A stretch of DNA of 64,000 nucleotides, from positions 1,860,001 to 1,924,000 of the forward strand of contig NZ_PTJC01000005.1 of assembly GCF_002934605.1 (NCBI RefSeq), written 5' to 3'. Both the position numbers and the translations under genes were made by a program. This document shows, one piece after another, positions 1 through 64,000 of the stretch (positions are counted from its first letter, which is position 1; each line of letters opens with the position of its first letter). The notes beneath the pieces were generated by a model, which was given only the letters and a program-made list of their open reading frames with translations, did no database searches and had not been told where the DNA came from. This DNA comes from Neolewinella xylanilytica. GTDB lineage: Bacteria; Bacteroidota; Bacteroidia; Chitinophagales; Saprospiraceae.

Positions 1-271
1 GCGGGGGCAGGATTTTCCCCGCATCGTATTACTCACTCCGCCGCCAGTGGCCGGTAACGAGGTAGTGAGTGCGGAATTTCAGGGCGCGCGGGATTGCACG
101 GCGGCCCTGAGCGGGACACTGCGCACGATCGCCACCCGGGAGGGCTTTTGCCTCGTCGACTGGCAGGAGCGACCGGGCGATGAAATCCTGGTCCACAGCG
201 AAGACGGGATCCACTTCAACCGGGAGGGCTATCAGTTGCTGGCCCGGCAGGTGGTGCGTAGTTGTTACTGA
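1..271 (+). CDS. SGNH/GDSL-family hydrolase, C-terminal part (5' end outside window)
   Basis: The reading frame is open from base 2 to a stop at 271, so only the last ~89 residues are present and the start lies upstream of the window. The visible part has a hydrophobic strand followed by TPPP, and near the end the motif DGIHFNREGYQLLA, which fits the block V Asp-x-x-His of SGNH esterases/lipases (catalytic Asp and His). Family members hydrolyse ester bonds in lipids or acetylated sugars; the substrate cannot be told from this fragment. An ExbD-like gene follows on the same strand after 61 bases. Confidence 0.8.
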   Translation, partial: RGQDFPRIVLLTPPPVAGNEVVSAEFQGARDCTAALSGTLRTIATREGFCLVDWQERPGDEILVHSEDGIHFNREGYQLLARQVVRSCY

Positions 272-332
272 TCGCCCGGTCCACCAAATTGCCGGGAGCA
301 GGCATCTGAGGGGTAGTCAATACCCTTACACC

Positions 333-851
333 ATGGTCTTCAAAACTACCCGCCGGGATACCCCCGCCGTGCACGCCGGCTCCATGGCCGACATTGCCTT
401 TTTGCTCTTGATCTTCTTCCTGGTCACTACGACGATCGATCAGGACAGCGGCATCATCATGAAACTCCCCGCCTGGGAGGCCAACCCGCCCACGACGCCG
501 ACTTCCGAGGTGCTTTCGGTGATCGTCAACGCCGACAACGCGATCATGGTGGAAGGGGAGCCCGCCGGGGTGGGGGAGTTGCCGCGGCTACTCGAGCAGT
601 ACGTCCTGGACCCGCGGCGCACCCCGCGGCAGGCCGTCGTAAGTCTGGTACATGACCGGAACACGGATTACCGCCACTACCTCGAAGTTTACGACGGTCT
701 GCTGAGCGGTTACCGACGGCTATGGGATGCGGCCGGTCACTCGGATTACGGCGATAACTATGAAGCATTAGGGGAAGCGCAAAAGCAGCGGATTCGCCAG
801 CAATTCCCTATGGTGATCAGCGAGGCGGAGCCCAGTGACATCAGGGATTGA
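333..851 (+). CDS. ExbD/TolR-family biopolymer transport protein
   Basis: The product has 172 residues. One N-terminal transmembrane segment (about residues 17-36) carries the motif MADIAFLLLIFFLVTTT, whose Asp20 matches the proton-path aspartate of ExbD/TolR proteins. A periplasmic domain follows. In this family ExbD works with ExbB and TonB to transmit proton-motive force to outer-membrane receptors. No exbB or tonB is visible in the window. The ATG at 333 was chosen because the conserved basic N-terminus (MVFKTTRR) starts there; the longer frame from 180 reads through the end of the preceding gene. Its 3' end overlaps the convergent ion-channel gene by 11 bases. Confidence 0.85.
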   Translation: MVFKTTRRDTPAVHAGSMADIAFLLLIFFLVTTTIDQDSGIIMKLPAWEANPPTTPTSEVLSVIVNADNAIMVEGEPAGVGELPRLLEQYVLDPRRTPRQAVVSLVHDRNTDYRHYLEVYDGLLSGYRRLWDAAGHSDYGDNYEALGEAQKQRIRQQFPMVISEAEPSDIRD

Positions 852-1659
852 GCCGCCCCCCGCAGTATTTGCAGTAAATCGCATCCGCGGCGTGCCCTTC
901 CCGGGCGCAAAAGCGGCATACCTGGGTGCTGACTTCACTTTGTTTATTGGTGTTAATGATCTCGTTCGTGACGATGCCCGTAGGTACCGCGATGATGGCG
1001 TAGCCGAGAATCATGACGATGGCGGAAAGGAACTGTCCGATCTGGGTCTGGGGGGTAATATCGCCGTAGCCCACGGTCGTGATCGTCACGATCGCCCAGT
1101 ATACGGCCCGCGGAATCGACGAGAACCCCTCGTTTCCACCCCCCTCGATCAGGTACATCAATGACCCGATAATGATCACGAGGATGGTCACGGAAAAGAG
1201 AAATACGGCGATCTTGTTTCGGCTGGCGACCAGCGCCCGCCGCAGTTGATCGCCTTCGCTGAGGTACTGGCCGAGTTTGAAAATCCGGAAGACCCGCATT
1301 AGCCGTAGAATCCGGATGATCAGGAAGTATTGGGCGTTGGGCAGCACTAGGGTGAGGTAGGAGGGGAGGATGGCCAGCACGTCCACGATACCGTAAAAGC
1401 TGAGGGCGTACTGCAACGGGCGAATCGTGACCCACAGCCGCAGCACGTATTCGATGGTAAAGATGATCGTCAGGAACCACTCAGTGTACCAAAAGAAAGC
1501 ACCGTACTGCTCGTTATAGTCTTCGGAGCTCTCCAGCATCACGATGATGATGGAGAAGGTAATCAAGCCCAGCAGCACCACGTCGAAGAGCTTCCCCGCC
1601 GGCGTATCCGCCTCGAAAATGATTTCGTGGATACGTTGGCGCAGGCTCTGGTCGGACAT
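841..1659 (-). CDS. Voltage-gated-type (six-TM) potassium/ion channel with C-terminal zinc-ribbon-like tail
   Basis: The product has 272 residues from the ATG at 1659; upstream codons in the frame lie in the preceding gene. Six hydrophobic segments are visible. There is an S4-like arginine-rich stretch (residues 116-128, RILRLMRVFRIFK) and a pore filter TTVGYGD (194-200), which is the potassium-selective signature. The tail carries Cys248, Cys251, Cys263 and Cys266 in a CxxC...CxxC arrangement, consistent with a small zinc ribbon in the cytoplasm. It lies 47 bases downstream of the histidine kinase on the same strand, so it may share its transcript. Potassium selectivity is inferred from the filter; the ligand or voltage response is not known. 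Confidence 0.88.
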   Translation of the reverse strand: MSDQSLRQRIHEIIFEADTPAGKLFDVVLLGLITFSIIIVMLESSEDYNEQYGAFFWYTEWFLTIIFTIEYVLRLWVTIRPLQYALSFYGIVDVLAILPSYLTLVLPNAQYFLIIRILRLMRVFRIFKLGQYLSEGDQLRRALVASRNKIAVFLFSVTILVIIIGSLMYLIEGGGNEGFSSIPRAVYWAIVTITTVGYGDITPQTQIGQFLSAIVMILGYAIIAVPTGIVTNEIINTNKQSEVSTQVCRFCAREGHAADAIYCKYCGGRLNP

Positions 1660-1706
1660 GAAGGAAGAGGGGTTTAGGGAGTAAGGTAAGGACCGGGCCC
1701 TAAACC

Positions 1707-3686
1707 TTATCCAAGGTTGTTGCGTCGGGGGATCATTTCGGTAATCGGGATCGTGACCCGCACCTGGGTGCCACAGGCCACTCCGTCGCGGTCGTACAGG
1801 TCGATGATCTCTACCCAATTTTGTTCCTCGCTGGAAAGCAGTTGCAGGCGCGACTCGGTAATTTCGGTGCCCCGGCTCTTGTGATCGACCCGAGTGGCAT
1901 CCTTCGCCTGCCGTTCCCGGACTTTTTCCCGGCCGACGCCGTTGTCCGTGACAATCCCCAAAAGGTGATGGTCGTCTTCGTCGATCACGCGGAATTCCAC
2001 CTCGATGTGTCCTTCCGACTGCCCCCGGAGGCCGTGCTCGATGGCGTTCTCCACGTAGGGTTGTAGGATCATCGTGGGGACGCCGATCACGTCCTCTTCC
2101 AGCTCCCGGTCCATCACGATGTGGAAGGTCAGGTTGCCCTCGTAACGGAGGTGCTGATTGATTTCGAGGTAGTCGGTCAGGAATCGGCGCTCCTCCTCGA
2201 GCGTAATGAATTCCCGATTGGCGTTTTCCAGGCTCTGCCGCATCAGCATGGCAAACTTAGCCAGGTGCTTACTGGCCGTGGCCGCGTTGTTGCCCGAGAT
2301 GAACATTTGGATGCTGTTCAGGGCGTTGTACATAAAGTGCGGATTCATCTGAGCCCGCAGCGCCCGTAGCTTCAGCTGGCTGGCCTTGAGTTTGAGCTGG
2401 CGGTTTTCCTGTTCGCGCTCCTCCGCCCGGAACTGGGCGGCGAACTGATGCTGGCGGAGGATGGCTACCTGTTGGTGGAAGCGGTGATTGTAACTGTCGT
2501 AGGTACAGTGGTAATTGTAGGCGGCCTCGTAGTACTTCAGTTTGGCGTGGCAAATGGACAGGTGCAGATAGGCATCGGCGACGAGGCTGAGCAGGTCGGG
2601 GTCGTTGGTATCCTCGTCGACTTCCGCGAGCGTTAGGATGCGGTTCAACTGATTGATGGACATCTCCCATTCCGCTGAATCCATCAGCAAGGTAGCCCGC
2701 ATGAACTCCAGCTTGGCCAGTTCCTTTCGGTCGGGCTCGTCGTCACCGCTGTAGAGCGCTTCGGCCCGGTCGACGTATTCGTTGGCTAAGTCCGGACTAT
2801 CCAGGTAGTGATAACAGAAACCGAGATTGGCGTAGGCGGCCGCCAAGGCGTTCACCGAACCGTTGGCCTTGGTGTCGACTACCGCCCGGAAGTAGGTCAC
2901 GGCCTCCTCGTACTTGTTTAGGTACATGAGCTCTTTGCCGAGGTTAAGCTGATGCCAGGGTAGCCGGGAGCGCAGGCCGATCAGCTCACAGCGGTCGATG
3001 GCCCGCTGAAAGGCGGCCAGGGCTAGTTCGTTCTCGCCGCTATTCTGGTAAACGGAGCCGAGTCCGGACTGGGTAAGGCTGTAGTAGTAGTGGTCCTGGG
3101 GCGTTAGTTCGAAGGAGCCCCCTTCGAGCAGCCGTTCGGCTTCGAGGAATTTGAGGGTAGCCTTCGGGTAGCTGAAGATCAGGAGGTAAAGGTAACCGTG
3201 GCGGCAGGCCGTGCGGGCGACGTATTGGTCGCTGGGATAGCTCTCCAGAAGGCGCTGGCAACGGTCGAGGTAGTCGATCGCCTGTTCGGTAAGCCCCTGG
3301 TTGCCGAGGTAGGCGATATACGTAAGGTATGCCTCTAGTTTGTCGGCCGCATCGCCACGTTCTTCGACGATAGACAGGGCGGTGGCAAAAGGTGCCGCGG
3401 CGTGCTCGAGGCGGTATTCCTGGTTCTCTAGAGTAGCGAGCGTGAGAAAATAATGCAGCCGGTAGTCATTTCCGGTAATGTCTTCCAGTTGCAGCAGGTC
3501 TTTTGCGTGTTTCTGCAGCAGTTGTGCCTGCTTCGCGAGCAACACCCGGGCCCGATCGGGGCGGGTATAGACGTAGTGATGTAGCAGCGAGTGAATGATC
3601 TCGATTACTTCGAGGCCATCCGACGCCTTCTCAAGGGATAATTCCAGTTTGCCCAGCGCCGAGCTGTGTCCGTATCGGTCTACCAT
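1707..3686 (-). CDS. TPR-containing sensor histidine kinase (LytS/His_kinase family), no membrane segment
   Basis: The product has 659 residues. Residues ~1-400 are helical repeats, with at least four recognisable TPR units (about 118-147, 200-235, 245-272, 283-312 and 370-400). A coiled coil follows (~405-445), then a His_kinase domain with the phosphoacceptor motif QMNPHFMYNALN (His450) and an HATPase region with PYVENAIEHGL (Asn547) and DNGVGRE. No signal peptide or transmembrane helix is visible, so it should sense a cytoplasmic cue. Its partner is almost certainly the LytTR regulator at 4036-4797. A 49-residue GG-leader peptide gene ends 30 bases before its ATG, which suggests the peptide and kinase are co-transcribed. 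The ion channel follows after 47 bases. Confidence 0.9.
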   Translation of the reverse strand: MVDRYGHSSALGKLELSLEKASDGLEVIEIIHSLLHHYVYTRPDRARVLLAKQAQLLQKHAKDLLQLEDITGNDYRLHYFLTLATLENQEYRLEHAAAPFATALSIVEERGDAADKLEAYLTYIAYLGNQGLTEQAIDYLDRCQRLLESYPSDQYVARTACRHGYLYLLIFSYPKATLKFLEAERLLEGGSFELTPQDHYYYSLTQSGLGSVYQNSGENELALAAFQRAIDRCELIGLRSRLPWHQLNLGKELMYLNKYEEAVTYFRAVVDTKANGSVNALAAAYANLGFCYHYLDSPDLANEYVDRAEALYSGDDEPDRKELAKLEFMRATLLMDSAEWEMSINQLNRILTLAEVDEDTNDPDLLSLVADAYLHLSICHAKLKYYEAAYNYHCTYDSYNHRFHQQVAILRQHQFAAQFRAEEREQENRQLKLKASQLKLRALRAQMNPHFMYNALNSIQMFISGNNAATASKHLAKFAMLMRQSLENANREFITLEEERRFLTDYLEINQHLRYEGNLTFHIVMDRELEEDVIGVPTMILQPYVENAIEHGLRGQSEGHIEVEFRVIDEDDHHLLGIVTDNGVGREKVRERQAKDATRVDHKSRGTEITESRLQLLSSEEQNWVEIIDLYDRDGVACGTQVRVTIPITEMIPRRNNLG

Positions 3687-3716
3687 GAAAGGGCGGGCTG
3701 TAACCGGTTCGCTGGA

Positions 3717-3866
3717 TTATTGGGGCATTATGCCTCCGCAAACCCGACGCGAATAGGGGCCTCGACGCTTTCCTCCGGTAACCTGATCCATGGTGTCGCG
3801 ATCCAGTTGCTTAAGCTGGTTGTCCTTCAGAAGTTCCTCGATGGTTTTTTTCCCGGTCTGAGCCAT
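3717..3866 (-). CDS. Small double-glycine leader peptide (RiPP/bacteriocin-type precursor candidate)
   Basis: This 49-codon frame runs from ATG at 3866 to TAA at 3717, between the response regulator and kinase genes. It starts MAQTGKKTIEELLKDNQL and continues with the leader-like segment LDRDTMDQVTGGK. That segment fits the double-glycine leaders of Bacteroidota natural-product precursors: an amphipathic acidic helix ending with a hydrophobic residue, x, then GG. Cleavage after Gly32 would release a 17-residue basic peptide, KRRGPYSRRVCGGIMPQ, with one cysteine. A TACATTTG promoter-like box lies 67 bases upstream, and the kinase ATG is 30 bases downstream. No modification enzyme or C39 peptidase transporter is in the window. 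The leader resemblance is seen directly; expression and signalling role are inference. Confidence 0.6.
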   Translation of the reverse strand: MAQTGKKTIEELLKDNQLKQLDRDTMDQVTGGKRRGPYSRRVCGGIMPQ

Positions 3867-3933
3867 GGATGGAATACTTGACGTGAATAGTTGTTGCTGA
3901 TTTCCGGTGGTATGGTACAGGTCACCAACGTTT

Positions 3934-3941
3934 CAAATGTA
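3934..3941 (-). promoter_or_regulatory. -7 box (TACATTTG) for the peptide-kinase genes
   Basis: This is an exact match to the Bacteroidota -7 consensus TAnnTTTG in the 169-base gap between the response regulator stop and the peptide ATG. No clear -33 TTG partner is seen. It would give a leader of about 60 bases. Confidence 0.45.
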
Positions 3942-4035
3942 AGAATTATATCGGTGGCTTCCCTTTTTTTTGATTTTCGTGCCGGGTTGCCGTTGATTGC
4001 CCCATCAGGGTGGTTCGGACGCACGACCGAAGGCG

Positions 4036-4797
4036 TCATAATTCTTGCATGAAACGCAGCTGGCTCATGAAGGCCGACCTTCGCCGGCGGCTTACCTCGA
4101 TCCGCATACCATCGTCCATGATCAGATAACCGCCCTCGCCCTTCACGAATTTCTTCATGTAATTCATGTTGATGACATGCCGCTTGTGTACCCGGTAGAA
4201 GTTGTGGGGCGCCAGCATGTCTTCGTACATTTTGATGGTTTTGGAGGCAGTGATGCGCTGCCCGTCCGCCATGTAGATATGGGTATAATTGTCTTCGGCC
4301 TCGAAGCGGATGATGTCCGGTATCCGGATAAAGTGGTAGCCATCTACGGCCCCGATTGGCATGCGGTCGTACACATTAGGCTGTTTCTGGTATAGCTGGA
4401 AGGCGTCGAGGCGCTCCTGGGTGCGGGCCTGGCCGCGGGGCCGGATCCGAGCTACGGCATCGACGAGCCGGTCGGGGTCAATTGGTTTCAGGATGTAGCC
4501 GATGGCCGAATAGTCGAATGCCCGCATGGCAAACTGATCGTAGGCCGTCACGAAAACGATGTCGAAATTGATCGGTTTGATCCGATCGAGCATCTGGAAG
4601 ACTTTGCCGTCGCCGAGGTTGATATCCAGGAAGGCAATGTCAGGCCGGATGTCGTCGCGGCCGAAGAGCGCACACCCGGATTCGACCCCGTCAGCTTCGC
4701 CGATCACTTCCACGTCGGGGCAGTGCAGGTTCAGCATTTGTTTCAGGTTGACGAGGCCCTTGCGTTCGTCTTCTACGATAACGGCATTTAGTAGCAT
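4036..4797 (-). CDS. LytTR-family response regulator
   Basis: The product has 253 residues. An N-terminal receiver domain carries the acidic pair near Glu9/Asp10, the phosphoacceptor Asp58 in AFLDINLGDG, Thr84 and Lys104 (YILKPIDP). A LytTR DNA-binding domain (about residues 145-250) follows, with FEAEDNYTHIYMADGQ and FYRVHKRHVINMNYMKKF. Such regulators bind direct repeats as dimers and are usually paired with His_kinase-family sensors such as the one at 1707-3686. The gene starts 93 bases after lptC ends and has its own TAAATTTG box. A peptide gene separates it from the kinase, which is unusual for this pair. Confidence 0.93.
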   Translation of the reverse strand: MLLNAVIVEDERKGLVNLKQMLNLHCPDVEVIGEADGVESGCALFGRDDIRPDIAFLDINLGDGKVFQMLDRIKPINFDIVFVTAYDQFAMRAFDYSAIGYILKPIDPDRLVDAVARIRPRGQARTQERLDAFQLYQKQPNVYDRMPIGAVDGYHFIRIPDIIRFEAEDNYTHIYMADGQRITASKTIKMYEDMLAPHNFYRVHKRHVINMNYMKKFVKGEGGYLIMDDGMRIEVSRRRRSAFMSQLRFMQEL

Positions 4798-4815
4798 AGC
4801 TGAGGATCAGTTGAC

Positions 4816-4823
4816 CAAATTTA
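4816..4823 (-). promoter_or_regulatory. -7 box (TAAATTTG) for the LytTR regulator
   Basis: This is an exact TAnnTTTG match 18 bases upstream of the regulator ATG, giving a very short leader. It suggests the regulator can be transcribed independently of lptC. Confidence 0.5.
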
Positions 4824-4890
4824 CGAAATCACGCTTAGGGATAAGGCCATCCGCCCGTGAATTTCCCAATAATTTCGGTCGGTATCCGGG

Positions 4891-5448
4891 CTACCGTTCC
4901 TCCACGGGGCGGTTGACCGGGATTCGCCCGTCTACCTCCAGTACCCGTGCATTGGTGAAGGAGGGGTCGCTTTCCAGTCCGTACCCGGTAATGATGTAGT
5001 CGGGCTGGGTAAGCACGACGAACTTATTGGTATAGATCAATTCCCGCGACTCATCCCAGTTGAGCTCTTCCGTTTCCAGCCGCTGTTGGTCCTTGGATTC
5101 CCAGACAACACTGTCGCGAACCGTAATAACATTGCTCCTGCGGCGGTACACGCCCTGCTTAGCGGTCAGGGTGCTGGTGGTATCCTGCAGTTCATCGAGA
5201 AAAAAAGCAACGATTCCGTCCGGGAACTCCTGCCGGGGATCGCTCGGCGACAGGTAATTGTACATGGCCGGCGCCTCTAGGATCAGCCGGACGCGGGCGG
5301 AGTCGCTCCAGAGCACCTGGACGCCCGTCGCCAGTTCCACCTCGTCGTCGAGCGCCGCCTCCAGCCGGGCTACTTCGGCGGGGTCATTGACGCAACCGGT
5401 AGTCAGGGCCGCGATGCAAAGCAGGAAAAGTAGGTGCCTCAGCCCCAC
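4891..5448 (-). CDS. lptC: LPS export protein LptC-like lipoprotein
   Basis: The product has 185 residues. It has a lipoprotein signal peptide with lipobox LTTGC (Cys19), so it should be membrane-anchored. The rest is predicted beta strand and fits the LptC/OstA-like fold (for example DSARVRLILEAPAMYNYL, then LTAKQGVYRRRSNVITVRDS and WDESRELIYTNKFVVLTQPD). LptC passes lipopolysaccharide from the inner-membrane LptBFG complex to LptA. The start overlaps the end of the upstream small membrane protein by 10 bases, indicating an operon with it and probably with the foldase gene. The lipidated form is common in Bacteroidota; E. coli LptC uses a membrane helix instead. Confidence 0.85.
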   Translation of the reverse strand: MGLRHLLFLLCIAALTTGCVNDPAEVARLEAALDDEVELATGVQVLWSDSARVRLILEAPAMYNYLSPSDPRQEFPDGIVAFFLDELQDTTSTLTAKQGVYRRRSNVITVRDSVVWESKDQQRLETEELNWDESRELIYTNKFVVLTQPDYIITGYGLESDPSFTNARVLEVDGRIPVNRPVEER

Positions 5449-5621
5449 AGGCCCCGCATGCCGTTGATCAGGGTGCCGTACAGCTCCGGGTCCTCGGGTA
5501 CGAAAGCCTGGTTGGCTTTGTAGAGATAAATAACGAGGACTACGAAGAGCAGAAAGGCGACAACGCCACCCATGATCACGTATCCCTTTATTCCCGCGTG
5601 TTTGATTTCGTCAGACATCAA
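5439..5621 (-). CDS. Small single-pass membrane protein of unknown function
   Basis: The product has 60 residues, or 59 if the second Met is used. A charged N-terminus (SDEIKHAGIKG) is followed by one strong hydrophobic segment (about residues 15-34) and a short C-terminal tail ending GMRGLWG. It overlaps the lptC start by 10 bases and lies 27 bases downstream of the foldase gene, so it is probably translated as part of that operon. No family is recognised. The position suggests an envelope role, which is inference. Confidence 0.65.
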   Translation of the reverse strand: MMSDEIKHAGIKGYVIMGGVVAFLLFVVLVIYLYKANQAFVPEDPELYGTLINGMRGLWG

Positions 5622-5648
5622 TAATTTATTTAGATACTAAACGGGCGT

Positions 5649-7802
5649 TTAGCGTAAAGTACTACACTCGGTGCTGATCCGCTGATCTTCGATCTCTATT
5701 TCGGTGCGTAAGCCCGTGATCAACTGCTGCGCGACGCGGCTGCGATTGGTCGCGTTCATCGCTTGCCGAGCGGCGGGTACGCTGCCGCTGCTTCCGGACG
5801 GAGCGTCCGACAACGGTTTGACGAGGTATACCCCCCGCTCGCCCACGATAGGTTCGCTTACCGTTCCGGTAGACAGGGTCGAGGCCACGGCAATGACCTT
5901 GGGCTCGGCACCGATGCCCTGGGCGAGAGACTGCTGGGTAAAGGTGACTCCGTTGAGGGTGTCCACGACTACATCATATTGGGATGCAGCGGCCGCCAGG
6001 TCCAGTCCACTCATAGCCTCCGCCAACTGACGCCCCTTAAGTTGGTTGCGGACGTCAGGCAGAATGCTCTCCCGCACCGCTTCTACCGGTGCTACGCCTT
6101 CCGGGATGATGTTCTCCACCCCGGCGATCAGGTAGCGGTTCTCGTAAAAGAAGTTGGGGTCGGTGAAGGTATAGACGAAACCACTTACGTCGCCTTCGTC
6201 GGCCCCGAAGGCCCAGCAGATCAGGTCGCGGACGTCCTGTCCGCCGCCGATACCGGGTAGCTGGAAGGTGCCAATGTCCAGGGGACGGGTAGTTTCCACC
6301 GTGAGTCCCTCGGCTTCGGCGGCTGCTTTCACTTCTTCTAGACTGCCTTTACCGGTCAGGAATTCCTCCGCCCGTTGGCGGATAGCGTCTTCGGTGTCTT
6401 TACTGGGCACCATGGGTTCGGATACGTAGGCTACTTTGGCGCGGGTCTCCGTCGCATCGCTACGGCTGGTGATCTGCAGCAGTTGTACACCGTCCTGGGT
6501 GCGTATTTTGTACCAGGTTCCCGGTTCTCCCGTCACAAAGGCGACGCGTTCCGCGGCTGGTTCTATCTGGCCCGGCGTGACGTTTTCCAGTACCCCGGCG
6601 GTAGCGATTGTGCGGCTGTCGCGATTGAATTCCTCGGCCAGTTCGCTGAAGGTGGCATCGTCTTCCCGCACTACGGTCAGCAGGCTGTCGATGAGGCGGT
6701 TGGCTTCCGAAAACTGGGCGGGGATCGTCGCATTCCGCTTAATCCGACGGATTGCCACGTTCTCCGGGTATTCCCGCCGGTCGATCAATTTTACCAGCGC
6801 CATCAGGGATCCTTCCACGAAGGGACCGTATACCTCGCCGATTTCCAGATCGTTCATGATCGTACCGGCTACCGAGGCGGGCAGCTGATCTTCGGTCACG
6901 TAGGCACCCGTAAAGGAGCCGTTGGCCGTGAGGGCGAACAAGCTGTCTCCGCGGGCGGGCGTGTTCCGCCATTCGGTTGCCAGGCCTTCCAGGGTGGAAC
7001 GCACCGCGGCGGAATCTTCCGGTGTAGCGTCTACGGAGAAGCTGAGGTAAGTAAGTTGCCGGGTTTCCTCCAGGTTGTCAAAGGTGCTGCGGCGGTCGTC
7101 GATGTACTGCTGCAAGTCGGTGTCGCTGACGGTAACGGCGTCGTTGTCCAATTCGTCGAAGGGAACGCGAACGATCGCGACCCGGCGGCTGGCGGTCATC
7201 GCGTCGGCGTATTCCTGGGCCATCCACTCGGGGGCGTACATGGCCTTCGATACCAGGGCGGTAAGTTTTTCCTGCAGGCGTTGGCTGCTTACCCGACGAT
7301 TCTGGTAGCGCCAGATGTCAACGAAGTTGGGGGGCAGCTCTCCAGCCTCGATGCCTTCGGTGATGCTGTTCTCCTGAATCCGGCTGCGCACGCTGTTCAA
7401 CAGCTGCGCGTTCACCTGTCCGGTCTGGGGATCGCCGTAGTTCTGTTGAATAACCGGGCTGTAGCGGGGACCGTAGGTGAGCTCTTCCAGCTCCGGTTGG
7501 GTCACTTCCAGTCCAAGCCGTTCGGTCTCGTTACGAATGAGGCCCTCGGTGAGGTAATAATTCCACAGGTTGCTGCGGCTCTCGTAAGCGTCGGCCGAAG
7601 TGTTGGTCACGGCCAGGGTACGCTCGAAGTCGTTGCGCTCGATCTCAATTTCGCCGACGCGGGCCATCATGGCCTCCACCGGACCGATCGGGCCGCTGCT
7701 GCCGCTGTTCATGATGTCGGAAAGGACGAAAAGGGCGATACCGCCGCCGATAAAGAGCAGTACGACGAGCGGGTTGTTTCTAATTTTGCCAATGAGTGCC
7801 AT
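5649..7802 (-). CDS. PpiD/SurA-type membrane-anchored peptidylprolyl isomerase
   Basis: The product has 717 residues. It has an N-terminal signal-anchor (about residues 12-30, VVLLFIGGGIALFVLSDI) and a SurA_N-like chaperone region (about 45-260, including VGEIEIERNDFERTL). A parvulin-like segment lies around 330-460, with repeated weaker homology to ~640. The arrangement matches PpiD-like foldases that sit in the inner membrane facing the periplasm and assist outer-membrane protein folding. Whether the isomerase site is active cannot be judged by eye. The start is supported by a TTTTTG-N16-TATCTTCG promoter just upstream. It is the first gene of a run leading into lptC. Confidence 0.88.
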   Translation of the reverse strand: MALIGKIRNNPLVVLLFIGGGIALFVLSDIMNSGSSGPIGPVEAMMARVGEIEIERNDFERTLAVTNTSADAYESRSNLWNYYLTEGLIRNETERLGLEVTQPELEELTYGPRYSPVIQQNYGDPQTGQVNAQLLNSVRSRIQENSITEGIEAGELPPNFVDIWRYQNRRVSSQRLQEKLTALVSKAMYAPEWMAQEYADAMTASRRVAIVRVPFDELDNDAVTVSDTDLQQYIDDRRSTFDNLEETRQLTYLSFSVDATPEDSAAVRSTLEGLATEWRNTPARGDSLFALTANGSFTGAYVTEDQLPASVAGTIMNDLEIGEVYGPFVEGSLMALVKLIDRREYPENVAIRRIKRNATIPAQFSEANRLIDSLLTVVREDDATFSELAEEFNRDSRTIATAGVLENVTPGQIEPAAERVAFVTGEPGTWYKIRTQDGVQLLQITSRSDATETRAKVAYVSEPMVPSKDTEDAIRQRAEEFLTGKGSLEEVKAAAEAEGLTVETTRPLDIGTFQLPGIGGGQDVRDLICWAFGADEGDVSGFVYTFTDPNFFYENRYLIAGVENIIPEGVAPVEAVRESILPDVRNQLKGRQLAEAMSGLDLAAAASQYDVVVDTLNGVTFTQQSLAQGIGAEPKVIAVASTLSTGTVSEPIVGERGVYLVKPLSDAPSGSSGSVPAARQAMNATNRSRVAQQLITGLRTEIEIEDQRISTECSTLR

Positions 7803-7844
7803 AGGGAACTTCTAAGTTTTACCGTCTGCATGTGGAACGGGGCG

Positions 7845-7874
7845 CGAAGATACTAATTATTGTTCGGTCAAAAA
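7845..7874 (-). promoter_or_regulatory. Promoter of the foldase-lptC run
   Basis: On the minus strand a TTTTTG (-33 type, 7869-7874) is followed after 16 bases by TATCTTCG (7845-7852), one base from the TAnnTTTG consensus. The ATG is 42 bases downstream. Confidence 0.5.
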
Positions 7875-7912
7875 GGTCCGCTCTCCGGCGAAGGCGGTAG
7901 GAAGGATATCGG

Positions 7913-8491
7913 TCAGAAGTCGAGTAATCGCTCGTATACCATATCCACCGGCAGGCCCATGATCGTCGGATAGGTGCCTTCGATCCGCCGGATCTTCGCC
8001 AGTCCGATCCATTCCTGAATGGCGTAGGCCCCCGCTTTGTCGTAGGGCCGGTACCGGTCTACGTAAGCCACGATTTCTTCCGGGCGAACGGTATTCATGT
8101 AGACGTAGGCCGTACTACTGAAGACGAGCTGTTTCCGGGTGGATTGCAGGCAACACCCCGTAACGACGGTGTGCCGGTTGCCGGACAAACGGCTTAGGAT
8201 TTCGATGGCATGCGCGCGGTCACGCGGTTTGCCTAAAATTTCGTCACCCAGAATGACCACGCTGTCGGCCGTGAGCAGCACTTCGTTGTCCGCCCGGAGC
8301 AGGTGCCGGGCTCCTTCCGCTTTGAGGCGAGCGAGATAGGGGGCGACTTCCAGCACCGGCGTCTCCGGCGGATACACTTCTTCAACCTCAGCGGTTCGGA
8401 TGGTGAACGGGATGCCTGCCTGCTCGAGCAGGTAGCTGCGGCGGGGTGATTTGCTGGCCAGGACCAGCGATACGTCAGGGGGCAAAAGCAT
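7913..8491 (-). CDS. Maf-like nucleotide pyrophosphatase
   Basis: The product has 192 residues, the usual Maf length. The N-terminal motif LASKSPRRSYLLEQAGIPF is the Maf signature, and LLTADSVVILGDEILGKP contains the conserved acidic active-site region. Family members hydrolyse non-canonical or modified nucleoside triphosphates to monophosphates and pyrophosphate, preventing their incorporation. The start codon overlaps the stop of the upstream sugar isomerase gene (TGATG), so the two are translationally coupled. The exact substrate (dTTP/UTP-like or m7GTP-like) is not assigned. Confidence 0.9.
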   Translation of the reverse strand: MLLPPDVSLVLASKSPRRSYLLEQAGIPFTIRTAEVEEVYPPETPVLEVAPYLARLKAEGARHLLRADNEVLLTADSVVILGDEILGKPRDRAHAIEILSRLSGNRHTVVTGCCLQSTRKQLVFSSTAYVYMNTVRPEEIVAYVDRYRPYDKAGAYAIQEWIGLAKIRRIEGTYPTIMGLPVDMVYERLLDF

Positions 8492-9069
8492 CAGGACGGG
8501 GTTTGGCCAAAAAGGATGCGCTCCACGTCTTCACAAAGAATGTGACCCAAGAGCAGGTGCCCTTCCTGGATCCGTGGCGTATCCGTGCTGGGAATATTGA
8601 TGAGGATATCGACCAGGTGGCCCAGTTCGCCTCCTCCGGCGCCGGTCATTCCCACCAGCGTACATCCGGCCCGTTTGCCGGCCACTGCGGCTGCCAGTAC
8701 ATTCCGGCTGTTTCCACTGGTGCTGATGAGGAAAAGGACGTCTCCGGAGCGGCCCATGGCCGTAGTGAGCCGGGAAAAAGCGTGATCGTAGCCGTAGTCG
8801 TTGGCTACAGCGGTGAGGAAGCTGGTATTGACGTGCATGGCCTCCGCAAAGAGGGGCGGGCGGTCCAGGTAGAAGCGGCCACTCAGTTCGGCGGCCAGGT
8901 GTTGGGCGTCGGCCGCCGAGCCACCGTTCCCACAGAAAAGCACTTTCCCCCCCCGTTGGAAGGTGGCCACGCAGGCTTCCGTAGCGGTTTGTAAGCGGCG
9001 TAGTAGCGCTTCGTCCGCAAGGATCCGTTGCTTGACGACAATGGCGGCCCGAATTCTTTCGTATGGCAT
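8491..9069 (-). CDS. gmhA: Phosphoheptose isomerase-like SIS protein (GmhA family)
   Basis: The product has 192 residues from the ATG at 9069. The SIS domain shows GGKVLFCGNGGSAADAQHLA and FLISTSGNSRNV, matching GmhA, which converts sedoheptulose 7-phosphate to D-glycero-D-manno-heptose 7-phosphate for LPS heptose or S-layer sugars. The C-terminal segment with RIQEGHLLLGHILCEDVE fits the same family. An alternative ATG at 9096 exists but lies inside a strong hairpin (9088-9115), so 9069 is preferred; its N-terminus also lines up better with GmhA. It is followed by the coupled maf-like gene. DiaA-like SIS proteins are the main alternative. Confidence 0.85.
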   Translation of the reverse strand: MPYERIRAAIVVKQRILADEALLRRLQTATEACVATFQRGGKVLFCGNGGSAADAQHLAAELSGRFYLDRPPLFAEAMHVNTSFLTAVANDYGYDHAFSRLTTAMGRSGDVLFLISTSGNSRNVLAAAVAGKRAGCTLVGMTGAGGGELGHLVDILINIPSTDTPRIQEGHLLLGHILCEDVERILFGQTPS

Positions 9070-9087
9070 GCGATGAGGTAAAATGAT

Positions 9088-9115
9088 CAGGGCCACGCCG
9101 GGGAGGCGTGGCCCT
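9088..9115. terminator. 12-bp inverted repeat between the 1071-residue giant and gmhA
   Basis: Arms CAGGGCCACGCC (9088-9099) and GGCGTGGCCCTG (9104-9115) form a perfect stem with a 4-base loop, 33 bases after the stop of the upstream giant gene. It is probably that gene's terminator. No long T tract follows. Confidence 0.6.
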
Positions 9116-9123
9116 GAAGGTCA

Positions 9124-9131
9124 CAAAGCTA
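9124..9131 (-). promoter_or_regulatory. -7 box (TAGCTTTG) for gmhA-maf
   Basis: This exact TAnnTTTG match lies between the stop of the giant gene and the hairpin at 9088-9115. Transcription from it would start next to the hairpin, placing the hairpin in the gmhA leader. Confidence 0.4.
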
Positions 9132-9147
9132 CGAATTGCCTGAGCGA

Positions 9148-12100
9148 TTACATCTTCACGAAGGCCCGCACGGATTCGCGATCGCCTTCGATCACTTGTA
9201 CCCGGTACATGCCCCGCGGCAGATCGATAACGTCAACGCGGGCGTGCAGGAGATTGGCATCCTTGTTGAACTGGAGTTCGCGGATCTGCCGTCCGTTCAT
9301 ATCCAATAGCCGCAAGTTCACCTCTCCCACGAAGGCACTAGTTACATCGAGGCTGAAGGCGTCGACCGTCGGGTTGGGGTAAACCTCCACGATGGATTCC
9401 GCGTCCATCTCCAGGGTGGCTTCCGGGCTGGAATCGCCGGTACTGCTCTTCGGTAATTTCATCATCATCGTCATGTCGGTGCTGCTGCTACAGTTCTCGG
9501 ACACCGGACCGTTGCCGGAAGGAAGGCGGTCGTTAAGCGACAGCAGGAGCTTATCGAAGCCGGTTCGGGTTTCCCGATTCGCGATGGTAATGGTGTGCTT
9601 ACCGGTAGACAGGTTGAAATCGATGTCCTTGCCGTCGTGGTTCACCTTACGCCATTCGAATCCGCGGGTGAGGAGGGGGGCGCCGCCGATTTCCTCCCAC
9701 ATTTTTACCCAGTTGCCATTATCGATGCGTACCCAGACGGAATTACTTCCTACGTCCGGTGCATTCAAGCGCAAAAAGAGATGGTACGTTCCGGGGGTGG
9801 AAACGGAGACTTCGTACCGGAGCATTTGGGAAGCGTCATTGGCCGGAGCAGAGCCGATGTAGGCATTGCTCGTATTAATCAGGTAGCTACCGTTGGATGC
9901 ATCGGAATCCGTGGCTCTTTCCCACTTGTCGCCGATCGATCCGCATTCCGCTTCCTGTACCAGGTCGGTATAGGTCGGCGTCGTACGCTCACCGCAATTA
10001 ATCGCCGACTCACCCTTCCCGGAGGGTAGCTTGCCGTCCATGTTCAGGTGAATGCGATCCAGGCGCGCGCCGTCTTCGCGGAAGGTAAAGTCGATGGTAT
10101 TGGTCCCTTTATTCAAGGTGAGGTTCAGCCCCTTGGCTTCGTTCCACTTGAAGCCAACTTTGGCCTGGATATTTTCGTACCAGCGGAACCAATTTCCGCC
10201 GTTCACCCGTACCCAGAATGAATCGTCTCCGTAGGTATCGGCCGAGATCCGCCCGAAAAGGTGGTACTTGCCGGCTTCGGTGATGTCGAAGGTAAAGCGC
10301 AGGTGATTGTCAGGGTTTTCGTGGGGTGGGCCGTTCAGGGCTTCCCGTCCGTAGAGTACCGCGTACTTTCCGTTGACCGCATCCGAAGAATTTTCGATCG
10401 TCCAGCGACCGCCTACCGTGGCACATTCGGCCTCCATCCAGAAACTAGCCGGATCGGAAGAGTTCGTCGGTGGTGGGCTGGATTCTTCATTGTCATCCTC
10501 TGCCACGGGCTCGTCGGTCGTACCGCTACCACAGTTACTGGCCGTTTCCCCCATACCGGACGGAGAGGTGCCGATGCCGGAAAGGAAGATTTTATCCAGT
10601 TTTGCGTCCGCTTCCCGGAAAGCGAAGTCGATGGTGTTCACCCCGTCTTTCAGAATCAGCTGATCCGGGTATTGGTTCCAGGCGAATTTGCCGTAGTCCG
10701 TGAGTACGCCGGCCCACCGCAACCATTTTCCGTCGTTCAGGCGGATCCAGTAGGAGTCGCTCGTCCAGTCAAGCCCGGAAATGCGTGCATAGAGCGTAAA
10801 GAGTTTGCTGCCGTCGCTGTTCAGCTTGAACCGGACCCGGTTCGCTGCTACGTCGTTCGGAGCGCTCTTCATCGAGTTGTTGGCGGATACGACGTAGGAG
10901 CCGTTCGAGGCGCTTTTGTTGGTGTATGTTTTCCAGCGGTCGCCTACAACGGCGCATTCGGCTTCCAGCCACACTTCGTTCGCTTCTTTCGAAACGGAGG
11001 TGTTGTTGTCGCAGTTGATGCCCGCCAGGCCTTTGTTGCTGGGCCGGTCGGTAGTGGAAGTCAGAAAGATTTTGTCCAAGCGTGCATCCGCTTCGCGGTA
11101 GGCGAAGTCGAGGATGTTCTCTCCTTCCTTCAGTCGAATCTTATTGTCGAACTTGTTCCATTCGAACTTTCCGTTTGACTTGATACCGGTAAACCACTCC
11201 ATCCAGGTTCCGCCGTTGACCCGCACCCAGTACGAATCGCTGGCCAGGCTGGCGGAGGAAATACGGGCGAAGACATTCACGAGCTGGGAGTTCGGGCTAT
11301 CGAACTTGAACCGGATGCGGTTGGCGGCATTATCCGCCGGCGTCCGCTCGGAAGAATTCTCCGTGGGAACCACGTAGTACCCTCCGGCCGCGTCGTCGTC
11401 GCTCACCAGGCTCCACTTCGTGCCGATCTCGGCACATTCCGGTTCGAACCAGAAGGCGTCGATACCGTGGCCGGTGGGGGGCTCCACTACCATGGTGTAG
11501 CGGTCGGTGGACTTCGCACCGAAATCATCGGTAACCGTAAGCAACACGTTGTAAGTGCCTTCTTTTTCAAAGGTTATGGCCGGGGTTGGCCCGGAAGCCG
11601 CACCGCCTTCCCAGCTCCAGTTGTAATCGACGATCTCGCCGTCGACGTCGTAGGATTTCAGGGCGTCGAACTCCACCGTCAGGGGAGCGTGACCGCTTTC
11701 CACGCTGTTGGTGAAATTGCCTACCGGGATTTCATTGTTGTAGGCATAGGTGGCGCAGTCGAACAGGTTCGGGCGTACCTCGACGATGCTCTGCCGCGAG
11801 CACTTGCTGCCACCCGACAGCACGTAAATACCGGGGGTGCTTACCACCGGGTTCTGCTCGTTGGACGTGAAGCCTTTGGGCCCCTTCCACCGGTAGACAC
11901 CGGTCGAGGTCTCTCCCCGTAGCATCACCTTTCCGCTGGCACAACCCAGGATACGGGCTAGGTAATCCGCGGAAGCCTGTGCAGAACAGATCAGCGAGGT
12001 ATCGTCGATGTGCAGGGTGAAGTCGACCGTCGATTCCTTGCCGTTTTCGTCCGTGCCGGTTACCCGGATCTCGTAGGTCTTGGACGCCTCCTCGGAGGGA

Positions 12101-12363
12101 GCATTGATCCGAAAGGTCCCGGAGTTGTTATCCAGGGTTATCCAGGAGGGTAAGGCACTCCCATTGGAAAGCCGCGCCTCGTAATCCAGTGCCGGGCCCT
12201 TCGCGAAGGATCCGTTGATTACGAAGGTGGTAGCAATGTTGGCCGGGGCCGTAAGCGGATGAACCGGCGATACATCGGCGGGAGCTGCGGTGAGAGCGGT
12301 AGCTGAAAGCGTGAGGCATACCAGAAGCCAAGCGGTAAGTAGCCGCGTTAAGCGTAGAGCCAT
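9148..12363 (-). CDS. T9SS-secreted multidomain surface protein A (1071 residues)
   Basis: The signal peptide is about residues 1-27. Domains in order: putative Ig/cadherin-like (31-121, LPSWITLDNNSGTF), SprB-like Ig (124-203, YRWKGPKGFTSNEQNPVV), PKD (211-296), then four ~150-residue EAEC modules (303-451, 464-611, 641-790, 801-958). The last module is a variant with a longer GFEWRKVNHDG segment. The end (about 985-1071) is a T9SS type A sorting domain with VYPNPTVDAFSLDV, closing with AFVKM. It should be exported by T9SS and anchored at the cell surface. It is the shortest of four related giants and resembles the larger ones with their N-terminal parts removed. Sugar binding by the EAEC modules is inferred from their beta-sandwich look and the company of malectin domains in paralogues. 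Confidence 0.9.
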   Translation of the reverse strand: MALRLTRLLTAWLLVCLTLSATALTAAPADVSPVHPLTAPANIATTFVINGSFAKGPALDYEARLSNGSALPSWITLDNNSGTFRINAPSEEASKTYEIRVTGTDENGKESTVDFTLHIDDTSLICSAQASADYLARILGCASGKVMLRGETSTGVYRWKGPKGFTSNEQNPVVSTPGIYVLSGGSKCSRQSIVEVRPNLFDCATYAYNNEIPVGNFTNSVESGHAPLTVEFDALKSYDVDGEIVDYNWSWEGGAASGPTPAITFEKEGTYNVLLTVTDDFGAKSTDRYTMVVEPPTGHGIDAFWFEPECAEIGTKWSLVSDDDAAGGYYVVPTENSSERTPADNAANRIRFKFDSPNSQLVNVFARISSASLASDSYWVRVNGGTWMEWFTGIKSNGKFEWNKFDNKIRLKEGENILDFAYREADARLDKIFLTSTTDRPSNKGLAGINCDNNTSVSKEANEVWLEAECAVVGDRWKTYTNKSASNGSYVVSANNSMKSAPNDVAANRVRFKLNSDGSKLFTLYARISGLDWTSDSYWIRLNDGKWLRWAGVLTDYGKFAWNQYPDQLILKDGVNTIDFAFREADAKLDKIFLSGIGTSPSGMGETASNCGSGTTDEPVAEDDNEESSPPPTNSSDPASFWMEAECATVGGRWTIENSSDAVNGKYAVLYGREALNGPPHENPDNHLRFTFDITEAGKYHLFGRISADTYGDDSFWVRVNGGNWFRWYENIQAKVGFKWNEAKGLNLTLNKGTNTIDFTFREDGARLDRIHLNMDGKLPSGKGESAINCGERTTPTYTDLVQEAECGSIGDKWERATDSDASNGSYLINTSNAYIGSAPANDASQMLRYEVSVSTPGTYHLFLRLNAPDVGSNSVWVRIDNGNWVKMWEEIGGAPLLTRGFEWRKVNHDGKDIDFNLSTGKHTITIANRETRTGFDKLLLSLNDRLPSGNGPVSENCSSSTDMTMMMKLPKSSTGDSSPEATLEMDAESIVEVYPNPTVDAFSLDVTSAFVGEVNLRLLDMNGRQIRELQFNKDANLLHARVDVIDLPRGMYRVQVIEGDRESVRAFVKM
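9490..11457 (-). repeat. Array of four EAEC...NC modules in protein A
   Basis: Copies are at 11011-11457, 10531-10974, 9994-10443 and 9490-9963. Each begins with an E-x-E-C core, has SDSYWVRVNGG-like and READARLDKI-like motifs, and ends with NC. The bracketing cysteines suggest a disulfide tying the ends of each module. Confidence 0.8.
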
Positions 12364-12404
12364 AATGTTGGTTTATTTAAAAGCAAATTCCAGGAAAAGC
12401 GCTG

Positions 12405-12412
12405 CGAATATA
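12405..12412 (-). promoter_or_regulatory. -7 box (TATATTCG) for protein A
   Basis: This is one base from TAnnTTTG, 41 bases upstream of the ATG. No -33 element is evident. Confidence 0.3.
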
Positions 12413-12482
12413 GAAGCATTAACGGCGGGACCGGGGCCCGGAGTACCGCCGGCAACGTTAAACTTTGCCAGCTACGTACTAT

Positions 12483-12537
12483 CGAGGCCGCCCCAGCGGG
12501 GATCACCCTCCGCGGGGAAGGTGATTTGCGGGCCTCG
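12483..12537. terminator. Imperfect inverted repeat downstream of protein B
   Basis: Arms CGAGGCCGC and GCGGGCCTCG (one bulge) enclose an inner ATCACC/GGTGAT pair. It lies about 110 bases beyond the stop of protein B in the 285-base gap before protein A. No T tract is seen, so the terminator role is tentative. The rest of the gap holds only a weak promoter box for protein A. Confidence 0.35.
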
Positions 12538-12648
12538 GTAGCGGTTAGATGTTTCAGAGCGCTTATAATTTAACTTGGTGATTCAAGGTTGATATACAGG
12601 GGGTGGGCGGCGAGCGCGGGTGCCATGCCGCCGGAAAAAGGATTGCGG

Positions 12649-15600
12649 TTATCGTTTAATAAAGGGCAGTACGGTCGGCAGTCCGCTACCCACGACCCGT
12701 ACGTGATACATTCCGGGGGCCAGATGCCCGACGTCGATCGGGACATTCAGCTGCTGGCCGGGTTTTTCCCTTTGGAGCTTCGCTACCGTTCGGCCGTTCA
12801 CGTCGAAAATGGTCAGGTCGACCCACCCGACATAGGGGGCCGCGTAACGGAGATTCAGCTCATCTCCGACCGGGTTAGGAAACACTTCCAACGACCCGGG
12901 CGTCTCCTGCAGCTTTTGGGCTACCGGCTCCCGATCGGGGGTAAATCGCATGAGTTGGGCGGAAGCACAATTCGTAGCGGCGGTACCCTCTCCCACCGGA
13001 AGGGTCGGAGAAAGGGATAATTTAAGCTTATCAAGCATGGTTCCCGATTCGCGGTTGGCCACTTCGATGGTATGCTGGCCAACCCCTAAGGAAAAGGTCA
13101 GGTCTACGCCATCGTCGTTGACTTTGCGCCATTCGAATCCGTTGGTGATCAGCTTCTCGTCCCCCACCTCTTTCCACATCTCGATCCAGCTGTAGTCGTC
13201 CACCTTGATCCACAGGGAATTCTTGCCAAAATCAGGAGCGCTTAACCGGAGGAACAGGTGGTAGTCTCCTGCGGTGGCAATGTCGAAGGAGTAGGCCGCC
13301 CGCTCGTCCGCCGGAGCGGTGCGGGGGTCCTCAATATTGCGCGTTCCGTTGTAAACGATGTAGGTACCATTGGATGCCCCGCCGCCAGAAACGGTGGACC
13401 ATCCCGCGCCAACGTCGCCACACTCGATTTCCAGCCACTGGTCGGAACCGTCGTCCGCCACGTCTTCGCAGCTGTCGTCTACCCCACCTAAGCCCTGGGG
13501 TACCGTGGTGGCGGTGGTGAGGAAAAGCTTGTCGAGTTGGGTGCCGTCTTCCCGGTAAGCAATGTCGATGGTGTTCGTGCCCTCCCGCAGGTTTACGGTG
13601 CCCCGGGGGTATTCGCGCCAGACGAAACCGTCGTCGCCGGATAAACCGCGGCTCCAGGAATACCAGCTACCTCCGTTGACGCGGAGGTAGAAGGAGTCGT
13701 CGAGCCCGGAGGCGGCCAGCACGCGGGCAAAGAGGCGGTAGGAACCCGCCGCAGACGTATTGACCGAGAAGCGGATACGATTGGATGCGACGTCCGTAGG
13801 AGGGGAGTTGTAGGAATTTCCGGATTTCACGACGACGTAGCTACCATTGGACGCTGCACCTGCTGCCCCGACGCTCCACTTGGAACCCACGATCGCGCAT
13901 TCGGCTTCCAACCAGAACTCGTTTTCGCCGGCCGCCGGCTCCGCGGTCACGGCTACGTTCACGACTTTCGAGGCCGTTGCGCCGTCGTCGTCCTTTACCG
14001 TGAGCGTGATGGCATAGTTGCCTGCCCCGAGCGTCACTACTTGCTGTTTGCCGCTACCGCTTCCACCCGACCACTTCCAGTTATAGGAAACGATGGATCC
14101 GTCCGGGTCGGTGGAGGTGCCGCCGTCGAGGGTCAGCGTCAGTGGCGCCACGCCGGAGGTGGCCGATGCGGTGGCGCGGGCTACCGGGGGCTGATTGGCA
14201 ACCGTACCGCAGTTGCCGGCCGCTTCGCCCTGGCCGGTGGGCAGGGTATTTAGCCGCGAAATGAGGAGTTTGTCTAATTGGGTACCCGCCTCCCGAAAAG
14301 CGAAATCGATGGTGTTCGTTCCCTCCTTCAGCGAGGGAAAACTGTTGCCGGAGTAGAGATTCCACTGGAAACCGGTTCCCGGGTCGATATCCCTTTTCCA
14401 TTCAAACCACGACTGTCCGTTTACCCGTACCCAGTAGGAATCGGAATTCACGTCCGGTGACAGCACGCGGGCGAGCAGGTAGTAAGGCCCCTGCTCTACG
14501 TCGTTGATGGTGAACCGGACGCGGTTGGCGGGCACGTCTTCCGGCCGGCTGCCGGTGGAGCTCTTCTCGGAAACGACATATTTTCCGCCGGAAGCGGCGC
14601 CACTGTTGGCGGTTATCCAGTTGCTGCCCACGCTGGCGCATTCGGCTTCCAGCCAGAAGTTTGTCGCGCGTGGAACGGGCTCCGGATTCACCGTAATGGT
14701 CACTACGTCCGTGGCGGATTTTCCCCGGTTGTCGCGTACGGTGAGGGTGATTTTGTAAGTGCCTTCGTCGAGAACCAGTTCCGGCGTCGGACCGGCGGCG
14801 GTGTTACCCGGCCAAGTCCAGGCATATTCGACGATGCTGCCGTCCGGGTCCCGGGATGCGGTAGCGTCCAGGGTTACCGTCAGGGGCGCATCGCCCGTTA
14901 ACGTGCTGGCGGAGGCATCCGCTACGGGAGCGGTATTACTAGCAGTACCGCTTTCGCAGTTTGGATCGGCGAATACCTCCACGACGCTGATGCGGTCGCA
15001 GTTGCTGCCGGCGGCGAGCTTATAAATACCCGGCTTACTGACCGTCGGTTGTTGTGCCGTGCTGGTAAAGCCGTTGGGGCCGGACCAGCGGTAGGTGCCC
15101 GTGGAGGTAAATCCGCTGAGGCGAACCCGGCCATCGGTGCAATCCAGGACCTTGCCGGTGCCGGAGGTATTGGCATTGACCGAACAGGAAAGCGCGGCGT
15201 TGTCCACCACCAGGGCGAAGGTCGCACGGGCGGTCAGTCCATTGTAGTCTTTAGCCGTCACCTCGATCTCGTAGAGATTGCCTACGGCTCCGGAGGGGGC
15301 TACCATAGCGAAGGTGCCGGTCGTTTTATCAAATTTTACCCAGGTGGGTAGGGTGCCACCTCCGGCCAGGGACGCCGAGTAGGTGAAGGCGTTGCCGGGG
15401 TAGCCCCGGTCGAAAGCACCGTTGACGGTCATTTCCGCCGGCTTTCCTGCCTGTACGGTAAGGTTCGGAATTTCAAGACCGGTAGGTACGCCCTCGGGCC
15501 GCGCATTGATGATGTAGATGGCGTTATCGTTCCAGTCGCAGTTGGAAGAGCCCTCGCCACAGCCCGTCCCGATGTAATCCATCAGGGCAATGTATTCGTT

Positions 15601-16632
15601 CGGTACCGTACGGCCGTTGTGGTCGATGACGCGGTAGACGCGGATGGCGAGAATCTCGTCCCGGAGGGTTCCGCTCGGCGTGCCTCCGAGAGTGGTAAAT
15701 CCGGCGATGTTGATCTTGAAGCGGCCATCGAGCCGGGAGGTGTACTTGCCGGCAATTTCACTGGATGCGTCCGTGGTCCGCGACAAAAGGCTTTGGTGGT
15801 AGGCGCTGCCGTGCACGAAGACCATATCGTTCAGCAGGACGTTCCTGTCACCACGGAGTTCGGTTTTCACCTGCCCCGGCCCGTGGAAGGCGGCCAACTG
15901 AAATGCTCGCATCGGTTTCTTCGGGTCGGCCTGTTCGAACCACCGCGACAGGATCAGGTCACCGTGCTTACCGGCATTGACGTCCGCTTCGGTGGGAAAG
16001 TCAGAGCTCGGGCGTACGATGTAGTTGCCGTACTGGTCTTTGCCCATCTCGGTCTGGAAGCCAAAGGAGGCGAATACTTTCTGGGCGTCTATTTCAAATC
16101 CCCCTTCCGGCTTATTCATGTAGGCGCCGCGGAAGGTCACGTTCACCTTGGCGGCATTGTCGGCGTTGCTGTCCATAACCAGCTTATCGGTGACCAGGCG
16201 CTTGGCTTGTCCGTAATCGGTCACGAAATTGACGGTTACCGTGATGTAGTTACCCGGCTCGATCAACAGCCCGCCGCTGGGGATCCTGGCGCCGGTGATG
16301 GTAAAGTTGGCGGTGTTGGTAGACGTAAGCTTCGTAATCTTAAGCGTGCCGGTACCATCGTTGTGAATGCGCATTTTGTTGCGATCCGCGGTGAGGAGTT
16401 GGGCCCCTTTGGTGTTGATCGGGTTCAGGATGCGGTGAAACGTGAAGAAGTCTTCGGCGGGGAAACCCCGATTGGTGCCGGGCACTTTCGTCATGTTCTC
16501 AACCCGAACGATGGCACCGCTGGCCGAAGCGGTTGCTCCTAGGTTGCCGGGACTAAACGGTCCGAAACACACCAGGAGCAGGAACAATGCATGGGGTAGA
16601 CAGCTACCACTAAGCGTAAAGGTTGAGTGCAT
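12649..16632 (-). CDS. T9SS-secreted multidomain surface protein B (1327 residues)
   Basis: The signal region is about residues 1-34. A ~340-residue module of unrecognised family (39-380) starts [19 protein letters not shown] and contains [22 protein letters not shown] and NCDWNDNAIYIINARP. It is followed by a putative Ig (385-478), an SprB-like Ig (480-559, YRWSGPNGFTSTAQQPTV), PKD (567-650), EAEC module 1 (659-808), PKD (813-898), EAEC module 2 (905-1055), a terminal-variant EAEC module (1065-1222) and a T9SS type A sorting domain (1248-1327, VFPNPVGDELNL, ending PFIKR). It is predicted to be surface-exposed. The whole arrangement reappears as the C-terminal part of the 5532-residue protein, so it looks like an N-terminally shortened paralogue. 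Confidence 0.9.
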   Translation of the reverse strand: MHSTFTLSGSCLPHALFLLLVCFGPFSPGNLGATASASGAIVRVENMTKVPGTNRGFPAEDFFTFHRILNPINTKGAQLLTADRNKMRIHNDGTGTLKITKLTSTNTANFTITGARIPSGGLLIEPGNYITVTVNFVTDYGQAKRLVTDKLVMDSNADNAAKVNVTFRGAYMNKPEGGFEIDAQKVFASFGFQTEMGKDQYGNYIVRPSSDFPTEADVNAGKHGDLILSRWFEQADPKKPMRAFQLAAFHGPGQVKTELRGDRNVLLNDMVFVHGSAYHQSLLSRTTDASSEIAGKYTSRLDGRFKINIAGFTTLGGTPSGTLRDEILAIRVYRVIDHNGRTVPNEYIALMDYIGTGCGEGSSNCDWNDNAIYIINARPEGVPTGLEIPNLTVQAGKPAEMTVNGAFDRGYPGNAFTYSASLAGGGTLPTWVKFDKTTGTFAMVAPSGAVGNLYEIEVTAKDYNGLTARATFALVVDNAALSCSVNANTSGTGKVLDCTDGRVRLSGFTSTGTYRWSGPNGFTSTAQQPTVSKPGIYKLAAGSNCDRISVVEVFADPNCESGTASNTAPVADASASTLTGDAPLTVTLDATASRDPDGSIVEYAWTWPGNTAAGPTPELVLDEGTYKITLTVRDNRGKSATDVVTITVNPEPVPRATNFWLEAECASVGSNWITANSGAASGGKYVVSEKSSTGSRPEDVPANRVRFTINDVEQGPYYLLARVLSPDVNSDSYWVRVNGQSWFEWKRDIDPGTGFQWNLYSGNSFPSLKEGTNTIDFAFREAGTQLDKLLISRLNTLPTGQGEAAGNCGTVANQPPVARATASATSGVAPLTLTLDGGTSTDPDGSIVSYNWKWSGGSGSGKQQVVTLGAGNYAITLTVKDDDGATASKVVNVAVTAEPAAGENEFWLEAECAIVGSKWSVGAAGAASNGSYVVVKSGNSYNSPPTDVASNRIRFSVNTSAAGSYRLFARVLAASGLDDSFYLRVNGGSWYSWSRGLSGDDGFVWREYPRGTVNLREGTNTIDIAYREDGTQLDKLFLTTATTVPQGLGGVDDSCEDVADDGSDQWLEIECGDVGAGWSTVSGGGASNGTYIVYNGTRNIEDPRTAPADERAAYSFDIATAGDYHLFLRLSAPDFGKNSLWIKVDDYSWIEMWKEVGDEKLITNGFEWRKVNDDGVDLTFSLGVGQHTIEVANRESGTMLDKLKLSLSPTLPVGEGTAATNCASAQLMRFTPDREPVAQKLQETPGSLEVFPNPVGDELNLRYAAPYVGWVDLTIFDVNGRTVAKLQREKPGQQLNVPIDVGHLAPGMYHVRVVGSGLPTVLPFIKR
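12967..14658 (-). repeat. Three EAEC...NC modules in protein B
   Basis: Copies are at 14209-14658, 13468-13920 and 12967-13440 (terminal variant). A PKD domain separates the first two. The cysteines after WLEAE/WLEIE and at the module ends are conserved. Confidence 0.8.
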
Positions 16633-16876
16633 GTACGGTTGGTTAAGTGGTTATCCAAAAAGCAAGACACTAAAGAAAAATGGGCCGAAGCGGTCCGCAG
16701 GACTGCATGGCTTATAATTCCCGTCGATTTACTTTATGGAAGACCACCAACCTCAGCTATACTGCTCGGCCGGCATGGGTTTGATGCGCACAAATATCGT
16801 ACTTATATTTTAAAACGGGTCCTTCTTACCGGGTTTTTTCCCGGCCTTCCGGGATTCGCCCGTCTAACACGAACGA

Positions 16877-16910
16877 AAAGGGCCGTATCTCCAGAGAGAT
16901 ACGGCCCTTT
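16877..16910 (-). terminator. Rho-independent terminator after the 5532-residue giant
   Basis: A perfect 14-bp stem (16877-16890 with 16897-16910) with a 6-base loop is followed on the minus strand by a short T run (TTTTCG). It lies 22 bases after the stop codon. The rest of the 299-base gap up to protein B shows no gene. Confidence 0.8.
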
Positions 16911-16931
16911 GATCCGGCGGGTCAGCCTAGG

Positions 16932-19900
16932 TTAATACACCTTTACGAAGGTGCTTACCGTGCTGCGATCCGCTTCGACGACTACACTGCGGTAGGTTCC
17001 GGCGGGTAAGTCGGTAGTATCCAGGGTCAGCTGCAGGCGCTCGTCCGTTTTGTCGAACTCCTGGTGGCTGACCGCCCGGCCGCTGCCATCGTACACCCGC
17101 AGCTCGACCCTTCCCCGGTACTCCGAACGTATGCTGACGTTCAGCAGGTTTCGGACCGGATTGGGATATAGGCTGACGAGCGACGCATCCGTAAGCGTAT
17201 TCAAGCCGGTATCCTGATTCGCCGCCGGACGGAACATCGTCATCTCCGTGGACGATTCCCGGCAACTTGGTGCCTCGGGGCCGGTTCCGGACGGGAACAC
17301 GTTGCTTCTAGATACAACGACTTTATCAAGTTGCGTCCCGGATTCCCGGTTAGCCACCGTTAGTACGTGCGACCCGGGGGCGAGGGATAAACGGACGGGA
17401 TTTGCGTCGTCGGTAAGGGCAAACCATTCGAAGCCGTTGGTTAGGAACTGGTTGCCGGAACTGGTTTTCCAAAACTTCATCCAGGGGCCGTCGTCCACCC
17501 GTACCCAGAATGAATTTCTTCCGGGGTCGGGTGCATTCAGCCGAACGAATACGGAGTAATCCGCCGTCTCACTTACCGAGAAGGGAAATACTACCTGCTG
17601 GTCCGGATCATCGGTAGTAGGAGCATCGAAGGAAGACGGGCCGGAAAGCACGACGTAGGTCTGTCCGGAAGCTCCACTGTCCGGAATCCTCTGCCAACCC
17701 GCACCCACATCGGCGCATTCGGCCTCCAGGGCCAGGGGAGTGGAGGTCACCTGGGTAGTAGTCTGGTCCACCAGGCCGGCATCGTCGGTAACCGTAAGGG
17801 TAACCGTGTAAACCCCGGCCGGGAAGGTAACGGAGGTTACCGCTCCCTGGCTAGTGCCTCCATTCCAGGTCCATTCGTAGGTGGAAAGGCTACCGTCGGG
17901 ATCGTAGGATGAACTTCCGTCCAGGGTTACGGTGAACGGGGCATCCCCAGCGAAGGGCCCACCGACGATTACCGCCACGGGCGCCTGCGGAGCGGAAGCC
18001 CCACAGTTGTCGGATGCTTCGCCGAAACCGGTTGGTAAGCGATCTACCTTATTCAGGTGCAGCTTATCCAGCTGGGTCCGACCTTCCCGGTAGGCGATTT
18101 CGATGACGTTCGAGCCGGCGGACAGGTTAATGGTTCCGGGCAGTTTATTCCAGAGGAACTCTTGACCCCGGCTGATACCCCGGCTCCATTGCACCCAGCT
18201 GCCGCCATTCACGCGTACCCAGAAACTGTCGCTGTCCGCGTCGGCGGCCAGCATTCTTCCGAAGACGTAGAAGGTTCCCGCTTCAGCGTTTGCTACCTCG
18301 AAACGGAGGTGGTTAGCTGCTTCATCCGGTGGCGCGGACGTCATGGATCGACGGTCGGGGATGTGTACGTAGGAACCCTGGGAGGCAAGCGCGTTGATCT
18401 CGACGGACCACCGGCTTCCCACCACCGCACATTCTGCTTCCAACCAATAAGCCGTACGGCCTGCCACGGTGCCCTCGCAGGCGTCACCAACGTTGTTGTT
18501 ATTGGCATCTTCCTGGAGGGGGTTAAAAACGGTCGGGCAGTTGTCGGTGGCGTTGCGGACGAAGCCGGCCGGCTGGGTGCAGGCCAACTGACTGTCGGCG
18601 GGGTCCCCGAATCCGTCGCCATCGACATCGCGGTAATAGAGTTCGGCCGACTGCACGGCGGCGTCCAGCGGATTGCAATCGCTTCCGTCGGGTACCCCGT
18701 CGTTATCATCGTCCGGGTCACAAGCATCCCCCAGGCCGTCGCCGTCGAAATCCAGCTGGTCGGGGTTAGCCACGCTAATGCAGTTGTCTCCCGCTACGCG
18801 GACGAAATTCGCCGGTGCTTCACAGGCATCGATGCGGTTGTCCGGATCACCGAGCCCGTCACCGTCGAAATCGGCGTAGAAGGTACCCAGCCGCTGGTCC
18901 GGATTGTAAACGGTCGGACAGTTATCCTCCGCATCCACTATACCGTCCTCATCCAGGTCGGGCTCACCCGGCGTGCCCGAGCAGTTGTTGGCCGTCTCCC
19001 CGAATCCGGTGGGGAAGGAGGCGTCCTTATCCAGGTGGAGCTTATCCAGTTTGGTTCCGTCTTCGCGGTAGGCAAAGTCTATCGTGTGGCTACCCGCACC
19101 GAGCGCAATGGTGCCGTTCGGCTTCAGGTTCCAGGCAAAGCCGGTGGCCCGCTGGATGTTGCGCGTCCAGGCATACCAGCTACCGCCGTTTACCCGAAAC
19201 CAGTAAGAGTCGTCTGCGTTGGTAGCGGCATCGATGCGCGCGAACACGTTGTAGTTGCCCGCTTCCATTTCCGGGGTAATGAACCGGATGTAATTCGCGG
19301 CAACGTCTCCGGGCGAAGTAGCGGTTGAGTTGGAACCCAGTACAACTACGTAGCGACCACCGCTGGCGGCAACATCCTCTACCGTCCTCCAGCTACTTCC
19401 GACGGTAGCACATTCGGCCTCCAGGGTGGTTGCGGTGACGTTTTCGGGGGGTGTGGAGGGACCAACAGTGATGGTCACCACGTCAGTCGCTTCCAACCCT
19501 TGGTCGTCGGTGACGGTCAGGGTAACGGCGTAGGTGCCCGCGGCGAAGGTGAAGGCGGGGCTAGCTCCGGTAAGCCGTTGGCCCGCCCAGTTCCATGCGT
19601 AGGAGGCGACGGTGCCGTCGGGATCGAAGGAATTGCTGCCATCGAAGCGTACCGCGAGGGGCGCCGTACCAGTCGTCGGGGTGGCGGCTGCCACGGCTAC
19701 CGGCGGCTGATTGGTCGGCGTACCGTCGCAGTTGGTGGCGGGATCCCCAAATCCGCTCGGCGGAGTAGTGAGCTGGCTAAGCTGAATCTTATCCAGCTGG
19801 GTCCCATCTTCCCGGTAGGCAAAGTCAACGGTATTGACTCCTTCCGCGAGGGGAATACGGCCGCCGGGTTTCTGGTTCCAGTTAAATCCGCTTCCTCGTT

Positions 19901-22900
19901 GTACATCGCTGTTCCACGCAAACCAGTCCCCGTTGTTGACGCGTAACCAGTAGGAGTCGTCCGTATTGGAGGCCGCGCGTATTCTCGCGAAAACGGTATA
20001 GTCGCCCGCCTCCATGGTGGGGGTGATGAATCGAATCCGGTTTTCCGGGACGTCCGCGGGGGGGAGACTAGTGGCATTGCCCTGTTCCACTACCGCGTAC
20101 CGACCCTCACTGGCCAACGCGTCGGTGACGATCGTCCAGCGGGATCCTACGGTGGCACATTCCGCTTCGAGGATGGCGGTCCTCTTCAAATCGCCGCTCG
20201 TAGGCTGGGTAGCCGTAATGCTGATCACGTCGGTGGCCTCGGCGCCGTCGGTGTCCGTCACCGTGAGCGTCACGTTGTAGCTGCCTTCCGTGAAGCTAAA
20301 CCGGGGCGCTACGCCGGTGAGGCTTCCGGAGCCCCAGTTCCACGCATAGCTCGCAATCGTGCCGTCGCTGTCAAAAGAGCCGCTTCCGTCGAATTGTACC
20401 GCCAGCGGCGCTACCCCGGTGGTGGGGGTGGCCGTAGCCAGGGCCGAAGGCGCAACGTTCGGATCCAAGGACTCCGACAGGATTTCCAGCGCCGAGAGCT
20501 TGGGTTGGTTGGTGCCCCCTACTTCCGGGCGTGCGTCCAATTCCAGATCGATCGTTCCGTCCGTAACGGTTACCTGGAAAGGCTTGACGGTCGCGGTTTC
20601 GGATCCTACATCGGCGATGATGTCGTAATTATCCAGGACGAGGTCTCCTTCCAGGGTAACGTCAAAGATGCGGCTTCCGGTTCCTCCCGTTCCCCCGCCG
20701 CTGGCTCCGAAATAAACCTCGGCGAAGTGCAGATTGATGGTGTAGGTGCCGTTGGGCACGGGTATCGAGTAGCCGAACACCGCCGGGGGGGCGGCACTGC
20801 GTTCGCTTTGGTAGAGCGCGTCTACGGCCGCGGAAGCATTGATGTATTCCTTACCACCAATGAAGTTTACGTCGGTCACGAATTCCTTTCCTCCGTAGGT
20901 AAGGGTCGGTCCACCCGCGTTGATGCGAATGGCTACCGCTGGGGCTTCACCGCAGTCGACGGCCGGAAATACCTCCACGCTGCTGGTGCGGGGGCAGGAA
21001 GCCCGGTCACCCGTACCCGTGGATAGTTGGTAAATGCCGGCCACGGAGACGATGGGGTTGCGTTCGGTAGACGTGAAGTTTGCGGGGCCCGTCCATAAAT
21101 AGGTATCCGTCGAGCTACGGCCGCTGAGTTGGACGCTTCCGGAATCGCAGTCGAGTACTTTTACCAGGCCGTCGTCGTTCGCTTCGACCTCACAAACAAT
21201 CGCGTCATCTTCCACCGTAATGGTGAACGTGGAGGTTGCGGTAAGCAGGTTGTAGTCGGTCGCCGTGACCTGGATGCTGAACTGCTGCGCGAAGGCTTCG
21301 GCGGGTGCGGTCAGGCTGAAGGTGCCGGTTGCCCCGTCGAGGGTGATCCAGGCGGGGAGGGACGCACCGCCGACAAGGGTAGCCGAGTAGCGAAGGCGAT
21401 TCCCGGGATATCCCTTATCGAAGGCCTGCGCCACGGCGTAGTTCTGCGGTTCGTCTACCTGGACCGTCAGATCGGCAATCGGCGCGGCGGTCGGGACACC
21501 TACCGGTCGGGCATTGATCAGATAAGCGGTATTGTCGTTCCAGTCGCAGTTGGCGGAGCCTTGACCGCAGCCCGAACCGATGTAATCCTGATTGACGATG
21601 TACTCGTTCGGGATTACGTTTCCGGATGCGTCGATGGCGCGGTAGATTCTGATCCCGAGAATCTTGTCGGGGTCGGTGCCACTACCCAGGGTGCTGTATC
21701 CGGCAATAGTGATCTGGAAGGGTTCGCTTACGACGTTTGCCCGGTCGCCGGCGATCTCGGTCGACGTATTGCTCCGTTTGGGCAACAGCGTCTGGTGGTA
21801 GAGGTCGCCGTGCTCGTAGCGCAGGGCGCTTACGATCTCGTAGTTCGCGTTTCGCAGGGAGATACCGACGCTGCTGGGTCCGTGCAGGGCCGATAACTGC
21901 ATCATCTGCATCGGCTTCGACGGATCGGCCTGAACGAAGAATCCCGAAAGGATCATATCCCCTTCCGCCCCGGAATCGACTTGTTCGGCGGTCGGGAAAT
22001 CCGAGCTCGGACGCACGATGATGTTGTTGTTCGCATCGCGCCCCAGTTCGGTGGAGAAGCCGAATGCGTCGAAGACCTGCTGCGCTGTGATTTCGTTCCC
22101 CCCCTCCGGACGGATCATGTAGGCACCCCGGAAGGTGGCCCGGGTGTCGGAGGCGTTGTCGGCATTGCTGACCAGAACCAGCGATTCGGTAACCAACCGC
22201 TTTCCGGAACCTCCAGTCGTCACGAAGGTGACGGTGGCATCGACGAAGCCACCCGGAGCAACCGATAGCCCTCCCGCGGGGATCGTTAATCCAGTGACCG
22301 TAAAGTTGGCGGGATTCGTACTCGTGATGTCGGAGATGACCAAGGGATTCGTCCCGTCGTTATGGATACGGACCACGTTCTGATCGTGCATCAAGGTGAC
22401 TTGTCCGATGCTGTTGATCGGATCGTTGTTGCGGTGGAAGGTGAAGAAATCCTCCGCCGGGAAGCCGCGCTGCGTGCCCGGTACTTTGGTCATGTTCTCG
22501 ATCCGTGCCAGGGCCCCGCTGGGTGCCAGCAGGGAGAAGCTTACGGAGTCGGTTGCCTGGTTGCCATTGTTATCCGAGGCGACAAAGCGGACGTGGTAAT
22601 CGAATTGAGCGGCTCCATTGGGGAGGTCGAGCGATAGGGGTCCGGTGTAGTCGGTGAAGGTCACGCCGTCAAGACTGTACTTCAGGGTGTTGATCCCGCT
22701 GCCGGAGCGATCGGTGGCGGAGATGGTGACTACCACATTGCCCCGGTAGTTCCCTTGACCGTCTTCCTGTCCGTCCACGATTGCCGCCACGAGCGGCGGT
22801 GCGTTCGCCACGTCGATCTCGGCAATGTTCAGATAAAGAATTTTGGTATTCCCATCCGCTGTTGCGCCGACGTCGTCCAGGGTAAGCTTGCCGTCCAGTA

Positions 22901-25900
22901 CCTCGACCAGGGCAATGCCGGAACGGTAGTATTCGGCGGCCGTAGGAACGAAATCGTCGATCACGACTACGCCTTCCGCGCGAATGGTGTGTCGGCTGTC
23001 GAGGTAATCCGGGTCACCCGCGGCCAGTTCCACCTGGTAGGTGCCATTCGGGAGGGCGATTTCCCAATCCCGGGGAACGTTGTTGTTGATGCGGTCGAAC
23101 ATATTCAGCGACCGGAGGAGCTTATTCGCATCCGAACTGGCTTCGGTCACACCGCGCTCGGCGCCCCGCGCCTGGGCCGTGTTATCGGTGGGGAGGCGGG
23201 TGGACGGATCGATCCACCCGTATTCCAGCCCGTTGCCCCGGCTACCGTAGGCAAGGCCAACGTCAGCTACATAGCTCGCGGGAGGGGTGAAGGTTCCATC
23301 CTGGAAATTGATCCGCGTACTGTAGATGGCCTCCCGGGTAACGGAAGCCGTAACGAACAGGGTAGCCGGCGCAAAGCCCGGTGCGGTCGCGGTTACGGTT
23401 CCTTCGTAGACGCCTTCGCTCAGCAGCGTAGCGTCGACGGCGAAATCCATGGGGGTACCTAAATCGGTGGAGCCGGGCAATACGATCCAGCTTTCGCTTG
23501 CGATCAGCGTTACCTGGTTGCTACCCAGCGCGGAGCTGGCGGTCAGGGTGCTGCTCCGGCTTGCGGAGACGTCGCCGGTCTGTACGGGAAGGTTTATCGT
23601 TTCCGGATTAAAGGCCAGCACCTGCGCGCCGGCGGCATACGGCTTCACGTTGGTCAGTAGGTAGACGTAGTCCTGATAGTCCCCGTTGCTGGCATCTTCA
23701 AAGGTCACCAGGTAGCTATTGGCGACCAACTGCCCGGTGCGGTCCCGAACCGGATAGATGCGGCTGCGGTGGGCGATTCCGGTATTCAGTACGTCCTCGG
23801 TGTAGTTGACCCGGTTGAAGGTGTTGGACTTCACGTAGATGCCGAAAAAGGCACCGAGGGGGTCAAAACTGGCGGCGGTACCTTCCTCTACCGCGGGGAA
23901 GAGGGTCTGGGCGTTCGGTAGGTCACCCTGTCCGAGTTGCGCGCCGACTTCGTTGAGCGTTACGGTTCCGCCCAGATTGGTGTACCAGCCGAAGGGAAGC
24001 CGCTCGGCGGGAGAGTAGCGGGCGACCGGGATAATACCGACCATTCCCGGTCCGGCTGCTTCGAACAGGGGCACCAGCACTTCCTCACCCATCGGAGCGG
24101 GGGACGTATTGCTGGCCAGGGTAGTCCAGCCGACGTCGATGCCGATGCCGAGCGCGTCCACGACATCCTGCAAGGGAGGCTCTTCACCCCCTTCGAATCC
24201 GGCCTTCTTCAATCCGTGCAGACCGACGGAGAAAGCTTCTCCTTTGTTCCCGTTACCGGCAATGGATAAGCTGGCCTCCTGGTAGCCAAGGTCGGACGAA
24301 TTCAGGTTCGGGGCATACGTGACGGTATACGTCGTGGTTTCACCGGGAGCCAGGGTAGCCGTTGCGGGGCCGGTGAAGGTGAACTGGCTGGCAAAGGGGC
24401 CCTCCAGCGTGACACCGGTGATGGTGAGGTCGGTATTGCCTTCGTTGGTAATGATGACATCTTTCGTGTCCGTGGTTTGCCCCTCGGCATTGGTGGTAAT
24501 CTCGAAGATGCGTTCGGCGGGAGCGGCTGCGATAATCGCTTCGGGCAGGGCCGGGACGTCGGCGCGCAGCAACACGAGTTGCTGATTCAAATTGCCGTCC
24601 CGGTCGTACTGGGCGGCGTAAAGGTTACCGGTCCGAAGGTCCTCTACCACTTCGAGCGGATCGTCCATTCCCTGAAGTCCGGGAACATCGGGGTACTCGG
24701 CGATTACGTCGCCGGAGCTATTGCCCGGTTGGAGCACGAGAATGTCGTCCTGGCCGCTGAAACGCGTCACCAGGAGCATGCCCTTCAACTTGCCGTCAAA
24801 AGCGTTGGATCGATACTCCAGCGCACCGTTTGGCGACTTGTTTTTACCGAAGTCAAAGGCGACCTCCAGGTAATTCGGGTCGGGGCCCAGGTCGCTGGGG
24901 TACTTGTTCACGTCGACGTAGGATGCCTCTACCTGGCCGGGCAGCCCGGAATAGGCCCGGCCGCCGTGGTTGAGCACGAATTCTCCGCGGTAGGGGTTGG
25001 GGTGGCCATGGTAGCTCCCGCCCCTGGATTTGAAGAGCCAGTCTTTCTGTGTTTCGCCGCCCGTGACACCCGGGATAGTAGGATCGGTAAAGTAGGTGCC
25101 GTTGGGACGACGAACGCCACTCCGGTCCGGATCCGCTGTCGTGTAAAGCAACGAAGCCGGAGTATTGGGAGAGTTGGAATTGTTGCCGGCCGTACCGTTC
25201 GTCGGGATGTACATCCAGCCGTTGGAATGGAAAACCATATCGTAGGCGTTCCGAATGCCGGTGGCGAAGAGGGTAACCGGGGAGTCGGCCGAGTACGGGT
25301 TGTAGGTGCCGTCGGACATCGTAGTCCCGGTAGCCGGGGCGGCGTTGATCACGGCGATATTGTCCGTGGTGAACAGGCTCAGGGGAAGTTGGGTCGGCAA
25401 CTTGTCGAGCTCGACGCGCAGCACCGCGGCGGCTAATAGCCGCTCCTTGCGGAAGTTCCAGGCCAGGTCGGGCTCGCCGCCGGCCGAGTTGCTGCCCTGG
25501 ACGATGAAGAGATCGTTGTCGGGGCCTACGATTACACTGTTCGTCAGGTGGTCCTTAGCGGAGCGCGGGAGGTGGATGAGCACGTCCTCCACCGTTTCGA
25601 AATTCGGTCCGCTAATCCGGGTAAGCTTCCCGTCCCACTCCGGCCCGTTCGTGAACGTGAGCGCACTATGGGTGATGTAGGCCACGGGGTTTTCCGGCGT
25701 GGAAGTCGGCGCGAAGGTCAGGCCGATGATCAGCCGGTCGTCGGGTGCCGGCGTACCGGTTACCGGGTGGGTGCTTCCGCGCAGATCGATGGTGAGTTCT
25801 TCCAGGTCGGTGAGGGTTCCGTCATCGGCGATGGTCCAGCGCTTGATGACCTCTCCGGTGGTCGAACCGTAGAGTTTGCCATCCGGGCCGATCACCAGGC

Positions 25901-28900
25901 TGGTGAAGCGATCAATGACCCCTTCGCCCAGCGCGCTTCCCCTGACGGGGGTAAAGCTGACGCCGGTCAGGTCGACGGGCGTATTCGTGTCGTCTTCCGA
26001 AGTCGTAGTGAAGCTGGTGACCAAGGGTTCAAACGGGATGCGGGTGGTGAGGTCGTTCACTTTATTCGCTTCCACGCCGATGATCTCGAAGACGTAGACC
26101 GTCGACTTTTTCAGGTTGGTGGAAGGCGTGAGGGTGATGGCGTCGCCGCCCCCGGTATCGTTGGCGTTGGAGGGCACCTCTTCCAGCCCCGCAGCGGTTT
26201 GTTCGTATAGCTTCACGTTGCCGACCAACGAGTTTTTGTCCAATTCGTATCCCGCCGGCGTGTTGACCACCGCCGTGATCTGGAAGTTGGTCACCGCGAC
26301 CTTGTTTTCCCCGTTGGCGGGGGTGACATCGGAGAAATAAGCGATCGGTGCTCCATTGATGCCACTGATCTCCACCGCCATGATCTTGACGTTGAAACCG
26401 CCGGTGGCTTCCAGGGTGAGCCGACCGTCGGTCAGCGTGACGTTCCCACTGCCGGTGAAGATGTTCTGATTCGTGTTCTGGGTAACGGGGTTGTCGACGA
26501 GTACAACGCCTTCCGAACTGATGCGGTGCCGGACGTTCGGTTCGTTTTCGGTGTCCGTATCGCCGACCGTAACTCGCACCTGATAGCTTCCGTTGGGCAA
26601 GGCAATCTCCCACGATCCGGGAGTGGGGGTTCCGTTGGTGCCGCCGGTGTCGCCATACTGCATGTGGATCAGCGTTTCGGCTAGGGTATTGACATCGGGG
26701 TCCGGGGCGCGGTTCCGACCGTTTCCTTCCAGGCTGACGGGCGTGGTCGTGCCCGGGCTCACCCATCCGAAGGTGTAGGCGCCTTTGTTGGCGTAGGGCT
26801 GGCCATAGTCGCGCAAATATCCCTGCGGGGCTGGCGTAGCGGCGTCTGAAAAGTTGATCCGTAGGGTAGAAGCGACCGGATCTTCCTCGGCCGGCTTTAC
26901 GTTGCGCGCGATGACCACGATATCCTGATAGTCAAATCCGCTGATATGCTCCTCCGTGGCAATTACGTAGGCATTGGCTTCGCCGGGAAGGGCGTAGACG
27001 CGCACGTGGTGAGGAATGGCTCCGGAAAAGGTATTCAGGGCATCTTCACTGTACAGGTGGCGGTTGGCGAAGGCGGGCCAACGGCTATAAAAGCCGAAGG
27101 GCTCACTACCGGGGTCGAAGGAAAGCGATCCGGTCGGGACCGGATTTAGCGTCTGGCCGCTTCCGGCTCCGTTGAGGGCCACGGTGAATAATTCATTCCG
27201 GCTTGCCGGGTCGCCGCTGGTATACCATCCGAACCCGACGATGGGGTTGTTGCTCTCGGGGCCGTAGACGGACAGCACTTCCAGGGTCACGTTGCCGGTG
27301 CCGGTTTGCTCGAACCGCTCTATTTTTAATTCATCCCCGAGCAGGTCGTTGTACGTTTTGCCAGCCGGCAGATCGATGAGGTTAGTGGCTACCTGCTGAT
27401 CGCCAACCGAGATACCCAGTCCGTAAGTATGGAAGATATACTGAAGCGAAGGCTCGTTGGTGCCACCGGTGCCGTCTTTACCCAGTCCACTAAGCCTCAC
27501 CGTAGCGGGAGAAGCATTCCCGGCGGAAACCGTAAGGGTCGCCGCGTGATTGCCCTCCGTGCCGGGGGAGAAGCGAACGGTGAGGGTCGCGGATTCGGTT
27601 GGTGCGAGCTGGGCGGGAAGCGTAGCCGAGGGCAGGCTGAAGGCCGTCGATCCCGTCAGCGTGGCGACGGGATTCAGCAGCGTAGCCGTTCCCGTATTGG
27701 TTACGGAAATAGTAGTTTCCTTTCCGGTCGTTCCGACCACTTCGTCCACTACCACGCGGGAGGGGTTAAGGCTGATCACCGGCTCGTCGGCCATCACCCT
27801 GACGAGGAGGTCCAGCGCCGCGGTTTCGTAGCCGGTAGCCGTGGCAAGTATGGTCGTAGCATACGTTCCTACCGGGAGGTTGGGCTGTACCCTGAAGCTG
27901 AGGGCCCCCGGAGCGGGATCGATCGGTAGGATCAACCAGCCGGACGCATCGGCATCTTCGGAGAACGAGATCTCCGGTGTACCGCTATCGCTTACCGACA
28001 GCGTGGATACCAGGGCCGGGATGGTAGCTCCTTCCGCATAGGAGACCTGGATGCTTTCCGGAGAGAAGCTGAGGAAAGCCGGGGGGGCTTCTGCCTCGAT
28101 CGTGAAGTTGTTAAAGACGAACTTCATTGGCTCCGTTACCGCAGCGCGTCGATGGGTGCCGTGGATGCCCGCGAAAGACAGCGAGGGGGTGGCGGGATCG
28201 TTGTCGTGATCCCGGCCGGTTAGGAACCCCGTGGGCAATACCACCGAGTTGACGCCCAACTCGGTAACCAGCACTTCCGGGTTCTGATTGATCTGGTAAT
28301 ACCCTTGCAGGATGCCGGTAGCGGGGTCGATCTCCATCCGCAGGCGAAGGGTGGAAGCAGTCGCCGGCACGATTGCCGCGTCTATCTCCGTGATTACTAC
28401 GACAGCGGGGTTGGCCGGGTCCAGATGTTCCAGCGAGAGCTGCACCTGCTGTTCGGTATCGCTTCGCTTGATCACGACCAGTTTGGCGAAGTTGTCACCA
28501 TCGAGGCCGTACCACAGCCCCGCCTGTTGGAAGTTGTTGCCGGCGCTCTGGGTGTAATCCGGTTGATCCAGTACGGTGGTGATCGTGAACGGCGTCGTCT
28601 GTGGCGTCAAGCCCACCCCAAGGGCGTTTACCTGGCTATTGTTGTCGCTACTGGCCGGAGGTAGCTCGTAGTTAATACCCTTGGTGGTCGTTACGATTAG
28701 TTTTCCACCGGAAATGGCGAGCAGGTCTTCCTCCAGGCCCGGTACGGAGGGAGTGGAAGGGGTGGCCGGAAACTGGTTGATGGCGGGCGGATCGACCATC
28801 GTGAAACCCGAGCCGATGATGCCACCGGCATCCCCTTCGAACGATAGGTCGAGCGGAAGGGATACGGCGATCGCGCTACAGGGCAGCGGACTAAGCGGGC

Positions 28901-31900
28901 TGCAAGCAACTTCCTCCACGACGATGGAAAAGGTCTGCTCGTCCATTTCTTTTCCGTCGGAAACGGTAATGGTGATTCCGGTGTAAGTGCCGGCGTCATT
29001 CGCCGTCGGACGCAGGGTCAACGTGGCCGTTCGGTTCCCATTGTCGGTCAGCACCGCAAATGCCGGCAACTGGTCGTTGGATGAGAAGGTAAGCACGTCC
29101 AGTCCGTCCGCATCCGTTGCCGTAAGCGTGACCGTACGCGCTTGTCCTGCCGTCGCGCTCAAATCCCCGATCAGGGCCAGGGAGGGTGCCGTGTTCGTGG
29201 TGGTCAGGGAGAGGGAAGCGGTAGCCGGGACACTCGCCTGACCGGCATCGTCCGTTACGGTGAGCCGGACCGTATAGTCGCCCGCAACGGTGTACGCATG
29301 GCTGGGTTGGACGCCGCCGCCCGTGCTGCCGTCTCCGAAATCCCAGTCGTAGGTAAGCGGACCGCCTTCGGGGTCGCTGGAGGCGGAAGCGTCAAAACTG
29401 ACGGTAACGGGTACGGCGTTTCCTGCGGCCATGGTCGTGAAGCTGGCTACGGGTAACTCGTCCACGTCAGTAACCGTGACCGTGACGGTAGCCGTGGTGG
29501 TGGCCGTGGCGTCGCTGGCGGCTACCGTCAGGGCATAAGACTCCCGGTTTTCAAAGTCGAGGCTGCCCGCAAGGCGGAGCGCGCCGGAGACCGGGTCGAG
29601 GGAGAAGAGCTGGTCCTCGTTACCCCCAACCAGCGCGAAGCGAATGGGGTCGCTTTCCGCGTCGCTCGCTTGCAGGATGCCGATCAGTGCATTCGAGGTG
29701 GTGCTTTCGTCGATAGAAAAGGATTGATTCACGAAGGCCGGGGGGTGGTTCTGGGCCAGGCTGAAGTAATCAAACGTAGCGTCGAAGGGGTCACCGTTGC
29801 GGTAAGTAGCGTACACGCCGGCGAAACTCATCGCTTGGGAAGGAGTACCCAGGCTCCTGCCGCCAAAGTAATTAGCGGGAAGATTCATGGAGGACGCGCC
29901 ACCTACGCTCAGGAGTCGGGGCGCACCGCCGTTGACCGCATAGAAAGCTCTTGCCGTGCGGCCGACGGGGTCGATATACAACTGCAGCACGACCAGCTGA
30001 CCGCTCACCCCGGCGGCTTCCTGTTGGATGCCGTCGTTGCTGTCGTTGTTGGACACGCTTCCGACCTCGCGCCGTAGCTCTACCCGGTCGCCGTTGATGT
30101 TGAGCTTGATGAAGTTGTCTTCGTCAATGCCGAACCACAGGCCCGCCTGGGCCGATCCGAGGCCGGTCTGCAGTCCGAGCAACCGCGTTTCGATGAGGAA
30201 GGGTGCGGTGAAGTCCGTGATTCCCACGCCCAGGTTGTTGATGTGCGTATTCGTCCGAATATCTCCCGTACGCGCCAGGTAATTAATTCCCTTGCCGGCG
30301 CTGATGGTGAGGTTACCGGCGGCTACGTTCAGTCGCGAGGGTTCGTAGCCGTTGACGGCAGGGTAGGTCGGGGTACCGTCTTCGGTGAGGCGGGGCTGAC
30401 TGTGGTTGTCCACCATCGTAAACCCGGTTTGCGCTCCGCCGCCATCCGCTAGGCCACCCTCCAGGCCGTCAAAGCCAAGTAGGAAGGGAAGGGCGACCGG
30501 GATGGCGTCGCAGGAAAGCAAACTCACCGGACTGCACGGGGCCTCCTCCACGGTCAGCATAAAGGTCTCCTCGTCGGTCAGCAATCCGTCGGATACGGAA
30601 ATGGTAATGCCGGGATAACTACCCGCGTCACCGGTGAGGGGCGTCAGCGTAAGGGTAGCCGTTCGGTCGCCGTTATCCGTAAGCTGGGCGAAGGGGGGAA
30701 GTTGGTCGTTGGCAGAGAAGGTGAGACCATCCAGCGCATTCGCATCATCGGCCGTCAGGACGATCTGACGGGGCACGTTTTCGGCAACCGTAATCGGACC
30801 GATTGCGGCGAGCGCAGGTGCGGCGTTTTCCGCGGAAAGCGATAAAATTTCCGTAGCGGCGACACTTGTATTTCCGTTTTCGTCGATCACGTAGAGGATT
30901 ACCGTATAATCTCCAGCCTGATCGTACGTGTTGGTCGGCGACTGTCCGGAACCTGTTCTCCCATTCCCGAAAAACCAATCGTACGTAAGCGCGCCCCCCT
31001 CCGGGTCCGAGGATTCGGAGGCATCGAAGCTTACGGTGACGGGGACGGTGCTACCCGGAGCGGATACGGTAAAGGCCGCCGTCGGTATCTCGTCGTTATC
31101 GGTCACCGTTACCGTGACGGTAGCGGGCACGGTGGAGGTGCCGTCACTGACTTCTACCTGCAGCGTGTAGCTGGTGACCTGTTCGTAATCCAGCGGGCTG
31201 GCTAGCCGCAGGTCGCCACTTTCGGCGTCGAGCGCAAAAACGCCGCTTTCGTTACCGGAGAATATGGAGTAGCTCAGGTCTTCCGTATCCGGGTCGATTG
31301 CCACGATCCTGCTGATCACGCTGCCGACGATCACACTTTCACTCACGGGAAAGCTTTGGTCGGCGATGACCGGTGGCGCGTATCCGGGCAGCGGGGCGAC
31401 TTCAAAGTAGTCGTAAGTCGCATTGAAGGTGGCACCGTTTCGATAGGAAGTGTACACCCCGGCGAAACTCATCTGCGTAGCCGGCTCGCCGATCGTGCGT
31501 CCGGTGAAAAAGGCCTCCTGCAGGGCAATGGTAGCGCCACCTACGTTCAGCAGTTGTTCGCTTCCGCCGTCGATGGAGTAGTAAGCGGTCGCCGTCCGGT
31601 TGGTCGGGTTTATTTCCATGCGCAGCATGACGTTCCTACCGGATACGCCGGCCGCCAGCTGCTGAATCTGCGTGCCGGCGGCGGAGAAGTCTCCTCCCTC
31701 CTCGCTACGGAGTTCCACGTTGTCGCCGTTGACGTTCAGTTTGATGTAATTATCCTCGTCGGTGCCGAACCAGATACCGGCCTGGGCGAATCCGGCGCCC
31801 GTGTTGATACCGAGCAGTTGGGTCGAAATACTGAACGGCAGGTCCAGATCGGTGAGGCCGACACCCAGGGTGTTGATCTGGTTGTTGTTATTGGTCGAGG

Positions 31901-33530
31901 TTGTGGGGGTTCCGAAGGCAATGCCCCGTCCGGCCGTCACGATCAGATTTCCGGCCGTTACGTCCAGTCGCGACGGTTCGTAGCCATTCACCTCCGGAAA
32001 GGTTACCGCACCGTCTTCGGGCATGCGGGGTGCGGAGTAATTGTCGACCATGGTGAAGCCGGTGAGCTCCCCGTCCTTGTCGCCGAGGCCGGCCTCCGTA
32101 CCCGTGAAGGAGAGGCGGTAGGGCAGGGATACGGGGATCGTGCTGCAATCGAGCAGACTGATCGGACTGCATTCCGCTACCGATACGGGTTCCTCGGTCG
32201 GCGTGATGACGGCGTAATTTATTTTCGTGTTGTTGGCCAACGGGTGATTGGCGTTGATGGTCAGTTTACCATCCGTGACTTCGACTACACCGACCCCGTA
32301 AGCGTAGCGTCCCGGATCACCGTCGGGCAATGCGGGGTTCACGTCGAACACGTCGATGATGGTCACGTCCTCCGCCTGAATGAAATGGTCCGGCGTTTCA
32401 GAAAGGGCGCTGTCCTGGTTCGGATCGCCAACGCTCACCGCTACCTGGTACCATCCGTTCGGGACCGCTATTTCCCAGGATCCTTCGTTGCTGCGGTTCC
32501 CGCTTGTCCAGCTACCGACATCGTTGCCCTGCATGTGCGCGAGGGTTTGCTGGAGTAGGTCTAACTGCGGGTACGCCCCCCGGTTCCGCCCGATCCCGTT
32601 GCTCGGGGTGGTCATATCGATCGGGCTTCCGTTAGAAAGTAAGGTCCATCCGTAGGTAAGGCCGGAAGGCTTGGGCCCGTAGGCCTGGCCGAAATCGGCG
32701 TAGTATCCGGCGGGTGGAGTAGTGGCCTGATCCTGGAAATTGATCTCGTAGGGGAAGGCAACCTCGGGCGGCTCCGGGGTGAGTACGTCGGTCACTACGT
32801 CCGAATAGCTCGTACTGACGCGGATCGGGCCGACGAAGGCCTGGTTACCGGCCGCGCCGGTGGTGCTGATGAAGAGTCGCCCCATGCTCGGAGTTCCGCT
32901 GACGGTATGCGTACCGGCTGCCGTCCACGTCGTCTCTGTATCGGTAAGTTCTGGAGCGGTGGTCCAGTGGTACGTGATCGTATTCAGACCGTCCCATACT
33001 CCGCGCACCACGAACTGCAGCGTATTACCCGGAATGATCGGGACGTTCCCGTTGTCCGAGGCCGCTCCGCCTAGTCCGATACGGGCGATGAGTCCGCTTG
33101 TCCCCTTCGCGATTTGCTGGCGGATCCATTGCTGGCCGTTCGGAGCGTCTATCCGTATAGCCACCCGGATCCGGGCGGTAGCGGTGCCGGCCAGGGAAGT
33201 AACGTTGAAATAGGTGCCAAAGTAATAGGGTTCGTTGGCGACAAGATCCACCGGGTTGTCCGTCAGCGGTTGATAATCGTGGGCGTGATTGCCCTCGCTA
33301 AACGAAAGGCTGTGGGTCACCTCGGGTATACCGGAGGTAATTACCGGGATTACCGCATCGGTACTGTTTTCCTTTATCCAATCCGGTGCGGCAATAACGT
33401 GCAGGTCGCCCTCCCCGTAGGTATCGAAGTTCTCCAGTAATGGGAGAATATTAGCCTGGGAAATGAGGAATAAGGGCAATAATAGGGCCGTCAGCGACAG
33501 GCCGGCTGTCGCGTAGTTGCGGTTGTTCAT
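16932..33530 (-). CDS. Giant T9SS-secreted surface protein C (5532 residues)
   Basis: A signal peptide (1-26) precedes a concanavalin-like region (30-255) and an INFQ-type module (about 262-430). Two tandem sets follow (about 460-1535), each of concanavalin-like domain, cadherin, PKD and Ig, then a third concanavalin-like domain (1547-1812). Next are a BACON-like and an anchor domain, a DUF4114-like region (2024-2217), a second INFQ module, an SbsA-type Ig, a glucose/sorbosone-dehydrogenase-like propeller (2525-2995), a second DUF4114-like region (3115-3298), a third INFQ module (~3405) and the ENMTKVPG module (3675-4015). Two Igs, malectin (4200-4350), PKDs, four EAEC modules, a thrombospondin type 3 block (~4855-5015) and a T9SS sorting domain ending TFVKVY complete it. 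Borders are approximate. It is intact over 16.6 kb. Probable role: surface glycan-binding fibre. Confidence 0.9.
17265..20178 (-). repeat. Four EAEC...NC modules in protein C
   Basis: Approximate copies are at 19727-20178, 18980-19425, 18003-18446 and 17265-17730 (terminal variant). They are interleaved with PKD domains and, between the second and third copies, with a thrombospondin type 3 block. Confidence 0.75.
18470..18970 (-). repeat. Thrombospondin type 3 calcium-binding repeats in protein C
   Basis: Aspartate-rich repeats of the type DxDxDGxxDxxDNCPxxxNPDQ, alternating with DGDGLGDP segments and cysteines, encode about 165 residues. Such repeats bind calcium and form a rigid shaft. Confidence 0.85.
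24545..25965 (-). other. Glucose/sorbosone-dehydrogenase-like beta-propeller region of protein C
   Basis: About 470 residues carry the family motif [19 protein letters not shown] followed by NGTAG, plus [13 protein letters not shown] and [17 protein letters not shown]. The fold is that of soluble PQQ sugar dehydrogenases and related blades. Whether PQQ and calcium ligands are complete cannot be verified by eye, so this could be a non-enzymatic binding domain. Confidence 0.75.
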
Positions 33531-34593
33531 TCGTGTTGTTCTTAGTGTTGTAAAGGACTTAAACTAGTATAACTGGGTATTAACGTGAGATATCAATGAG
33601 TAAAAAGGTAGTAAAGACGGCTGACGCCGTTTTTAAATGATTTCCAAGGGTATGCGCGACCGGCGTGTCATCATATAATGATTGTGCTAATTCGTGCACT
33701 GTTTACCGTACCGAATTAATCGAAATCCGGCCCTGGATGATCAAATCCGAAAACATACAATTATCGCTTACTAACCTCGTGCTTCAGGGTTGAACTAAAC
33801 AATAGCTTCCCTCCGACAGGCGGGACGAACAACCCACTGAAAGCCGCGCAAGCTGGACCTTACAGGGCCTCACCCGCAAGGTCACCAGACTAGGTGGGGT
33901 TTTCGTTCGGGCACTGTAGCGTCGCGCAGGCAAGTGAAGGTGCAGCTTAGTTCGGCCTTCCGGCACAATTAGTTCAAATACAAGGAATTTCCCTCCGGAT
34001 AGTATCCGTTGGGATGTAATAATGCCGGTCAATTCCGGCCTGTCAGGTTTGGGTAGAGGTGTGGGTGTCAACGTCAGCCTGGTAAAATATCCATTCTCAA
34101 GCATTCTATTCGAGACGGACCGACACCCAGCGTGGTAAATGCAGTCCGTTGATTAAATCTCAGACTAATGTAGCCAGATTAGTACATCTGCCAAAATATT
34201 TACTGGCTGTTGGCGGTATTTAACAAGAATAAGTCCACATCCTCTTTACGGCACCTTCCGAATCCGGGTCATTTCAGTCCCGATTGTAGCAGGGACGATT
34301 CCGAAAATCGCCACGAAGGCCTGCTTAATATCCATGCGGTCAAATTTTAACGCATACTATTTTTATGTATATGGTTTTAGGATCCTACAGCCGGAAACGA
34401 TGATCGGTGGCCAATCACCAGAAATAGGGATTTTCGGGCATTCGCGTCCGGCATCGATGCTTAACGGGTACGTCGCTCGCCAAACACTGGCTAAATGGTT
34501 CCGCCTGCAAAGGGTAGCCGTCGCCCCAACGAAACGTATCCTGCCGCCACCGCGGACAGGATACGTTTCGTTGGGCGCACGGACGGCCTATCC
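33531..34593. other. 1.06-kb gap between the two largest giants
   Basis: The gap is mostly AT-rich, with no convincing gene. It contains a GC-rich block bounded by 9-base inverted repeats (33790-33798 TTGAACTAA and 33969-33977 TTAGTTCAA) and, near its end, a perfect 19-bp inverted repeat (34525-34575). The promoter of protein C should lie near 33531-33720, but no clear TAnnTTTG box was found there. The open frames in it are short, with unconvincing composition. Confidence 0.6.
34525..34575. terminator. Perfect 19-bp inverted repeat after protein D
   Basis: Arms at 34525-34543 and 34557-34575 are perfectly complementary around a 13-base loop, 18 bases beyond the stop of protein D. It is probably its terminator, although no T run follows on the minus strand. 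Confidence 0.65.
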
Positions 34594-37500
34594 TCAACGG
34601 GCCTTGACGAAGGCCTGAACCGTCCACCGGTCGCCGTAAATTAGCGCGCAGCGATAAGTTCCGGCGGGGAGTGCCGCCACGTCCACCGTCACGGTCCATT
34701 CCGCTCCCAGTTTCTCGTAGGTGGTGCGGCGCAGTTGTTTCCCCGTAGCGTCGAAGATGCGTAGCTCGACCGGACCGCGGTGAGGGCTCTCCATAGCCAG
34801 CGTCAAGGCGTCGGCCACAGGATTGGGATACAGCACCAGGCCCGAACCAGCGGGTTCCGCATACTTCTTGCTCACCGTTTGGCTTACCGCCTTTTGGATC
34901 GCCATCCCTTTGCCACAGTCAGCCGCTAGCCCGCTACCGGAAGGAAGCTGGTTGACGGTTGAAATCTGAAGCTTATCCAGGCCCGTACCCGCCTCCCGGT
35001 TGGCAACGGTTACCGTGTGGTTGCCGGCCGCGAAATGGAAGCTAACGGGGGCGGTATCGTCGGTTAGCGCGTACCAGGCAAAACCGTCCGTCAGGAGTTG
35101 CTCGCCGTTTGCGGTTTTCCAGAACTTCATCCAGGAACCGCCGTCGACGCGCACCCAGAAGGAGTTGCTGCCGCTGTCCGGCGCGTCCAGCCGGAAGAAA
35201 GGGTAATATTTCCCGGTTTCCGGCACCGAAAGGTGGAACGTAAGTTGCTGAGTGGCATCATCCACCGTCGGCTCCAGGATCTGGTTACCGCTGCCGGATA
35301 CGGTGTAGTTTCCCCCGGCGGCGGTCGGATCCGCCACGATTTTCCAGCCGGCACCCACCGTAGCGCACTCCGCCTCCACGGCAACCTCCTTCGAGGCCCC
35401 GAAGTAAGTGTCACAGGCGTCACCGATCCCGTCGTTGTCCGCGTCGGAGGTATCAAGGCTGTAGATCGTGGGGCAATTATCCTCCTGGTTGGTGACGTAG
35501 TCCGCCGGCTGCTCACAGGCTTCAATGGCATCATCCGGATCGCCCAGGCCATCGCCGTCCAGGTCGGCGTAGAAGGTGGGGAGTCGTTGATCGGGGTTGG
35601 CGATACGGGGGCAGGTATCGTCCACGTCCGCTATGCCGTCGTTGTCGCTGTCCAGCGCGGCATCGATGGACCGGATCACTACGGTCGTTTCATCCGCCAG
35701 TCCGTCGTTGTCCACCACCGTCAGGGTGACCGTATAGGTTCCGGCCGGGAAGGTGTTCTGACCGGCCGGGCCGGTGAATCCACCGGTCTCCCAGGTCCAT
35801 AAATAGCGATCGATGGTTCCGTCGGTATCGTAGGAGGACGCGGCGTCGAGCGTTACCGTCAGGGGGGCCGCTCCTTCGAATTCGGCCGGGGCGATCGCCG
35901 CGGTGGGGGCGATCCGTAGCGCTCTCCCGCAGTTATCCGCCGCATCGCCCGTACCCTCGGGTATCGTCTCCGTCATGCTCAGGTGCAGCTTGTCCAATTG
36001 GGCGTTTCCTTCGCGGAAGGCTACTTCGATTACGTTGAGCCCCTTTACTAACGGAAGGGAGCCCGGCATGCGATTCCAGTGGAAGGCCGGCCCCTTGGTG
36101 ACGCCACGCGACCAGGCTGTCCAGTTACCTCCGTTGACCCGAACCCAGAAACTGTCGCTATCGTTATCCGTGGCGCGTATCCTTCCGAACAGCTGATAGG
36201 TGCCCGCGGCCGCGTCCTCGATGAAAAAGCGCAGGTGGTCGGTATCGGTATTATCGGGTGCAAGATTGATGGACCTGCGCTCCGGCGCAAATACGTAGCT
36301 TCCCCGAGAGGCCTCCGCGTCCTCGACCGCCGTCCAGTACGCGCCCGGGATCGCACATTCCGCTTCGAGCCAGTAGCTGTCGCGGACGTTGACGGTCCCT
36401 TCGCAGGCGTCGCCGACACCGTTGGCATCGCCGTCAGCCTGGTCGGGATTGAAGGTCTGCGGACAGTTGTCCGTGTTGTCGGCCACGTAGCCGGCGGGCG
36501 CGCTACACGCCAGGATAAGCTGGTGGGGGTCGCCAAATCCATCGCCATCCGGGTCGGCAAAGTACCGGGTTTGGGCGCCGAGCGCGGGTGCGAAGGGGTC
36601 GCAATCGAGGGCATCCGTCACCCCGTCGTTGTCATCGTCGGGGTCACAGCTATCCCCCAGGCCGTCGCCATCGTAATCCGACTGGGTGGTATCATAGACA
36701 TCCGGGCAACGATCGCCGGCACGGTCGGTGTATCCCGGGGGAGGGGTGCAAGCCGTCACGGAAGTCGCGGCATCCCCCCAGCCGTCGCCGTCGGTATCGG
36801 CGTAGAATACCCATAGTTCCTGATCGGGGTTATAGCGGGTAGGGCAGGAATCTTCCAGGTCGGTAATGCCGTCGCCGTCGGTGTCCGCCGTGGCGTCGAA
36901 GGCGGTTATCCGGACTTCGTCGGAATCCGCGGCACCGAATTCGTCGATGACCGTCAGGGTGATGGGGTAGGCTCCTACGGCCAGCGTTAGCGAAGGGGTC
37001 GCCCCGTTGGCGTACCCGCCGCCCGGCCAGGTCCATACGTAGGCGGCGATGTTGTCATCCGCATCCGAGGAATTCGTAGCGTCAAGTTGGACCAGTAGGG
37101 GTGCCGCGCCGGTGGTCGTACTGGCTACGGCCACGGCCTTCGGCCGCTGATTGGCCGACGCGCCGCAATTACCAGCCAGCTCGCCGACTCCTTCCGGGAG
37201 ATCCGCCTCCGTGGTGAGGTACAGTTTATCGAGGCGGGCGTTTCCTTCGCGCCAGGCAATGTCGATGGTATTGTCACCGCCGCGGAGTTCGATCTGGTTC
37301 CGGTGGCGGTTCCAGTGAAACGTGCCGTCGGACAGGATGTCCCGGTACCAGGCCGTCCAGGCGCCACCATTGATGCGGTAGTAGTAGGAGTCGCTGTTCT
37401 GATTTGCGGCGCTGATTCGGCCGAACAGGAAATAGCTTCCGGCCCGCGCTTCCGGAATGTCGAAGCGAAGATGATTGGCCGGCACGTCGGCGGGAACCTC

Positions 37501-40500
37501 TTGCAGGTTGTTGTTACCCCGGGCATCCACGAAGGCCGATCCGGAGGCCGCGTCGTCGTAGTACACGTTCCACACGGTGCCTACCCGGGCGCATTCGGCT
37601 TCGAGCCAGTAGGCCGTTGCCGGCAGGGTATAGGCGCATACGTCACCGACGCCGTCACCGTCCTGATCCAGTTGATCGGGGTTGGCGGTCGTCGGGCAGT
37701 TGTCGCTATTGTCGGTTACGTAACCGGCGGGCTGTCGGCAGGCAAGGATGGCTTGTCCGGGGTCACCGAATCCGTCACCGTCTTGATCGGCGAAGTAGAG
37801 CTTAGGGGTAGTGATCAGCGGATCGAGCGGATCGCAGTCGTCCGCATCCACCACGCCGTCGTTGTCGTCGTCCTCGTCACAGCTATCTCCCAGGCCGTCA
37901 TTATCCCGGTCGCTAAGATCGGTACTGTAGCGGTCCGGGCAATTATCCAGCTTGTTGCTCACGTAGTTCGGGAGCGGGAAGCAGGACGTCAGGGGCGCCG
38001 CGGGGTCGCCGTAACCGTCCCCGTCGGCATCAAGGTACAGGGTTTGCAGCTGCTGGTCGGGGTTGTACTGGGTGGGGCAGTTGTCGGCGCTATCGGCAAT
38101 GCCGTCGCCATCCGCGTCGGCCACGGCTTCGCCTACGGTGACGTTCAGCGTAGTGGTACTTTGTGCCCCGTCGTCGTCGGTAACGGTGAGCGTAAGGAGG
38201 TAGGTGCCCGTTTCGAATACGACTACGCCACTGGGTCCGGATAGGCTACCGCCCGCCCAGCTCCACCGGTACTCCCGGATGCTTCCGTCCGCATCCGTGG
38301 ATAAGGACCCATCCAAGGTAACCGCGAGGGGAGCGGTACCCACCGTCGGGGTGGCCGTGGCCGTGGCGACCGGTCCTACGTTTGGTCCGCTATCGGTGAG
38401 GCTGATGACCTCGAAGGCGGAGATTTTAGGCTGATCGGCGCCCCCCTGTGCGCGACGGCCATCGAAGTAGAGGTAAAAATAGCCGTCGGTATTCCGTACG
38501 TTGAATTCCTTGACGACCGCCCTGCCCGGACCGACATCCCGGAGGATATCGTAATTGTCCATGAGGCGTTGATTTTCGGCGACTACGTCGAAGACCCGCG
38601 TGCCCACGTCGCCGTTCCCGCCCCCGGGGGCATCCCAGTAAATTTCAGCAAAGTGAAGGCGTAGGCGGTATTCCCCGGGGGCGAGCGGGAAATAGTAGCG
38701 GACGTAGTAGGGGTCGCCGGAAGTGCGCTCGCTGCGGTAAATTTCGGGAAGGTTGACCCGGTCGTTCCGGTACGCATTGCCGTCGTAGTAGTAGCCGTCC
38801 GGCTCGAAGTAGACGCCATCGTGGTAAGTGCCGGGTCCGCCGGCGTTGATCCGCCGGGCGGGTCCGGTGGCGAGGCAGGCCGCGCCTTCATCGATCGTGC
38901 CGTTGCAGTTGTTGTCACGGCCGTCGCATTTTTCCGCGGCGCCGGGGTGGATGTCCGCGTCCGCGTCGTTACAGTCGGATCCGTTGCTGACGTAGCCGTC
39001 GGGGGCCTCACAGGCTTCCAGGGCCTGTTGGCTATCGCCGAAACCGTCGCTATCCGCGTCGCGATAGAAGCGGGAGGCCTCCCGTACGCCGACCGTCATT
39101 TCAGCGGAGACGAGCGCGCAGCCGGCCCGACCGCCCACCGTGTAGGTATACACCCCGCGCAATCCGGTAGCCGGGTCGAATTGATCGCCGACCGGCCGGT
39201 CGAGGAAGGCCCAGCTTCCGCCGGGCTGCGGATTCCCGCCGAGCGCCGCCAATCGCTCGAATAAGCTAAGCGGCCCCTCGCCGGCGCAAACAGTAATGGA
39301 CCCACCCTCACCGGCACTCGGGGGCGTAAAGTCTTCCGTCACCGTAATGGACCGCTCCGTGGCGCAGCCGTCGCCGTAAACGGCGCGTACCGTATAGGTG
39401 CCGGGCTCCGTAACCCGTAGCCTGGCCCCTTTACCCAGCGCCCGTTGGCCGGCAAACCAAGTAAAGGTCGGATCGACCCCGGAACTCGCCGCGGTCAGTT
39501 CCACGGTGCTTACCGTACAGCTGAGGTAGGGGCGGTTAGCCGCGATGGTAAGGGGAGGCGCGCCCGTATAGTCCTCCGTGACCCGCACGGTCGACACCAA
39601 TCCGCAGGCCCCCGTCGCGAGGGTAGCGGAGGTTAAGGAATACGTTCCGGGAACGGATACGATGGGGTTCGGAGCGGATGAGGTGAATCCCTGGGGCCCG
39701 GACCATTGGTATACGCCGCTCGCGGCAAAGCCGTTCAGGCGAACGCCGGCCCCCTGGCAGTAGATAACTTTGGGGCTGCCGTCGACGTTGGCGTTGACCT
39801 CGCAGCCCTGCCGGGTATTGGTGACCGTAAGCCGGAAAGCGGCACTGGCCGTCAGGGCGTTGTAGTCGGTGGCCGTAATGCGTAGTGCATACGACTGCCC
39901 GGCTGCGGTGAAGGGCGGCAGACTACGCAAGGCTCCGGTATTGGGGTCCACCGACATCCAATCCGGCAAGGGCCGGCCGTCGGCCAGCCGGCCGGTGAAG
40001 CGAAGCCGGTTGCCGGGGTAGCCCCGGTCGAAGACCTGCCCGATGGCGTAGACGTCTACCTCCCCGGGGTCCACCTGGCGGTCGGCCAGCGTTCCGGCCG
40101 TCGGTTTGCCCACCGGACGGATGTTCGTGATGTAGGCTACGTTGTCCTGCCAGTCGCAGTTGCCGCCGCCTTGCGCACAGCCGCTGCCAACGTAATCCTG
40201 CAGTACGATGTAGGCATTGGGCAGGATTCGTCCGGCGGAATCCCTTGCCTTATAGACCCGGACGCCCATGATTTCATTTTGGGAACCGTGGCCCGTCGAC
40301 CGATACCCTTCGATGTAGATGAGGAAGGGCTCGCTGATCGTCCGGGCCCGGTCTCCGGCAATCTCCGTGCTCGTATTCGTGGCCCGGGGGAGCAGGGTGT
40401 TGTAGAAATAGGTGCCGTGGTTGTAGGACATATCCGCCACGATCCGGTCAAAGCGGTTGCGGAGTTGCATACGCGAACCGCTGGGTCCGTGGAAGGCACC

Positions 40501-43500
40501 GAGGTGGATCATGCGCACTTCCTGTGCCGGATCGGCCTGCTCGAAGTATCCCGAAAGAATGAGATCCCCCTCAAAACCGGCGTTCACCCGGTCAGCGGCG
40601 GGGCGATCCGAACTCGGACGGACGATCGGATTGCGGTTGATGTCGCGGCCCATTTCCGTTCCGAAGCCGAGGTTTTCAAAAATCTGCTGGTTGGAAAGCT
40701 CGTTGGCTCCTTCGGTGTAGGCCATGTAGCCACCCCGGAATTCGGTCAGGATCGCTCCGGCATTATCCGCGTTGGAAGTGATCCGGAGGGTGTCGTAATA
40801 GATTACTTTCGCCACGCCTTTCGGCTCGGAAGCCTTGAATACCCCGACGACGTCCCGGTAACTTCCCGGAGGCACCGCTAGCGGGCCGGCCAGACGGTCG
40901 AAACCGCTGACGCCGAAGCGGGCCGTGTCGCCTACAGTGATATCGGAAATCAGGAGGGGGGCGGTGCCATCGTTGTGAATGCGTACGGTAATGCGGTCGT
41001 TGGAGGCGGCGGGAATTCCGTTGATGATTTCGGGTTCTTTCGTGCGCTGAAAGGCGAAGAGGTCGTCGGAGGGGACGGACAAATTGGTCGTTTGCAGTTT
41101 ACTCCTGTTTTCGATTCGAATGCGGGCGCCGGACGCGGGAGCTAGCGAAAACACCGTATCGGCTAGGGCGACGTTTCCGCGGCCATCCACCGCCCGGACC
41201 TTGAGTACATACCTATCTACTTCCGTGCCGGCTGCCTGGGTGAAAACCAGCGGCTCCTCATAGGCCTCGAAGGCCGCCCCGTTCAGGCTGTAGCGCAGGG
41301 AAATGATACCCGATCCCAGGGATCGGTCGCTAGCGGTAAGGCGCACCGTTGCCTGGCCGCGGTAATTGCCCGCGGCATCCCGGTTGCCATCGATTGTCGT
41401 GGTAATGGCCGGAGCTACGGTCGGGCCACTGAGTTGTTCCACCCGAAGATAGCTGATCTTGGTATTCCCCCAGGGACCTACGCCCACGTCGTCGAGGGTC
41501 AACTTACCGTCCACGACGGTCACCACGCCGGTGGCGGAAGTGATCATCTGCTCCGGCGTCGGGATGAAGTCGTCGATGAGGGTTTCTCCTTCCGCGCGGA
41601 GGGTGTGGCGGCTGTTGCGGAGCTTAGGGTCTCCGACGCCGACCTCTACGCGGTACCGTCCGTTGGGCAGGTCGAGCTCCCAGTGCCGGGGCATCGGCGG
41701 GTCAAGTTTTACGTTGTCCAGGACATTGAAGGACTGCAGGCGTTTGATTTCGTCGGAGCTGTCGTTCCGTACGCCCCGGGACTTTCCTTCCGCGTTGTCG
41801 AGGTTTTCCGCGGGTTGGCGGCTGGCGGGGTCGATCCAACCGAAGACGTGACCGCCCGGGCGGTAGCCATACGCATGGCCGTAGTCGGCGGTAAAGCTGG
41901 TGGGCGGATCGAAGGTCGCGTCCTGGAAGTTAATGTTTAGCCGGTAGACCCGATCCGCGCTGACCTCCGCGGTAAGCAACATACGAGCCGGCAGGTAGCC
42001 GGGGGCGCTTGCGGTAACGGTAGCGGCATACTTACCCGGGGAGAGGCCTAAACCGTTTACTCCGAAGCGGAGTACGTCTCCCGCCCGGGCTGATTGCGGC
42101 AGTACAACCCAGGGCTGGTCCGCCGAGAATACGAGCGCCGGGTTGGTGCGGGAGCCGGTAGCGGTTACGGGGTTGGCATAGGGGGGCGAGAGTTCACCCG
42201 GAGTAGCCGACACGAGGATTTCGGGTTCCGAAAAACGCAGCACCTGCGCCTCGTCGCCCGCTGGCTTCGCATTTTGCAGCAGGAAAACGTTGTCCTGGTA
42301 GTCCCCGTTGGTCGCCTCCTCGAAACAGATTAGGAAGGTATTCGGGAGTAGTACCCCCGCCCGGTCCCGGGCCGGATACACCCGGGTTCGGTGGAAATTA
42401 TCGGCATTCAGGGGGTCGAGGGTATAGTCGAAGCGGTTGCGTTCCGGCAATCCGATGAACAGGCCGAATACGGAATCCCGGGGAGAAAAGGTCGTTCCAC
42501 CGGATTCCAGTTTCGGAAAGAGCCGCTGGGCGTTGGGCAGGTCCGGGGCCAACGCACCGACGGTATGGCGGTTGACCGATGCCTCGTTCGTGTACCAACC
42601 GTAGGTCACGGCCCCGGCGGGGGAGTAGCGGGCGATAGGCGTGAGCGTCACGGCACCGGGGCCGGCGGCCTGGAAGCGCGGTGCCACGATCTCTTCACCC
42701 TGGGGCGTCGCTTCCACGTGGTTGGCAAGGCTGGTCCAGCCGACGTTCACTCCGTACCCTAACGTACGGAGTACGTCCTGCAAGGGGGGCTCCGCATCCC
42801 CTTCGAAGCCGGCCTTCTTCAGTGCGTGGAGGTTGACCGTGGTGGTAGATGCGGAAGGGCCGGTAAAGGAGAGAGACAGGGCGACCTCCTGGTAGCCGAG
42901 GTCGGCGAAATCAACGACCGGCGAGTAGGTGATCTCCAGGGGAATTGTTTCCCCCGGCGGCAGTTGTAAGCCGGTGGGATCCGCTAGCGTAAACTGATCG
43001 GCAAAGCGGCCGTCCAGGCGGAAGGAAGCCACCTCCACGGAGGTGCGGCCTTCGTTGCGCAGGCTAAGGGTAGTCGTGCTACTGCGGGGGCCGTCGCCGT
43101 TCACCGTTGCCTCGAAGATGACGTCCCGCGGGCGGGCCACGACGACCGCCGCGTTCGCGGGTTCCACGTTGCGGACCAGCACCACGATATCCTGGTAGTC
43201 AAAACCGGTGGTGGCCTGCTCGAAAGCCAGTAGGTAAGCGTGCTCCTCACCGGGGACGGGGTAAACCCGCAGGTGGCGCTTGACCGCGCTGTCGAAGGTG
43301 TTCAGGGAGGGATGTCCGTACACCACGCGGCCACTGGAGGCCGGCCAGAGGCTGTAGAATCCGAATGCCACCGGTCCGGGGTCGAAAGTTTGGTTTCCGC
43401 TTACTTTGGGTTGAATGGTCTGTCCGTTATCCGCCACCGAATTGCTTACCGTGAAGAGGGGAATGGTTTGTGAGGGGGTATTGCTCTCGTACCAGCCGAA

Positions 43501-46173
43501 GGCTACGATCGGATCCACGGATTCGTTTTCGAAGACGCCGAGCACTTCGAGTTCGACGGGGCCGTCGGAGGCACGTTGGAAGGACGACAGGTCAACCTCG
43601 TCACCGAGGAGCTGATCGTAAGTGCCGCCCGCCAGGTCGATGGGGCTGGTCAGTGGGTCCCGGTCCCCGACATCGATAGGTAAACGGTGGACATTAACGA
43701 TTTGCTGAAGCGAGGGCTGCTGCCCCGTCTCGCTACCCTGGCGTCCGAGACCGCTCAGCGCTACGACTACCGGTCGGGCATTCACTCCCGTAACGGTCAG
43801 GGTCGAAAATTTCACGCCGCTCGAGGTGGGGCGGAAAAGGAGATCGACGGACGCCGAGTTGTTGGGGGGCAGGTTAGCGGAGAGTGCTGCTGCATCCAGT
43901 GAGAATTGGCTTGCATCGGACCCGGAGAGGGTCACCGTCGCCCCTTCGAGCGCGGCGTTTCCGACGTTGGCGACGTACACCGTGATCCGGACGGAGTCGC
44001 CTACCCGGGCGTCGGTCGTGATCGCTTCCGGGCTAAGGGTGATGGCCGGCTGGGCGGTGGCCTGATTGCCGGGCTTGAGCAGGACGATGGTACCCGTTCC
44101 GAAGTCCGATACGTACAGGTTCCCGGTTTCGGGATCTTCCACGAGGTCCAGGGGGTCGGTGAAGCCGGTGAAGCCCGGGATGCCGATTTTTTCGGTACGA
44201 ATGTCTCCGTTCGGCCCGTCGGGGATCAGCGCGATCAGGTCGCTTCCCCCGCTGTACCGGCAGACGAGCAGGGCGCCCTGCAACTTTCCGTTTTCTGCGT
44301 TGCTGCGGTATTCGATCACCCCGTTCGGAGATTTGTTAAAGGCGAAGTCGTAAGCCGCTCCCCGGTAGTTGGCATCCTGGACTACACCGGCCGGGTAGGT
44401 CGATACATCCTGCGATCCGCGGTTCATGACGAATTCGCCGCGCAGGGGGTTGGGGTGGCCGTAGTAGCCCCGGCTGCGGCTGGGGTCGATCCGGAAGAGC
44501 CAGTCCCGTTGCGAATTATTGCCCAGTACTCCCGGAACGATCGGGTAGTTGCCACTCGGATGGGCGCTGGAATAGAGGCTACCGTCTGGTCGTCGGGTGC
44601 CGTCGATGGACGCGGGGGAGTTACTGCCGGCCGCGGTACCGTTGGCGGGGATGTAGAGCTGACCGTTGGAATGCCATACCAGATCGTAGGCGTTGCGTAT
44701 GCCGGTGGCGAACAAGGTCAGGGGCGCATCAAGGTAGAAGGGATTATAGGTTCCGTCGTCCGGGAATAGCTGGTCGTTTTCCGTGTAGGTGCCGCTTCCA
44801 CTTCCGAGCCGTGGATTTTGGGGGTCCGCTTGATTGATGGCCGCGGCGTCCATGGTTGTTTTGGCGTCGAGGGGCCATTCGCTTTCCGGCAATTTATCGA
44901 GGTCCAGTCGCAGGGCGGCGGCGGATAACAAGCGTTCGCGCCGGTTTCCCCATGCGTTGTCCGGGGCCCCGCCGGCGCTATTGCTGCCCTGCAGGAAGTA
45001 TAGCACCCGCTGCTCCCCCGGCCGGAAGGCGATGCTGTTCGTGAGGTGATCGCGGCGGGAACGGGGTAAACGGGTGACTACGAGGTCCTCTTTTTCGAGG
45101 TTCGGTCCGGACAGCCGGCTGAGTTTTCCGTCCCACGCCGGCGCATTATTGAGTCCGCCGGAGCAGTGGGTGACGAAGGCGACCAGGTTCGAAGCCGTTG
45201 CGGTGGGGGAGAAGGTGAACCCGACGGCGGAGCGCAGGCCATAGGTGTCGGTCAGCACGGTCAGCGTTTGCCGGTTCAGGAGCTCCCCGGCGGGGCCCAT
45301 TTCCCACCGGTCGATTTCCCCCGTGATGGCGAGGGCGTAGAATTTACCGTCCGGGCCGATGGTCAGCGAGGTGTAGTTTCCGCCCGTGGCCACGGCTCCG
45401 GCGGAGGTGAAGGCGACCTGGTCCAGGTTGCTGCCGGTGACTCCGCCGCTACCCCCGGTGGTGAAGGTCGAATGGAAGAGTTCGAAGGGGGCCCCGGTAA
45501 GGTCAGTGACCCCTTCGATCGTGAAGCGGTAATCCGTATTGGCCTCAAGTGGAAGAAGGGGGGTGAGATTGATGGCATCGCCGCCGCCGGTGCCGTTGAC
45601 GGTGGCCGGCACGCGGGCGCCCCCCGGCAATTTCGTGAGGTAGACCGTGGATGGCGTGATGCGCTCGTTGGCTACCCCGTAGATGCCGTCGAAGGCATTG
45701 GGCAGGGCCAGCGCATTCGCGGAAATGGAAACGTTAGTGGATACCCCCTGGCTGCCCGACGGGGGAAATACCCCCGTTACCCGGGGCTGCCCGGGCGCGC
45801 TAGCTTCTACGGAGAGGGATACCGAGACCTCTGCGGCGGCGTACCCAGGCGCGGTAGCGATCAGGTTGGTCTGGTAGGTGCCGACGGCCAGTCCGGACCG
45901 AATGCCGATCGTAAACTGACCGGTAGCCGTGAGGGCGGGGTAGATGAGCCAATCGCCTGCGTGGGGATCATCCGACAGGGTGATCAGCGGTTGGCTTCCG
46001 TCGGCGGTCGATAAACCGATCAAGGCGGTCGGGGCGGGGCCCGTTCCCTTTTCAACGAAATTGATGTTTGCCCGGTCAAAGGAAAGCGTCGCGGTCGACT
46101 GTGCGGTTACCCGTTGCGGGACGAACAGGAAAGGCAATACAAACCCAAGGGCCGTAAGGTAAAGTGTATTCAT
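34594..46173 (-). CDS. Giant T9SS-secreted surface protein D (3859 residues)
   Basis: The start is taken at ATG 46173, where a signal peptide begins (MNTLYLTALGFVLPFLF, cut near VTAQ); an upstream ATG at 46221 adds 16 residues that spoil it. Order: BACON-like and SbsA-type Ig domains, a glucose/sorbosone-dehydrogenase-like propeller (about 248-700), an anchor domain, two DUF4114-like regions (817-1005, 1127-1303), an INFQ module (1411-1580), an [12 protein letters not shown] module (1683-2025), putative Ig, three further Ig-like domains (2123-2365), a MopE-type metal-binding segment (2366-2431) and malectin (2438-2591). Three repeated units of PKD, thrombospondin type 3 and EAEC follow, then a T9SS sorting domain (VLYPNPVADALTL, ending AFVKAR). 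It is a surface protein of the same family as protein C and lacks that protein's tandem concanavalin/cadherin sets. Confidence 0.9.
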   Translation of the reverse strand: MNTLYLTALGFVLPFLFVPQRVTAQSTATLSFDRANINFVEKGTGPAPTALIGLSTADGSQPLITLSDDPHAGDWLIYPALTATGQFTIGIRSGLAVGTYQTNLIATAPGYAAAEVSVSLSVEASAPGQPRVTGVFPPSGSQGVSTNVSISANALALPNAFDGIYGVANERITPSTVYLTKLPGGARVPATVNGTGGGDAINLTPLLPLEANTDYRFTIEGVTDLTGAPFELFHSTFTTGGSGGVTGSNLDQVAFTSAGAVATGGNYTSLTIGPDGKFYALAITGEIDRWEMGPAGELLNRQTLTVLTDTYGLRSAVGFTFSPTATASNLVAFVTHCSGGLNNAPAWDGKLSRLSGPNLEKEDLVVTRLPRSRRDHLTNSIAFRPGEQRVLYFLQGSNSAGGAPDNAWGNRRERLLSAAALRLDLDKLPESEWPLDAKTTMDAAAINQADPQNPRLGSGSGTYTENDQLFPDDGTYNPFYLDAPLTLFATGIRNAYDLVWHSNGQLYIPANGTAAGSNSPASIDGTRRPDGSLYSSAHPSGNYPIVPGVLGNNSQRDWLFRIDPSRSRGYYGHPNPLRGEFVMNRGSQDVSTYPAGVVQDANYRGAAYDFAFNKSPNGVIEYRSNAENGKLQGALLVCRYSGGSDLIALIPDGPNGDIRTEKIGIPGFTGFTDPLDLVEDPETGNLYVSDFGTGTIVLLKPGNQATAQPAITLSPEAITTDARVGDSVRITVYVANVGNAALEGATVTLSGSDASQFSLDAAALSANLPPNNSASVDLLFRPTSSGVKFSTLTVTGVNARPVVVALSGLGRQGSETGQQPSLQQIVNVHRLPIDVGDRDPLTSPIDLAGGTYDQLLGDEVDLSSFQRASDGPVELEVLGVFENESVDPIVAFGWYESNTPSQTIPLFTVSNSVADNGQTIQPKVSGNQTFDPGPVAFGFYSLWPASSGRVVYGHPSLNTFDSAVKRHLRVYPVPGEEHAYLLAFEQATTGFDYQDIVVLVRNVEPANAAVVVARPRDVIFEATVNGDGPRSSTTTLSLRNEGRTSVEVASFRLDGRFADQFTLADPTGLQLPPGETIPLEITYSPVVDFADLGYQEVALSLSFTGPSASTTTVNLHALKKAGFEGDAEPPLQDVLRTLGYGVNVGWTSLANHVEATPQGEEIVAPRFQAAGPGAVTLTPIARYSPAGAVTYGWYTNEASVNRHTVGALAPDLPNAQRLFPKLESGGTTFSPRDSVFGLFIGLPERNRFDYTLDPLNADNFHRTRVYPARDRAGVLLPNTFLICFEEATNGDYQDNVFLLQNAKPAGDEAQVLRFSEPEILVSATPGELSPPYANPVTATGSRTNPALVFSADQPWVVLPQSARAGDVLRFGVNGLGLSPGKYAATVTASAPGYLPARMLLTAEVSADRVYRLNINFQDATFDPPTSFTADYGHAYGYRPGGHVFGWIDPASRQPAENLDNAEGKSRGVRNDSSDEIKRLQSFNVLDNVKLDPPMPRHWELDLPNGRYRVEVGVGDPKLRNSRHTLRAEGETLIDDFIPTPEQMITSATGVVTVVDGKLTLDDVGVGPWGNTKISYLRVEQLSGPTVAPAITTTIDGNRDAAGNYRGQATVRLTASDRSLGSGIISLRYSLNGAAFEAYEEPLVFTQAAGTEVDRYVLKVRAVDGRGNVALADTVFSLAPASGARIRIENRSKLQTTNLSVPSDDLFAFQRTKEPEIINGIPAASNDRITVRIHNDGTAPLLISDITVGDTARFGVSGFDRLAGPLAVPPGSYRDVVGVFKASEPKGVAKVIYYDTLRITSNADNAGAILTEFRGGYMAYTEGANELSNQQIFENLGFGTEMGRDINRNPIVRPSSDRPAADRVNAGFEGDLILSGYFEQADPAQEVRMIHLGAFHGPSGSRMQLRNRFDRIVADMSYNHGTYFYNTLLPRATNTSTEIAGDRARTISEPFLIYIEGYRSTGHGSQNEIMGVRVYKARDSAGRILPNAYIVLQDYVGSGCAQGGGNCDWQDNVAYITNIRPVGKPTAGTLADRQVDPGEVDVYAIGQVFDRGYPGNRLRFTGRLADGRPLPDWMSVDPNTGALRSLPPFTAAGQSYALRITATDYNALTASAAFRLTVTNTRQGCEVNANVDGSPKVIYCQGAGVRLNGFAASGVYQWSGPQGFTSSAPNPIVSVPGTYSLTSATLATGACGLVSTVRVTEDYTGAPPLTIAANRPYLSCTVSTVELTAASSGVDPTFTWFAGQRALGKGARLRVTEPGTYTVRAVYGDGCATERSITVTEDFTPPSAGEGGSITVCAGEGPLSLFERLAALGGNPQPGGSWAFLDRPVGDQFDPATGLRGVYTYTVGGRAGCALVSAEMTVGVREASRFYRDADSDGFGDSQQALEACEAPDGYVSNGSDCNDADADIHPGAAEKCDGRDNNCNGTIDEGAACLATGPARRINAGGPGTYHDGVYFEPDGYYYDGNAYRNDRVNLPEIYRSERTSGDPYYVRYYFPLAPGEYRLRLHFAEIYWDAPGGGNGDVGTRVFDVVAENQRLMDNYDILRDVGPGRAVVKEFNVRNTDGYFYLYFDGRRAQGGADQPKISAFEVISLTDSGPNVGPVATATATPTVGTAPLAVTLDGSLSTDADGSIREYRWSWAGGSLSGPSGVVVFETGTYLLTLTVTDDDGAQSTTTLNVTVGEAVADADGDGIADSADNCPTQYNPDQQLQTLYLDADGDGYGDPAAPLTSCFPLPNYVSNKLDNCPDRYSTDLSDRDNDGLGDSCDEDDDNDGVVDADDCDPLDPLITTPKLYFADQDGDGFGDPGQAILACRQPAGYVTDNSDNCPTTANPDQLDQDGDGVGDVCAYTLPATAYWLEAECARVGTVWNVYYDDAASGSAFVDARGNNNLQEVPADVPANHLRFDIPEARAGSYFLFGRISAANQNSDSYYYRINGGAWTAWYRDILSDGTFHWNRHRNQIELRGGDNTIDIAWREGNARLDKLYLTTEADLPEGVGELAGNCGASANQRPKAVAVASTTTGAAPLLVQLDATNSSDADDNIAAYVWTWPGGGYANGATPSLTLAVGAYPITLTVIDEFGAADSDEVRITAFDATADTDGDGITDLEDSCPTRYNPDQELWVFYADTDGDGWGDAATSVTACTPPPGYTDRAGDRCPDVYDTTQSDYDGDGLGDSCDPDDDNDGVTDALDCDPFAPALGAQTRYFADPDGDGFGDPHQLILACSAPAGYVADNTDNCPQTFNPDQADGDANGVGDACEGTVNVRDSYWLEAECAIPGAYWTAVEDAEASRGSYVFAPERRSINLAPDNTDTDHLRFFIEDAAAGTYQLFGRIRATDNDSDSFWVRVNGGNWTAWSRGVTKGPAFHWNRMPGSLPLVKGLNVIEVAFREGNAQLDKLHLSMTETIPEGTGDAADNCGRALRIAPTAAIAPAEFEGAAPLTVTLDAASSYDTDGTIDRYLWTWETGGFTGPAGQNTFPAGTYTVTLTVVDNDGLADETTVVIRSIDAALDSDNDGIADVDDTCPRIANPDQRLPTFYADLDGDGLGDPDDAIEACEQPADYVTNQEDNCPTIYSLDTSDADNDGIGDACDTYFGASKEVAVEAECATVGAGWKIVADPTAAGGNYTVSGSGNQILEPTVDDATQQLTFHLSVPETGKYYPFFRLDAPDSGSNSFWVRVDGGSWMKFWKTANGEQLLTDGFAWYALTDDTAPVSFHFAAGNHTVTVANREAGTGLDKLQISTVNQLPSGSGLAADCGKGMAIQKAVSQTVSKKYAEPAGSGLVLYPNPVADALTLAMESPHRGPVELRIFDATGKQLRRTTYEKLGAEWTVTVDVAALPAGTYRCALIYGDRWTVQAFVKAR
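34916..38385 (-). repeat. Three tandem PKD / thrombospondin type 3 / EAEC units in protein D
   Basis: Units begin near 38385, 37150 and 35925. EAEC modules lie at about 37165-37614, 35930-36380 and 34916-35385; calcium-type repeats lie at about 37620-38115, 36390-36895 and 35400-35650. The first two units are about 1.23 kb each, which points to duplication of a whole three-domain block. Confidence 0.8.
38400..38860 (-). other. Malectin domain of protein D
   Basis: RRINAGGPGTYHDGVYF opens the domain, followed by YRSERTSGDPYYVRYYFPL, LRLHFAEIYWDAPGG and DNYDILRDVG, the malectin pattern. Malectin domains bind di-glucose type glycans in other organisms. A paralogous copy is in protein C near 20480-20930. 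Confidence 0.8.
44075..45430 (-). other. Glucose/sorbosone-dehydrogenase-like beta-propeller region of protein D
   Basis: About 450 residues with LTIGPDGKFYALAITGEIDR, GIRNAYDLVWHSNGQLYIP and YYGHPNPLRGEFVMNRG. It is paralogous to the propeller in protein C but sits near the N-terminus here. Confidence 0.75.
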
Positions 46174-46582
46174 TGTGTTGTCGAGTGTCGCTCTGGGGTG
46201 AGCTGGAAATGAACCAATCAAGCAAAACCGGCGATCAGCACCGGATGGATAAAAGCATAGTGTACCGCTACCGATATCAAGGATCGGTAGCGGATATCTT
46301 CCAGGTTCTAGGTAGGTGGGCTCCCTACGTCATGCTAGCCTCCGCACCAGAAAATTGCCGGATTGCGGAAACTAGGCATTCGGCGACGCGTAGGGGTGGT
46401 GAGCCAAAAAGCCCGGGGGCTAAACGTGTAGGTAGTGTTGCGTAAGCGCGATCGTGTACAATATTACAAGATAAAGGTAAGTAGCCTTCCGGCATTGAGC
46501 GTGTTAAATTACAAAAATATACGTTTCAACATTCGGTCGTGGTTTTGGGCAGTTCCTTTCTCTTTGCCGGTGGGAGACGGGC
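46174..46582. other. Gap between protein D and tyrS, with an 11-bp inverted repeat
   Basis: About 410 bases without a supported gene. It holds an 11-bp inverted repeat (46265-46275 CCGCTACCGAT with 46283-46293 ATCGGTAGCGG, 7-base loop) about 90 bases upstream of the giant's ATG, and a TATTTTTG box on the minus strand at 46512-46519 that could start a long leader. The hairpin could be regulatory or a tyrS-side terminator. Confidence 0.45.
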
Positions 46583-47914
46583 CTATTGAAACTGGAATAG
46601 GTACCGCTTCTTCTTCCCGTTTTCCACCATCAGGTAACGATCGTGCAGGAGATCGGTAGCGGCCACTTCGGCTTCTGCTTCCCCGATCTTTTCTTTGTTG
46701 ACCGCGATGGCATTCCCCTGGATTGCGCGCCGGGCCTCGCTCTTGCTGGCCGTGACGTCGCTGTGGTCGGAAAGCAGGTCGACAAGGGCAACCGGCAGGA
46801 TCGCCCGGTCGACGCTGAAGGTGGGAATGTTCCCGCTGAGGGCCCGGAACGCCTGGCTGTCGAGCGCCTGGAGGTCCTCCGGCGTGGCGCCCCGGCCCCA
46901 CAGCAGATTGGTTACCCGTTGGGCGGTCTGTAATCCTCCCTCCCCGTGAATGCGCTCCGTCAACTCGGCGGCCAGGGCGGTTTTGATCTCGGTCACTTCC
47001 CGGTAACGGTCCTCCCCGCCGAGGTGGGCATCTACGGTGGCACAGTCAGCCAGGATCGCTTCCCTGTCGCGGAGGGAGAAGTATTTCAGGTACTTCGCCA
47101 CGTCCGCGTCGTCCGTCCGGAGCCAGAACTGATAAAAATCATAGGGGCTGGTCAATTCGGGATCCAGCCAGATATTGCCCTCCGCGCTCTTGCCGAACTT
47201 GCTGCCGTCGGCCTTGGTGAGCAGGGGGGTGGTGACCGCGTAGGCCTTTTCCTCCAGGTTGCGGCGCACGAATTCGGTTCCGCTGGTGATGTTGCCCCAC
47301 TGGTCCGAACCGCCCATCTGCACGCTTACGCCCCGCTCCCGGAACAGTTTCTGGAAGTCGTAGCCCTGTAGCAGCTGGTAGCTGAACTCGGTAAAGGACA
47401 GGCCGGTCTCCAGTCTGGTTTGTACGCTGTCCTTGCTCAGCATGTAGCTGACGGTGAGCGTCTTCCCCACCAGGCGCAGGAAGTCCAGAACGTTCATGTC
47501 CTTGTAGAAATCCAGGTTGTTGACGATCGTAGGTTGTTTACCGGCTTCCGCTACGGCCGTAGCACCCGCGCCCGGCGCCCTGGTTCCCCTGGCAAACAGG
47601 CGCTGCATCTGCTCCTGCTGGTGGGCGAGGTTGCGGTCCAGTTCGTCGTAGGTTTTCAGGTCCCGCTCCTGTTCTTTGAAGCTGGGGTCGCCGATGCGCC
47701 CGGTGGCACCGCCGAAGAGGACGACGGCTTCGTGCCCGGCCCGCATCCAGTGGAGCAGCAGCATCACCTGGACGTAGTTGCCGATGGTGAGCGAGGGGGC
47801 GGTGGGGTCGAAGCCGATGTAGCCACGCCGGGGCGCTTCCTGCAGGTGTTCGCGGATGCCCGGGGTGAGCTGGTGCAGCATGCCGCGCCATTCGAGTTCG
47901 GCGATAAAATCCAT
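46583..47914 (-). CDS. tyrS: Tyrosyl-tRNA synthetase
   Basis: The product has 443 residues from ATG 47914. Recognisable class I TyrRS features are IGFDPTAPSLTIGNYVQVML (HIGH region), GGATGRIGDPS, SYQLLQGYDF, QMGGSDQWGNITSGTE and KFGKS (KMSKS loop). A C-terminal S4-like RNA-binding domain follows. It attaches tyrosine to tRNA-Tyr in the cytoplasm. The start at 47914 is preferred over 47959 because the conserved MDFIAELEWRGMLHQ begins there and a TATATTTG promoter box lies between the two. The first His of the HIGH motif is replaced by Thr (TIGN), which is unusual. Confidence 0.93.
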   Translation of the reverse strand: MDFIAELEWRGMLHQLTPGIREHLQEAPRRGYIGFDPTAPSLTIGNYVQVMLLLHWMRAGHEAVVLFGGATGRIGDPSFKEQERDLKTYDELDRNLAHQQEQMQRLFARGTRAPGAGATAVAEAGKQPTIVNNLDFYKDMNVLDFLRLVGKTLTVSYMLSKDSVQTRLETGLSFTEFSYQLLQGYDFQKLFRERGVSVQMGGSDQWGNITSGTEFVRRNLEEKAYAVTTPLLTKADGSKFGKSAEGNIWLDPELTSPYDFYQFWLRTDDADVAKYLKYFSLRDREAILADCATVDAHLGGEDRYREVTEIKTALAAELTERIHGEGGLQTAQRVTNLLWGRGATPEDLQALDSQAFRALSGNIPTFSVDRAILPVALVDLLSDHSDVTASKSEARRAIQGNAIAVNKEKIGEAEAEVAATDLLHDRYLMVENGKKKRYLFQFQ

Positions 47915-47947
47915 GGGGTAGGGGTTGCGGGGTCGGTTATGAGCGCG

Positions 47948-47955
47948 CAAATATA
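47948..47955 (-). promoter_or_regulatory. -7 box (TATATTTG) for tyrS
   Basis: This exact TAnnTTTG match lies 33 bases upstream of the chosen tyrS ATG and downstream of the alternative one, so it also decides the start. Confidence 0.5.
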
Positions 47956-47991
47956 GCATCCTGCCGCAAGCCCGTGTTTTTATGGGCGCGC

Positions 47992-48009
47992 TCCCGATAG
48001 CGATCGGGA
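47992..48009. repeat. 18-base palindrome TCCCGATAGCGATCGGGA
   Basis: A perfect 7-bp stem around AGCG in the divergent tyrS/permease gap. It resembles short CCGAT...ATCGG palindromes that are common in Bacteroidota genomes. Confidence 0.6.
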
Positions 48010-48050
48010 AAGGAGCAAGGCCGCCGACGTGAGACTGGGGGTTTTGGCTT

Positions 48051-48058
48051 TATCTTCG
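48051..48058 (+). promoter_or_regulatory. -7 box variant (TATCTTCG) for the permease gene
   Basis: It lies 6 bases before the ATG at 48065, so a transcript from it would be nearly leaderless. It is the same octamer as before three other genes in the window. Confidence 0.4.
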
Positions 48059-48064
48059 CGACCC

Positions 48065-49387
48065 ATGAATCTGCCCTTATTCCTGGCGCGGGGTGTTGCC
48101 AAGGGCGGCGGTCAGTCGATCAGCCGTACCATTATCGCCATTGCCGTCGTGGCCGTGGCCATCTCCATGGCTACCATGGTACTCGCCAGCGCCCTGATCT
48201 CCGGCTTCAAGTCGGAAATATCGGTCAAGATATTCGGCTTCTGGGGGCACGTGCACATAACGGAGGAGAAGGCCGCCAACGACATTATGCTCACGGCCGA
48301 GTACCCGATCAGCAGCCAACAGGATTTTTATCCGAGCCTGGAGGAGATCGGTCCCATCACCTACCGCGATTTCGAAAACCCTTTCGGTGACAATACCTCC
48401 GAACTCCGCACTACCCAGGGGGGGATCCGGCACATCCAGCAGTTCATTCTCCTGCCGGGCATCGTGTCGGCGTTCCAGGAGGGGGAGCGGCTGGCGAGTA
48501 CCGAGCCATTGATTCTGAAGGGGATCGCTCCGGATTTCGCGTGGGAGGATTTCGGCCAGTACCTCATCGAGGGGCAGCGCCTGGAGGTAGTGCCCGATAC
48601 GACCTCTCGGGAAATACTGATCTCGAATTCCACCGCCAAACGCCTGCGGCTCGGCGTCGGGGATCGCCTCGATTTCGTTTACTTCAGCGGGCTACGCGAG
48701 GAGAAGAGTCGGGCCTTTACCGTGCGCGGTATCTATAAGACGGGCCTGGAGGAGTACGACAGCAAATTTGCCCTGGTAGACATCAAGCAGCTACAGGGGC
48801 TCCTTAATTGGGCGCCCGACCAGATTGGCGGCTTCGAGGTGATCGTGGACGATATCGACGACCTGGAGGCTTTTTCCAATTATATCCACTACGACGTGCT
48901 TCCCCAGAATTTGTACGCCGACAGCATCCGCAATAAGCTTCACGAGCTGTTCAACTGGCTGGATATCCAGGATTATAACGGTATCATCATCCTTATCCTA
49001 GTCGTACTGGTCGCCATCATCAACATGATGACGGCCCTACTGATCCTGATCCTGGAGCGGACCAACATGATCGGCACCCTGAAGGCGCTCGGCCAGGACA
49101 ACTGGAACATCCGGAAAATATTCCTGTACTACGCCGCCTTTATCGTCGTGGTGGGGTTGTTGCTCGGTAATCTCATTGGATTGGGGCTGGCGTGGGCGCA
49201 AAAAACCTTTGGCATCGTTACGCTGGACGAAGAAAGCTATTACCTCTCGGTTGCGCCCATCAAGTTGGAATGGATCACCATCCTGGGCCTTAACCTGGGT
49301 ACCTTTGCCGTGACGCTGCTCTTCCTCGTGCTGCCCTCCTATTTGGTTACGAAGATTGATCCCGTCAAGGCGATTCGCTTTAAATAG
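48065..49387 (+). CDS. FtsX/LolC-E-type ABC transporter permease
   Basis: The product has 440 residues. There is one N-terminal membrane helix (about 25-50, TIIAIAVVAVAISMATMVLA), a large periplasmic domain (about 50-300) and three C-terminal helices (from about 310: GIIILILVVLVAIINMMTAL, then FIVVVGLLLGNLIGL and further), ending VTKIDPVKAIRFK. This is the MacB/FtsX layout of LolC/LolE, which extract lipoproteins from the inner membrane. The cognate ATPase is not in the window. The start at 48065 (MNLPLFLARG) is typical of the family; the longer frame from 48029 lies upstream of the likely promoter. Confidence 0.88.
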   Translation: MNLPLFLARGVAKGGGQSISRTIIAIAVVAVAISMATMVLASALISGFKSEISVKIFGFWGHVHITEEKAANDIMLTAEYPISSQQDFYPSLEEIGPITYRDFENPFGDNTSELRTTQGGIRHIQQFILLPGIVSAFQEGERLASTEPLILKGIAPDFAWEDFGQYLIEGQRLEVVPDTTSREILISNSTAKRLRLGVGDRLDFVYFSGLREEKSRAFTVRGIYKTGLEEYDSKFALVDIKQLQGLLNWAPDQIGGFEVIVDDIDDLEAFSNYIHYDVLPQNLYADSIRNKLHELFNWLDIQDYNGIIILILVVLVAIINMMTALLILILERTNMIGTLKALGQDNWNIRKIFLYYAAFIVVVGLLLGNLIGLGLAWAQKTFGIVTLDEESYYLSVAPIKLEWITILGLNLGTFAVTLLFLVLPSYLVTKIDPVKAIRFK

Positions 49388-49396
49388 GAGCGGACA

Positions 49397-50440
49397 CTAT
49401 TCGGGAATCCACACCAGCAATCCGCTGGGCACCCGGGGTTCGAAACGGGTGCTCTTCGGGGGGAGGGTTTTGCCGGCCTGCACTTCGGAGAAAAAGCGGT
49501 CGCGGGTAATCGGTTTACCCAGGAACTTGGCCCGCCCGTGGTGGTCAGGGCTGAAATAAACTTCGCCGGCCAGTACCGCGGGCGGGTCGAGCGATTCGAA
49601 TCGGCGGTCGGTGCGCGTATCCGTAATGCCGAAGACCTCGGGCAGGACGACCTGGTTGAGCCAGCCCGGATCGGTATCGGATACGGAGGTGTCCCGGCGG
49701 GTCAGATGGTAATGTACCCCCCGGTAACTGTACAACCATTGCCCGCTCGAGGCCACCAACCGGGGCCGGTCCAGCCTTTCACAGAAAAAGTGTTTTCCTA
49801 ATTCCGCTAGCAGGGCTTCCGGCTCGCGGTCTTGCACGTCGATCACCCGCAGGAAGGTGCCGATGGTGAGGCGATCCGCGCCTGCTACGACGACGGGGAT
49901 GTACTGAAATTCCTTGAGGCCGTCGGCCGCGAGGGCCGCGTGGGTGTACGCCCGGTGGTGGCCGTCGGCAATGACCAGGGGGCCGGGCAGCGCGACCGGC
50001 CGCCGTAGGGCGACGGGGGAAGCGGATAGCCGATAAATATGATTTTCACCGTAAAAGATGACCTGCCGGTCGCTGTCGTCCAGCGATTTGGGCGGTTCGA
50101 GGGTGCCGAGCGTCGGTACGGTGAGCAGGACCGGCTTACCCAGGGCACCACGATCGGCGGTCACCATCCGTTGCTGTCTCTCGAGCCGGGCGCTCAGGGT
50201 GCGTTCGTGGGGAAGCACGGTGCCATCGTGGAAAGCCGAAGCTGGCAGTAGCCCGCATATGGCGGTGATTTGGTGGCCACTTTCGCCGTTGCGTACGCTG
50301 AGGACGGGCCATCGCGCGCCTTCGGTAGCGACGAAGGGAAAAGGATGGAGCCCGCGGATTCCGTTGCGGGTTACCGGTAAGGCTTCGGTAATGCCCGGTG
50401 GTAGGTGATAGTAGCGGGGAAAGGGTAAGAGCTGGGGCAT
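49397..50440 (-). CDS. DUF1015-family protein
   Basis: The product has 347 residues from ATG 50440 (MPQLLPFPRYYHLPPG). The motif VIADGHHRAYTHAAL is the family hallmark (ADGHHR). The protein appears soluble, with no signal peptide. The function of the family is not settled; it is widespread and treated as a conserved hypothetical protein. It converges with the permease gene, with a 9-base gap between stops. A longer start at 50500 adds 20 residues of poor composition. Confidence 0.85.
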   Translation of the reverse strand: MPQLLPFPRYYHLPPGITEALPVTRNGIRGLHPFPFVATEGARWPVLSVRNGESGHQITAICGLLPASAFHDGTVLPHERTLSARLERQQRMVTADRGALGKPVLLTVPTLGTLEPPKSLDDSDRQVIFYGENHIYRLSASPVALRRPVALPGPLVIADGHHRAYTHAALAADGLKEFQYIPVVVAGADRLTIGTFLRVIDVQDREPEALLAELGKHFFCERLDRPRLVASSGQWLYSYRGVHYHLTRRDTSVSDTDPGWLNQVVLPEVFGITDTRTDRRFESLDPPAVLAGEVYFSPDHHGRAKFLGKPITRDRFFSEVQAGKTLPPKSTRFEPRVPSGLLVWIPE

Positions 50441-50551
50441 AGGCAATGGGACCGGCAAAATAAGTCTTGGCGGACAAACTGCTAAACAACGCAATGGCAT
50501 CTGCTTCCCCCCCTTCCCGGGCGGGCGGCAAAAGCCGGTGCCGGGAAAAGA

Positions 50552-50581
50552 GAAAGGCGTGGCACGAGTGCCACACCTTTC
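50552..50581. terminator. 13-bp stem-loop between porV and the DUF1015 gene
   Basis: Arms GAAAGGCGTGGCA and TGCCACACCTTTC pair with one mismatch around a 4-base loop. On the minus strand it is followed by CTCTTTTCCC. It lies about 155 bases beyond the porV stop and may end that transcript. The rest of the 295-base gap shows no gene. Confidence 0.5.
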
Positions 50582-50735
50582 CTGAACTAAACCCCAGTTA
50601 TAAAAAATCTTGATGGTTGCGGCGTTATGCCGGCGAACTGATGCAATATACGTGGTTTACTCCGATAATATTGCAGCCTGGTACAAACTTTAACTTTACA
50701 ACCCCATGAACGTGGGGTAGGGAAAATTAGTTTGC

Positions 50736-51947
50736 CTAGCCCTCCGTTTCGGCACCAAAATCGAAGAGGAGACTGAAGCGAAGCGTATTGTCGAGGGGGT
50801 TACGCTGGTTGCTGGTGGGCACCAGGTAGCTCAGATTAATACCGAAGATGTTGTACTTCAGTCCGAGACCGGCGGTAAGGTAGCGGCGACCGCCCTTGGT
50901 ACCGTCTTCGTGGAAATAGCCGGCCCGGACGGCGAATTGCTGGGCGTACCAATATTCCGCACCTACCGACCAGGTGAACTCCCGTAGTTCTTCGCCAAAA
51001 CCATCGGGCGCGTCGCTGAAGCTGGTGAGGATACCGGAGATGGGGGAGAGGTCGTCAACCTCGGTTTGGGTGCGGGTGCAGTTGGTTGCTCCGTCCGGGC
51101 AGGGGGTGGGAACCAGCAGTTTATTCGTTTCCCCGGTGATCGTGATCTGGTTGTACTGATCCAGGTTCATGGTGTAGGCAACGCCTACGCCGAGGTTAGC
51201 GGGGAGGAAGTCGCGGATGGTATCGAGGGTGTAGGAAATTTTGCTTCCGATATTGGTTATGGCACCACCGATGGCCAGGATGTTCCCGCTGGGACCGATG
51301 GGCTCGCTGCGGTAGCTGACGCCTAGGTCGGCGGCGACGGACTGGCCGGCTTCGATGACCTGGCCGTTGACCTCCTGGCCTGCCGCCAGATTGGAGTTGA
51401 TGTATTTGGCAGTGATCGACAGGCCCAAATTCGGGGTAAGCCGGCGGGCGTAGGCTGCCGCGAACTCGAATTCGTTGGGCTTGCCAGTACCCAGGCTTTC
51501 TCCTCTGATATCGGTGTACAAAATGTCACCCAGGCTGAAATAGCGGAGACTGGCTCCGATCGTCTGGTTCTCGTCCAACTGTTTGAATCCGGAGAGGTAA
51601 GCTAGGTAGACGTCGTTCAGTCCCAGGGCCTGCAGCCAGGGGGTATAGGTAGCGCTTAGCGCGGTCTCCTGGTCGGTAAAGGCCAGGCGGCTGGCGTTGT
51701 AGTGCATGGCGTTGGCGTCCGGGCTGAGTGCCACGCCGGCGTCGCCCATTGCGGCGCCGCGGGCATCCGGGGTGATGCGGAGAAAGGGAACGGCGGAAAC
51801 GACGGTATTCACGCAAGGGCCGCCCGTGCCGGGAGCAACGTTACCATCCGGGCCGGTCACGCAGGCGGTACGCCCCTGTGCGTAAAGGGCAGGGGAGAGC
51901 CCACCCAACAGCAGGAGGGCGAGAAGCTTAGGGAAGAGTTGTTGCAT
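50736..51947 (-). CDS. porV: T9SS outer-membrane protein PorV (LptO)
   Basis: The product has 403 residues from ATG 51947, with a signal peptide (MQQLFPKLLALLLLGG, cut near LYAQG). The mature part begins with a Cys-containing segment and then PFLRITPDARGAAMGDAGVA and ALSPDANAMHYNASRLAF, which is characteristic of PorV. The remainder is predicted beta-barrel and ends with an aromatic strand (FSLLFDFG). PorV is a FadL-like barrel that receives T9SS cargo from the translocon and hands it to the PorU sortase. No porU or other T9SS core gene is visible here. The four giants in the window are likely clients. Confidence 0.93.
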   Translation of the reverse strand: MQQLFPKLLALLLLGGLSPALYAQGRTACVTGPDGNVAPGTGGPCVNTVVSAVPFLRITPDARGAAMGDAGVALSPDANAMHYNASRLAFTDQETALSATYTPWLQALGLNDVYLAYLSGFKQLDENQTIGASLRYFSLGDILYTDIRGESLGTGKPNEFEFAAAYARRLTPNLGLSITAKYINSNLAAGQEVNGQVIEAGQSVAADLGVSYRSEPIGPSGNILAIGGAITNIGSKISYTLDTIRDFLPANLGVGVAYTMNLDQYNQITITGETNKLLVPTPCPDGATNCTRTQTEVDDLSPISGILTSFSDAPDGFGEELREFTWSVGAEYWYAQQFAVRAGYFHEDGTKGGRRYLTAGLGLKYNIFGINLSYLVPTSNQRNPLDNTLRFSLLFDFGAETEG

Positions 51948-52133
51948 AGGTTGACAAAGATTCACATGCATGGGGGTAGCGGTCGACTACTCCTGATGAG
52001 GTTTAAGGCAATGGTAACGCGGTCAGGATGCCGCTTATTTTATCTTCCGGGGGGCAAGCGACCCTCCGGGGGAAAATCGGTGCAAAAGTAGGGCAGGCTA
52101 TTCACAACCGATCGGCATTTTCGTTAAAGGGGT

Positions 52134-52682
52134 ATGCAATCCCGATATTACCTGCTCCTGCTTGCCGCGTGGCTGCTGAATGCACCGGCCGCGGCCCAAC
52201 TGGAATACCATCCCTACTTCGGACTATTCTCCGGCGATGCTCAAATCAGCCTCATCGGTGACGACGACGGCGTGGACGTATTCGATGGGCAGCGGTACGC
52301 CGTTGGCTTAGACGTTCTGGTGGGAGCGGGGCAATTGGCGCCCAGCGTGGGGTTGCTGTTCCGGCCGGGCCGCTACGAAAGCCCCACGGCCGAACCCTTC
52401 AGCCGGCACCGATTACAACTTCCGCTGGGATTGGCCTACCGGGTGCTCCCGCCGGCTTTCGATATCAACCTGGTGCCCTCGGTAGCCATCATTCCCGGTT
52501 TGGCACTCGGGGATGGGGTGGGGGAAGACCGGTCGGTGGATTGGAGCGGCCGGATCGGGATTCGATTATGTATCGATTGGTTTACCTGCGGGGCGCACTA
52601 CTTCCGGACGTTTACGGATCCCTTCCCCGGCGGCGAACACGAAGCGGGCCGGGTGCTATATACGGTAGGCGCCCGCTTTTAG
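52134..52682 (+). CDS. Small secreted, probable outer-membrane beta-barrel protein
   Basis: The product has 182 residues with a clear signal peptide (YYLLLLAAWLLNAPAAAQ). The mature part alternates hydrophobic and glycine-rich strands (YAVGLDVLVGAGQLAPSVGL, LGLAYRVLPP, GAHYFRTF) and ends with YTVGARF, a terminal aromatic typical of outer-membrane barrels. No family is recognised. It is separated from the divergent porV by 186 bases without other genes. Confidence 0.75.
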   Translation: MQSRYYLLLLAAWLLNAPAAAQLEYHPYFGLFSGDAQISLIGDDDGVDVFDGQRYAVGLDVLVGAGQLAPSVGLLFRPGRYESPTAEPFSRHRLQLPLGLAYRVLPPAFDINLVPSVAIIPGLALGDGVGEDRSVDWSGRIGIRLCIDWFTCGAHYFRTFTDPFPGGEHEAGRVLYTVGARF

Positions 52683-52761
52683 GCAATCCGTCCGCTTCGG
52701 CGCCGAATTGCGCCCAGGAGTGTTACCTTGTCGCCGGGCTAAGCGCCAATTGCCGCTGAAC

Positions 52762-52792
52762 TTGCGCAAGTAAACCTTTCGGGCTTTCTTTG
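52762..52792 (+). promoter_or_regulatory. Promoter of acpP
   Basis: TTG (52762-52764), a 20-base spacer and TTTCTTTG (52785-52792, one mismatch to TAnnTTTG). The ATG is 36 bases downstream. Confidence 0.5.
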
Positions 52793-52827
52793 CGGCCGCA
52801 TTTATTCACAAAAGCCACCATTCTACC

Positions 52828-53067
52828 ATGGCAAGTATTGAAGAGAAAGTAAAGCAGATCATCGTTGACAAGCTCGGCGTTGACGAATCCGAAGTGACCC
52901 GCGACGCGAGTTTCCAGAATGACCTGGGCGCCGATTCGCTCGACACCGTCGAACTCATCATGGAGTTCGAAAAAGAATTCGACATCAGCATCCCGGACGA
53001 GCAGGCGGAGAACATCCAGACCGTCGGCCAGGCGATTACTTATTTAGAAAGCAGCGTGGACAAGTAA
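52828..53067 (+). CDS. acpP: Acyl carrier protein
   Basis: The product has 79 residues, acidic, with the phosphopantetheine attachment motif [10 protein letters not shown] (Ser37) and helix [21 protein letters not shown]. It carries growing acyl chains in type II fatty-acid synthesis. It is followed after 84 bases by fabF on the same strand, the usual acpP-fabF-rnc order. Its promoter is visible upstream. Confidence 0.98.
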
Positions 53068-53151
53068 CTTTTTCCTCCTGCGTTCCTGCCGCCGCCCGAT
53101 TACCCTGCCAGGTAGCGGGCGGCGGTTCTTATTTTACAGACCCAGCCAACC

Positions 53152-54417
53152 ATGAACAGAGTAGTAATTACCGGCATCGGCGCCCTCACGGCCATCGGCA
53201 ATTCCGTACCCGAGTACCTCGAAGGGCTCCGCAGCGGGCGCAGCGGTGCCGGCCCCATCACCCACTTCGATGCCGAAAATTTTAAAACCCGCTTTGCCTG
53301 CGAGGTCAAGGATTGGGATCCCACCACGCGGATCGACAAACGGGAGGCTCGCCGGCAGGATCGGTACACCCTCATGGCGCTTTTCTCCGCCGACGAAGCC
53401 CTCCAGATGGCCGGTCTTCTCGGGGAGGATGGAAACACCATTAGCGCCGTCGACCCGGACCGGGCCGGATGCATCTGGGCCAGTGGGATTGGCGGACTGC
53501 GGTCGCTTGAAGAGCAAATCGAGATCTACGAAGGGGGGGACGGTACCCCGCGCTACAATCCGTTCATGATCCCACGAATGATTGCCAACATGGGCGCCGG
53601 CCACATCAGCATGCGGTACAATCTGCGGGGCCCCAGCTACGCTACCGTTAGTGCCTGCGCCTCCGGCGGTCACGCGCTGGCCGCCGCGGCGGACGACATC
53701 CGGCTGGGCCGGGCCGACGTTATGGTTACCGGTGGTTCGGAAGCCGTTATCAGTAAAGTGGCCATCGGTGGTTTCAATAGCATGAAGGCGCTTAGTACCC
53801 GCAACGACGACCCGGCTACCGCGTCCCGTCCCTACGATGCCGATCGTGACGGCTTCGTGCTCGGCGAGGGCGCGGGAGCCATCGTACTCGAAAGCCTGGA
53901 ACACGCCAAGGCCCGCGGCGCTACCATTATCGCGGAAATCGGTGGCTACGCCGCCAGCTCCGATGCCTACCACATCTCCGCCCCCCATCCGGAAGGAGCC
54001 GGTGCGAAAATGGCGATGATCAATGCACTGAAAGACGCCGGACTACAAGCCGAGGACGTCGACTACATTAACACCCACGGTACCTCTACCCCGATCGGCG
54101 ATACGGCCGAGTTAAAGGCGATCAAGCTGGCCTTCGGAGAGGCAGTGTACGGGGCCAATATCAGCTCCACGAAATCGATGACCGGCCACCTGCTGGGCGC
54201 GGCCGCCGCCATCGAAGCCGTCGCCTGTATCCTCGCCATCCAACACAATTTCGTGCCGCCTACCATCAACCACTTCAGTAAGGATCCGGACATTGACGAG
54301 AAACTGCAGCTAACCTTCAACGAGGCAGTAGAAAGACGGGTTGACGTGGCCATTAGCAACACTTTTGGTTTTGGCGGACACAACTCGGCCACTATCTTTA
54401 AGCGTTATAGTGAGTAA
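53152..54417 (+). CDS. fabF: 3-oxoacyl-[acyl-carrier-protein] synthase II
   Basis: The product has 421 residues, full length. The catalytic triad is visible: Cys169 in TVSACASGGHAL, His309 in NTHGTSTPIGDTAE and His346 in KSMTGHLLGAAA. FNTFGFGGHN-type glycines near the end (NTFGFGGHNSATIF) complete the thiolase fold. It condenses malonyl-ACP with acyl-ACP to elongate fatty acids, using the adjacent acpP product. rnc starts 49 bases downstream. Confidence 0.97.
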   Translation: MNRVVITGIGALTAIGNSVPEYLEGLRSGRSGAGPITHFDAENFKTRFACEVKDWDPTTRIDKREARRQDRYTLMALFSADEALQMAGLLGEDGNTISAVDPDRAGCIWASGIGGLRSLEEQIEIYEGGDGTPRYNPFMIPRMIANMGAGHISMRYNLRGPSYATVSACASGGHALAAAADDIRLGRADVMVTGGSEAVISKVAIGGFNSMKALSTRNDDPATASRPYDADRDGFVLGEGAGAIVLESLEHAKARGATIIAEIGGYAASSDAYHISAPHPEGAGAKMAMINALKDAGLQAEDVDYINTHGTSTPIGDTAELKAIKLAFGEAVYGANISSTKSMTGHLLGAAAAIEAVACILAIQHNFVPPTINHFSKDPDIDEKLQLTFNEAVERRVDVAISNTFGFGGHNSATIFKRYSE

Positions 54418-54466
54418 AGTGTCTGTTTAACCCGATTCCGCCCGACTTCCTATCCCACCGCTAGTA

Positions 54467-55210
54467 GTGATTAAAGCAATCAGAAGATTATACAACCGCT
54501 TCTTTTCTCCGGAGAAGGAGTTGGCCAGGAGATTGCGCCGCTTGCTCGGGTTCACCCCCGCGTACCTAAATGTCTTTAAGCTGGCCTTTGCGCACAAAAG
54601 CAACAACGACCCGCAGGCTAAAAGTCCGTACGGAGGTAAGAATAACGAGCGCCTCGAATACCTGGGCGATGCCGTTCTGGGAACCATCGTGGCGGAGTAT
54701 CTCTACAAGAAGTACCCTACCGCCGACGAAGGTTTCCTGACGAAAATGCGCTCCAAGATTGTCAAGCGGAAATCGCTCAACACCATCGGTTACGACATGG
54801 GGCTCGATGAGTTACTAAGTACGTACAACAATACGCGTATCGCCCGGTCGATGCTCGGTAACGCGGTGGAGGCCCTCGTCGGCGCGGTGTACGTGGAGCA
54901 AGGTTACGTAGGTACGATGCATTTCGTGGTTCAACGCATGCTGCGCGATTACGTCGACATCGAAACCCTGGAAACCTACGACGACAACTACAAGAGCCAA
55001 CTGCTGGAACACTGCCAGAAGAACGGACAAAAGGTCGACTACGAGATCCTTAAGCGCTTCAAACAGGATAAGCGCGACCGCTTCCGGGTGGCCGTGACGA
55101 TCAACGGTCAGCAGATGGCCGTGGGGGAAGACTTCAACAAGAAGAGCGCCGAGCAGTTGGCCAGCCGCCGTGCCCTTAAGGACCTCGGCCTGAAAGTAGA
55201 AGCCAACTAA
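54467..55210 (+). CDS. rnc: Ribonuclease III
   Basis: The product has 247 residues from a GTG start at 54467; no closer ATG suits the conserved N-terminus. The signature NERLEYLGDAVLGTIVAEYL (Glu61, Glu64, Asp68) and the second acidic site in GNAVEALVGAVYVEQG fit the catalytic domain. A C-terminal double-stranded RNA-binding domain runs from about 165 to 245 (SQLLEHCQKNGQ through KKSAEQLASRRALKDLGL). It processes rRNA and other double-stranded RNA. Its position after fabF is conserved in many bacteria. Confidence 0.95.
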   Translation: MIKAIRRLYNRFFSPEKELARRLRRLLGFTPAYLNVFKLAFAHKSNNDPQAKSPYGGKNNERLEYLGDAVLGTIVAEYLYKKYPTADEGFLTKMRSKIVKRKSLNTIGYDMGLDELLSTYNNTRIARSMLGNAVEALVGAVYVEQGYVGTMHFVVQRMLRDYVDIETLETYDDNYKSQLLEHCQKNGQKVDYEILKRFKQDKRDRFRVAVTINGQQMAVGEDFNKKSAEQLASRRALKDLGLKVEAN

Positions 55211-55230
55211 CCCGTTACCGTTCCGTGGCC

Positions 55231-55238
55231 TAGTTTTG
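55231..55238 (+). promoter_or_regulatory. -7 box (TAGTTTTG) for the kinase-mnmE operon
   Basis: An exact TAnnTTTG match 50 bases upstream of the kinase ATG and just beyond the rnc stop. No clear -33 TTG was found. Confidence 0.45.
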
Positions 55239-55288
55239 TGTTCCTGATTACGAGCAATGCTGCTCCGAGCCGGTGAACCTGCCCGACC

Positions 55289-56464
55289 ATGACCCTCCCG
55301 ACCACCTTTCGTTGGCCCATCTACCTGTCCGTGATCGGGCTGGCGATCGTAGTGGCCTCCGTGTGGTACACCAACCGGCTGGCCAACCAGCTTTCCGTCA
55401 TCGAAGAAAATTACGTCCGCTTCTTCGAGGCTTCCGTCCGGGATATCAATAACTTCGAGAATGCAGCCGCCGATGCGGACTTTGGCGTACAGGGAGAGAT
55501 CATCGGCAACAATACTACCATACCCGCCATCTGGGCGCTCCAGGGCGGCGGCTACGTCGAAGCCATCAACTGGGGGGGGCGGGAAGCGGATACCAGCTAC
55601 ATTTTGGAGCAGCTCGATTACCTGAAGGAGAACGGGAAGCCACCGGTCGAGATGCCGTACGGGGGGTTAATGTATTTCGGTACCAGTACACTGATTCAGA
55701 AGCTGCGGTTGTTTCCGTACATCCAATTGGCCCTGATCGGCACTTTCCTGGTGGTGGGCGTCTTCGGTATCAACCAGGCCAGGCGGGCGGAGCAAAACCG
55801 CGTTTGGGTCGGAATGGCCAAGGAAACCGCCCACCAACTCGGGACTCCCATTAGTGCCATCATGGGCTGGATTGAGCATCTCAATACCAGTTACGCGGAC
55901 AATCCCGAATTGATGGAGGTCTCCGGCGAGCTGAATAAAGACGTGCTGCGACTGGAGATGGTAGCCAATCGCTTCAGTAAGATCGGTGCCACCCCCGAAC
56001 TCCACCCCACGAATATTTACGCCGAACTGGACCACTGCCGGCAGTATATGCAGAAACGGGCCCCCCGTAAGGTCGTATTTGATTTTCCTACGGCGGCGGA
56101 AGGCAATTTGCCCGTAGCGATCAATCCCCTTCTGTTTGACTGGGTTATCGAGAACTTGCTCCGCAACGCCCTGGATGCCATGGACGGTAAGGGGCGCATT
56201 AGTAGCAAGGTGACCGAAAAGGACGATAAGGTGACGATCGACATCACCGATACCGGTAAGGGCATTACCGCGCGTAACGTCCGCCGAGTTTTCGATCCCG
56301 GGTTCACCACGAAAGCAAGGGGGTGGGGACTTGGTCTGAGCCTGGTCAAACGCATCATCGAGGAGTACCACCGGGGGAAGATCGTAGTGCTCCATTCCGA
56401 GCCGGGTAAGGGGACCACTTTTCGCATCACCCTTCCACGGGCCAAACAATTACCCCACGCATGA
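55289..56464 (+). CDS. Membrane sensor histidine kinase
   Basis: The product has 391 residues. Two membrane helices (about 10-28 and 144-162) flank a ~115-residue extracytoplasmic sensor region. The phosphoacceptor motif is KETAHQLGTPISAIMGWIEH (His182), followed by an N box (VIENLLRNALDAMDG), DTGKGI, FDPGFTTKARGWGLGLSL and GTTFRITLP. No response regulator is adjacent, so its partner is elsewhere. The stop overlaps the mnmE start by 4 bases (ATGA), an unusual coupling of a signalling gene with tRNA modification. The signal sensed is unknown. Confidence 0.9.
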   Translation: MTLPTTFRWPIYLSVIGLAIVVASVWYTNRLANQLSVIEENYVRFFEASVRDINNFENAAADADFGVQGEIIGNNTTIPAIWALQGGGYVEAINWGGREADTSYILEQLDYLKENGKPPVEMPYGGLMYFGTSTLIQKLRLFPYIQLALIGTFLVVGVFGINQARRAEQNRVWVGMAKETAHQLGTPISAIMGWIEHLNTSYADNPELMEVSGELNKDVLRLEMVANRFSKIGATPELHPTNIYAELDHCRQYMQKRAPRKVVFDFPTAAEGNLPVAINPLLFDWVIENLLRNALDAMDGKGRISSKVTEKDDKVTIDITDTGKGITARNVRRVFDPGFTTKARGWGLGLSLVKRIIEEYHRGKIVVLHSEPGKGTTFRITLPRAKQLPHA

Positions 56465-57861
56465 GCCAGGATGTCATTATTGCCGTTGCCACGCCGGCCG
56501 GGGAGGGGGCCATCGGGGTCGTCCGGCTCAGCGGTAGCGGATGTATCGGGATGCTCGATCCGTACTTCCCCAGCCGAAAACTAATCGATGCCCCCGCGCG
56601 GCGGGTTTATTTCGGAACCCTGGTGGACCAGAAAGGCGAAGCCATTGACGAGGTTGTCATGACCCTTTACCGGTCTCCCGCCTCCTACACCGGCGAAGAT
56701 GCGGTGGAGATCAGTTGTCACGGCAGTCCGTACATCTTACAGCGGATAGTCCGGTTAGGAAACGAAGCGGGTGCACGCCCCGCGGCTCCCGGAGAATTCA
56801 GTCAGCGGGCATTTCTGAACGGTAAGCTCGATCTGAGCCAGGCCGAAGCCGTCGCCGATCTGATCGCTTCCCGATCCGCCGCCGCTCACCGCATTGCCCT
56901 TGGCCAGTTGCGCGGTGGAGTGAGTAACGAGATCGCCGAGTTGCGGGCTAAATTGATCGATTTCGCCAGCCTCATCGAACTGGAACTCGATTTCGGTGAA
57001 GAGGACGTCGAGTTTGCTGATCGGACTGCCCTATCGCGGTTGGTGGCCACGATCCGGGGGCGCATCGATAGCCTGACCACCAGCTTCCGATTGGGTAACG
57101 CCATTAAGGAAGGGGTATCAACGGTTATCGCCGGTCGGCCCAACGCTGGCAAATCCACCCTCCTGAACGCCCTGCTGAACGAGGAACGGGCTATCGTGTC
57201 GAATATTCCGGGTACCACCCGGGATACCATCGAGGAAACCGTAAACATCGGCGGTATTCCGTTCCGCCTGATCGATACCGCCGGCATCCGGGATGCCACG
57301 GACACGATCGAAGCCATGGGGGTCGAGCGTACCCTGCGGCAAGTAGCGGTAGGCAATATCCTCGTCTACGTCTTCGATGTAGTCGAGACCGACCCGGCTA
57401 CCCTGGCCGCCGACCTCGATCGCCTGTACCGCGAGGAGCTGGAACTGGTGGTCGTAGCCAATAAAATGGACCTGAACCCCTATACCAAGTACGAACATTA
57501 CTTCGGTGATGGCTACGCCGGAAAGTGGGCGGTGCCGCGGGAGCGGTGGATTCCCATGATCGCCAGCGAACGCAGTAATCTGGATTACCTGCGCCAAACC
57601 CTGAGCGAAGTCGTCACCGGGGGGCGGGGTGGGGTAGACGTCCAGGAAGTGATTCTCAGCAATGCCCGGCACTACGATGCCCTGCGGCGCGCCGATGGGG
57701 CGCTGGAGCGGGTAGCCGACGGTCTGGATTCCGGGCTCTCCCAGGATTTTGTAGCCATGGACATCCGGCAAAGCCTGCGGGATCTCGGGGAGATCACCGG
57801 CGAAATCACTACCGATGATCTGCTCGGAAATATCTTTTCCAATTTCTGCATCGGAAAGTAA
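56461..57861 (+). CDS. mnmE: tRNA uridine-5-carboxymethylaminomethyl modification GTPase
   Basis: The product has 466 residues, full length. The N-terminal folate-binding domain begins IIAVATPAGEGAIGVVRLSG. The inserted G domain has G1 GRPNAGKST, a GTTRDTIEE switch, G3 DTAGIR and G4 NKMD. The C-terminus is CIGK, the conserved MnmE end. With MnmG it modifies wobble uridine 34 in certain tRNAs. It overlaps the preceding kinase gene by 4 bases. Confidence 0.97.
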   Translation: MSQDVIIAVATPAGEGAIGVVRLSGSGCIGMLDPYFPSRKLIDAPARRVYFGTLVDQKGEAIDEVVMTLYRSPASYTGEDAVEISCHGSPYILQRIVRLGNEAGARPAAPGEFSQRAFLNGKLDLSQAEAVADLIASRSAAAHRIALGQLRGGVSNEIAELRAKLIDFASLIELELDFGEEDVEFADRTALSRLVATIRGRIDSLTTSFRLGNAIKEGVSTVIAGRPNAGKSTLLNALLNEERAIVSNIPGTTRDTIEETVNIGGIPFRLIDTAGIRDATDTIEAMGVERTLRQVAVGNILVYVFDVVETDPATLAADLDRLYREELELVVVANKMDLNPYTKYEHYFGDGYAGKWAVPRERWIPMIASERSNLDYLRQTLSEVVTGGRGGVDVQEVILSNARHYDALRRADGALERVADGLDSGLSQDFVAMDIRQSLRDLGEITGEITTDDLLGNIFSNFCIGK

Positions 57862-58152
57862 CCAGCCCGAAATTTTCGCTACCTTGGTGTCGTTCGTCAA
57901 CCATCGGAATACCAGTTGGTTAGTCTCTCGAAGTAAAGGTTGCTATTTTGAATTCAGGAAATTTAGATTTTACCGATTGCCCGGAGCGCGATCGCCTAGA
58001 GGATATCTCCTCCGGGGCTACCGCCTCCCGAGCCCTTGCGCCTTCTCCGGAGCAGGCTACTGACTCCGCGGAACGCGCCGCCATCCGGTACCGGCGAAAT
58101 CGAACGGAATCCGTGCAACTTTGTGAAGCATTTCATGCGTTCTACGCGTCCC

Positions 58153-58575
58153 ATGCCTCCTTTCACCTCGACCTTTAATCGGTATTACGTCTACGCGTTG
58201 CGCCCGGAAGTGCCGCTTCCCTTCGAGTTCGTGTGCTGCCTTAGTTCCACGGAACTACAGCCCCGCTACCGGGTCGATAACGTGACCTTCGCACCCCTCA
58301 TACCCGGCGGCCCGTACGCCGATAACGATCCCTTCCGCGTACCGCTCGACCCGGTGCCGGGAAACAACGGGCTCCGGATCACCCGTCGCATGTACGTGGC
58401 GGTTGACGCCCTCCAGACCATTAAGAAGGACGTATTCCTACCTAGCTCTCTCGGCCGGGTCAGTGCCACCGAGGAGCGGGAGATCCGGGAGAAGCTGGCT
58501 GCCTGGCTGGGACTTTTGCCGGTCGGAGATAGCGATCGGGATCGGTCGATCGATACACTGGCTGCGAAAGAGTAA
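58153..58575 (+). CDS. Possible MazF/CcdB-fold toxin-like protein
   Basis: The product has 140 residues from ATG 58153; an in-frame ATG at 58036 adds a low-quality arginine-rich N-terminus. The sequence FNRYYVYALRP, FEFVCCLSSTEL, NVTFAPLIPGG, MYVAVDALQTIKK and SSLGRVSATEE followed by IREKLAAWLGL runs in the order expected of MazF/PemK or CcdB proteins: strand-rich body, central V-x-x-Q-T segment and C-terminal helix. The GxxQxGxRP loop of MazF is absent. No recognisable antitoxin precedes it; a weak 76-residue TTG frame (57948-58178) overlaps its start. The ~290 bases before it hold nothing else supported. The family call is tentative. Confidence 0.4.
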   Translation: MPPFTSTFNRYYVYALRPEVPLPFEFVCCLSSTELQPRYRVDNVTFAPLIPGGPYADNDPFRVPLDPVPGNNGLRITRRMYVAVDALQTIKKDVFLPSSLGRVSATEEREIREKLAAWLGLLPVGDSDRDRSIDTLAAKE

Positions 58576-58593
58576 CTTTCCGAAACGTAAAAT

Positions 58594-58615
58594 GCCCGCC
58601 CCCTCGGGGACGGGC
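58594..58615. terminator. Bidirectional GC-rich hairpin
   Basis: GCCCG-CCCC pairs with GGGG-A-CGGGC (one bulged base, 3-base loop) between two convergent genes, the usual place for a shared terminator. Confidence 0.6.
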
Positions 58616-58659
58616 TCTATACACTCAAACGTCAAACCTATAGTGTCTCAATAAGTGTC

Positions 58660-59379
58660 TCATCGGTCCAACCGGTAGAGCTGGAGATTTTCAATCGTCC
58701 GGATCAGCTTATCGGCGTACTTCGGGTCGGTAGCGTATCCGGCCTTGCTCAGTCCGCGGGCCCAACCACGGTAATCCTTGGAATCCAGGCTGAAAAGCGG
58801 GCGGTACCGATCTTTCTGCAGCAGCTGGCTGTGGGCGAGATAGCTTTCCTCCGGACTGGAGAAAATGCGGAAGAAGTCTTTGTGGTGATCGTCGCTGTGG
58901 TTGCTGCAGTGTCCTTTTTTGCACTGTTTGCTGAAGCATTTGAGCCCGAAGTGATTGTTGTTTCGGAGGGCGAGGGTGCTTTTGCCAATGCCGCTTTCCA
59001 AGATTCCCTGGGCCAGGGTAATACTGGCGGGAATGCCGTGGTCCTCCATTTGGCTCACGGCGATGTTTCCATACTGGGCAACGTAATTGAGCTGTTCCCG
59101 CTCCCGCGCCGTCCACTCCCGTTTTTCCGGGGTGTACCCCACCAGACTGGCAATGGAAGTTTCCGAATCCGCACTCCCGAATACGGAGGGAGCGGCCAGG
59201 CCGAACCACTCGCCACCGTTGATGCTCAAGGAAAAGCTCAACTCCTTGCGCGTGGCGAAGATGGCCAACAGGGCCAAAACCGCTAGCTTAGTCCAGGGGC
59301 TGGTAAATTGTCGATAAAGCCGGCGGTATATCCCGTTGAGGTAATGGCGCCAGCCGGCCGGTATGGGAAGGTAGATCAT
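58660..59379 (-). CDS. Glucosaminidase-domain (FlgJ-like) peptidoglycan hydrolase
   Basis: The product has 239 residues from ATG 59379. One N-terminal membrane helix (about 30-43, LAVLALLAIFATRK) is followed by a linker and a glucosaminidase domain (about 105-235) with ITLAQGILESGIGKSTLALR (catalytic Glu candidate), NNNHFGLKCF, PEESYLAHSQLLQKDRYRPL and GLSKAGYATDPKYADKLI. It should cleave beta-1,4 links of N-acetylglucosamine in peptidoglycan on the periplasmic side. A Cys/His-rich insert (CFSKQCKKGHC) may bind metal or form disulfides. Confidence 0.88.
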   Translation of the reverse strand: MIYLPIPAGWRHYLNGIYRRLYRQFTSPWTKLAVLALLAIFATRKELSFSLSINGGEWFGLAAPSVFGSADSETSIASLVGYTPEKREWTAREREQLNYVAQYGNIAVSQMEDHGIPASITLAQGILESGIGKSTLALRNNNHFGLKCFSKQCKKGHCSNHSDDHHKDFFRIFSSPEESYLAHSQLLQKDRYRPLFSLDSKDYRGWARGLSKAGYATDPKYADKLIRTIENLQLYRLDR

Positions 59380-59467
59380 GGGAACGGCTTGAGTGCACAA
59401 GGTACGGGCATTTGTTTTAAATTAGCAAATAAAACAACAAAAAGTTCGCTACGCCTTTAACGGTCCG

Positions 59468-59502
59468 TTGGCAGTTCGGGCGTGCTGCGTCCCCTATCTT
59501 CG
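59468..59502 (+). promoter_or_regulatory. Promoter of the OmpH/Skp gene
   Basis: TTGG (59468-59471), a 23-base spacer and TATCTTCG (59495-59502). The ATG is 26 bases downstream. Confidence 0.5.
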
Positions 59503-59528
59503 CGGCGAGACATTATCCCTACCAATTT

Positions 59529-60029
59529 ATGCGCCAACTATTCCTTGTTTTATTCCTGAGTATTTCCGCTTTCGCTCCGCTCACCGCTCAGCAGTACGGT
59601 CATCTCAATTTCGCCAATTTACTTTCCGAAATGCCGGGGACGAAGGCCGCCGAAACCGAACTCCAAACCTATAATCAGCAGCTGGTGGAGCAGGGAGAAA
59701 AGATGGTGGCCGACCTACGCGCCCGCGTAGAGGAAGTCCAGGCGCAAGCAGAAGATCTCCCCCCGGTGCGACTAGAGGAGCTCCGCGCCGAGTTATCCCA
59801 GCAGCGGGACGAGATCGCCACCTTCGAGCAGCAGGTGCAGATGAATCTGGAACAGAAACGGCAGGAACTGCTCGGCCCGCTGATCCAGGAAGCCCGGGAC
59901 GCCATCACCGCCGTGGCGGAGGAAAATGGCTACGTGATGATTTTCGACACTTCCCAGTTCAATACGGTCCTCTTCGCCGAAGACAGCGACGACATCATGG
60001 CCCTGGTCAAGGCGAAGCTGGGGATCTGA
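59529..60029 (+). CDS. OmpH/Skp-family periplasmic chaperone
   Basis: The product has 166 residues. A signal peptide (MRQLFLVLFLSISAFAPLTAQ) precedes the short strand YGHLNFANLLSEMPG typical of Skp/OmpH, then a long charged coiled coil (about 45-125), and a C-terminal strand/helix region (AVAEENGYVMIFDTSQFNTV). Skp trimers hold unfolded outer-membrane proteins in the periplasm. The 3' end overlaps the convergent M50 protease gene by 23 bases. Confidence 0.9.
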   Translation: MRQLFLVLFLSISAFAPLTAQQYGHLNFANLLSEMPGTKAAETELQTYNQQLVEQGEKMVADLRARVEEVQAQAEDLPPVRLEELRAELSQQRDEIATFEQQVQMNLEQKRQELLGPLIQEARDAITAVAEENGYVMIFDTSQFNTVLFAEDSDDIMALVKAKLGI

Positions 60030-61209
60030 ACCGCTTGTAAAAGCGCCGCCGAGAACGATCCAATAACCGAATAACGTCCTCGGTGAAGACGAAGCCGACA
60101 ATCTCCCCCCCATCATAAATGGCCGCGCCGTAAACGTTGGCTTCGACGATCCGCTCCGTCAGTTCCAGCAGGTTGTCCGTGGGGCGGGCGGTGATGAACT
60201 CCGCTTCGTAGTAGTAGCGAACCGGGTGGTCGCGGTGGCCCTCCCGCTGAAGCACCTCCTTTTCTACGAAGCCGCTCAATTCGTTGTAGTTGTTGTAGAC
60301 CGGCAGTACCGTGGCGTCGGTTAGCGCGAAGGCGGCGCGGGCCCGGGAAACCCGGTCGGTGACGTAAATCCGCCCTGCGGCTGACGGGCGGAGTACCTCT
60401 TCCATCACGGAGCGGGTCAGGCGGCGGCGCTGCCAGCCGCGATTTAGTTCGACGGCGGAAAAGGCAATGATGAACAGGGAACTGATGCCCAACAGGGGAT
60501 CGCCCAGGAAATACGACACCGCGATGAGTCCGGCGCCGATCGTGATCCCCATAACGGTCGTGATGACCGTAGCCGCCCGGTCCGACAGCCCGCGTTTCAG
60601 CAGTGCACGCAGGATCCGTCCTCCGTCGAGGGGGTAGGCCGGTAACAAGTTACCCAGCGCGAGAACGACATTCACCGCCAGGGTGATCCCCAGCAGCCGC
60701 TCCGCCAGGGCGGGCATAACCACCAGGTTGCTGCTCTGGTCGAGATAGTAGCGGATGAGCATGGCCCCGTTGGGCTGACCGACCAGGACGAGTAGGGCCA
60801 GTGCGGCCACCAGCAGGTTAGCCAGCGGGCCCGCCGCGTAAATCAGGACCTGGTCGCGGGTGCGTTCCGGCTCGTCGGGGATGAGTGCGCCGCCGCCTAA
60901 GGGAAAGAGAATGATTTTCTCCGCCCGGATACCCCGCGCCCGCGCCGTAAGGGCATGTCCCAGCTCGTGGATTAGCACGAAAAAGAAGAGCAGCAACGTA
61001 ATTCCCGACCACCATTGCACCTGCGTCCAGCGCAATCCAAATCCCGGTTGGTAGGCGTAAAATAAAATGGCCAGCGGCACCAGGACGAACGACCAGTGCA
61101 GCTCCGTTGGAACCCCGAAGATGCGGCCGATACGCCAGGTAGCGAACAAGGAAAGGAATTTAGGCGGGTGAGTACGAACGGTTGATGCGCGGGAGGAATA
61201 ACAAAGCAA
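60007..61209 (-). CDS. Site-2-protease-type M50 metalloprotease with CBS domains
   Basis: The product has 400 residues if the ATG at 61209 is used. The zinc site HELGH (His81, Glu82, His85) lies in a membrane helix, and the third ligand motif is LLPAYPLDGGRILRALL. Several further helices follow, then two CBS domains (about 270-395). Such proteases cut substrates within the membrane; the CBS pair often senses adenine nucleotides. The 5' end overlaps the upstream flippase-like gene by 50 bases. A later TTG/GTG start may be the real one, since homology begins near TWRIGRIFGVPTELHWSF. Confidence 0.9.
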   Translation of the reverse strand: MLCYSSRASTVRTHPPKFLSLFATWRIGRIFGVPTELHWSFVLVPLAILFYAYQPGFGLRWTQVQWWSGITLLLFFFVLIHELGHALTARARGIRAEKIILFPLGGGALIPDEPERTRDQVLIYAAGPLANLLVAALALLVLVGQPNGAMLIRYYLDQSSNLVVMPALAERLLGITLAVNVVLALGNLLPAYPLDGGRILRALLKRGLSDRAATVITTVMGITIGAGLIAVSYFLGDPLLGISSLFIIAFSAVELNRGWQRRRLTRSVMEEVLRPSAAGRIYVTDRVSRARAAFALTDATVLPVYNNYNELSGFVEKEVLQREGHRDHPVRYYYEAEFITARPTDNLLELTERIVEANVYGAAIYDGGEIVGFVFTEDVIRLLDRSRRRFYKRFRSPASP

Positions 61210-62212
61210 TCAGCCCGATCAAAATGTTGCAACCGATGTTGATCGTAAAGAACGAAATATTCGCCCAGGCAAAGCCGTCTTCACCCGGCAGCCCGTATAA
61301 TTCCAACGCGCTCTGCGCCAAATAGTGGTAGCTGCCCATGCCCCCCGGGCTGGGAATCACGATACCCCAGCCGCCGGAAACGAAGGTCGTCAGCGCCGCC
61401 TCCATGCCCAGACCGGCCGTCGGCTCGTAGGCCAGAAAGACGCACAGGCTCATCACGTAATACATCACCCAGATGTTGATGCTGTGGAGTACGAACAGCC
61501 AGGGACGCTTTACCGTCGCAATCGTTTTTAGCCCCTCCCAGAATCCCCGTAAAATGGCTTCCAGCTTCGTCCCCACCCGGGAGTCGCGCAACCGCCGGCG
61601 CTGAAACCAGGCCAGGGCCAGGGCCAGTACGAACAACACCACCATGGGTACGATCCAACCCTCCAGCACCGCCAGGCGATCGCCGACCGAAGCGTTCGCT
61701 TCCAGCCACGACCAGATTCGGTCGCCGGCAACGAGTACGGTCAGCCCCGAAAGCAACAGCAGCATCAGCACGTCGAGGGTGCGGCCCACCACCACGGTGC
61801 CCACTACACGCTCTACCTTGATGTTTTCGTACCGCGCCATGGCCGCCGGGCGCACGATCTCGCCCAGCCGCGGGAAGCCCAGGTTAGCCAGGTAGCCCAG
61901 GTTGATCGTCAGGAAGGCGTTGATCAGCCGCGGCTCCTTGCCGAGGGTACGCAGCAGCATGTTCCAGCGCAGCGCGCGGCTCAGGTTACTGACGCAGAAG
62001 GCCAGCAGGGTCATGCCGAGCCACCAGAAATTGGCGTTGGCGAAGTCCCGCAACACCTTATCGATGAGGCTGCATTCTTCCCCAACCACGCCCCTTAGCG
62101 CGCAATCCGCCGCGTAGGCCGCTTGCTGGTTGCGGTAGACGAGGTACAGGATCCCGAAACCGAGGCTGACGAAGACGACAAATTTTAATACGTTGGAAAG
62201 GGTCTGCGACAT
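61160..62212 (-). CDS. Flippase-like / lysylphosphatidylglycerol-synthase-type membrane protein
   Basis: The product has 350 residues with about eight hydrophobic segments. The motif GWGIVIPSPGGMGSYHYLAQ near the C-terminus and NLGYLANLGFPRLGEIVRPA near residue 105 are typical of the LPG_synthase_TM (UPF0104) family. These membrane proteins are linked to lipid or polyprenyl-sugar flipping; the catalytic aminoacyl-transfer domain of MprF is absent. It overlaps the M50 gene start and follows the oxidoreductase gene by 19 bases, so an operon is likely. A TATCTTCG box sits 5 bases before its ATG. Confidence 0.85.
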   Translation of the reverse strand: MSQTLSNVLKFVVFVSLGFGILYLVYRNQQAAYAADCALRGVVGEECSLIDKVLRDFANANFWWLGMTLLAFCVSNLSRALRWNMLLRTLGKEPRLINAFLTINLGYLANLGFPRLGEIVRPAAMARYENIKVERVVGTVVVGRTLDVLMLLLLSGLTVLVAGDRIWSWLEANASVGDRLAVLEGWIVPMVVLFVLALALAWFQRRRLRDSRVGTKLEAILRGFWEGLKTIATVKRPWLFVLHSINIWVMYYVMSLCVFLAYEPTAGLGMEAALTTFVSGGWGIVIPSPGGMGSYHYLAQSALELYGLPGEDGFAWANISFFTINIGCNILIGLIALLFLPRINRSYSPA

Positions 62213-62217
62213 GGGCG

Positions 62218-62225
62218 CGAAGATA
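62218..62225 (-). promoter_or_regulatory. -7 box variant (TATCTTCG) before the flippase-like gene
   Basis: It lies in the 19-base gap behind the oxidoreductase stop. If used, the transcript would be nearly leaderless. Confidence 0.35.
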
Positions 62226-62231
62226 GCTTCC

Positions 62232-63539
62232 TCAGGGATGTCGGTAGGGGGAGCGGTAGGTCCGCGTCAGGAGGTCGTCGTCGCCCCCTTCCAGGGTCTG
62301 TCGTTCCGGGTTGTAGCGCATCGGCCGGTCGGCCACCATCGCTACGTTGCCCAGGATGCAGGCAACGGTACTGATTACCCCTTCCTCGATGTCGGCAATC
62401 GGTCGGCCGCCCGTCTCGATGGCACGCAGAAAGTCCTGGAAATGCGCCCGCGTGGCCGCCGCGGTGTGGAGCTCGATGCCCTCCTCGGTGACGTCCTCGG
62501 GGTATTTGTCTTTCTCGTAAACGGCTTCCCCGCGTAGGGGCGCTCCTTCGTGGGGGGTGAACACGTATTTATGCACGTCGGCTTGCAGCGTTCCCTTGTC
62601 GCCGTAGATGGTCATCGCCCAGGGGAAATCCGGGTCGGGGGCTTCCCCCCAGCTGCGGTGTTGCCAGACGCAGCTCAGGTCATCGTACTGGAAGGTGACC
62701 GTCTGGGTATCGCTGATGGTGGCGTCCGCCGCTTTCTGCACGTAAATCCCGCCCGTGCTGCTCACCTCCCGCGGGTAGCCTAGCCCCAGCATCCAGCGCG
62801 TCATGTCGTACATATGGACGCACATGTCCCCCACGATGCCGTTGCCGTAAGCCCAGAAGGAGCGCCAGCGGCGGTGGGGTAGGCCCCGGTACGGCAGTAG
62901 CGGCGCGGGGCCGGTCCACTTATCGTAGTTGAAAAAGTCGGGAACCGGCTGAACTTCCCGGACGGCATTGTCGCGCATCGGGTAATAGCAGCATACCTCC
63001 ACGTGGCCGACGGTACCGAGTTTGCCGGCGTCGACGATCGTTTCTTTCGCCTCCACGAGGTGGGGGGTACTCCGGCGCTGGAGGCCGACCTGTACCACCC
63101 GCTTATGTTGCCGGGCGGCACGGAGTACCGCTTCGCATTCCCGGACGTCCGCTCCGACGGGCTTCTGCAGGTACACGTGCGCCCCCGAGCGGATGGCGGC
63201 GATGGCCTGCAGGGCGTGCCAGTGGTCCGGCGTGCCGATGAGCACGATCTCGGGTTGCTCCCGGTCGAGTAGTTCCTGGTAGTCCTCGTAGCGGTTGGGG
63301 TTCGCCCCGGGCAGCCGTTCGCGCAGCAGTTCGGCGGCCCCGTCCAGCATGTGGCGGTCCACGTCGCAGAGTCCGACCACCTCCACCTCCGCCACCTGGA
63401 TCAGGCGCATCAGGTCGCTCTTTCCGTACCAGCCGCAGCCGATCAGGGCAACGCGTAGGGGCGCGCCGGCGCGCGGGTGCAGGGCCTGCGGCAAGGCGAA
63501 AAGGGCGGGGGCGGTCTGGAGAAAGGTGCGGCGTTTCAT
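62232..63539 (-). CDS. Gfo/Idh/MocA-family oxidoreductase, exported by Tat
   Basis: The product has 435 residues from ATG 63539. It begins KRRTFLQTAPALFALPQAL, a Tat-type signal, so it probably acts in the periplasm. The NAD(P)-binding motif is VALIGCGWYGKSD. The catalytic lysine is in VYLQKPVGAD (the usual EKP is QKP here), and the second-domain motif GDMCVHMYDMTRWML supplies a histidine. Members oxidise or rearrange sugars and inositols. The start at 63539 leaves a 35-base gap to the upstream hydrolase, while the longer frame would overlap it. Confidence 0.9.
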   Translation of the reverse strand: MKRRTFLQTAPALFALPQALHPRAGAPLRVALIGCGWYGKSDLMRLIQVAEVEVVGLCDVDRHMLDGAAELLRERLPGANPNRYEDYQELLDREQPEIVLIGTPDHWHALQAIAAIRSGAHVYLQKPVGADVRECEAVLRAARQHKRVVQVGLQRRSTPHLVEAKETIVDAGKLGTVGHVEVCCYYPMRDNAVREVQPVPDFFNYDKWTGPAPLLPYRGLPHRRWRSFWAYGNGIVGDMCVHMYDMTRWMLGLGYPREVSSTGGIYVQKAADATISDTQTVTFQYDDLSCVWQHRSWGEAPDPDFPWAMTIYGDKGTLQADVHKYVFTPHEGAPLRGEAVYEKDKYPEDVTEEGIELHTAAATRAHFQDFLRAIETGGRPIADIEEGVISTVACILGNVAMVADRPMRYNPERQTLEGGDDDLLTRTYRSPYRHP

Positions 63540-63574
63540 TCCGGATTCCGGTCGGTTTAGTGCGTAAGTTAGCG

Positions 63575-64000
63575 TTAATCGAAGCGTTGATTCAGCCACT
63601 CGGTTACCACCCGTAGGGCCGCTTCGTCGATGGTGGTCGCTATCGTGCCGTACTCCGCCGGCAGTCCCGAGGTGGCGGGTTGCAGCAGGTGGTTTAGGCC
63701 GGGTAGCTGTTTGGCGGTGACGTCCGGGTTTTCCGCTTCGGCCAGCGCCCGTTCGATGCCCTGCAAGTTCCGCGGACTCACTTGCGTATCTTTTTCCCCG
63801 TTGACGGCGAGCACCGGTACGCTAATTCGCCGCAGGTAGGGTAGAGGGTCGTGCGCCAGGAAATAGCGCATCCAGGGGCTGGTCAGCTCGTTGGCGAAGG
63901 TTTCGGCGAAGGTCTCCGCGTCTACGATGCTTTCCCGCGCCGGGGCGGGAAGCGCGGGGATCACGCTTACAATGGTGTCTCGCAACCCCCTGCGAAAAGC
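63575..64000 (-). CDS. Alpha/beta hydrolase, C-terminal part (5' end outside window)
   Basis: The frame stays open to the end of the window, so only the last ~141 residues are present. The segment RISVPVLAVNGEKDTQVSP contains the conserved acidic residue of the alpha/beta hydrolase triad, and KQLPGLNHLLQPATSG contains the catalytic histidine (Asn-His-Leu). The closest type is the X-Pro dipeptidyl-peptidase/BAAT-like esterase group. The nucleophile serine lies outside. The substrate is unknown. It is followed by the oxidoreductase gene on the same strand. Confidence 0.8.
   Translation of the reverse strand, partial: AFRRGLRDTIVSVIPALPAPARESIVDAETFAETFANELTSPWMRYFLAHDPLPYLRRISVPVLAVNGEKDTQVSPRNLQGIERALAEAENPDVTAKQLPGLNHLLQPATSGLPAEYGTIATTIDEAALRVVTEWLNQRFD

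What the first reader, a model, noticed from the sequence alone, without database searches (positions are those of the whole stretch)
3717..3866. Unlisted GG-leader peptide between a LytTR regulator and a TPR histidine kinase
The 49-codon frame encodes a leader ending LDRDTMDQVTGGK and a 17-residue basic core with one cysteine. It sits between the two genes of a two-component pair, 30 bases before the kinase. In Firmicutes, double-glycine peptides plus LytTR regulators (ComC/D/E) and TPR receptors (RRNPP) form quorum-sensing circuits. Here the kinase itself is a soluble TPR protein, which would suit sensing of an imported or internal peptide. I know of no described Bacteroidota circuit of this form.
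Basis: partly seen in the sequence, partly recalled or inferred. Interest (0 to 1): 0.78.

Follow-up and report, generated by a model that had tools for sequence, protein, structure and literature searches.

The report
Conserved GG-leader peptide with sensor kinase
In one family of Bacteroidota bacteria, a tiny gene for what looks like an exported peptide has been kept between a gene regulator and a cell-interior sensor whose predicted shape resembles known peptide receptors, which suggests a peptide signalling switch that we did not find described for this phylum.

Summary
The 49-codon frame (3866-3717, minus strand) is a real gene: in the genus (21 genomes, own included) it is present in all 17 whose regulator and following stretch are assembled; pN/pS is 0.17. 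In the family 83 of 199 genomes match at E<=1e-3. In 73 loci the LytTR regulator is upstream in 69, the TPR kinase downstream in 63, both in 59. In 77 aligned peptides GG and the second-last P are invariant, though two family members outside this set lack that P.

An unlinked C39-peptidase ABC/HlyD exporter follows the peptide: 81 of 83 peptide genomes have a strong C39 domain against 35 of 116 others. In the genus the two near-complete genomes without the module also lack this exporter. By hydropathy the kinase is soluble; the best PDB match of its model is RapF-PhrF, other peptide-binding TPR proteins being almost level. A K+ channel gene lies near the module in 42 of 73 loci.

Most likely C39 cuts and exports the peptide, and its conserved C-terminus is read by the TPR kinase, which drives the regulator. 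Export, binding and cell-to-cell use are inferred.

The parts
3717..3866 (-). GG-leader precursor peptide gene, 49 aa; leader 3866-3771 (residues 1-32, ends GG), predicted core 3770-3720 (17 aa KRRGPYSRRVCGGIMPQ), stop 3719-3717
4036..4797 (-). LytTR response regulator (receiver + LytTR DNA-binding), upstream partner
   Evidence: PF00072, PF04397; upstream of the peptide in 69 of 73 loci
1707..3686 (-). Soluble TPR histidine kinase: TPR superhelix about 3686-2427, LytS-type kinase part about 2396-1707; no membrane segment by hydropathy
   Evidence: downstream of the peptide in 63 of 73 loci
3934..3941 (-). TACATTTG, a match to the Bacteroidota TAnnTTTG promoter element, 75 nt before the peptide start codon
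   Evidence: such a box in 40 of 68 regulator-peptide gaps against 12.5 +/- 2.9 in shuffles
841..1659 (-). K+ channel-like protein (PF00520, TVGYGD filter, zinc-ribbon-like C-terminus by eye), recurring neighbour of the module; start at 1659 more likely than the listed 1818
   Evidence: near the module in 42 of 73 loci, in two arrangements

Best explanation
A peptide-sensing two-component module. The small gene makes a double-glycine precursor from its own promoter (promoter box shown, transcription inferred). An unlinked C39-peptidase ABC exporter with an HlyD-type partner (in this genome on contig C2 at 1979535-1981691 and just behind it) cuts after GG and moves the basic core with the conserved free end (C-G-G-I-x-P-Q) out of the cytoplasm (co-occurrence shown, cutting and export inferred). 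The mature peptide, or a C-terminal piece of it, comes back into the cytoplasm and docks by its free C-terminus in the Rap-like TPR superhelix of the soluble kinase (fold predicted, import and binding inferred), which then changes phosphorylation of the LytTR regulator (pairing inferred from conserved adjacency). The regulator acts on the peptide promoter and probably on the neighbouring K+ channel gene (inferred). It would thus work like ComCDE in leader, exporter and regulator, and like Rap/Phr in reception.
For: Conservation and purifying selection. Order: regulator upstream in 69, kinase downstream in 63, both in 59 of 73 loci. In 77 aligned peptides (73 distinct): GG 77, second-last P 77, last Q 72, I/V at -4 in 69, M/L at -7 in 71, L/I/V/M at -12 in 75 of 76; in the 12 divergent peptides found by position behind the regulator, not by the profile, second-last P in 12 and GG in 10. 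Weak matches (E<=1) of members to double-glycine families: TIGR04149 15 of 32 (best 2e-4), TIGR01847 9 of 32, ComC 1 of 32. Exporter: C39 at E<1e-25 in 81 of 83 peptide genomes against 35 of 116 others; the specific type by genus 49 of 51 against 18 of 61; missing in the genus exactly in G013 and G019, which also lack regulator ortholog, peptide and kinase; G029 keeps regulator and kinase but has neither peptide nor a C39 hit. The leader matches once in the own genome at E<=10. No membrane segment in 60 kinases: one 19-residue window above 1.6, inside the ATPase part of L110. Foldseek top hit RapF-PhrF; profile hits Rap3T 8.7e-9, RapF 2e-7. R162, R241 and W244 are among the invariant residues of the TPR part in 56 kinases. 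RapF holds the Phr C-terminal carboxylate by an Arg (passages of PMC3601957). Bacteroides C39-type peptides are cut after GG with Lys first (passages of PMC6671954); K follows GG in 61 of 77 here.
Against: No binding, export or expression data; no importer was looked for. The C-terminus hardly varies between genera, unlike private pheromones (recalled). Two genomes (L181, L186) keep the C-terminal end but have no GG. Two members outside the alignment lack the second-last P: L235 (ends GGILNQ) and L036 of G200 (ends GGIIKQ). 10 of 73 loci show no kinase and 4 no regulator next to the peptide (some lie near contig ends). One of the 83 peptide genomes, G405, has only a generic GG leader with another core (L195). 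Eight peptide genomes lack the specific exporter type at E<=1e-110: six of them have a C39 domain (in G399 a copy cut by the contig end, closer to this type), two (G493, G517) none detected. By TM-score LGN complexes fit the model better than RapF (0.77 against 0.58, target-normalised), so the Rap likeness is not exclusive. Some genomes have other GG-leader peptides, in G437 one about 750 nt from a C39 fragment (L203), so the exporter need not be dedicated. The profile-found peptides are selected for likeness, which inflates GG conservation.
Confidence: 0.5

Rival explanations
1. Internal reporter: the kinase reads the uncut or cytoplasmic peptide before export, so the module measures export capacity or envelope/energy state of the cell itself, not neighbours.
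For: Kinase without membrane segment; C-terminus nearly the same over 43 genera, as fits an internal ligand; the C-terminal end is kept in two genomes without GG; no importer needed; a K+ channel neighbour would fit a membrane-state circuit.
Against: Conserved GG and leader positions show selection for processing. Loss together with the exporter fits this rival as well as the main reading, so it does not decide.
Confidence: 0.22
2. The peptide is an exported effector (bacteriocin-like or other) whose production the regulator-kinase pair controls, while the kinase senses something else.
For: Core is short and basic; members match bacteriocin-type leader families weakly; four fetched solitary copies with the same kind of end lie away from the pair (L227-L230).
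Against: Apart from regulator, kinase and channel no ORF family of 110 aa or more recurs in over 22 of 73 loci (smaller genes, such as small immunity genes, were not counted); near-fixed C-terminus over 43 genera is unlike toxins (recalled); the kinase stays adjacent in 63 of 73 loci.
Confidence: 0.18
3. A small non-exported protein that modulates the kinase, with the GG only part of its fold.
For: Two genomes without GG keep the C-terminal end.
Against: GG with the -4, -7, -12 pattern, weak hits to GG families and the link with C39 exporters.
Confidence: 0.06
4. Chance frame, not a gene.
For: None found.
Against: pN/pS 0.17 and third-position divergence; 17 of 17 assembled places in the genus; matches in 83 of 199 family genomes.
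Confidence: 0.01

Closest known systems
ComC-ComD-ComE (with ComA) of streptococci (recalled)
   Same: Double-glycine precursor beside a kinase/LytTR-regulator pair; C39 exporter needed.
   Different: ComD is a membrane kinase; here the kinase is soluble with a TPR sensor, the exporter is unlinked, and the end of the peptide is conserved over genera.
RRNPP receptors, in particular Rap-Phr of Bacillus
   Same: Cytoplasmic TPR superhelix as putative peptide receptor, conserved peptide C-terminus; RapF-PhrF is the first Foldseek hit.
   Different: TPR part is fused to a histidine kinase; precursor has a GG leader instead of a Sec-type signal (recalled for Phr); phylum Bacteroidota. LGN-type TPRs fit as well.
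Bacteroidetocins (PMC6671954, passages)
   Same: GG leader, ABC exporter with double-glycine peptidase domain, Lys after GG.
   Different: Those are toxins with four cysteines in a four-gene region; here a regulator-kinase pair.
LytS/LytR-type two-component systems
   Same: PF06580 kinase and LytTR regulator pair.
   Different: LytS is a multi-pass membrane sensor (recalled); here a soluble TPR sensor.

Membership tests
Double-glycine (C39-processed) precursor peptides | GG at the leader end with hydrophobic residues at -4, -7, -12 (pattern recalled) | tested here: met
   GG 77/77; I/V at -4 in 69/77; M/L at -7 in 71/77; L/I/V/M at -12 in 75 of 76; window peptide V, M, L
Double-glycine (C39-processed) precursor peptides | Match to a curated GG-leader family | tested here: not met
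   the window peptide matches no GG-leader family (only XyeA, 13.1 bits against a cut-off of 33); 15 of 32 relatives match TIGR04149 weakly (best 2e-4); cut-offs were not shown there
Double-glycine (C39-processed) precursor peptides | C39 transporter in the genome | tested here: met
   two in the own genome; 81 of 83 peptide genomes of the family sample
Double-glycine (C39-processed) precursor peptides | Cleavage after GG and export | not testable with these tools
   needs mass spectrometry
ComCDE | LytTR response regulator | tested here: met
ComCDE | Polytopic membrane histidine kinase | tested here: not met
   no membrane segment by hydropathy in 60 kinases
ComCDE | Peptide activates the kinase from outside | not testable with these tools
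   needs bench work
RRNPP | Cytoplasmic TPR receptor | tested here: met
   (cytoplasmic by absence of a membrane segment)
RRNPP | Rap-type 3-helix bundle or HTH as output domain | tested here: not met
   output is a His_kinase/ATPase module; no HTH family matched
RRNPP | Strictly conserved Asn that holds the peptide backbone (RapF Asn227) | tested here: inconclusive
   N129, N248, N287 are 90% or more conserved, but no residue-level alignment to RapF was obtained
LytS/LytR | PF06580 kinase with LytTR regulator | tested here: met
LytS/LytR | Multi-pass membrane sensor of LytS | tested here: not met

The most novel reading that the evidence does not exclude
A peptide-communication system of Bacteroidota in which a C39-exported peptide returns to a soluble Rap-like TPR histidine kinase, joining the ComCDE output to the Rap/Phr mode of reception in one protein, and controlling a potassium channel.
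Probability: 0.33. Interest if true: 0.88.

Novelty: new variant of a known kind. Interest (0 to 1): 0.74.

Why it matters
Peptide signalling with an identified receptor is known mainly from Firmicutes (recalled). This module offers Bacteroidota a concrete, testable peptide-receptor pair, found in about half of the sampled genera of one family (51 of 112 at E<=1e-3), with a candidate exporter and a candidate target. A soluble kinase with a Rap-like sensor would join two textbook systems in one protein.

Tried and rejected
Chance frame: rejected. XyeA triceptide hit of the window peptide (E 0.083): rejected, 13.1 bits against a cut-off of 33; none of the six window proteins scanned is a radical-SAM protein; relatives' surroundings were not searched for one. 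Second GG (in CGG) as a second C39 site giving a tetrapeptide: not favoured, since its second G is kept in 62 of 77 only. LytTR operator: direct repeats of 8/9 or better at 21-nt spacing occur in 10 of 68 gaps, the highest count of spacings 12-35 (next 7 at 20), and three CGGT-like blocks at exact 21-nt steps stand in five congeners (L091-L095), but the repeated sequences differ between loci and none is clear in the window; left as a hint. Wider spread: 16 of the 18 matching genomes of 295 in the class and 9 of the 11 of 395 in the phylum are outside the family; the 12 distinct outside-family matches that I read are GG leaders with other, often cysteine-rich cores, or chance (L034 lies in a 192-aa frame without GG; L224 is a fragment); none had the conserved end. 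Leader-only loci: of 18 stretches fetched for them, C39-type ORFs were seen in two (L196 with six GG-leader ORFs and four C39-like ORFs, L203 with a fragment); L208 has an ABC-like match only. A residue-level comparison with RapF failed (only designed TPRs among the five shown). Counting by hand, 44 of 46 genomes with an exporter match of 695 bits or more have the peptide (E<=1e-3); that threshold was set after seeing the scores. Co-occurrence statistics are not corrected for phylogeny beyond collapse by genus and assume that searches drew the same 199 genomes, as their handles suggest. Literature: searches listed no description of this module, but one search listed 20 of 382 and 12 of 18 papers, and the library holds open PMC papers only.

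Full report
What is there. On the minus strand, in transcription order, lie a LytTR response regulator (4797-4036), a 49-aa peptide gene (3866-3717) and a 659-aa TPR histidine kinase (3686-1707), followed by a K+ channel-like gene (1659-841; TVGYGD). The peptide has a leader ending LDRDTMDQVTGG and a 17-residue core KRRGPYSRRVCGGIMPQ.

The peptide gene is real. A protein search in 60 whole genomes (own, 20 congeners, 39 others) found it in the own genome and in 16 congeners at 49-84% identity. Over the 21 genomes of the genus the regulator ortholog is present in 18 and the peptide in 17. In the eighteenth, G018, regulator and kinase fragments each sit at a contig end, so the place of the peptide is not assembled. 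The other three are G013 and G019, which lack regulator ortholog, peptide and kinase (G013 has a 37% regulator paralog), and G009, 55% complete. Thus 17 of 17 assembled places have it; in G007 the kinase is cut by the contig end. Third codon positions diverge 0.514 against 0.145 and 0.101; mean pN 0.124, pS 0.727 over 78 pairs of 13 loci, the 4 of 17 with a length difference being left out. The 13 named loci are 11 Lewinella or Neolewinella strains and two MAGs.

Spread. A profile of 15 peptides matched 90 of 199 family genomes at E<=0.1 (56 of 112 genera) and 83 at E<=1e-3 (51 genera); one of the 83, G405, is only a generic GG leader. In 73 loci (13 of the genus, 60 of other genera with E below 1e-6) the regulator is upstream in 69, the kinase downstream in 63, both in 59. 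Of 95 family genomes with a regulator at E<=1e-75, 80 have a peptide match at E<=1e-3. In the other 15, stretches behind the regulator hold a divergent GG peptide in ten (G035, G393, G395, G409, G412, G430, G486, G498, G500, G528), a peptide without GG ending RCGDLLPH in two (G413, G501), and none that I could see in G029, G397 and G444. Outside the family, among 295 genomes of the class and 395 of the phylum (overlapping draws), no match that I read had the conserved end.

Anatomy of the peptide. In 77 aligned members (73 distinct; one with a shortened start), GG is invariant, I/V stands at -4 in 69, M/L at -7 in 71, K follows GG in 61, the second-last residue is P in 77, the last Q in 72, and the Cys is kept in 62. 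These were found by likeness, which inflates conservation; in the 12 found by position P is second-last in 12 and GG present in 10. Exceptions to P: L235 (GGILNQ) and L036 of G200 (GGIIKQ). The leader is thus of the double-glycine kind, and a variable basic stretch links it to a nearly fixed free C-terminus. Member-by-member scans give weak matches to double-glycine families: TIGR04149 in 15 of 32 (best 2e-4), TIGR01847 in 9, ComC in 1. In the own genome the leader profile matches once at E<=10. Four of four second copies that I fetched from other genomes (L227-L230; not all second hits were fetched) carry GG and the same kind of end with no regulator or kinase of this type in the stretch, and G380 has two peptides in a row inside the module.

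Exporter. The own genome has two C39-ABC proteins on contig C2. One (1979535-1981691) has C39, membrane and ATPase domains and is followed by an HlyD-type gene. I fetched 20 C39 regions: two own, two congeneric copies of the other type (L170, L171), and 16 from other genera, chosen mostly from genomes with one C39 hit; all 16 match this protein better than the other one. The profile of this leader gives no match better than E 0.7 in the 20 stretches, some of which are cut by contig ends. A C39 domain at E<1e-25 is present in 81 of 83 peptide genomes and 35 of 116 others; the specific type at E<=1e-110 in 75 of 83 and 30 of 116, and by genus in 49 of 51 against 18 of 61. In the genus the ortholog (54% identity or more) is in 19 of 21 genomes and missing in G013 and G019. 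G029 (87% complete) has regulator and kinase directly next to each other without a peptide, and no C39 hit. Bacteroides peptides with such exporters are cut after GG with Lys first (passages of PMC6671954). Shared ancestry is not corrected for beyond the collapse by genus.

Receptor. By 19-residue hydropathy none of 60 full-length kinases (of 64 with the window; 4 incomplete ones left out) has a membrane segment; the one peak above 1.6 lies in the ATPase part of L110. AlphaFold2 gives mean pLDDT 89.5 and a TPR superhelix mostly above 90. The first PDB match by E-value is RapF with its PhrF peptide (1.1e-7), followed at once by LGN/Pins complexes and further Rap-pheromone complexes; NprR and Rap with CSF appear lower; by TM-score LGN fits better. 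A profile search gives Rap3T at 8.7e-9 and RapF at 2e-7, behind designed, kinesin and LGN TPRs. R162, G208, G210, R241 and W244 are among the residues invariant over 56 kinases. In RapF an Arg holds the carboxylate of the Phr C-terminus and an Asn the backbone (passages of PMC3601957); whether the invariant Arg residues here do the same is a guess. The kinase part resembles GanS (6swk).

Regulation. A TAnnTTTG box occurs in 40 of 68 regulator-peptide gaps (of 70; two under 60 nt left out) against a mean of 12.5, standard deviation 2.9 and maximum 22 in 200 shuffles; 30 of the 43 boxes lie 60-100 nt before the start codon, in the window at 3941-3934. Related species are not independent. The use of this element in the phylum is recalled; papers naming it were seen in a search listing only. 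So the peptide probably has its own promoter. Repeats at 21-nt spacing, as LytTR proteins use (recalled), are only a hint.

Channel. The K+ channel gene is within the fetched flanks in 42 of 73 loci: downstream on the same strand in 8, on the opposite strand upstream of the regulator in 34 (three of these 3-5 kb away); two other window neighbours (LptC, PPI) appear only in those 8. In a count of all ORF families of 110 aa or more it is the most frequent neighbour after regulator and kinase (38 loci, then 22, 21 and 18). This suggests a target or partner, though conserved neighbourhood alone could explain part of it.

Verdict. Peptide gene real: near certain. Double-glycine precursor cut by a C39 exporter: about 0.85. 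Ligand of the TPR kinase: about 0.6. Signal between cells: about 0.35. The sameness of the C-terminus speaks for an internal or family-wide signal rather than a private code. No description was seen in the listings of the searched library; two RRNPP surveys seen in passages deal with Firmicutes (PMC9765709; PMC10075063), and a survey of two-component quorum sensing seen in passages (PMC8895600) showed nothing of this form.

Noticed in passing
window 841-1659 (minus) and L083-L153: A K+ channel gene accompanies the module in 42 of 73 loci in two different arrangements.
   Followed up: partly
L091-L095, gap between regulator and peptide: Three CGGT-like blocks at exact 21-nt steps with unconserved spacers, downstream of the TAnnTTTG box.
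   Followed up: partly
L181 (1342-1515) and L186 (1348-1515): In one genus the peptide between regulator and kinase has no GG but keeps the conserved C-terminal end.
   Followed up: partly
L227-L230: Solitary GG peptides with the same CGGIxPQ-type end, without a regulator or kinase of this type in the fetched stretch.
   Followed up: partly
L196 (G325), 3450-16702: Six GG-leader peptides with other, mostly cysteine-rich cores lie among four C39-like ORFs, outside the family.
   Followed up: no
L104-L144, downstream of the kinase: A gene on the opposite strand, up to about 800 aa, recurs downstream in 22 of 73 loci; by eye it resembles penicillin-binding protein 1C.
   Followed up: no
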